A stretch of 28,249 bases of DNA from a virus, in IMG/VR virus record IMGVR_UViG_3300027906_002301, positions 1-28,249 of that record; one strand, 5' to 3'. Of the stretch, positions 1 through 28,249 are shown piece by piece. Both the position numbers and the translations under genes were made by a program. The notes below the pieces were generated by a model, which made no database searches, was not told the DNA's origin, and was given only the letters and a program-made list of their open reading frames with translations. Positions within the stretch are counted from its first letter, which is position 1. Each line of letters opens with the position of its first letter.

Positions 1-1
1 C

Positions 2-334
2 ATAGATGAAGACTGGATGGATGAGGTGGGACTCCTTATTCATGAACAGGTTGATGTATATAATAAAACAAATGGTAACCGACATACAACTTATGTCCTA
101 CCATTACCTAGAGGGTCTAATGAGGTATCAGTCAATGGTGCTGGTGCTCATTTGACCGACATAGGTGATGAACTTATTATTTGTTCTTATATACAATTGG
201 ATGAGAGTAACGAGACACTTCCTCTCAATCATACTCCGAAGATTAAGATTATAGACCCCAAAGACCGACTTTATAGAGAGTTGCTGGGACTTGATGGGAG
301 TTCAGAGAAGTTAAGGAAACATATAGATGGATAG
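2..334 (+). CDS. panD: Aspartate 1-decarboxylase (PanD), 5' end outside window
   Basis: PanD decarboxylates L-aspartate to beta-alanine, the precursor of pantothenate and coenzyme A, in the cytoplasm, using a pyruvoyl group made by self-cleavage at a Gly-Ser bond. The reading frame is open from base 2 and aligns, from memory, with E. coli PanD from about Ile28 onward: IDEDWMDEVGLL matches the IDQDFLDAAGIL stretch, followed by VYNKTNGNRHTTY and RGS.EVSVNGAGAH. Residues matching E. coli Arg54, Thr57, Tyr58 and the Asn72-Gly73-Ala74 loop are all present. The N-terminal beta strand and the cleavage Gly-Ser lie just left of the window, about three codons away, so self-processing cannot be checked. 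The C-terminal tail (PKIKIIDPKDRL onward) differs from E. coli. It is followed on the same strand by phage baseplate genes, which suggests a phage-carried metabolic gene. The family call is strong; activity is inferred. Confidence 0.88.
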   Translation: MDEDWMDEVGLLIHEQVDVYNKTNGNRHTTYVLPLPRGSNEVSVNGAGAHLTDIGDELIICSYIQLDESNETLPLNHTPKIKIIDPKDRLYRELLGLDGSSEKLRKHIDG

Positions 335-446
335 TATTGTACTGGTTTTCCATATGGTAATATTAATACCTATGGTTTATTTCATATGGAAAGATGGTTA
401 TAATAAAGGATTAAAACATGGCAGAGTTCGCAGGATTAAAGAATAA
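327..446 (+). CDS. Possible small membrane protein (39 aa)
   Basis: This short frame begins at an ATG overlapping the last eight bases of panD and ends 29 bases inside the gp5 gene. An AAGGA motif at 313-317 gives good ribosome-binding spacing. The product has one hydrophobic stretch at residues 4-21 (IVLVFHMVILIPMVYFIW), followed by a short basic tail ending RVRRIKE, as in a single-span membrane peptide with a cytoplasmic positive end. It fills the otherwise empty 83-base gap between panD and gp5 in the tight style of this operon. I recognise no family. It could be a chance frame, and conservation in related phages would be the deciding evidence. Confidence 0.42.
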   Translation: MDSIVLVFHMVILIPMVYFIWKDGYNKGLKHGRVRRIKE

Positions 447-1509
447 TTTCTACACAGGTGTCGTAGAAGACCGACATGACCCATTATCTTTGGGTCGTGT
501 GAGAGTTCGTGTCTATGGACTTCACACAGACGACAAATCCCTAATACCGACTCCAGATTTACCTTGGAGTGATGTTCTTATGCCTGTAACCTCTCCTTCT
601 CTTTCTGGACTGGGATTATCTCCTCATGGACTTGTAGAAGGTTCTACAGTCATGGGAATGTACCGAGATGAGTCTGGAATGCAAGATTTCGTGGTTTTGG
701 GTTCATTATTTGGAAAACCCAGTGATAAATGGAAGATTCCGAACAATAAAGTGGATAATGCAGTCACAAGGAGTGCAGATGAGGGTTTTAACGACCCTAG
801 AAGGGATTCTAAAGGCGATTATGCAGAAAGTCTTGATAAACCCCAGAATGGTCGCAACTTTACTCTTACAGGGGCTCTAGACACAGCACCTCTGGGAAGA
901 CCGACTCTTACTACTGTTACTCCAGTGGATGGTTCTGGTACAACCATTGAAAATAATGACAAAGGTGAAAGGTATCCAAGGGACTCCTACACCAAAGATT
1001 CAAAGTCCGATGTAAATGAAAATGCAATCATTGGGTCTTCTGCAACCTATCCCAATGATATTATATTAAAACACGAAGGTACATCTGTTAAAGAACCGAC
1101 TCGACAAAGTATATCTCCAGCATATCCTTATAATCATATGATTGAATCTGAGAGTGGACATATATTAGAGATGGATGACACTCCTAATGCAGAAAGGTTG
1201 CACTTATATCACAGGTCTGGTAGTAGAATAGAGTTCCTACGAGATGGTGATATGACTCTTAAGGTTGCAAATAATAATTACGAAATAATATTAAAAGATA
1301 AGAAAGTATTAATTGCTGGTAGTGCCGATATTGAATTGTCTAATGGTAATTATAATATTAATGCATATAAAGGTAAGACAGAGGATGGTGGAAATATTAC
1401 ATTTAATTCTCATGGTGGACATATTACAATTAATGCAACCGATGGTGAGAAAGCAATTAGATTAAAAGGTAAAGTATCTATTAATGGAAGTGCTTACGAT
1501 GAATCCTAA
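418..1509 (+). CDS. gp5: Baseplate central spike / hub protein gp5 (no lysozyme domain seen)
   Basis: This is the gp5-type protein at the centre of the T4-like baseplate, which forms the membrane-puncturing spike. Residues about 9-105 are a typical gp5 N-terminal OB-fold: FYTGVVEDRHDPLSLGRVRV, then LPWSDVLMP, GLVEGSTVMGMYRD and FVVLGSLFG. Residues about 110-230 are a polar, low-complexity linker. Residues about 235-363 resemble the VgrG/gp5 C-terminal stalk: YPYNHMIESESGHILEMDD, RLHLYHRSGS, then short beta repeats (NYNINAY, GNITFNSHGGHITINA). T4 gp5 (about 575 aa) carries a lysozyme domain between these parts; here no lysozyme-like block is visible and the protein is only 363 aa. AAAGGA at 405-410 supports this start. 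The family call is strong; the lack of muralytic activity is inferred. Confidence 0.9.
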   Translation: MAEFAGLKNNFYTGVVEDRHDPLSLGRVRVRVYGLHTDDKSLIPTPDLPWSDVLMPVTSPSLSGLGLSPHGLVEGSTVMGMYRDESGMQDFVVLGSLFGKPSDKWKIPNNKVDNAVTRSADEGFNDPRRDSKGDYAESLDKPQNGRNFTLTGALDTAPLGRPTLTTVTPVDGSGTTIENNDKGERYPRDSYTKDSKSDVNENAIIGSSATYPNDIILKHEGTSVKEPTRQSISPAYPYNHMIESESGHILEMDDTPNAERLHLYHRSGSRIEFLRDGDMTLKVANNNYEIILKDKKVLIAGSADIELSNGNYNINAYKGKTEDGGNITFNSHGGHITINATDGEKAIRLKGKVSINGSAYDES

Positions 1510-1553
1510 AGAATATTTAGATTATATTGGTTCATGGTTAAGATGGTATTATA

Positions 1554-2615
1554 ATGTCTGAAGCACAAACACCAGTTGCAATTGAATGTCCTCAAGTTGT
1601 TATTCCTAGTGCAGATGACCTAGAAAAAATAATAATACAAATAGGGAATCAATATGGTTGGGAATATATTCAACCTATTGAAGAATTATTAGGTGCGTTT
1701 CCTTTATCTCATACATGGAATAAAGTTAATCTAGATATTCCAGAATTAGAATGGGAAGGAAAGATACAATGTATTATAGAAGAATTTAAATTATATCCTA
1801 TAGTAAAAATATGTGAGTTCCTATCTATCCCATTAAAAATTCCAGTACCACCTTTTGGTATTACAGTTGATTGTCAAAGATTATTTACAGAGCCTGGATA
1901 TAAAGCAGAACTATTAAAAGAATTAGAAGAGTCTGTTGACATTTCTAAAATAATGGATGGTTGGAACTTAGAACAATGGGATGGAACAAATGGTATTGAT
2001 GTACCAGATATTAAATTATCCCAAGCTTGGAAAGAATTAGTAGAAGAAATAAAAACTATATTATCGAAATCAATGTTTCTTGGTATAGGAGAAATTCTTG
2101 GTAAGTCACCAGTAAAAGAAATAGTAGAGTTATTACCAGACCCTATAGGATTCCTACTTGAACTTGTTATTTCTGTTCCTAAAGGTGGATATGACTTTGA
2201 CTCAGAAAAATTATTTAAGTCCTTACAGAAACAAGCAGAAGAAGCGGGTGAAGACTTTAAAGAAATGTTACTTGAGTTTGAAATACCTTTTGTTTCCGAA
2301 GTACCTTCTATTCTAGGACTTGAAGATGTATTACCTAAAACCATAGGTGATTTAATTGACTTAGATGTAAGTGGTGAATTTAAAGAAATAGATTTTCCTA
2401 ATTGGGATACACAGAAAATAAAAAATAAGTTTGATTCATTTATAAAAGACTTACCTCAAATATTACTTGAAGCATGTCTAGAAAAACTTACTAAACTAAT
2501 ATCATTCCTTATTCCATCATCGATTCCGATTCCATTTACTCTATGTACATTCCTAACTGCAATTGGTTTTCCAAAAGAGATATCAATTGATAATCTAGTA
2601 CTAGAAGGGACATAA
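1554..2615 (+). CDS. Unrecognised 353-aa protein between gp5 and gp25; probable virion/baseplate component
   Basis: I do not recognise a characterised family. The product is acidic, predicted mostly helical, and rich in Ile, Leu, Glu and Pro, with recurring short proline-flanked hydrophobic segments (IPLKIPVPPFG near residue 92, LLPDPIGFLLELVISVPKGG near 193, LIPSSIPIPFTLCTFLTAIG near 320). Several helices look amphipathic (FKSLQKQAEEAGEDFKEML). No signal peptide or catalytic motif is evident. Its place between the spike gene and gp25/gp6 suggests a baseplate-hub or tail-tube-associated protein, perhaps filling the T4 gp27 role of seating the spike, but no sequence match to gp27 was seen. No strong Shine-Dalgarno precedes the ATG. 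A 20-codon frame at 1499-1561 overlaps both flanking genes and could couple translation. It is virion-linked by context only. Confidence 0.8.
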   Translation: MSEAQTPVAIECPQVVIPSADDLEKIIIQIGNQYGWEYIQPIEELLGAFPLSHTWNKVNLDIPELEWEGKIQCIIEEFKLYPIVKICEFLSIPLKIPVPPFGITVDCQRLFTEPGYKAELLKELEESVDISKIMDGWNLEQWDGTNGIDVPDIKLSQAWKELVEEIKTILSKSMFLGIGEILGKSPVKEIVELLPDPIGFLLELVISVPKGGYDFDSEKLFKSLQKQAEEAGEDFKEMLLEFEIPFVSEVPSILGLEDVLPKTIGDLIDLDVSGEFKEIDFPNWDTQKIKNKFDSFIKDLPQILLEACLEKLTKLISFLIPSSIPIPFTLCTFLTAIGFPKEISIDNLVLEGT

Positions 2616-2623
2616 ATAATAGT

Positions 2624-3043
2624 ATGAGTCAGAATTATCTAAAAAACAAAAGTAAAATTACTGCAAGAAGATGGTACACTGATATTGATTTAAATATCAC
2701 ACCTCATCCTTCTTCTGGTGACTTAGTTTTAAAGCAAGATATAGATGCAGTTAAAAGGTCAATAAGAAATATCATGTTAACTAACAATTATGAGAGACCT
2801 TTCAAACCAAACTTTGGTGCAAATCTTAGGGGACTCCTATTTGAACTTGCAGATGACTTAACAAAGTTTGAAATAAGGTCACAGATAATTGAAGCAATAA
2901 CTCAATTAGAACCTAGAGTTTCTATTGAAGAGATATATTTAAACAATTCAAGGGCAAACACAATGCATGTTAACTTGCATTATGGAATCAGAGGTGTACA
3001 AGAACCTCAAGAAATAGAAGTTATACTACAGAGAATACGATAA
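2624..3043 (+). CDS. gp25: Baseplate wedge protein gp25 (GPW/gp25 family)
   Basis: gp25 is a small wedge protein of contractile tails, with relatives in type VI secretion (TssE) and phage P2 (gpW). It helps join the inner baseplate to the first sheath ring. The 139-aa product shows the family pattern throughout: DLVLKQDIDAVKRSIRNIML near residues 30-50, ERPFKPNFGANLRGLLFE with Asn63-Phe64-Gly65, and the near-invariant Glu96-Pro97-Arg98 within QLEPRVSIEEI. Length is close to T4 gp25 (132 aa). The stop codon overlaps the start of gp6 by one base, implying coupled translation of two partner wedge proteins. The GAAGGGA upstream lies rather far from the ATG, so initiation here may be modest. Confidence 0.95.
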   Translation: MSQNYLKNKSKITARRWYTDIDLNITPHPSSGDLVLKQDIDAVKRSIRNIMLTNNYERPFKPNFGANLRGLLFELADDLTKFEIRSQIIEAITQLEPRVSIEEIYLNNSRANTMHVNLHYGIRGVQEPQEIEVILQRIR

Positions 3044-4914
3044 TGGCAACAGTAAAAAGTTCACAAGTCAATATTACCGATTTAGATTTCGATGATATTG
3101 CATCCAATTTAAAAGAATATCTTAAAGGTCAGACGACTCTTAAAGACTACAACTTTGAAGGTAGTAATATTAGTTTACTCATAGACCTTCTTGCATACAG
3201 TTCACATGTGTCCGCGTTTAATGCAAATATGGTTGCGTCTGAATTGTTTTTAGACACTGCACAAATAAGAAAGAATGTAGTATCTCGTGCAAAAGAGATT
3301 GGTTATACTCCTACTAGTGCAACTGCTTCTTCATCAATAGTTGACTTAACAGTGAACAATCCTTTGATTGGTGGAAATACACCTTCATCATTAACTCTTA
3401 ATAGAGGACATAAATTTAAAACAACTTATGATGGATTCGTATTCCCATATGTATTATTAGAAACAAAAACAATTAGTCCATTAAATGGTATCTTTAAATT
3501 TGAAGACCTTAAGTTATCTCAAGGGACAATGAACTCAGATATCTTTGCATATAATGGTCAGATACAAAATCAAAGATTTCCATTAACAGAAAGTTTAGTA
3601 GACACTACAAGTGTTACAGTTACAATATCATCTACTGGTGGTTCAACTTCTGCGTGGACACAATCAACTGATATTAGTTCAGTGGACAAAGATAGTAAAG
3701 TATGGTATGTTCAAGAGAATGACCAAGGTCTCTTTGAAATATATTTTGGTGATGGTGTTATTAGTGCAGAACCTTTAGATGGAGATACAATTACAATCTC
3801 ATACTTGGTAACAAACGAAACACATACAGAAGGTGCAAGTATATTTACAATGACTGATGCAATAGCAGGAAATTCAGATGTAACTATTACATCTAAAGAG
3901 GCATCCTCTGGTGGTAAAGATAAAGAAGGAATTGAATCAATTAGATTTGCAGCCTCCAAGTTCTATACCTCACAAAACAGATTAGTAACAGTAGACGATT
4001 ACAAATCTAAACTACAAACTTTATATCCAGGCGCAGATTCAATTGCAGTCTGGGGTGGAGAAGATAACAACCCACCACAATATGGAAAGATATTTATTTC
4101 TATTAAACCTTCTCAGAATGTAAACAAACTAACAAGTTCAGAAAAGGTTTTGTTAAGAGATAAGTTGCGTTCATTAAATATGTTAACAGTCAGACCAGAG
4201 TTGGTTGATGCAAATATAATTGATATTATAATTGATTGTAACTTTAAATTCAATCCTCGTGCAACAACTAAAACTGCATCTGAATTAGAAACATTAGTAA
4301 GGGCTGCAATCGTTACACACGACAGTACTTACTTAAGTGGTTTTGATAGTATCTTTAGGCACTCAGTTCTAACATCAGATATAGACAGTGCAGAATCTTC
4401 GATTCTTTCGAACATTACAACTATCAAACTTCGTAAGTCAATTTCACCTACATTAAGTCAGTCATTAGGATATACTGTAGAGTTTGGAAGTGGTAATTCA
4501 TTCCATAGTCCTAATGTAGGATACAATAAAGCAAATGGTGGTATAACTACCACAACAGGATTTAAAGTATCTGGGTATACAGATACATACTACTTTGATG
4601 ATGATGGAGAAGGTAATCTCCGAAGATATTCATTTAGTGGTTCAACAAGAGTCTATGCAGATACTCAAGCAGGAACTGTAGACTATACAAATGGTAAAAT
4701 AACTGTAAATGGAATAAACATAATAGAGACATCTAATACAGATGATACTATTTACTTTACAGTAATTCCGAATTCATATGATGCAGTTGCATACAGAAGT
4801 AATCTTCTAGATATCAACACATCATTGATAAGTGCAACTGGAGTCGCAGACTCTATTGCATCTGGTGATACGAGTGCTGGGGTTGGATATACATCCTCTT
4901 CTAGTTACTCCTAA
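3043..4914 (+). CDS. gp6: Baseplate wedge protein gp6 (baseplate J family)
   Basis: gp6 is the core wedge protein that dimerises to form the ring around the hub in T4-like baseplates. Residues about 13-100 carry the characteristic N-terminus (FDDIASNLKEYLKGQ, DYNFEGSNISLLIDLLAY, ELFLDTAQIRKNVVSRAKEI). The middle shows baseplate-J-like elements (EIYFGDGVIS; GKDKEGIESIRFAASKFY; NRLVTVDDYKSKLQTLYPG; VWGGEDNNPPQYGKIFISIKP). The length of 623 aa is close to T4 gp6 (660 aa). The C-terminal part, residues about 480-600, is beta-rich (YYFDDDGEGNLRRYSFSG, AGTVDYTNGKITVNG), as in marine T4-like relatives. The ATG shares one base with the gp25 stop codon and lacks a strong ribosome site, so it probably depends on coupling. 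The call is confident. Confidence 0.94.
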   Translation: MATVKSSQVNITDLDFDDIASNLKEYLKGQTTLKDYNFEGSNISLLIDLLAYSSHVSAFNANMVASELFLDTAQIRKNVVSRAKEIGYTPTSATASSSIVDLTVNNPLIGGNTPSSLTLNRGHKFKTTYDGFVFPYVLLETKTISPLNGIFKFEDLKLSQGTMNSDIFAYNGQIQNQRFPLTESLVDTTSVTVTISSTGGSTSAWTQSTDISSVDKDSKVWYVQENDQGLFEIYFGDGVISAEPLDGDTITISYLVTNETHTEGASIFTMTDAIAGNSDVTITSKEASSGGKDKEGIESIRFAASKFYTSQNRLVTVDDYKSKLQTLYPGADSIAVWGGEDNNPPQYGKIFISIKPSQNVNKLTSSEKVLLRDKLRSLNMLTVRPELVDANIIDIIIDCNFKFNPRATTKTASELETLVRAAIVTHDSTYLSGFDSIFRHSVLTSDIDSAESSILSNITTIKLRKSISPTLSQSLGYTVEFGSGNSFHSPNVGYNKANGGITTTTGFKVSGYTDTYYFDDDGEGNLRRYSFSGSTRVYADTQAGTVDYTNGKITVNGINIIETSNTDDTIYFTVIPNSYDAVAYRSNLLDINTSLISATGVADSIASGDTSAGVGYTSSSSYS

Positions 4915-4947
4915 ACTATGATTCATGTATATGCATGAAGTAGAATT

Positions 4948-4966
4948 CCCACAATTATGTGGGTTT
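4948..4966 (+). terminator. Possible terminator hairpin after gp6
   Basis: CCCACA (4948-4953), a four-base loop ATTA and TGTGGG (4958-4963) form a perfect six-pair stem followed by TTTATAATAAT. Another six-pair inverted repeat, TTCATG at 4922-4927 with CATGAA at 4934-4939, sits just upstream. The T tract is short, so this could be a weak terminator or an RNA-processing structure between gp6 and the next gene. Confidence 0.4.
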
Positions 4967-4997
4967 ATAATAATGCTAAATTAGAGAGGAACTAAAA

Positions 4998-5468
4998 ATG
5001 GCAGATAAGAAAGTAACAGCATTGTCCGATTTAGGGACAGGCATCGCAGGTGAAGACTTGCTTCATGTTATTGACGACCCTTCTGGAACTCCAGTAAACA
5101 AAAAGGTGTCAGTCAGTAATGTTTTAAATAACCTTCCAGACTACCTTGGATTTGCACAATCAGCAGAGGCTGTAACATACAGTTCAAACGCTGCAACTGC
5201 AACAATAGGTAAGTATGCTCACTTTATCACAGGTAGCTCAAGTGGAACTAGAGATATCCTTACATTAGGAAATGGTTCTACAGGACAAATCAAATGGTTT
5301 GTGTTTGCAGTAGATAATGCCAAGGACACTCGTGTGACTCCTTCTGGTACATTTACTGGTGGTTCATATGTTGAACTTAACACAGCTGGTGACACTGTAT
5401 GCATGCTATACACAGGTTCAACTTATGGTTGGGTCGTGATAGGTGGTCACAACTACACTGTTGCATAA
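4998..5468 (+). CDS. Short beta-rich virion / fibre-like protein
   Basis: The 156-aa product opens with VTALSDLGTGIAGEDLLHVIDDP followed by VNKKVSVSNVL. I know this pattern as the N-terminal segment of many phage fibre, whisker or head-decoration proteins, where it appears to anchor the protein to the particle. Residues 60-156 look like a beta sandwich: repeated Gly/Ser/Thr strands, LGNGSTGQIKWFVFAVD, and a C-terminal GSTYGWVVIGGHNYTV strand resembling receptor-binding tips. GAGAGGA at 4984-4990 supports the start. It sits alone between a possible terminator and the gp7-like giant. Its structural role is inferred from style and position; its exact site in the virion is unknown. Confidence 0.8.
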   Translation: MADKKVTALSDLGTGIAGEDLLHVIDDPSGTPVNKKVSVSNVLNNLPDYLGFAQSAEAVTYSSNAATATIGKYAHFITGSSSGTRDILTLGNGSTGQIKWFVFAVDNAKDTRVTPSGTFTGGSYVELNTAGDTVCMLYTGSTYGWVVIGGHNYTVA

Positions 5469-5478
5469 GGATAATTAA

Positions 5479-8400
5479 ATGCCAATTCTCAATGATAGGT
5501 TAGTAGACCAACTTGATGAACTCCTACCAGAGTACATTAGTGAGGAAGGACAAGGACTCAAAAAGTTCTTGTCTGCATACTTTGACTTTCTTGAGAAAGG
5601 TATTCTTATTCATAAACAGGGTACAGACCTTGACCAAATAGGTTTAGAAGATGGAGAGGGTTCAGTTTTACAAGAGACTGCAACCTTCTCTCCATCACCT
5701 TTAGACAGTGCAAGGTTTATATACGAACAAGATTCTCTTGGACAGTCACAAACTGGTTCTTGGGAAATAGGTGAATATGTGGTTGGTTCAACATCTGGTG
5801 CAACTGCAAGAATCGATGTTATAGGAAGTACAACTAATAAACTATACATTGAAATATTTACCGAAGCACAATTTTTACCAGATGAAACAATCGTTGGTCA
5901 GAATAGTGGATACACTGCAAAGGTTAATTCCTTTGAGGGTGGTGCATTATTCGCTGCAAACAATCTGTTAGACTATGCAGATGTAGATAAGACAACAGGA
6001 GACTTTTTGGAATACTTCCGAAAAGACTTCATGCCTTCGATTGATACAAAGATACTTGCAGATAAGAGATTACTTGCAAAACATATTAATAGCATCTATC
6101 TTGCAAAAGGTAGTATGGCATCATACGATTTTCTTTTTAGGGTTCTCTACAATGAAGACATAGATATTATATATCCTAAAGACCAAATGATTGCACCATC
6201 TGATTCTAAATGGTCAGAGTATACAGTTCTTAATTTATATTCTACAAAGAATTTATTAGAATATGAAAAAGGAAAGATAGTAAAAAAAGATGGTGACCAA
6301 AATATAATAACTGAGATTCAAGCAGATACTATTTCTAGACTGGAAATGTCTGGAGAAACCGAAAACATTTACCGAGTGGTAATCATGGAGCCATACATTG
6401 GTTCATTAAGTATTGGTGATTCAGTAGAACTACAATCAAGAGAAAGTAGTTTAAAATTCCATGAGGCAACAGTAAGAGGAATTATATCAGACCTTGATAA
6501 AGAAGAAGGTAATGTTTTAGTTGCAATGGAAAATGAAACAGGATTTGTTTCAACCGAATCAGACAATACAGAAGGATTCCATTTAGAAAACGAAGAAGCA
6601 GGAGATATAATTCTATTAGAGAGTGCAACACAATCAGACAATACTCTAAATGAAGTTCATGGTAAAACTCCGATATTAGTTTTAGAGACAGTAAACACCA
6701 CAAGTACAACAGCAGTGATTGGTGGTGCATTAAAAGATGAAGAGATTTCAATAGGTTCATTATATACTCCATCAGAAAATGTACAAGTTAATATACCACA
6801 ATCAGAACTTGGTGTGGGTAAGGAAGCAAGAACAATAGTTGGTCAAGTTAATGATGGTAAAGTAGAAAAGATTATTGTAGACCCAAGTAATAGAGGAACA
6901 GGATATAGTGATGGTGACCTAGTTGTATTTGATAATAGAGCAACTGGTGGTACACTTGGAATGGGTGAAGTAACATCTACTTCTGGAGACATGCTTTTAG
7001 AATCTGGAACTACATTTGGTTCATTTGAGTTTATTGCAACTGCTGGACAAACTACATTCACTGGAAGAGACAGATATAATAACATTTTAGTTTATGACCC
7101 AGAGAAAGTTATGGTCAGAGTTAAGAGGGCAAATGTATCACAAACAATTGCAGCTCAAGGTGGTGGTGTTCCATTTACAGTATTCGAAGAAGTTAAAGGA
7201 GTTGCAAATGTAGGACTCAATGGTACATCAATTGTATTCACAGGAACTTATGCAAACGCTTCTCATGCAAATTATGTAGGTGGTGCTAATACTATTATAG
7301 AAGTGTTTGCAGAACCAGAAGAAACAACTTTGATTCTGGAAGATGGATTACAGGTTACTGGAGAAAACAAAATTATTTACGACCAGTCTGGTGCAAATCC
7401 AACTGGTGCAATTTCAAAGGTTAGAGTTAAAACAAGTGGTGTAGGATATACATCATTACCTAAAATATACCCAGGCGGTGAAGTATTCTATAATGAAGAT
7501 TTAGACTATACGCCCAGTGCAACAAAATCAAATTTTATAATAGGAGAAACAGTTACATCTGGAAGTACGACTGGTATTCTGGTCGACCATGACAAAGGTG
7601 CAGATAAACTTATCATAGGTAAACTACAAACTACAACCGATACTACAACATTTAGTATAGGAGATACAATTACAGGTTCATCTTCTGGTACAACTTGTAC
7701 AGTCAAACAAAACAGTTTTACAACAGGGGTTGGTGCAAACCTTTTAGCATATGGTAAATCAATTGGAACGATTGGACAACTTAGAGTTATACAGCCAGGA
7801 AATCATTTCGATAAATCAAATGGTATTCCAGACTTCAAACATAAGTTTATTTTTGGTAGGGCATCTGCAAATCCAGTAGTTGACACTACACTTACAGGTG
7901 ATTTTAGTAAAGCAACAGGTACAGTTACATCTGTTAATGGTGATTTAAATTTAATAACTATTACACCTACAACTGGGATGTTTAAAGTAAATGAAACTGT
8001 AACTGCATCAGATGGAAAGACATTCCAGATACTAGAAGGTAATCCAGCAACAGTTAGTGGTAAACACAACACTATATCAAGGATAGATGGAAACTATACA
8101 AGTGATATAGGTTTCCCATCTGTAACATCACAAAGAATTCAAGACTCAAAATTCTATCAAAATTTCTCTTATGTAATTAAAGTTGGTCAAAGTATTAACA
8201 ACTATCGTTCAGTAGTACAACAATTATTAAACCCAGCAGGTACAATCTTCTTTGGTGAAGTTGCAATTACAAACAACCTTGATGGTAGTGCAGAAACATA
8301 TCGTGCTGGTGCAAATGATGCTGGATTTGATGGAGACAGGGTAACAAGGTCATTCGTACCAACATTGTATATTGGTTCTAAGATTGACCCAGCAAAAATT

Positions 8401-10413
8401 ATTTTAGAGGAAGGTACAGTTGCATCTGGAGAAGAAGATGTATTCTATGCAGATGAACAAAATGTAATTCTAGAATCTGGAGAAGGTGTTGCAGTAACAG
8501 AAAGATTCCTTTCAGACGATAGATTAAGATTAAATATAACTACAACAGGTATGTCACCTGCTGGTTCAAGAACATTTACGATTGGTGAAACAGTATCACA
8601 GAATCAATTTAAAACTTCAAGTGGAGATATTGCAACGATTACAGGTAGAGTTGTAGATAGAGAAAGAGATGGAAGTGGTAATTTACTTGCAGACCCAACT
8701 TATATAATCATTGACCAAATAACACCAGACCACACTGCAATCAAACAGTACATATCAGAAGGTGGAAGAGGTGGTATCTGGGGATGGTTCATGGAGACCA
8801 GTGGTGATTGGAAAACAGACCAGTCAGATACAGACATAGAATTTGTACATGGTATTGTTGGTGCCTCTTCTGGTAAGAAAGCAATTCTTAATTCTGTAGT
8901 AGATAACAATGTTAAAACAGACCAAGGTTCTGGTCAAGCATTTATTGTTGGTGAAGATATTACTGAATCAGATGTTGGATTATACGATAGGATTATTCGT
9001 GCAAATGTACAAGTGCATGGACATAAGGTAGAAAAAGAAATAGAGATATATCCTCATTATGCACATCACAGAATATATTATACCACACTTAACAATGCAA
9101 TTACAATAGGACAAACAATTAAAAACAATGGTGTATTGGGTCGTGTTATGGAACACGATACAGTCAATAAGTTTATTATTGTCTGGTCTGCTTCAGATGA
9201 ATTTGGTGCAAACATAGGAAGTTTCACTGCAAGTGCAGTAACAAACGAAGCAGGAAATACAACACACTTTACTGCAACTACAGTAGAACTACATCATGTC
9301 CACGAAAGAATACTTGATTTCTCTGATGGACATTATACTACAGTTACTACTCCATCTAGACCATCAATATCAGTTGACCCAAATGCACATACTCTTTATA
9401 AATCTGAATTCTACGATGGTGAGACAAGACAACATAGAAAGAACATTACAATACTACAAACATTTGCAACTGCAACTGCAAGGTCTGGTAGAACATTATC
9501 AGTTGTTCCAGATATTAATGAAGTTGTAAATCAACATGGTAAAAGAGGAAGTGGTGCAACAACTGCTATAGTACAAACAGGTGGACTGGATTGGGGTGAA
9601 ACAATTAAGAGTGCAAACAGAGATTCTATAATCAATAACCTTGCAACAGGAAATACTAATTACCTAGTTCCATCCGATGCAAAACGAATCAACTCAGTTG
9701 CAAATGTTGATGAAGAGTTTATAATTACAGAAGATGGTTTATATCTAATAGAAGAGACAGACCATGGTTTCTTAATGGCAGAACCAGAACCAGAAAGATA
9801 CAATTCTGTTACTACATCCGATGGTCACTATTATGTTGGTGATTTGTGGACAGTAGACCCAACAGAAGAACTAACATTAGAAACTGGTGATAGACTTGCA
9901 TTAGAAGATGCAACAGATATAGAAAAGAATGAAAGGTTTGTGACCGAGAGGTCATTTAACTTGGGTTCATACTTTATGAAATCCGAAGTACAAGATACAC
10001 TTGTATATGAGGATGGTACAAGAATAATCCAAGAGAATGCAATATCATTTGGTGAACCAGTCGAAAGACTAGGCCCTACACTAGGTGACCTTGCAAAAAT
10101 AGGTTTCTCTCAATCACTTGAGATTGAAGATAGACTTAGATTAGAATCTGGAAATGCAGTTGGAACAACTCCAACTTCAAGTAACGGCTGGGATAAGGGT
10201 GATTTAATCCTTATGGAAAATGGTGTTCCACATGGACATTCAGATTACGAAGGTTCAGTTGGTGGAAGGATTCTACATGAAGCACCTTATGAAGGTGTTA
10301 AAATTAGTGATATAAGTACTTTATATCCAAATGAAAGTATTAATGATTTACAAGAACACATTGGAAGAAGAATGGTATTAAATTATCCAGCTTCTGTTCA
10401 ATCTGGTATATAA
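5479..10413 (+). CDS. Giant baseplate wedge protein with gp7-like domain (1644 aa)
   Basis: The N-terminal 250 residues include LLPEYISEEGQGLKKFLSAY, FLEKG, then NLLDYADVDKTTGDFLEYFR (about 161-180), ADKRLLAKHINSIYLAKGS and YDFLFRVLYNEDIDIIYP. The last matches, from memory, the T4 gp7 stretch STKGIEASYKFLFKVLYNEEVEIE near gp7's C-terminus. Near residues 895-934, YVIKVGQSINNYRSVVQQLLNPAGTIFFGEVAI recalls the YYVMKIKSNLP...FVHPVGFGFIAI block that follows in gp7. About 650 residues of beta-rich modules lie between these blocks and about 700 after, including GETVTSGSTTGILV-type units and many LxLExG motifs (LILEDG, VILESG, LTLETG). The order before gp8 fits the T4 order gp6-gp7-gp8. AAGGA at 5467-5471 supports the start. 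A wedge role is likely; equivalence to gp7 is partial. Confidence 0.82.
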   Translation: MPILNDRLVDQLDELLPEYISEEGQGLKKFLSAYFDFLEKGILIHKQGTDLDQIGLEDGEGSVLQETATFSPSPLDSARFIYEQDSLGQSQTGSWEIGEYVVGSTSGATARIDVIGSTTNKLYIEIFTEAQFLPDETIVGQNSGYTAKVNSFEGGALFAANNLLDYADVDKTTGDFLEYFRKDFMPSIDTKILADKRLLAKHINSIYLAKGSMASYDFLFRVLYNEDIDIIYPKDQMIAPSDSKWSEYTVLNLYSTKNLLEYEKGKIVKKDGDQNIITEIQADTISRLEMSGETENIYRVVIMEPYIGSLSIGDSVELQSRESSLKFHEATVRGIISDLDKEEGNVLVAMENETGFVSTESDNTEGFHLENEEAGDIILLESATQSDNTLNEVHGKTPILVLETVNTTSTTAVIGGALKDEEISIGSLYTPSENVQVNIPQSELGVGKEARTIVGQVNDGKVEKIIVDPSNRGTGYSDGDLVVFDNRATGGTLGMGEVTSTSGDMLLESGTTFGSFEFIATAGQTTFTGRDRYNNILVYDPEKVMVRVKRANVSQTIAAQGGGVPFTVFEEVKGVANVGLNGTSIVFTGTYANASHANYVGGANTIIEVFAEPEETTLILEDGLQVTGENKIIYDQSGANPTGAISKVRVKTSGVGYTSLPKIYPGGEVFYNEDLDYTPSATKSNFIIGETVTSGSTTGILVDHDKGADKLIIGKLQTTTDTTTFSIGDTITGSSSGTTCTVKQNSFTTGVGANLLAYGKSIGTIGQLRVIQPGNHFDKSNGIPDFKHKFIFGRASANPVVDTTLTGDFSKATGTVTSVNGDLNLITITPTTGMFKVNETVTASDGKTFQILEGNPATVSGKHNTISRIDGNYTSDIGFPSVTSQRIQDSKFYQNFSYVIKVGQSINNYRSVVQQLLNPAGTIFFGEVAITNNLDGSAETYRAGANDAGFDGDRVTRSFVPTLYIGSKIDPAKIILEEGTVASGEEDVFYADEQNVILESGEGVAVTERFLSDDRLRLNITTTGMSPAGSRTFTIGETVSQNQFKTSSGDIATITGRVVDRERDGSGNLLADPTYIIIDQITPDHTAIKQYISEGGRGGIWGWFMETSGDWKTDQSDTDIEFVHGIVGASSGKKAILNSVVDNNVKTDQGSGQAFIVGEDITESDVGLYDRIIRANVQVHGHKVEKEIEIYPHYAHHRIYYTTLNNAITIGQTIKNNGVLGRVMEHDTVNKFIIVWSASDEFGANIGSFTASAVTNEAGNTTHFTATTVELHHVHERILDFSDGHYTTVTTPSRPSISVDPNAHTLYKSEFYDGETRQHRKNITILQTFATATARSGRTLSVVPDINEVVNQHGKRGSGATTAIVQTGGLDWGETIKSANRDSIINNLATGNTNYLVPSDAKRINSVANVDEEFIITEDGLYLIEETDHGFLMAEPEPERYNSVTTSDGHYYVGDLWTVDPTEELTLETGDRLALEDATDIEKNERFVTERSFNLGSYFMKSEVQDTLVYEDGTRIIQENAISFGEPVERLGPTLGDLAKIGFSQSLEIEDRLRLESGNAVGTTPTSSNGWDKGDLILMENGVPHGHSDYEGSVGGRILHEAPYEGVKISDISTLYPNESINDLQEHIGRRMVLNYPASVQSGI

Positions 10414-10426
10414 ATACATATAAATA
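10409..10426 (+). promoter_or_regulatory. Tandem T4-type late promoter motifs upstream of gp8
   Basis: TATAAATA occurs at 10409-10416 and again at 10419-10426, ten bases apart, i.e. about one helical turn. This octamer is the T4 late promoter -10 element read by the gp55 sigma-like factor with gp33 and the sliding clamp gp45. The first copy overlaps the stop codon of the upstream gene, and the pair lies 41-58 bases before the gp8 ATG with a strong GAGGAAGGA ribosome site between. Confidence 0.72.
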
Positions 10427-10466
10427 CTTAATAGAAAATATTTTTTAAACTTAGAGGAAGGAAAAA

Positions 10467-11924
10467 ATGGCAGCGATTATTACAGAAAAATTCAGACTGC
10501 ACAACGCAAAGGAATTCAAACAGAGTGCTACCGAAACTGGTAATGCAATGTATATGTTTATTGGAAGACCTACTGCGTGGTCAGATGATAATAGTCCACC
10601 TACTCCAGTTGACTCTTTAAACGATGAGTATGATGCATATGCAAATATGACAGCTTTGAAGAAAGTTTCATCAACAGATGTAAGTCATGCCATTATCCGA
10701 AGAGACTGGACAAGTGGGACAAAGTATGACGAGTATCGTCATAACTACAAATCAGGCAACACTTCAACCAGTGGTGCTACAACCCTATGGGCATCAACAT
10801 TTTATGTTGTAACCAGCGATTATAATGTATACAAATGTATATCTAATAATGGTGGTGCAGATTCAACAGTAATGCCTACAGGAACAACAACATCAGTAAC
10901 CACATTATCTGATGGATATAAATGGAAGTTTATGTATTCCATTTCTGCATCCGATGTTATCAAATTTGTAACATCAGACTTTATACCAGTTAAGACACTT
11001 GGTAGACAACTTGCAGTTGAAGGTGATTCTGGAGCATTAGGTGCTCAAGCATCAGACGACAACTCTGCACAATACCATGTAGAAGATGAAGCAGTTGATG
11101 GTGCAATTTACCATGTAAGAGTTACAGCAGGTGGTTCTTCATATGGTACAAACTCAACAACTAGAACAGTTGCTGTCAGTGGAGATGGTGCAAGTGCAGT
11201 AATGACTTTCACAGTTGCATCTGGTGCTATTACAGCAGCATCAATAACTACTGCTGGAACTGGTTATTCAGTTGCAAATATTGACAATGCATTAGTTCAA
11301 GCTGCAACAAGTTCATCTGGAACAGGTGCATTATTTGATGTAATCGTCAGTCCTAAGAATGGACATGGTGCAGACCCAGTTGAAGAACTAGGTGGAAACT
11401 ATGTTATCGTTAACTCAAGACTTGAGTATGCAGAAGGAAGTGGAGACTTCCCAACTGATAACGATTTCAGACAAATAGGTCTTATTGTAAACCCAACCAA
11501 TATTGGTGGTCATACTTTATCAAGTGCAGTAACACTTAGTGCATTAAATAGATTCACAATGGCAAGTGGTGCTCAAATGCCTAATGTAGATGACTATATT
11601 GCAAATGCTGGAACTATCACAACAGGAACTGCTGTTGGAAAAGTCGTATCAGTAGATGCAACAAACAGACATATTTACTACTTACCAGATGTAGATTCAG
11701 TTGGAAACTATGGTGCATGGGCAAATTCAAACCCAGTTCATAATGGAACTGCAAGAGGTTCTTTAGGAAGTTCTTTAGGAAACCTTGCATCAAGTGGTGC
11801 TGTAAGTGCAGCATACCCAGAAGTCAGAAGAAATTCTGGTGACATCGTGTACTTAGAAAATAGAGGTGCAGTGGCAAGGGCTGCTGACCAGATTGAGGAC
11901 ATCAAACTAATAATTGAAATGTAG
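10467..11924 (+). CDS. gp8: Baseplate wedge protein gp8, with an inserted beta module
   Basis: gp8 is a dimeric wedge protein joining gp6/gp7 with the outer baseplate. Hallmarks shared with T4 gp8 are ITEKFRLHNAKEF at the N-terminus, a FIGRPTAWSD element matching T4 FGRSEPWS, RRDW at residues 78-81, DGYKWKFMYSI matching T4 DGYVWEYLFEI, FRQIGLIVNP from residue 334, and the C-terminal SGDIVYLENRGAV...ADQIEDIKLI matching T4 SGEMIYMENR...DQTEEINILF. At 485 aa it is about 150 residues longer than T4 gp8 (334 aa). Much of the excess is a Gly/Ser/Thr-rich beta insert at residues about 214-297 containing GTGYS, similar to units in both neighbouring giant proteins. Transcription probably starts at the tandem late promoters just upstream. 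Confidence 0.92.
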   Translation: MAAIITEKFRLHNAKEFKQSATETGNAMYMFIGRPTAWSDDNSPPTPVDSLNDEYDAYANMTALKKVSSTDVSHAIIRRDWTSGTKYDEYRHNYKSGNTSTSGATTLWASTFYVVTSDYNVYKCISNNGGADSTVMPTGTTTSVTTLSDGYKWKFMYSISASDVIKFVTSDFIPVKTLGRQLAVEGDSGALGAQASDDNSAQYHVEDEAVDGAIYHVRVTAGGSSYGTNSTTRTVAVSGDGASAVMTFTVASGAITAASITTAGTGYSVANIDNALVQAATSSSGTGALFDVIVSPKNGHGADPVEELGGNYVIVNSRLEYAEGSGDFPTDNDFRQIGLIVNPTNIGGHTLSSAVTLSALNRFTMASGAQMPNVDDYIANAGTITTGTAVGKVVSVDATNRHIYYLPDVDSVGNYGAWANSNPVHNGTARGSLGSSLGNLASSGAVSAAYPEVRRNSGDIVYLENRGAVARAADQIEDIKLIIEM

Positions 11925-11935
11925 GATAACTAACA

Positions 11936-14900
11936 GTGGCTCAAAAAACAGACCTTAATGTTAGTCCTTATTATGATGACTACGCAGACTCTAAGAATTT
12001 TCATAGAGTTCTGTTTAAACCATCAGCTGCAATACAGGCTAGGGAACTAACACAATTACAATCAATACTTCAAAATCAAATTGAGAGGTTTGGTTCTCAT
12101 ATCTTCAAGGAAGGTTCAATCATCCTTGGTGCAAGAACCAACTATGATAATCAATACTTTGGAGTAAGGGTTGAGGATACAAATCCAAATGGTAGTGGGG
12201 TACAGGCTACTGAATCTTTTCGTGCTGACTCAATAGGTAAGTTCTATCAAGGAGTAACCTCTGGTGTTGTAGGTAAAGTTGTAAATTCAAGTCAGAAGAC
12301 AACTACAGACCCACTAACACTACATGTCAAATATCAAAGAACTGGTAATGTTGGTTCTACATTCTATACAGAATTCCAAGATGGTGAAACATTAAACGAA
12401 GTAACCCAAGATTCAAATGGTCTTGGTGGGTACTCAACTGCATCATCAAACAATCAATTTAAAGTTTACTCAGTTACAGGTTCTATAAATGTAGGGTCTA
12501 TGGTTGGAACCGCTGCAAACATATCCGAAGGTATTATATACACAAGAGGAATGTTCGTCAAGGTTCCAGCTCAAACAGTAATCTTAGAAAAATATTCTAA
12601 CACACCATCTTACAAAGTAGGTCTTGATGTTGCAGAAACACTTACATCCTACACCGAAGATGCATCATTGTTAGATAATGCACAAGGTTCAACAAACGAG
12701 AATGCGCCAGGTGCTGATAGATTAACAGTCACATTAACTCTTGCAAAGAAAACAATCAGTTCTACAAACTCAACAGACTTTATAGAATTGATGAGAGTTG
12801 CAAATGGTGAAGTAGTTAAGAAACAAGAAATTACAGAATACAACAGACTCCAAGAAACAATGGCAAGAAGAACCTTTGATGAGTCTGGTGATTACACATT
12901 ACAACCTTTTACTTTAGGATTTAGAGAACATTATAACGACCTATCTAACAATGGTGTTTATACATCTACATCTACTCCTGCTGGAGACACTAGTAAATTT
13001 ATTGGAGTAGTATCTTCTGGTAAAGCATATGTAAGAGGATACGAAGTAGACAAACAAGTCCCTTCATTTATAACATTTGATAAAGCAAGAACAACACAAT
13101 CAAAAGATAATGTTGCATCTGCATTTAGAATTGGTAACTTCTTAAAAATTGAGAATGTTTATGGTCAACCAGACATCAGTTCAAGTGGAGATTTAAGTGC
13201 ATACTCAACAGTAACTTTACAGGACACTGCTGCTGGTAGTGTTTCTGGTAATGGAAGTGCAACAGGAAGTGCAATAGGATATGCAAGAGTAAGAGCATAC
13301 GAAAACTTTGGTAGAAACGAAGGTAACACTGCTGATGTAGACTCATTACATTTATTCGATGTACAGATGTTTACTAAGTTAACAGTTGCATCAACTTCAT
13401 TAACAAAAGGACAAAAGATTAAAGGTGCAACCTCTGGTGCAACAGGTGTTGTTGCAGTTACAGTATCGAGTGGAACAACAGTATTATTACATAGTGTTGT
13501 AGGAACATTCCAGAGTGGTGAGAACATAGAGAAAATGCAAACTAGTTCTGGTGCAGTAGCAATCAGTGCAGTTAGAACTTACGATGTAGGTAGAATAAGA
13601 AGTGTATTCCAAGATAGGGGTGCAAACCAATTCCAAGAATTTGGTGCTGATGTTGTATTAGAAGATAACTTCACTTTAACAGGCAGTGGAACAGTCACAG
13701 TAGACAACGATTCTTCTGCTGATGCAATAACAGGTATTGCATCTAAGTTTACAAGTGAACTTATTGAAGGAGATAAATTACTATTAGCTAATGGTGCAAC
13801 TACTGTCGTTACATTGGTAGACTCAAATACAGATGTTAATGTAACAGATATTGCTGGAACAACTGGTGATGTTATCAGTGGTGCAATCGTAAGACAAAGA
13901 GCAAAATTTTATAAACAAGACCAAACAGTTGCAATCTCTGGTTTACCTAATAGTGGTATTAAAGACATATCAATCGAAACAGAGATTGTTCAAAGACAAG
14001 AAATTGCAACAGTATCATCAAACAAGTTTACAATAAGTTCAACAGATGGAACTTATGTTGCATTTAGTAAAGATGCATATTCTGTAACTTGTGATAATAA
14101 TGGTGCTAAATATGCTCTAGCTTCTAGTAACTTAGACATTGATAATTCTTCGAATGCTGGTTCTGTTGAATTTACATTATCTGGTATTGCAGATAATACT
14201 AAAGTAAAAGTTATCAGTACAGTTCAAAGAGGTTCAGTAACAGCATCAACAAAAAGTTTAGTTAAAGGTGCAGCTATTGGAGTTGAAACTGCAAACTCAA
14301 CATCAAACTATGGTAACTCATATCAACACAATGATATTACACTTGGTGTTGCAGATGTATATTCAGTAAGAGGAATTTTTGAGGGTGGTAACGCAATATC
14401 ATCTGGTGGTGCAGCTGTATCAACAGACCCAATCACACCTTCATTCACATATACTGCTGATGCTGGAAGTAATGCATTATCTACAGAAGGAACAGAAGTT
14501 GTAGGTAGTGTTTCAAATGCAAGAGGTATTCTAATTGAGAATGACTCTAACACTTGTTACTTCTATTACAAAAAAGGTTCAGTCAAATTCCAGAATGGAG
14601 AAGGGATAACATTTACAGATGGAACTGCAAAAGCAGGAACAATAAGTCAACTATCATCAGGCTCAAAAGAGATTACAGATAACTTCTACTTTGATGATGG
14701 TCAAAGAGATGGGTATTATGGAATTGCAAAAATTACTAGAAAGAAAAATGCACCAGCACCTAATGGTAAATTATTAATCGTATTTGATTACTTTACACAT
14801 AGTGCTGGAAATGTATTTACAGGTGCATCTTATCCTAGTTTGGAACTTGAAGATGTTCCAAATTATGTTGCAGATAGATTTGACCCAAGTGCATCCTTTG

Positions 14901-17900
14901 ATGCAGATGGTGATTTTAATCTTGCAGACTCAATCGACTATAGACCAGTTGCAGCTAGACTACTTACCAATGCACCGAGTTCTGATTTATCGGCTGCACA
15001 AAATATTTCTAGTGTTTCAACATTCCCAATGTCATATGATTCAAATGCATTTGAAGGAAATGGTTCAAAGTCTAATGACCTTGCACAAATAGGAACTAAC
15101 ATTACTGTAGACTACGACCATTATCTACCTAGAATAGATAGAGTATTCTTAACATCAATAGGTGATTTTGTAGTGGTTACAGGTGAACCATCAGACAATC
15201 CTAAGAAGGGTGCTAAAGTTGATAATGCAATCGAGGTTGCAGAACTATTCATTCCAGCGTACACACCAGATGCTGGTGATGTAGAAACAAAACTAATTCA
15301 ACATAGAAGATATACCATGAGAGATATTGATGGTATACAAAGAAGACTTACTCAATTAGAAACAGCAGTTTCACTTTCTATGTTAGAAGAGAAAACAGAA
15401 ACATTACAAGTTTTAGATGATGAAGGGTTTGATAAATTCAAATCTGGATTCGTAGTTGATGCATTTAAAGGTCATGGAGTTGGAGATGTATTCCATCCAG
15501 ACTATGGTATTGCAGTAGACCAAGGAGAAGGTATTGCAAGACCATCTCACAGAACAAATTATTTTGACCTAGAATACAACAGTGGTGTATCATCTAATAT
15601 TACAAAGAGTGGAGATTTAATATCTCTACCATTTACAGAGACAGAATACTTAAGTGCTAATAAAGCATCTCAACAAGTTAATGTCAACCCATACGATGTT
15701 GCAAACTTTGTAGGGAGAATGGAACTAAGTCCAGACAAGGATGTCTGGCATGACATGGAACAACTACCAAGTATTACAAGTAACAATGAAGGAAACTTTG
15801 ATGCAGTACTTGCTGGAGTTACTTTAGGGACAGTATGGAATGACTGGCAACAATCATGGGCTGGAACACCAGTAGTCACAACAACAAGTGATACAGTTAC
15901 AAGAGGTATGATGCGTGGTGATGAACCAGAAGAGTTTGAAGTAGTTAGGGGTGGTAGAAGAATACCAATTGGAAGAAGAGGTCTTCGAGGAAGAGGAAGA
16001 GGAAGAACAGGAATTCAAACTACAGTTACAAGAACTATACCTACAAGAGAAAGAAGAACAGGTATCGTAACTAGTGTTGTAGAAGATATTACAACTACAA
16101 GAAACGATAGAGTGGTTGGTGTATCTGCTGTCAACTTCATGAGAACAATTGATATCACCATGAATGGTGAATTACTAAAACCGAATACTGCATTGAATGT
16201 GTTCTTTGATAACATCAATGTCAATGCACATTGTACTCCAGCATCTGCAACTTATGGTGTAGGTGGTGCAACTGCAAAAGGAACACAACTAGTCACAGAC
16301 AACCAAGGTAAGTTAACTGCAACATTTACAGTACCAAACGATGATACATTAAGATTTGAAACTGGTATTAGAACTCTTAAAGTTACCGACACTGTAGCAG
16401 TAGATGATGCATTATCAACTACTTCTGCATTTACAAACTTCATGGCAAATGGTTCATTAACATCTACACAAACAGAAGTTATAAACACAAGAAATGGTAG
16501 AACAGTTACAGAATCAATTAATGCATCAAGAGAAGGACAACTTGTTTCTAGTAATACTACAACAAGATGGATAGACCCACTTGCACAATCATTCTTGGTA
16601 GAACAAGAAGAAGGTGTATTTATTAGTTCAGTAGAAGTTTACTTTAGTGCAAAAGATGGTGGTGGATTACCAGTCACATGTTCAATAAGACAAATGTTGA
16701 ATGGTTCACCTACACAGAAAATTATGCCATTTGCAGAGAAGACATTATATCCAAGTGAGATATCAGTCAGTGCAAATGCGAGTACAGCAACCAAGTTTAC
16801 ATTCCCAGCACCAGTTTATTTGAACCCAAATACAGAATATTGTTTTGTACTTGAATCAAATTCAAATGCATTCTTAACATGGGTTGGTCAGATGGGAGAC
16901 TTTGATATATTAACAAATGAACCTATTGATGAACAACCATACGCTGGTGTATTATTCAAGTCTCAAAACAGTTCGACTTGGACACCAGAACAAATGCAAG
17001 ACTTGAAATTTAACATCAACAGATGTAAGTTCCAAACTTCTGGTAAAGCAGTTTTAGAAAATACTGTTATAAACAGTAAGTTATTAAAGAACAATCCAAT
17101 AGAAACTATTTCTACAGATAGAGATAGAATTAAAGTTCATCATCAATCACATGGTATGTATGATACTGATTCTAATGTAACAATCTCTGGTGTTGAAGGA
17201 GATAAGGACAATGGTATCTTATCAGTAACTACAAGTGCTGGAACTGGTGGTGTTGTAAATACATACACTGGCGTGACTGGAACAGGAGCTGGAGATGCAA
17301 CTTTCGATATCAAACTTGATACAACTACAAGTATTGAGTGGATTAAGATTAACAACCCAGGCTATAACTTTGCAGTAGGTAATACAATTACGATTCCAAG
17401 AAGTGCAGTTGGTGGAACTGGTGCAACAACATTCTTAACAATAACAGTTGCATCTGTAGATGATACTTTAGGTGGAATACCAATTAGTAAGATTAACACA
17501 ACACATGGAGATGGAAACTTTAAATCATATGATATGGATTCATATGAGATTGATGTAACTTTAGGTGACCATCTTGGTTCAACAGAATCAACAAGAGCAG
17601 GTGGAAGTTCAGTTATTGCATCTGAAAATATGTACTACGATGTGATTCATACTTTAGTACCAAACATCATTTATCCTAAAACTTCATTGTCATCACAATT
17701 CTTTAAAACAAGTACAGGTGGTGTAAATGCAAATTCTGGTGGAAACAGTTATACTAGAAATACTGCAAGTCAAAATATTGTCTTGAACGATAATAACTTT
17801 ATGGTTACATCTGGTATCGTTGCATCACAAATCAACGAAACGAATGAGATGGCATCTGCAAAATCATTTAGAATAGAACTTGACTTAATATCTGAATCTG

Positions 17901-18382
17901 ATTTCGTATCACCAGTTGTTGATGTTGCATCTATAGGTGCAAACACAATCATGAATAGAATTAACCATGTTACTACAACTAGTGATATTGCAACTAATAC
18001 ATCTTTAGTTGCTGGAACAGAACCAGATGGAGATAACAATGCATCCATCTATTGTACAAGATTAGTACAGTTAGAGAACCCAGCAACACAATTAAAAGTT
18101 ATCTTTGATGGATTTAGAGCAGCTGGTACTGCTGATGGTGAGATTAAAACATATTACAAATTATTAAAATCAGATAGTACATTACCAGTAGAAGAATTGG
18201 GATGGACTGAGTTTGGAACAGATAATGTTCCAGATGCAGATTCAAGTAAATTTAGGTCATACGAATATGATGCAACTAACCTAGAAGACTTTGTAGGATT
18301 CTCGGTTAAGGTTGTAATGAAGAGTAAAGACACAACCATGCCTTGTGCTATAAAGGCATTTAGAGGATTGGCACTTGCATAA
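11936..18382 (+). CDS. Giant DUF4815-type virion structural protein (2148 aa)
   Basis: Residues about 5-65 (DLNVSPYYDDYADSKNFHRV, then SAAIQARELTQLQSILQNQI and SHIFKEGSIILG) match the N-terminus I associate with DUF4815 proteins, large virion proteins of T4-like marine phages encoded near gp8. The central region is a chain of beta modules, including KGQKIKGATSGATGVVAV. Conserved late blocks are DRVVGVSAVNFMRTIDITM from residue 1391 and DPLAQSFLVEQEEGVFISSV from residue 1547. Residues 1338-1357 hold nine arginines and seven glycines. The start is GTG with AGGA at 11923-11926; no early in-frame ATG exists. The position corresponds to outer-wedge/fibre-attachment genes (T4 gp9-gp11), so a baseplate-to-fibre connector is a reasonable guess, but its biochemical role is unknown. 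Confidence 0.85.
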   Translation: MAQKTDLNVSPYYDDYADSKNFHRVLFKPSAAIQARELTQLQSILQNQIERFGSHIFKEGSIILGARTNYDNQYFGVRVEDTNPNGSGVQATESFRADSIGKFYQGVTSGVVGKVVNSSQKTTTDPLTLHVKYQRTGNVGSTFYTEFQDGETLNEVTQDSNGLGGYSTASSNNQFKVYSVTGSINVGSMVGTAANISEGIIYTRGMFVKVPAQTVILEKYSNTPSYKVGLDVAETLTSYTEDASLLDNAQGSTNENAPGADRLTVTLTLAKKTISSTNSTDFIELMRVANGEVVKKQEITEYNRLQETMARRTFDESGDYTLQPFTLGFREHYNDLSNNGVYTSTSTPAGDTSKFIGVVSSGKAYVRGYEVDKQVPSFITFDKARTTQSKDNVASAFRIGNFLKIENVYGQPDISSSGDLSAYSTVTLQDTAAGSVSGNGSATGSAIGYARVRAYENFGRNEGNTADVDSLHLFDVQMFTKLTVASTSLTKGQKIKGATSGATGVVAVTVSSGTTVLLHSVVGTFQSGENIEKMQTSSGAVAISAVRTYDVGRIRSVFQDRGANQFQEFGADVVLEDNFTLTGSGTVTVDNDSSADAITGIASKFTSELIEGDKLLLANGATTVVTLVDSNTDVNVTDIAGTTGDVISGAIVRQRAKFYKQDQTVAISGLPNSGIKDISIETEIVQRQEIATVSSNKFTISSTDGTYVAFSKDAYSVTCDNNGAKYALASSNLDIDNSSNAGSVEFTLSGIADNTKVKVISTVQRGSVTASTKSLVKGAAIGVETANSTSNYGNSYQHNDITLGVADVYSVRGIFEGGNAISSGGAAVSTDPITPSFTYTADAGSNALSTEGTEVVGSVSNARGILIENDSNTCYFYYKKGSVKFQNGEGITFTDGTAKAGTISQLSSGSKEITDNFYFDDGQRDGYYGIAKITRKKNAPAPNGKLLIVFDYFTHSAGNVFTGASYPSLELEDVPNYVADRFDPSASFDADGDFNLADSIDYRPVAARLLTNAPSSDLSAAQNISSVSTFPMSYDSNAFEGNGSKSNDLAQIGTNITVDYDHYLPRIDRVFLTSIGDFVVVTGEPSDNPKKGAKVDNAIEVAELFIPAYTPDAGDVETKLIQHRRYTMRDIDGIQRRLTQLETAVSLSMLEEKTETLQVLDDEGFDKFKSGFVVDAFKGHGVGDVFHPDYGIAVDQGEGIARPSHRTNYFDLEYNSGVSSNITKSGDLISLPFTETEYLSANKASQQVNVNPYDVANFVGRMELSPDKDVWHDMEQLPSITSNNEGNFDAVLAGVTLGTVWNDWQQSWAGTPVVTTTSDTVTRGMMRGDEPEEFEVVRGGRRIPIGRRGLRGRGRGRTGIQTTVTRTIPTRERRTGIVTSVVEDITTTRNDRVVGVSAVNFMRTIDITMNGELLKPNTALNVFFDNINVNAHCTPASATYGVGGATAKGTQLVTDNQGKLTATFTVPNDDTLRFETGIRTLKVTDTVAVDDALSTTSAFTNFMANGSLTSTQTEVINTRNGRTVTESINASREGQLVSSNTTTRWIDPLAQSFLVEQEEGVFISSVEVYFSAKDGGGLPVTCSIRQMLNGSPTQKIMPFAEKTLYPSEISVSANASTATKFTFPAPVYLNPNTEYCFVLESNSNAFLTWVGQMGDFDILTNEPIDEQPYAGVLFKSQNSSTWTPEQMQDLKFNINRCKFQTSGKAVLENTVINSKLLKNNPIETISTDRDRIKVHHQSHGMYDTDSNVTISGVEGDKDNGILSVTTSAGTGGVVNTYTGVTGTGAGDATFDIKLDTTTSIEWIKINNPGYNFAVGNTITIPRSAVGGTGATTFLTITVASVDDTLGGIPISKINTTHGDGNFKSYDMDSYEIDVTLGDHLGSTESTRAGGSSVIASENMYYDVIHTLVPNIIYPKTSLSSQFFKTSTGGVNANSGGNSYTRNTASQNIVLNDNNFMVTSGIVASQINETNEMASAKSFRIELDLISESDFVSPVVDVASIGANTIMNRINHVTTTSDIATNTSLVAGTEPDGDNNASIYCTRLVQLENPATQLKVIFDGFRAAGTADGEIKTYYKLLKSDSTLPVEELGWTEFGTDNVPDADSSKFRSYEYDATNLEDFVGFSVKVVMKSKDTTMPCAIKAFRGLALA

Positions 18383-18575
18383 GAAAGTAAAAGGACATGA
18401 CCATCTTGTTAAAGATGAATTTAGTAAAGCAGTTATAAATACTGATACTGATGGTTATGCATTGTATAAAAAAAGACAAATACTTATGCAAACAAAGAAT
18501 AACGAAATACAAGAAATTAAAAACGAAATGTCAGAATTAAAACTAATGATGACTAAAGTATTGGAAAGAATATAA
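18375..18575 (+). CDS. Small coiled-coil protein, TTG start
   Basis: This 66-residue frame starts at TTG, overlapping the end of the preceding giant gene by eight bases; AGAGG at 18362-18366 is well placed for that start. The next in-frame ATG (18487) would remove more than half of the product. Residues 8-20 read HDHLVKDEFSKAV and residues 21-33 INTDTDGYALYKK. The rest is a charged helix with heptad character (NEIQEIKNEMSELKLMMTKVLERI), predicted to form a coiled coil. I recall similar small HDHLVKD/YKKRQ proteins at this locus in other T4-like marine phages, without known function. Its stop overlaps the next ATG by one base, so it is coupled to the fibre gene. It may be a trimerisation or assembly factor; this is inference. 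Confidence 0.75.
   Translation: MHKKVKGHDHLVKDEFSKAVINTDTDGYALYKKRQILMQTKNNEIQEIKNEMSELKLMMTKVLERI
18434..18441 (+). promoter_or_regulatory. Internal late promoter-like TATAAATA
   Basis: A perfect TATAAATA lies inside the small coiled-coil gene, about 135 bases upstream of the fibre gene at 18575. It could give the fibre genes an extra late start, but it may also be a chance result of the codons used (gtt ata aat act) in AT-rich DNA. Confidence 0.3.
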
Positions 18576-20995
18576 TGGCAAAGAATGTTAGTAACAACGA
18601 AACCTTAGAAGTATTAAGAACTTCCTATAACGACCTCGTAGATGAGGTTGGTGGATTAGGTACACTTAGAACAAGTCAAAAAGGTTCTATCGTAGATGCA
18701 GTCAATAGTATTGTTGACCAGTATTTCTTTTTCCAAGAGTTTGAATATGATGGTTCAGATGGTGCAAGTTCAAATAAAATATTCAGTGGTGCAGACAACT
18801 TTGGTGAATCATTAAACTATTCTGTTAATAGACTACTAGTATTTAAAAATGGTACATTATTAAGAAGTGGTACAGATTATTCTGCAACGAATGGTACAAG
18901 TATAACATTACAAACATCCGCTGGAAATACAGACATTATAAGAATAGTATCCTTTACTGGTTCATACGAAGGGGTTGCTGGTGCAACTCAAGCTAGTACA
19001 ACACAATGGACTAAGACTGGTGCTGGTTCTATTTACAATCATGACACCACAGGTGGTGTTGTAATCAATGCAGATGAAATTGGAGTTGTTACTGCACCAT
19101 CATCTGGAATTGGAATACAACTTGAAGCAGATGGTGATGACATTTTATTAAATGTTGGTGGTGCTTCAAACAAGGTTGATGTTAATGGTAATTTAAGTTT
19201 AAGAAGTGGAATGAAACTTCAAAAGGCAGGTGGTGATATTGCTATAGGTGATATTCAAGGATTACAGGCTGCAGTTAGAGGAGCTTTAAGTGCAAGTGGA
19301 GATATCTCATATAATAATTCAACAGGTGTAATATCATTTACAGCTGCTACTGCACCAGTGACAAGTGTTGCTGGTAAAACAGGTGCAGTCACACTTGCAG
19401 AGGCAGATGTTTCATTTACAGGTGGTAGTTTACAAGAAAGAGTACAGGACATTATAGGTGGATGGGTAAGTGGTTCTGGTTCAACTACAGTAACATATGA
19501 TGATACAGCGAATACATTAGTAGTATCATCAACAGGTAAAACTACAGAAGAGATTCAAGACATTGCTGGTGCAATGTTCTCAAGTAATACTGAAACTGGT
19601 ATTACTGCAACATACGAAGATGGAGATGGCACTATTGATTTAGTAATTGCAGATGCATCTACATCTGCAAAAGGTATAGCAAGTTTTGACAGTGGTGATT
19701 TTGATGTATCCAGTGGTGCAGTTTCACTTGATGCAACACAAACTATTCCAACACAATCTAGTCAGAGTGGTAAATACTTAACAACTAATGGTAGTGCATT
19801 AAGTTGGGGAACAGTTACACAAACAGATACAACTTATTCACAAGCATTTGTAGATAGTTCTGCCGATGCAATTCTTAGATTAACTGCTGGTGGTTCTGGG
19901 TCTGGAAACGATGACCTTAAATTTGTAGCAGGAAGTAATATAACTTTAACACCAAGTGGTGATAACTTAACTATTTCATCAACAGATACTAACACACAAT
20001 TAACAACAGAACAGGTTGAAGACATTGTGGGTGATATGGTAAGTGGTGGAACTGAAACTAGAATTGGTGTTACTTATGATGATGTAAATGGAAGATTAAA
20101 CTTTGTTGTAGATGATATGACTGCAAATACAACTTATGCAGAAGCAACATCATCTGCATTAGGTCTTATTAAAATAGGTTTTACAGAAAGTGGTAAGAAC
20201 TATCCAGTAGAATTGTCTAGTGGTAAAGCGTATGTTAATGTTCCATGGACAGATACAAATACAGATACCAACACTACGAACTGGAACTTTAATGCAAATG
20301 GTGGTACAAACGAAAACATATCTGCTGGGGAAACATTAAGATTTAATGGTGGTGGTGCAACTACTGTATCAAGAAGTGGTAATACTCTTACAATTAGTTC
20401 AACAGATACCAATACTGATACCAACACTACATATTCAACTGCAACAGCATCTACATTAGGTCTTGTTAAAATTGGATTCACAGAAAGTGGTAAAAACTAC
20501 CCAGTTGAATTATCAAGTGGTCAGATGTATGTCAATGTTCCATGGTCAGATACAAATACAGACACTAACACAACATATAGTGCTGGTACAGGTATGTCAT
20601 TATCTGGAACTACATTCTCTATTGGTCAAGCAGTTGCAACTAGTTCTACAGTAACATTTGGAGAAGTTAGGTCAACAGGTAATGTTACAGCATATTACTC
20701 AGATGATAGATTAAAAACAAGATTAGGTAGTATAAAGAATCCAGTAGATAAAGTATGTGCATTAAATGGATTCTACTTCAAACAGAATGAAAAGGGTAAT
20801 GAAATTACTCCACAATATGCAGACCAACTACAAGTTGGTGTATCTGCACAAGAAATTAAATCAGTTCTTCCAGAAGTTGTAGTTGAAAATGCAATTGAAG
20901 GTCAATACGATAGTGTCCACTATGATAAAGTAGTCCCTCTACTTATTGAAGCAATCAAAGAACTTAAATCAGAAATAGAATCTTTAAAGTCTTAA
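18575..20995 (+). CDS. Tail fibre protein with C-terminal S74 intramolecular chaperone
   Basis: The 806-aa protein begins NETLEVLRTSYNDLVDEVGGL...KGSIVDAVNSI, an N-terminus I associate with fibres of T4-like marine phages. Residues about 58-129 form a module (LLVFKNGTLLRSGTDYSATNG) also found three times in the 23528 gene. The shaft holds three copies of a VQDIVG...TYEDGDGTIDL unit and a duplicated 39-residue block (KIGFTESGKNYPVELSSG). Residues 709-806 are a peptidase S74 / endosialidase chaperone domain: Ser709-Asp-Asp-Arg-Leu-Lys, then LNGFYFKQNE, QVGVSAQEIKSVLPEVV, YDKVVPLLIEAIKELKSEI. In this family the domain trimerises the fibre and then cuts itself off at the serine. The ATG overlaps the upstream stop by one base. 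A fibre role is very likely; the receptor is unknown. Confidence 0.88.
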   Translation: MAKNVSNNETLEVLRTSYNDLVDEVGGLGTLRTSQKGSIVDAVNSIVDQYFFFQEFEYDGSDGASSNKIFSGADNFGESLNYSVNRLLVFKNGTLLRSGTDYSATNGTSITLQTSAGNTDIIRIVSFTGSYEGVAGATQASTTQWTKTGAGSIYNHDTTGGVVINADEIGVVTAPSSGIGIQLEADGDDILLNVGGASNKVDVNGNLSLRSGMKLQKAGGDIAIGDIQGLQAAVRGALSASGDISYNNSTGVISFTAATAPVTSVAGKTGAVTLAEADVSFTGGSLQERVQDIIGGWVSGSGSTTVTYDDTANTLVVSSTGKTTEEIQDIAGAMFSSNTETGITATYEDGDGTIDLVIADASTSAKGIASFDSGDFDVSSGAVSLDATQTIPTQSSQSGKYLTTNGSALSWGTVTQTDTTYSQAFVDSSADAILRLTAGGSGSGNDDLKFVAGSNITLTPSGDNLTISSTDTNTQLTTEQVEDIVGDMVSGGTETRIGVTYDDVNGRLNFVVDDMTANTTYAEATSSALGLIKIGFTESGKNYPVELSSGKAYVNVPWTDTNTDTNTTNWNFNANGGTNENISAGETLRFNGGGATTVSRSGNTLTISSTDTNTDTNTTYSTATASTLGLVKIGFTESGKNYPVELSSGQMYVNVPWSDTNTDTNTTYSAGTGMSLSGTTFSIGQAVATSSTVTFGEVRSTGNVTAYYSDDRLKTRLGSIKNPVDKVCALNGFYFKQNEKGNEITPQYADQLQVGVSAQEIKSVLPEVVVENAIEGQYDSVHYDKVVPLLIEAIKELKSEIESLKS
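20159..20572 (+). repeat. Duplicated 117-bp coding block in fibre gene
   Basis: Bases 20159-20275 and 20456-20572 encode near-identical 39-residue blocks (GL[IV]KIGFTESGKNYPVELSSG, then YVNVPW[TS]DTNTDTNTT), offset by 297 bases, an exact 99 codons. Differences are mostly synonymous, so the duplication is old enough to have drifted while the protein was conserved. Between the copies is a Thr/Asn/Gly-rich stretch. Confidence 0.85.
20699..20995 (+). other. Peptidase S74 / intramolecular chaperone domain
   Basis: These 98 codons plus stop encode the self-cleaving C-terminal domain of the fibre, starting at the candidate catalytic Ser709 in YYSDDRLK. The arrangement (SDDRLK, aromatic FYF strand, VGVSAQE, LPEVV, final long helix) follows the family order, and its length is typical. 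Confidence 0.85.
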
Positions 20996-20999
20996 ATCG

Positions 21000-21007
21000 T
21001 ATAAATA
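21000..21007 (+). promoter_or_regulatory. T4-type late promoter before the 21040 gene
   Basis: A perfect TATAAATA followed by CTAC lies in the 44-base intergenic gap, 33-40 bases upstream of the ATG at 21040, with AAAGG at 21025-21029 as ribosome site. Distance and context fit a genuine late promoter for the following run of small virion and fibre genes. Confidence 0.65.
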
Positions 21008-21039
21008 CTACTTAGATAACATCAAAAGGTAGTTTTTTT

Positions 21040-21375
21040 ATGGCGAGTATAAGTAATTTATTTGTAGACCAAGGGAGTGATTTTACTATCACTTTGTCCC
21101 TTACTGATTCTGTAGATAACGCACTTAACTTAACAGGTGCAACTTTTTTGGGACAAATCCGAAAGTCTCATGGAAGTAATACAGTTAAAGGCACATTTAC
21201 GACATCCAATGATGGAACAGGTGGGAATCTAACAGTAAAACTCACTGATGTTCAAACAGCAGCACTTGATAGTGGAAGATATGTTTATGATATTATCCAA
21301 ACTGCCAGTGATGGAATAAAAACAAGATTGATTGAAGGGCAGTTAATTGTGACCCCAAGTGTAAGTAGGAGTTAA
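21040..21375 (+). CDS. Small beta-sandwich virion protein (BppU-N-like style)
   Basis: The 111-aa product reads as a single Ig-like/beta-sandwich domain: NLFVDQGSDFTITLSLTD, LNLTGATFLGQIRKSHGS, GNLTVKLTDVQTAAL, SGRYVYDIIQTASDG, TRLIEGQLIVTPSVS. This strand order (an opening polar strand after 'DQG', 'LTG..' then 'GQIRK', closing 'DGI.TR...G...V.P') is common in small phage proteins of fibre loci and in the N-terminal domain of some baseplate upper proteins. It is the first gene after a late promoter and is separated by two bases from the next gene, so the pair is probably co-translated. A virion role is inferred; no precise name is justified. Confidence 0.75.
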   Translation: MASISNLFVDQGSDFTITLSLTDSVDNALNLTGATFLGQIRKSHGSNTVKGTFTTSNDGTGGNLTVKLTDVQTAALDSGRYVYDIIQTASDGIKTRLIEGQLIVTPSVSRS

Positions 21376-21377
21376 AA

Positions 21378-21590
21378 ATGTCGACCATTAAGGTTCAAGT
21401 TGCTAATCCTACTAATAAACAGGTAAAACAAGTTACTGTTGGTAAGATGGATGCATCTACTGTGGCAATGAACGATTTGTCAAATGTAGATACCACTACT
21501 GTTACACTGCAAAGTGGAACTACCCTTATATATGATGCAAGTACAGGTAAGTTTGAAGCTGCCAACACTATAGATGGTGGGACTTACTAA
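21378..21590 (+). CDS. Small fibre-locus protein (70 aa)
   Basis: The 70-residue product has no recognised name. It contains VAMNDLSNVDTTTVTLQSGT followed by LIYDASTGKFEA, a phrase often seen in phage fibre and structural proteins where a short beta unit repeats. It ends NTIDGGTY, closely matching the end of the next protein (TAIDGGSY). AGGAG at 21367-21371 gives ideal start spacing, and the ATG is two bases after the upstream stop. The product may be a small capping or adaptor subunit of a fibre; this is inference from the shared C-terminal sequence and its position. Confidence 0.7.
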   Translation: MSTIKVQVANPTNKQVKQVTVGKMDASTVAMNDLSNVDTTTVTLQSGTTLIYDASTGKFEAANTIDGGTY

Positions 21591-21613
21591 AAGGATTATA
21601 TTAGGAGAGATAT

Positions 21614-23065
21614 ATGTCAACAGTAATTCAGATTAAAAGAAGCACAGGTGTTTCTGCCCCTACTACATCTGAACTGGCTCAAGGTGAATTAGCATATTCA
21701 ATGGATGCATCCAATAGTGGTGCTGGTGCAATTTTATATGTAGAGTCCCAGAACAGTGGTGGTAGTGCAGTAATACAAAAATTAGGTGGTAAATATTATA
21801 CAGATATTCTAGATGGTTCAACACCAACACCAGCAGATTTCAAAGTAGGGAATGGAAACTCAACTGGTGGTAGTTTAAAACTATACGAAGATTCTGATAA
21901 TGGAACAAACTTTACCGCTATTAAAGCTGCAAACACTATTGCATCAGATGTAACATACACACTTCCAAGTGCAGATGGTACAAATGGTCAATTCCTTAAA
22001 ACAGATGGTTCTGGAGCGTTAAGTTTCGGAACAGTAACAAGTTCATTATCATTAGCTGCAGACAGTGGTTCTAATGATACATTCAATACTGGTGAAACAT
22101 TAACCTTTACAGGTGGTGAAGGTATTGATACAACAGTAAGTAATAATGCAATTACTATTGCTGGTGAAGATGCAAGTACATCCAATAAGGGTGTTGCATC
22201 ATTTAACAGTTCACATTTTAGTGTATCGAGTGGTGCAGTCTCACTTGCAGCTGCATTATTAGTAACTGAATCCGAAGGGATTGGTTCAAACGATAACGAT
22301 ACAACAATTCCAACATCAGCTGCAGTTAAAGATTACATTGATACAAATGTAACTGCACAGGATTTAGATACTGCGGGTGACAGTGGAACAGGTGCAATCG
22401 ATTTAGATTCACAATCATTAACAATTGCTGGAACAGCAAATGAGATTGAGACCTCTGCAAGTGGTCAAACAATAACAATAGGATTACCAAATAGTGTAAC
22501 AATAGGACAAAATCTTACAGTTACAGGTAACTTAACAGTTAATGGTACACAAACACAAGTTAATAGTACTACAGTAACAGTCGATGACCCAATCTTTACA
22601 GTTGGTGGTGATTCTGCTCCAGGCTCTGACGATAACCTTGATAGAGGTATTGAATTCAGATGGCATAATGGTTCAGCTGCTAAACTAGGTTTCTTTGGTT
22701 ACGATGATAGTACAAGTAAATTTACATTTATTCCAGATGCAACAGATAATTCTGGTGTTATTTCTGGAACAAAAGGAAACCTTGACATTGGTGGATTAGA
22801 CCTTGCTGGTTCAATCACAAGTGTTGATGGTTCTGCACCAACTGCTGGTCAATTATTAATTGGTCATGGTGGTAATGGAGACATGGTTCTTGCAACCTTG
22901 ACTGCTGGAGAAGGTGTAGATGTCACTAATGCAAATGGTAGTATTACTATTGCTGGTGAAGATGCAAGCACCTCTAATAAAGGTGTGGCAAGTTTTGCTT
23001 CGGCAAACTTTGCAGTATCATCTGGTGCAGTTTCAATTACTGCAATAGATGGTGGTAGTTATTAA
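21614..23065 (+). CDS. Tail fibre / receptor-binding-type protein with Mtd-like N-terminus
   Basis: Residues 1-28 ([22 protein letters not shown] followed by LAYS) match the short N-terminal domain first known from Bordetella phage major tropism determinant and widespread in phage fibres, where it attaches the protein to the particle. Then come beta modules: [20 protein letters not shown], two [13 protein letters not shown] units (about residues 190 and 453), [18 protein letters not shown], and [20 protein letters not shown] followed by FTFIPDA, a module I associate with marine T4-like fibres. It ends TAIDGGSY. No chaperone domain is present. AGGAGAGA at 21603-21610 precedes the ATG. It probably forms a trimeric fibre; which fibre is unknown. 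No reverse transcriptase or template repeat is present, so nothing suggests diversity generation. Confidence 0.82.
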
Positions 23066-23081
23066 TAACTAGGAGTTTATT

Positions 23082-23480
23082 ATGAATGGAAAAGTGTGGA
23101 ATATAACTAATACTCAATCAGATAATCCAACTGATAGATTAATAGATATCCAAATCCCAAATGAGGTGATGGATGCACTATACATTCCGATTGATGGAAA
23201 AGTTTTTATCAGTGATGCTGGAAGTTTTAAAGCCAAACTCAAATTAGATAATTCTGAGGGTGGTAGAGAACTTAATATAGGATTTAGAGTTGATGGAAAC
23301 GAACCCACACAAGGATGGTGGGAAACAAAAGCAGGATTAGTTGAAAGAACTATGACAGAAGTCCCAAATGATGTTTTAAATTATGTGGGACTTGGTTTTG
23401 CAGATGACCAGATTAATATCAAATATACTGTAGACACTTCTACATGGAGTGCAACTTTAGAAAAAATATCTGTTATATAA
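23082..23480 (+). CDS. Unrecognised 132-aa protein in fibre cluster
   Basis: I do not recognise this protein. It is compact and beta-rich with alternating polar and hydrophobic strands (FKAKLKLDNSEGGRELNIGF, INIKYTVDTSTWSATLEKIS), has two adjacent Trp residues in QGWWETKAG, and lacks cysteine, signal peptide and membrane segments. Unlike its neighbours it has no low-complexity Gly/Ser/Thr repeats and reads as a single globular domain. AGGAG at 23071-23075 supports the start. It lies between two fibre genes with Mtd-like N-termini, so a small tip, adaptor or fibre-chaperone role is possible, by context only. Confidence 0.72.
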   Translation: MNGKVWNITNTQSDNPTDRLIDIQIPNEVMDALYIPIDGKVFISDAGSFKAKLKLDNSEGGRELNIGFRVDGNEPTQGWWETKAGLVERTMTEVPNDVLNYVGLGFADDQINIKYTVDTSTWSATLEKISVI

Positions 23481-23491
23481 CAGAGTAAATA

Positions 23492-23507
23492 TAGGGTATA
23501 TACCCTA
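23492..23507. promoter_or_regulatory. Perfect 16-bp palindrome in intergenic gap
   Basis: TAGGGTATATACCCTA is a perfect inverted repeat centred in the 47-base gap between the 132-aa gene and the next fibre gene. It could be a protein-binding site or a very short RNA hairpin. No T tract follows, so a terminator is unlikely, and the next gene has only a weak ribosome site (AGTGAG region), so it may affect that gene's expression. Confidence 0.4.
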
Positions 23508-23527
23508 ATGACACAAGTGAGTGACAT

Positions 23528-24826
23528 ATGGCGCAAACAGTCCAATTAAAAAGGTCTGCTACCTCTGGTGCAGTCCCAAGTACATCTGATTTAGAGCTAG
23601 GTGAATTAGCAATTAATACCTATGATGGTAAAGCATACATTAAGAAAAGTGTAGGTGGTACTCAATCTGTTGTTGAAGTAGGTGCAGACAGTACATCCGA
23701 TATGACAGACATGTCACACTATGTTTATACTGCAAGTGCAAACCAAACAACATTTACAGGTACAGATGTAAATTCCGAAACCTTATCATACACTTCTGGT
23801 CAAATTGCAGTATTCATGAATGGAGTATTTTTAGACCCAGATGATTATACTGCAAGTAATGGAACATCAGTAGTACTAGATGATGGTGCAAAATCTTCCG
23901 ACTATCTTGAGATAGTTGCTTGGAAGGCAGGTGATTCTGGATTGTTTACTGGTTTAAGTACATATGAATTCACTGCAACTGCAAACCAAACAGTATTAAA
24001 TGGTGCAGATGAAAACAGTGCAACTTTATCATATACAGTAGGTAAAGTATTAGTATTCTTAAATGGTGTCCTTATGGATAATAGGTCTGGAACAGACTAT
24101 ACAGAAACTAACACATCTACAATAACATTCAGTTCTGGACTCCAAGTGGGTGACACTGTTATTGTAAAGGCATACTCTGGTACAGCACCATTTACCAGAT
24201 TTCAATATGATATTACTGCATCTTCTACTTCAAATATAAGTGGTTCAGATGCAAATAGTAATACATTAAGTATCATTCCCAAGTATACAGAAGTATTTGT
24301 GAATGGTGTCTTAGTAAAAAAAGGACAATGGAACTCTGGAAGTGGAACACAAATTAATTTTGAAGAAGCACTTACAGACCCAAACTATGTTATAGATGTA
24401 ATTGATTATGGATATCCAACTCCAGAGGTCAATTTATTCTTAGACACAATACCTTTCCTTGGTGGTAATTTAGATACCAATGGAAAGGATATAGTTTCAA
24501 GTGGGACTGATTCAGTTACACTAAAACCATCTACCTATGTAGATGTACAGGATGGCCCGATGCATATGGAAATACTTGCGTCTGACCCTTCTGGAGTTGC
24601 TAATCGTGCATCCATATATGCAAAGGATGTATCGTCTAGTGCAGAATTATTTGTGAGAGATGAAGCAGGTAATGTTACCCAAATATCTCCGCATAACACC
24701 GATGGTGAGTGGATTTACTACTCTGAAAATGTGAAAACTGGTAAAAGGTTTAAAGTCAATATGGAAAGTATGATTAGAAAATTAGAAAAAATCACTGGAG
24801 AGACTTTCATTGAAATAGATGATTGA
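23528..24826 (+). CDS. Fibre protein with Mtd-like N-terminus and three tandem beta modules
   Basis: Residues 1-40 (VQLKRSATSGAVPSTSDLEL, GELAINTYDGKAYIKK) are an Mtd-type N-terminal attachment domain. Residues about 65-295 hold three tandem copies of a roughly 70-residue module (NxxTLSY...VFxNGVxLxxxDYT...G....D.[IV]...A), the same module that occurs once in the 18575 fibre. The C-terminus (DGEWIYYSENVKTGKRFKVN followed by MESMIRKLEKITGETF) is a pattern I know from other marine T4-like fibres. It ends in a short helix and may be a trimerisation or attachment point for the next protein. The length is 432 aa. The ribosome site is weak. It is likely a short fibre or connector, encoded directly before the very long fibre gene. 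Confidence 0.82.
   Translation: MAQTVQLKRSATSGAVPSTSDLELGELAINTYDGKAYIKKSVGGTQSVVEVGADSTSDMTDMSHYVYTASANQTTFTGTDVNSETLSYTSGQIAVFMNGVFLDPDDYTASNGTSVVLDDGAKSSDYLEIVAWKAGDSGLFTGLSTYEFTATANQTVLNGADENSATLSYTVGKVLVFLNGVLMDNRSGTDYTETNTSTITFSSGLQVGDTVIVKAYSGTAPFTRFQYDITASSTSNISGSDANSNTLSIIPKYTEVFVNGVLVKKGQWNSGSGTQINFEEALTDPNYVIDVIDYGYPTPEVNLFLDTIPFLGGNLDTNGKDIVSSGTDSVTLKPSTYVDVQDGPMHMEILASDPSGVANRASIYAKDVSSSAELFVRDEAGNVTQISPHNTDGEWIYYSENVKTGKRFKVNMESMIRKLEKITGETFIEIDD
23720..24412 (+). repeat. Three tandem coding repeats (about 70 aa each)
   Basis: Copies lie at 23720-23936, 23963-24181 and 24206-24412. Each has a Y/F-x-x-T/S-A opening, SxTLSY/SNTLSI, then a strand with FxNGVxxxxxxY/W and a closing hydrophobic strand. 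Copies one and two are most alike (TASANQTTFTG/TATANQTVLNG); copy three is more diverged. The repeats are visible at protein level and only partly at DNA level. Confidence 0.8.
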
Positions 24827-24834
24827 CATAAATA
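24827..24834 (+). promoter_or_regulatory. Late promoter variant CATAAATA before last fibre gene
   Basis: CATAAATA, one base from the T4 late consensus, begins right after the TGA of the upstream gene and lies 33-40 bases before the ATG at 24867, the same distance as the perfect motif before the 21040 gene. AGGAG at 24853-24857 is the ribosome site. Confidence 0.45.
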
Positions 24835-24866
24835 ATAATAAGGATTTAAATTAGGAGAATTTTAAA

Positions 24867-27800
24867 ATGCCAACTAAAGCAAGATATCTTGCAGACCTTT
24901 TGAATGCATCTGGAGAACTAGACTCCACAGGTGCTATTGAAGCAATACAAGACCAAATTTCAAGTCTGTTTGCAGCTGGAACACATACAGGTATATCATT
25001 CAGTTATAATGATTCGTCTGGTACATTTAGTGCAACAGTTGGAGCAGAATTTATTCAAGATACAGTTGGAGCTATGTTTAGTTCCAATACAGAGACAAAT
25101 ATAACTGTAGGTTATGAAGATGGTGATGGCACCATTGACCTTGCAGTAGAGCAACAATTAAACAACACATCAGCACCATACTACCATAAGATTGTAGTTA
25201 CAGTTGCTGGTGGTAAACTTGTATTAGATGGTGGTTCACAACAAACAGCAAAACTTTCTCCTAATGTTGTTTATAGATTTGACCAATCAGCAGCGAGTAA
25301 TGCAACACATCCTATAAGATTCTCCACAACCAGTGATGGTACACATAACAGTGGTGCAGAAATGTCTGCTGGATATACAATTTATAACAAGTCTGGAACA
25401 GCAGGTAATGCTGGTGCATATGTAGAAGTATGTTTTGAACAAGATGCAATGAATCCACATTACTACTATTGTGCAAACCACAGTGGAATGGGTGGAAATG
25501 TTCACATAGGTGAAGTTCCATCTACAGACCAATTAACAGAAGGCTCAACAAACCTTTACATGACCAACGAAAGAGTTCAAGACATCGTTGGTGGAATGGT
25601 ATCATCTAACACTGAAAGTGGTATATCAGTGTCATACGAAGATGGAGATGGTACTTTAGATTTCAATGTTAATGACCCAACCATCTCTTTAACTGGAGAT
25701 GTGACTGGTTCTGCAACAATGACAGATTTAGGAAGTACTGCAATTGCAACTACTATTGCAGCTAACAGTGTTGCACTAGGAACAGACACAACAGGAAATT
25801 ATGTTGCAACAGTCGCTGGTACAGCAAACGAAATTACTGTTGCTGGTTCTGGTTCTGAAACAGCAGGTGTGACAATCTCATTACCAGATGATGTCACAAT
25901 AGGAAATGATTTAACAGTCACAGGAGATGTTGGTGCAGCCAACTTAACACTATCTGGAAACTTAACTGTTTCTGGTTCTACAACTACAGTGTCATCTTCT
26001 ACCTTACAGGTAACAGATGGTGCAGTTAAAGTTGCAAAAGATAACGCTGCAGATGCAATCGACTTTGGTTTATATGGTCAGTATGTTGATGGTTCAACTA
26101 CAAAATACGCAGGACTATTATGGGATGCATCTGAATCAAACAAATTTAGATTATTCCATGGTAACCAATCAGAACCTACAACCACAGTTAATACAAGTGG
26201 AACAGGACATTCAACAGGTACTTTACTTGCAAATGTTGAGGGTTCATTAACAGGTAATGCTTCAACAGCAACAGCACTTGCAACTGCAAGAACAATATCA
26301 CTTGCTAGTGACTTGTCTGGTTCTGCATCTTTTGATGGAACTGGAAATATTACAATCAATGCAACAATTGCTGCCGACTCAGTTGCATTAGGAACAGACA
26401 CAACTGGTAACTACATGGCACAGGTTGCAGCTGGTGAAGGTATTGATATATCTCACACACAAGGTGAAGGTTCTACTGCAACAATATCAGCAGAACTTGC
26501 AACAGAAACAAATCCCGGCGTAGCAACATTTGATGGAACAGACTTTACAGTAAGTTCTGGAGATGTTACAGTTAATGCAGAAAGAATTCAAGACATCGTA
26601 GGTGCAATGGTATCAAGTAATACTGAAACAGGTATTGCAGTGACTTATGAGGATGGAGATGGTACTCTAGACCTTGCAGTAAGTCTTTCATCATTTGATA
26701 CAGACGATTTATCAGAAGGCTCAAGTAATCTTTATCATACATCAGAAAGAGTTGCAGATGTTGTAGGTGCAATGGTAACCTCAAATACCGAGAGCGGTAT
26801 TTCTGTAACCTATGACGATTCAGATAATACACTTGACTTTACAGTAGCAACACTTAACCAAAACACAACTGGTTCTGCAGCTACTTTAACAACTGCAAGA
26901 ACTATACATGGTGTATCATTTGATGGTAGTGCAAACATTGACTTATCAGAAACTATTCAAGACACTGTTGGTGCAATGTTCTCATCTAATACCGAGACTG
27001 GTGTCTCAGTAACTTATGAAGATTCAGATGGAACTATTGACCTTGCAGTAAGTGGTGCTGCAGCAACAATCGTATCAGACTTCACAGAAGCTGTTCAAGA
27101 TGTAGTTGGTGCAATGGTATCATCCAACACAGAAAGTGGTATAGCAGTAACATATGAGGATGGAGATGGTACTCTAGACTTTGATATTGCAGACCATACA
27201 ATTACTCTTGGTGGTGATTTATCTGGTAGTGCAACAATAACAAATGGTGCAAGTGCAACCTTAACTGCAACGATAGCTGCAACATCTGTAGAGAACAGTA
27301 TGTTAGCAGGTTCGATTGCAAATGCAAAACTTTCAAATTCAAGTATAACAGTTTCAGATGGTTCAAATACAAGTCCAGTAGCACTAGGTGGTACTTTGAC
27401 TTTTGCTGGTACTTCAAACGAAGTAGATGTTGCAGAAAGTTCTGGAACAATTACATATGGACTACCTTCTGATGTCACAATATCAAACGACTTAACAGTT
27501 AGTGGAAACTTGGTAGTTAGTGGTACAACAACTAACACTGGTGCAACAGTTTCAGATTCAAACTTTACAGGTTTATCAGATGCAAACACAGGAAACGCAA
27601 CAGACTTTGGTTTCTATGGTAAGTATGTAGAATCAACAACCACAAAATATGCTGGTTTATTCTACGATGCATCAACAGATAATACATTTAGATTATTTGC
27701 AGATACACAAACAGTACCTTCAACAACAGTTAATACAACTGCAACAGGATATACAGTAGGTACATTAGTTGCAAACATTACAGGTAATGTAAGTGGTACT

Positions 27801-28249
27801 TCTGGAAGTACAACAGGAAACGCTGCAACTGCAACTGCACTTGCATCGTCAAGAAACTTTACAGTAAGTGGAGATGCAACTACAGACTCATCACAATCAT
27901 TTGATGGAACAGGAAATGTTGCATTACCAATTACACTTGCAGCTTCTGGTGTATCCGCTGCAACTTATGGTGATGCAAATAGTGTTGCTCAAGTAGCAGT
28001 AGATGCAAAAGGTAGAATAACAAGTGCATCGAATGTAGACATTAGTATGCCTGCATCACAAGTATCAGATTTTGCAGAAGCAGTATCAGACCAAGTAGGT
28101 GCAATGTTCAGTTCAAATACTGAAACTGGCATTACAGTTACATATGAAGATTCAGATAATACAATCGACCTAGTAGTAGGAACAGTTGCATTAGGTTCTG
28201 GAACTTCTGGAAACTATGTTGATAATGTCACAGGTGGAACTGGAGTCAC
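24867..28249 (+). CDS. Very long tail fibre, incomplete at right edge (at least 1127 aa)
   Basis: The frame is open from the ATG to the window end with no stop. The N-terminus (PTKARYLADLLNASGEL) is a start I associate with T4-like marine fibres. Residues about 108-213 form a cupredoxin-like domain with His148, Cys202, His205 and Met208. The shaft then carries seven copies of a 32-residue unit (IQD.VGAM.SSNTETGI..TYEDGDGTIDL), EGS.NLY.T.ERV linkers, and two versions of a large module with LTVSG, a DFG-YG-Y segment, YAGL..DAS and TTTVNT. Low-complexity Thr/Ala/Ser runs join them. The end of the gene, with any chaperone or tip domain, is outside the window. AGGAG at 24853-24857 fits the start. 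This is probably the main long side fibre; the receptor is unknown. Confidence 0.87.
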   Translation, partial: MPTKARYLADLLNASGELDSTGAIEAIQDQISSLFAAGTHTGISFSYNDSSGTFSATVGAEFIQDTVGAMFSSNTETNITVGYEDGDGTIDLAVEQQLNNTSAPYYHKIVVTVAGGKLVLDGGSQQTAKLSPNVVYRFDQSAASNATHPIRFSTTSDGTHNSGAEMSAGYTIYNKSGTAGNAGAYVEVCFEQDAMNPHYYYCANHSGMGGNVHIGEVPSTDQLTEGSTNLYMTNERVQDIVGGMVSSNTESGISVSYEDGDGTLDFNVNDPTISLTGDVTGSATMTDLGSTAIATTIAANSVALGTDTTGNYVATVAGTANEITVAGSGSETAGVTISLPDDVTIGNDLTVTGDVGAANLTLSGNLTVSGSTTTVSSSTLQVTDGAVKVAKDNAADAIDFGLYGQYVDGSTTKYAGLLWDASESNKFRLFHGNQSEPTTTVNTSGTGHSTGTLLANVEGSLTGNASTATALATARTISLASDLSGSASFDGTGNITINATIAADSVALGTDTTGNYMAQVAAGEGIDISHTQGEGSTATISAELATETNPGVATFDGTDFTVSSGDVTVNAERIQDIVGAMVSSNTETGIAVTYEDGDGTLDLAVSLSSFDTDDLSEGSSNLYHTSERVADVVGAMVTSNTESGISVTYDDSDNTLDFTVATLNQNTTGSAATLTTARTIHGVSFDGSANIDLSETIQDTVGAMFSSNTETGVSVTYEDSDGTIDLAVSGAAATIVSDFTEAVQDVVGAMVSSNTESGIAVTYEDGDGTLDFDIADHTITLGGDLSGSATITNGASATLTATIAATSVENSMLAGSIANAKLSNSSITVSDGSNTSPVALGGTLTFAGTSNEVDVAESSGTITYGLPSDVTISNDLTVSGNLVVSGTTTNTGATVSDSNFTGLSDANTGNATDFGFYGKYVESTTTKYAGLFYDASTDNTFRLFADTQTVPSTTVNTTATGYTVGTLVANITGNVSGTSGSTTGNAATATALASSRNFTVSGDATTDSSQSFDGTGNVALPITLAASGVSAATYGDANSVAQVAVDAKGRITSASNVDISMPASQVSDFAEAVSDQVGAMFSSNTETGITVTYEDSDNTIDLVVGTVALGSGTSGNYVDNVTGGTGV
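25188..25505 (+). other. Cupredoxin-like domain inside the long fibre
   Basis: The segment has a cupredoxin order of elements: opening strands (KIVVTVAGGKLVLDG), VYRFDQS, HPIRFSTTSDGTH with His148, a Gly/Ala-rich strand ending AYVEVCF, then YYYCANHSGMGG. Cys202-x2-His205-x2-Met208 matches the C-x2-H-x2-M ligand loop of amicyanin-type copper proteins, with His148 as the upstream ligand. I recall similar YYYC.NHSGMGG sequences in other marine phage fibres. Confidence 0.72.
25878..27953 (+). repeat. Two diverged copies of a large fibre module
   Basis: Copy one spans about 25878-26388 and copy two about 27459-27953. Shared order: LP.DVTI.NDLTV.G, DFG.YG.YV..[ST]TTKYAGL..DAS, F.LF, TTTVNT, GTL.AN, GN..TATALA..R, SFDGTGN, then a short beta strand. 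Most DNA identity has been lost, so this is ancient module duplication rather than a recent event. The 21614 gene carries the related [12 protein letters not shown] and [15 protein letters not shown] pieces. Confidence 0.75.

Follow-up and report, generated by a model that had tools for sequence, protein, structure and literature searches.

In PMC7029224, which compares 31 pelagimyophage with 4 cyanomyophage genomes, VrlC is one of five proteins that all of them share, and the passages on the protein propose it as the replacement for T4 gp7 in a two-layered baseplate, though the functions of its parts are not settled. In P-SSM4, S-SM1 and HTVC008M it is a long DUF4815-type protein encoded after the baseplate wedge genes, with a variable and often Arg-rich loop at one particular place. 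A relative of solved structure is ORF65 of Staphylococcus phage phi812 (PDB 9euf, 9eui, 9euj), which like TmpG of phage A3R is 1152 aa long. The baseplate passages of PMC12886913 make no mention of ORF65, and no title about an Arg-rich VrlC loop appeared among the literature matches listed for VrlC and phage baseplates.

The locus described here lies in a virus record of 28249 bases (the window; 36% G+C) and encodes, from a GTG start, a 2148-aa protein (11936..18382, +) that, judged by profile matches and gene order, belongs to the VrlC/DUF4815 baseplate proteins, the virus being a T4-like marine myophage. It matches PF16075 (DUF4815) at 199.3 bits against a curated cut-off of 30 (E 1.2e-58), best over residues 1038-1275 (15047..15760, +), and phrog_358 at 1656.6 bits; PF16075 is likewise matched, at E up to 0.1, by 31 of the 32 proteins in alignment A2, among them that of the window. 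Relatives were found by tblastn in 1532 phage records, every one below 60% identity, led by Methylophilales phage Melnitz (36%) and followed by cyanophages, several of whose records name the protein VrlC; VrlC of P-SSM4 and S-SM1 resembles it at 33-34% identity over ~95% of the length. The region before the gene contains genes resembling gp5, gp25 and gp6, then a 156-aa ORF, the gene of a 1644-aa protein that matches baseplate-wedge families, and one resembling gp8. The gp25-like (2624..3043, +; phrog_261, E 1.9e-40), gp6-like (3043..4914, +; phrog_219, E 1.6e-157) and gp8-like genes (10467..11924, +; phrog_438, E 8.4e-140) all match families named 'baseplate wedge subunit', and the last of these directly precedes VrlC. 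The gene thus follows the wedge genes as in HTVC008M, where wedge genes and a structural protein precede VrlC at the corresponding place, and follows gp8 as in P-SSM4.

Other parts of the window deserve brief mention. Between the gp5- and gp25-like genes, a 353-aa ORF (1554-2615; net charge -32, pI 4.3) had no PHROGs or NCBIfam match at the thresholds applied. An 806-aa fibre-like protein (18575-20995) is similar over its last ~130 residues to the C-terminal region of several tail fibre families, and this end may be a self-cleaving chaperone. A 1127-aa ORF (24867-28247) that is open at the window end carries a net charge of -104 and repeated modules, for example VQDIVGAMVSSNTETGI followed by VTYEDGDGTLD.

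The feature that drew attention to VrlC is the segment RGGRRIPIGRRGLRGRGRGR, residues 1338-1357, encoded at 15947..16006 (+). The initial annotation had counted nine Arg and seven Gly there, and the count is correct: this is the top 20-residue Arg window of the protein, and nine Arg in 20 were reached in none of 2000 composition shuffles, for which the maximum was seven (in 5 of 2000). The other stop-to-stop frames of at least 100 aa on both strands of the window (n=26) contain at most four Arg in 20 residues. A thinner Arg-rich continuation, TRTIPTRERRTG, comes just after the patch, and the acidic run GDEPEEFEV (residues 1328-1336; 15917..15943, +) precedes it as had been reported, with one Val in between. 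The description of the protein as otherwise poor in Arg was overstated, Arg making up 3.8% (82 of 2148) and Lys 4.3% of its residues.

RG/RGG-rich segments are defined by several RG pairs close together, and the patch qualifies, with RGG at residues 1338-1340 and RGRGRG inside GLRGRGRGRTG. Nucleic-acid-binding segments of the RG type are Arg/Gly-rich, and this resemblance in composition is what speaks for a tip that binds nucleic acid, e.g. DNA leaving the tail. Phage DNA, however, passes inside the tail tube whereas VrlC is a baseplate protein, and a search of Pfam, PHROGs and NCBIfam named no nucleic-acid-binding family for it; we consider this reading highly improbable.

Two AlphaFold models, built from overlapping sequence sets with most sequences common to both, place the patch in context: one of residues 1040-1760 (mean pLDDT 66.0, pTM 0.38) and one of residues 1222-1710 (mean pLDDT 73.6, pTM 0.44; low confidence in the far half of the arm). 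The patch lies inside a low-confidence loop (residues 1324-1356) and has a pLDDT per 10-residue block of 31-35 in the first model and 35-38 in the second, so that the loop is probably disordered, although these low values may reflect a thin alignment (34 rows) instead. A strand predicted at low confidence (residues 1313-1323; 15872..15904, +) leads into the loop, and a long strand (residues 1357-1398; 16004..16129, +), of low confidence in its initial 25-30 residues, leads from it into an Ig-like domain. The first part of this domain would comprise residues ~1255-1285 (15698..15790, +), from fold-alignment ranges, and the second residues ~1398-1507 (16127..16456, +), from the model and fold alignments. 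A second long strand (residues 1496-1538; 16421..16549, +) would run out of the Ig-like domain to another loop before the motif DPLAQSF. Around all this stands a putative jelly-roll-like domain, with its first strands at residues ~1231-1249 (15626..15682, +), from predicted strands and the start of the aligned range, and its remainder after DPLAQSF at residues ~1549-1700 (16580..17035, +), from the match to phi812 ORF65; the limits of the first strands and of both Ig-like parts are inferred ones.

In the fold comparison behind this layout, one domain superposes closely on chain 9eui_Q, with 40% identity and an rmsd of 1.4 A over 174 residues (Z 26.4; model range 5-479). Matches to Ig-like domains had VIA-align ranges of 34-286 with ~87-92 residues aligned at Z ~6-7, and up to Z 8.9 elsewhere; at Z ~6-8.9 only a common arrangement may be shared. 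From the aligned ranges and lengths we infer that residues on either side of the arm stretch form the jelly-roll-like domain, that the Ig-like domain is nested within it, and that the patch arm is inserted early in the Ig-like domain. If the two long strands lie side by side, the loop before DPLAQSF may sit at the patch end of the arm. A longer alignment to the pre-contraction chain 9euf_0 gave an rmsd of 15.2 A over 299 residues, so that the close match concerns a single domain and an ORF65-like domain arrangement is not confirmed. PHR domains were also among the fold matches (Z 9-10), consistent with a jelly-roll-like fold; the Pfam hits to DUF3290 and PHR fell below their curated cut-offs and were rejected. 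Among predicted viral structures, the top-ranking matches were DUF4815/VrlC proteins, and no other family explaining the arm came up. The initial annotation had suggested a flexible basic linker: very low pLDDT and an Arg content kept without fixed order agree with flexibility and charge, but the tip of an arm inserted within one domain describes it better than a linker between domains.

We compared the window with 13 relatives that are 73.7-83.6% identical to it over residues 1001-1760, leaving out one identical to the window (L002), two with linkers as in L015 and L011 (L012 and L039) and three that end before the patch (L014, L016 and L018). All 14 sequences have an Arg-rich segment at this place: the basic segment (residues 1337-1361) holds 7-14 Arg and no Lys in every one of them, with 2-3 acidic residues within it in four. 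Mean pairwise identity is only 0.52 in this segment versus 0.90, 0.82 and 0.87 in three conserved flanks. The acidic segment that precedes it (residues 1311-1336) is similarly variable (0.46) and carries 3-9 Asp and Glu in all 14 sequences. In all 16 clade rows, the 20-residue stretch with the highest net charge in the protein falls in the patch linker. Absence from close relatives, named by the initial annotation as grounds for abandoning its proposal, was therefore not seen, and the comparison of composition with sequence that it had called for showed Arg content kept and order changing. Since Arg is kept while its order is scrambled, the patch may act as an electrostatic hook.

A simpler possibility is that the tip accepts nearly any hydrophilic sequence, the RG run having arisen by slippage of GGAAGA repeats in the DNA. 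GGAAGAGGAAGAGGAAGA is present in frame in the window, loop order and length vary, and the loops of distant relatives may be neutral, acidic, Lys-rich or short, all of which would be expected under such drift. Against it stand the 7-14 Arg without Lys in 14 of 14 close sequences despite a G+C content of 36%, and codon use as elsewhere in the gene (133 AGA, 10 AGG, 8 CGA and 4 CGT among patch Arg codons of the close set, in proportions equal to those over the remainder of the gene). A crude null that ignores relatedness, in which residues are replaced at random until the observed identity is reached, also predicts far fewer Arg, with a mean of 5.1 expected versus 11.2 observed in the 13 relatives. 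We have set GGAAGA slippage aside as a full explanation on the grounds of these codons and Arg counts; for the close clade drift is already disfavoured, and as a general account of the tip it is unlikely.

In the wider family the linker is far less uniform. Among 66 rows compared (16 from the clade and 50 outside it, P-SSM4 and Melnitz counted twice), the most positive window of the protein falls within it in six of the 50 outside the clade (L050, L051, L069, L081, ACG-2014g and MED4-213). Its net charge spans +17 (ACG-2014g) to -6 (L044 and L046-L048), with Melnitz at +4, HTVC008M at +3, L023 and L059 at zero, and a Lys-rich linker in L051. At 60% identity there are 29 representatives (linkers shorter than 12 residues left out), in which the Arg content of the linker has a median percentile of 0.949 among same-length windows of its own protein and reaches at least 0.95 in 14, with a Wilcoxon p of 1.8e-5 if rows are treated as independent. 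The basic residues of the linker nevertheless fall below the median of their own protein (percentile <0.5) in seven representatives. An Arg-rich arm tip is not a constant feature of the VrlC family, as the linker is net negative in eight of the 29 (L044, L046, P-SSM4, L072, S-PM2, A3R, CampHawk and LP124), and distant relatives such as L046-L048, L023, L059 and S-PM2 lack the basic tip while keeping the flanking sequence. A VrlC baseplate therefore does not need a basic tip, and these eight representatives together with the six rows outside the clade mark the dense patch as a clade-level elaboration and not a core part. The window adds a protein to a known family, and the dense Arg/Gly tip is the form that a variable loop takes in its clade.

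The most basic class of linkers (net charge of at least 7 in 20 residues) comprises six of 36 tree rows, scattered on the tree. It requires five changes, a number equalled or undercut in 160 of 500 label shuffles, and so shows no more clustering than expected by chance. It has therefore been gained or lost repeatedly, and its scatter is also a point against drift. Two further scans, one of them taking the best 80 of 316 relatives, supplied 104 distinct marine-phage proteins, and anchor patterns gave linkers from 74 of them (59 unique), the other 30 not fitting and remaining uncounted. In the 59 unique linkers the ratio of Arg to Lys is 580:12, versus 6775:5278 in the remainder of the 74 proteins, some of which are incomplete; Lys is absent from 54, and 54 are net positive, nearly always via Arg.

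A pattern resembling a motif also emerged from these linkers, and it bears on the idea that the tip is a socket which gains order once a spike, an adaptor or a tail fibre docks on it. Of the 59 further linkers, 51 contain a GRG-type core, G[RK][GA].?[RK], as do 11 of the 14 close ones, above all 500 shuffles, and the records of S-CAM22 and S-RIM50 name the protein 'baseplate wedge tail fiber connector'. That annotation is unproven, however, and the pattern was chosen after inspecting sequences from relatives that are not independent. The core is found in only seven of 43 other unique linkers and is absent from L040, L044, L046, ACG-2014g and HTVC008M, and we regard a socket as quite unlikely.

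In several virus groups (L021, L023, L051, L056, L059 and L124-L127) the VrlC relative is encoded by two adjacent ORFs, the second starting, in L124-L127, ~160 residues before its DPVAQTF motif. The loop before DPLAQSF has Pro-rich acidic inserts in some relatives. In the distant VrlC of L065, L066 and L068 (locus 8618-8812) it contains 33 Arg in a 65-residue stretch that starts with poly-Pro and ends directly before DPLAQSF. The Arg codons of this tract are mixed (14 AGA, 8 CGT, 6 AGG, 4 CGG and 1 CGC), and the tract is identical across the three, whose genes differ at 7-16 other bases. Among the matches listed in the further scan, the tract appeared only in the same contigs (L106-L108).

We hypothesize that a flexible cationic tip docks on acidic neighbouring baseplate proteins as an electrostatic hook, and give this reading a probability of about 0.4. 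Under this hypothesis, the arm would be inserted in the early part of the Ig-like domain of VrlC and end in a disordered tip, whose Gly-rich backbone, flanked by predicted strands and preceded by the acidic run, would display the Arg side chains. In the assembled baseplate this tip would dock on an acidic surface, either of an adjacent wedge subunit or of a second copy of VrlC. Such docking would need many guanidinium groups in no fixed order; a loop that is predicted to lack order, and that preserves its composition but not its sequence, suggests many weak charge contacts. The use of Arg instead of Lys would fit contacts that have to survive the salt concentration of seawater. Of the 14 computed ORF products of the window, 13 are net negative (VrlC itself at -73), the exception being the gp25-like product. 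On this count we favour an acidic surface within the baseplate and treat host polyanions as the chief rival; since acidic proteins are the rule in the window, the count picks out no single partner. The acidic segment just before the patch could also neutralise it within the chain.

Under that rival, an exposed tip would bind polyanionic groups on the host cell (acidic polysaccharide or the phosphates of LPS), aiding reversible adsorption or holding the baseplate during fibre binding. The preference for Arg over Lys, the Gly-rich chain and the fast scrambling of order would suit it, and so would the distribution of charge among hosts: many marine cyanophages have basic linkers, as does one Vibrio phage (net +6), while the three phages examined that infect Gram-positive hosts have net charges of -1 or -2. 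Those three form one clade, however, and therefore represent a single event, and the linker is likewise not basic in several phages whose hosts are Gram-negative or cyanobacterial (S-PM2 -2, P-RSM4 -5, P-SSM4 -1, S-CAM8 -1, SH19 +1 and LG08 +1). Among the three partners suggested in the initial annotation, the acidic baseplate neighbour fits best; the host polyanion is a live rival, to be held tentatively. If the hook hypothesis is true, a low-complexity patch would be selected for charge and not for sequence, and the VrlC loop would be a small element at a defined place on a solved fold, serving as an electrostatic wedge clamp or as a contact with the host surface. A broader and rather doubtful proposal is that VrlC carries a recurrently evolved, salt-tolerant Arg hook at a fixed arm tip, the charge of which lineages retune (Arg-rich, Lys-rich, neutral or acidic) to a changing polyanionic partner, notably the marine host surface, one population having moved the role to the poly-Arg tract in the second loop, maybe at the same arm end.

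Set beside the described systems, the window protein matches phi812 ORF65 in sequence (E 2.8e-53; profile E 4.6e-73) and in the fold of one domain, although ORF65 is little more than half as long and the equivalent linker of A3R (37 residues, net -2) is unlike the patch. As to T4 gp7, a PDB-chain profile search at E up to 10 gave ORF65 and one unrelated chain, and T4 chains were not among the matches listed (50 Foldseek rows), which leaves room for a similarity to gp7. P-SSM4, S-SM1 and HTVC008M have their variable loop at the same place as the patch, with a far denser Arg/Gly run in the window clade than in P-SSM4 or in HTVC008M (only +3). A further parallel is VrlC of Synechococcus phage ACG-2014g, which differs in its overall sequence (34% identity), its arrangement of Arg and the lack of an acidic run before the linker, and stands apart from the window clade on the tree. 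Its linker is nonetheless as Arg-rich as the patch at the same place (10 Arg in 20), and, as in the window clade, no other stretch of the protein is more positive.

Follow-up and report, generated by a model that had tools for sequence, protein, structure and literature searches.

The window analysed here, a 28,249-base virus fragment from IMG/VR, carries a T4-type baseplate and fibre cluster, as judged by its gene content: genes for a gp5-like hub/lysozyme, gp25, gp6, gp8 and a DUF4815 protein were found along with those for several fibre proteins, one of which ends in a Peptidase_S74 chaperone. Comparison of gp6 identified the Methylophilales phage Melnitz and the pelagiphages Mosig and HTVC008M as the closest cultured phages, at 39-42% identity. 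The DUF4815 protein (2148 aa, window positions 11936-18382, GTG start) additionally matches phrog_358, which is of unknown function; homologues of this protein, located in marine phages near genes carrying the domain described below, are annotated as VrlC or virulence-associated protein. The last open reading frame of the window is visible for 1127 residues and is still open at the window end. Its labelling as a tail fibre in the first-pass annotation is upheld by PHROGs matches and by the adjoining T4-type baseplate genes: it encodes a long repetitive structural protein within a tail/baseplate cluster, and its homologues are annotated as fibres. A shaft-type repeat with a unit like IQDxVGAMxSSNTExGIxVxYEDGDGTxDLxV is present at least seven times in the protein. 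Residues 104-218, a stretch of about 115 residues, lie between two shaft units and outside the repeat pattern (Table 1), and the only two cysteines among the 1127 fibre residues seen are both found there. A Pfam BTB_3 match in the fibre repeat (residues 66-113, E 7e-5, barely over the cut-off) was judged spurious and is a false positive that automatic annotation could adopt. The adjoining 432-aa fibre protein (23528-24826) has approximately three internal repeats of a unit of about 75 residues (ANQTTFTG...VFMNGVFLDPDDY).

Table 1. Window coordinates of the fibre gene, the shaft units flanking the domain, the domain itself and its predicted ligands.
Feature	Position	Strand	Basis
Tail fibre gene	24867..28247	+	ORF and translation; PHROGs tail-fibre and minor-tail matches
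Shaft repeat unit directly before the domain, residues 63-94	25053..25148	+	Repeat listing
Cupredoxin-like domain, residues 104-218	25176..25520	+	AlphaFold2, Foldseek, profile match to Copper-bind proteins
His148, predicted equatorial ligand, in His-Pro	25308..25310	+	Kept in 193/193 domains with Cys and second His; falls on the plastocyanin-family His
Cys202, predicted ligand	25470..25472	+	193/207 non-redundant domains, always jointly with His205
His205, predicted ligand	25479..25481	+	193/207 non-redundant domains, always jointly with Cys202
Met208, predicted axial ligand	25488..25490	+	191/193 intact domains; otherwise one Leu, one Tyr
Shaft repeat unit after the domain, residues 237-268	25575..25670	+	Repeat listing

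The first-pass annotation had proposed a cupredoxin-like segment at 25188-25505, i.e., residues 108-213 of a full domain spanning approximately 104-218, with His148 and Cys202-x2-His205-x2-Met208 in the order of a type-1 copper site, and the translation indeed has all four residues as stated. The motif alone is weak: three occurrences of the back-translated Cys-x2-His-x2-Met DNA pattern were counted in the window against 1.9 expected, which is chance level, and motif statistics were therefore not used as evidence. On sequence evidence, it is conservation within the family that raises the predicted ligand set above chance.

AlphaFold2 prediction on 45 aligned domains yielded a confident beta-sandwich (pLDDT 92.3, pTM 0.86). 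In the domain numbering of this model, the first His is located just before strand 47-50, the Cys ends the next-to-last strand (95-99), and the second His and the Met are found in the loop preceding strand 107-111. This placement bears out the cupredoxin-like strand order proposed earlier; sequence and model placement together fit the type-1 ligand order (His, Cys, His and an axial residue) and the corresponding strand positions. The structure prediction suggested as a check also gave a cupredoxin-like fold when the model was compared with solved structures using Foldseek: the best matches were mostly cupredoxins, namely laccases, three-domain nitrite reductase, rusticyanin and amicyanin. The matches were modest, with a probability of about 1 but E values from 2e-3, TM of about 0.5 and 10-15% identity; the weak E and TM values notwithstanding, the domain qualifies as a Greek-key beta-sandwich with cupredoxin strand order. 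Antibodies and a semaphorin were also among the Foldseek matches, but cupredoxins ranked higher, and an immunoglobulin-like reading was rejected. Residues 104-218 almost certainly adopt a cupredoxin fold. Foldseek matches in BFVD (A0A481Z6J5, A0A481YY19, A0A481YVH3 and others, fold match E 1e-6 to 1e-5) are 'Beta-sandwich proteins' of metagenomic pithovirus- and marseillevirus-like giant viruses, and because these proteins match the predicted fold, the cupredoxin-like module may extend to eukaryotic viruses.

Single-domain sequence searches of Pfam, NCBIfam and PDB found nothing, and the window domain did not match PF00127 (Copper-bind), the curated cut-off not being reached; when 45 relatives were compared with PF00127, 12 gave weak matches, the best with an E value of 0.006. 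Profile-profile comparison (hhalign) with Copper-bind proteins, by contrast with reversed and column-shuffled control profiles that scored at most 0.4%, gave 97% and an E value of 1.6e-10, with the four residues falling on the four plastocyanin-family ligand columns. The comparison set consisted of proteins matched by the Pfam Copper-bind model in marine genomes, which had been excised with a permissive His...Cys...His...Met pattern; that these proteins have ligands is hence a matter of selection, whereas the way in which they align with the phage profile is not. The profile signal derives mostly from surface-protein domains of Bacteroidetes (Flavobacteriaceae) that pass the Pfam cut-off, and the plastocyanin-like and azurin-like subsets alone gave 58% and 0.3%, respectively. 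Sequence-profile homology to accepted cupredoxin members is established by this comparison. The domain is placed as a divergent branch of the cupredoxin superfamily outside PF00127, under which it is not filed because the window domain fails the Pfam model. Several phage copies also match PF25489 (At5g54830-like domain, plant-named) weakly and below the cut-off (best E 9e-5), hinting at a broader cupredoxin-like family.

In a first pool of 204 homologous domains, His, Cys and the second His were present in 204/204 each and Met in 203/204. Since many of these loci had been retrieved with a pattern containing the Cys-His-Met motif, which could have forced ligand conservation, the retrieval was repeated without the ligand motif, using only the stretch intervening between His148 and Cys202, and phage records from tblastn were added. 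Clustering at 90% identity left 207 non-redundant domains: 191 have His-Cys-His-Met, one has Tyr and one Leu in place of Met, and 14 have lost both Cys and the second His, three of the latter being short degenerate copies. Loss of Cys alone or of the second His alone was seen in none of the 207. Among the 147 non-redundant domains reached without the ligand pattern, 133 keep His-Cys-His (131 with Met, one with Tyr, one with Leu), while the remaining 14 all lack Cys and the second His. Intact domains were defined via Cys and the second His only, so that conservation of His148 and Met208 is independent of that choice; in these domains the ligand columns occupy the top four ranks of conservation. 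Single changes are confined to the axial position (Leu, Tyr), where known type-1 sites vary as well. The 11 full-length ligandless domains keep 76% at the other top conserved columns and 14% at the ligand columns, and the Pro following His148 is lost in all of them. When seven phages, cultured or known from fosmids, were inspected by eye across their entire genomes, 17 distinct copies emerged: 14 have the complete site (in one of them the Met is shifted by one residue towards the C-terminus), three are without it and none is mixed. With the ligand columns left out of a FastTree tree, seven changes were counted for Cys and seven for the second His, each coinciding with a change of the other; only three of these seven joint changes fall on branches with support, and the tree test of joint loss therefore does not reach significance alone.

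The ligand survey of phage homologues that had been suggested earlier therefore speaks for the site, His-Cys-His being kept in 193 of the 207 non-redundant domains. Free loss of ligands with the fold kept, which had been named as a refutation, was not encountered: some homologues do lose the ligands with the fold predicted to be retained, but the loss is not free, Cys and the second His always going jointly. For a ligandless relative (L232) the same strands were predicted, with rusticyanin as best Foldseek match and cupredoxins as almost all of the top 20; the model was built from an alignment with ligand-bearing rows, so that its fold is not fully independent. As far as the aligned sequences tell, the putative ligands are selectively lost and are kept or lost together. 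About 7% of the non-redundant domains lack the site, from which it follows that copper is not required by every such protein.

Searching 50,697 phage records with tblastn detected the domain in 84, nearly all of them named phages of Synechococcus, Prochlorococcus, Pelagibacter or Methylophilales; carriers thus include phages of non-photosynthetic hosts (SAR11, Methylophilales). Hundreds of further copies are found in viral contigs, and members of a sister subfamily were detected in 346 phage records, in many cases under the name gp9 (baseplate wedge tail-fibre connector). The phage carriers comprise fibres, gp7, gp9, a protein annotated as peptidase S8 (S-BM3), virion structural proteins of Syn1 and S-TIM5, and the tail fibre of an Autographiviridae fosmid phage, with up to four copies per phage genome. 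The domain is present in PHROGs 27200, 693, 30742, 708 and 677, which are annotated as tail fibre, baseplate wedge or unknown, without mention of a metal site or a cupredoxin fold. Some gp7 proteins have an intact copy followed by a ligandless one: in gp7-like proteins of S-CAM22, P-SSM4 and P-SSM7 (L203, L213, L217) the second copy lacks Cys and both His, and these tandem copies are a natural pair for probing the contribution of the metal site. The domain with all ligands was also observed in giant surface proteins of marine Bacteroidetes and in a SAR86 protein (L085, L097, L100, L109); L085 is a giant Bacteroidetes protein with Ig-like and FG-GAP repeats, and L109, from SAR86, has a lipoprotein-like start and a single domain. 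These marine bacterial carriers are a possible cellular source or exchange partner. Two further contigs, L115 (189 kb, filed under Prochlorococcus) and L118 (filed as a Euryarchaeota MAG), have in common a domain-bearing ORF of about 2377 aa with the same layout and probably represent phage DNA that ended up in single-cell or metagenome assemblies. The common theme of the carriers is an exported or particle-surface protein. Taken together, a cupredoxin-like domain with a type-1-like ligand set in the tail fibre, as first proposed, is borne out by the fold, by profile homology with shuffled controls and by ligand conservation; it is, however, no oddity of one fibre, the module being common in marine phage structural proteins.

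The best reading of these data is a cupredoxin module with a predicted mononuclear type-1 site of amicyanin spacing (His...Cys-x2-His-x2-Met). Cys-x2-His-x2-Met is the spacing found in amicyanin, and His-Pro at the first ligand occurs also at the type-1 His of multicopper oxidases. Like members of the amicyanin/plastocyanin family (PF00127), the phage domain is a predicted beta-sandwich whose His, Cys, His and Met columns align with theirs; unlike these free electron carriers, it is a module within a long fibre, has a longer segment between His and Cys, and has Pro rather than Asn after the first His. The cupredoxin domains of rusticyanin, laccase and nitrite reductase are its top Foldseek matches, although no trinuclear or type-2 copper site was noted in the phage domain. 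Metal binding and metal identity are inferred, no metal measurement being available, and we consider it probable that the domain binds copper. Occupation of the cupredoxin scaffold by another metal such as zinc or iron survives best among the alternatives while remaining unlikely: the identity of the metal is not known and metals other than copper can occupy a His2-Cys site in vitro, but Cys-x2-His-x2-Met with a distant His in a cupredoxin fold is the type-1 copper pattern, and axial Leu or Tyr with His-Cys-His kept suits a type-1 site better than zinc sites.

Bound copper could also serve as bait, copper-loaded fibres docking on host outer-membrane metal-uptake proteins in a copper version of the Ferrojan Horse. 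A role in adsorption and trace-metal chemistry has been proposed for the iron-binding HxH tail fibres of T4 gp37 and Alteromonas phage R22Y, and iron in such fibres and a proposed use of siderophore receptors have been discussed for marine phages (PMC11705849). The likeness to the window fibre lies in a metal held in a tail fibre, which for the latter is only predicted; the difference is that no HxH motif occurs in the 1127 fibre residues seen and that the predicted site lies within one domain. The occurrence of the domain in fibres of many marine phages agrees with a bait role. Nonetheless we regard this role as improbable: no receptor is known, the metal of type-1 sites is mostly buried, and as a general role it is disfavoured because gp7 and gp9 baseplate proteins, which are not obvious receptor-binding tips, also carry copies.

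Also to be weighed is a domain that binds no metal, an ancient cupredoxin scaffold in which His, Cys, His and Met serve folding or packing only. Direct evidence of a metal is absent, and the ligandless copies with their fold predicted to be retained can be read in this manner. Pure packing, however, predicts single losses, whereas Cys and the second His go only jointly with most else kept, and the ligands are the four most conserved columns; this explanation is accordingly held to be quite improbable. An electron exchange like that of other cupredoxins, e.g., with host surface or thylakoid redox proteins, is very improbable despite the type-1 ligand set of electron-transfer proteins, amicyanin spacing included: it is disfavoured because the fibre and the adjoining genes showed neither a redox partner nor a second redox centre, and a single common redox partner is unlikely given the spread of the domain over many unrelated structural proteins and over phages whose hosts are not photosynthetic.

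Stiffening or shaping of an exposed docking module by a type-1 copper site is more likely than moving electrons, and no specific support for electron transfer, copper sensing or host mimicry comes from the present evidence. We propose that the fibre would be made in the reducing host cytoplasm with its site empty, and that each domain would take up one copper ion on or after release into seawater, the timing being hypothetical. The metal would then lock the His loop and the Cys-His-Met loop together, and the locked loop end might form a stable, pre-shaped exposed face for docking, with the host surface or a further virion protein as partner. Given copper, we lean towards such a stiffening/docking role, which remains a hypothesis, docking being without direct support. 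The reading as a whole, i.e., a cupredoxin module between shaft repeats with a type-1 site that is loaded with copper after release and acts in stiffening or docking, could as readily prove wrong as right.

The fold and the ligand set are already known; what looks new is where the domain is located in marine virions, how abundant it is there and that its ligands are present or absent as a set. No prior report of cupredoxins or blue copper in phage tail structures was found in the open-access literature; subscription papers and further database annotations were outside the scope, so that an earlier mention cannot be excluded. Because the ligands are kept or lost together in hundreds of marine virus proteins, marine viruses may carry copper on their tails, copper binding being inferred. 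If copper binds, recurrent marine phage proteins that are annotated merely as structural or hypothetical would gain a chemical function testable in cultured phages (Syn1, P-SSM2, S-TIM5, Mosig, Melnitz). It is possible, albeit doubtful at present, that blue-copper sites are present in large numbers on the fibres and baseplates of a substantial fraction of pelagic phage particles, marine T4-like ones among them, and that they acquire their copper after release. Copper is both the cofactor of plastocyanin and a toxicant for picocyanobacteria. If this wider proposal were true, virions would be a particulate ligand pool for marine copper, and the stability or adsorption of phages would be tuned by how much copper is available. 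The view of metals in phage tails, which so far comprises iron only, would be widened to copper if copper binds, and virus particles would be tied to the copper chemistry of the surface ocean.
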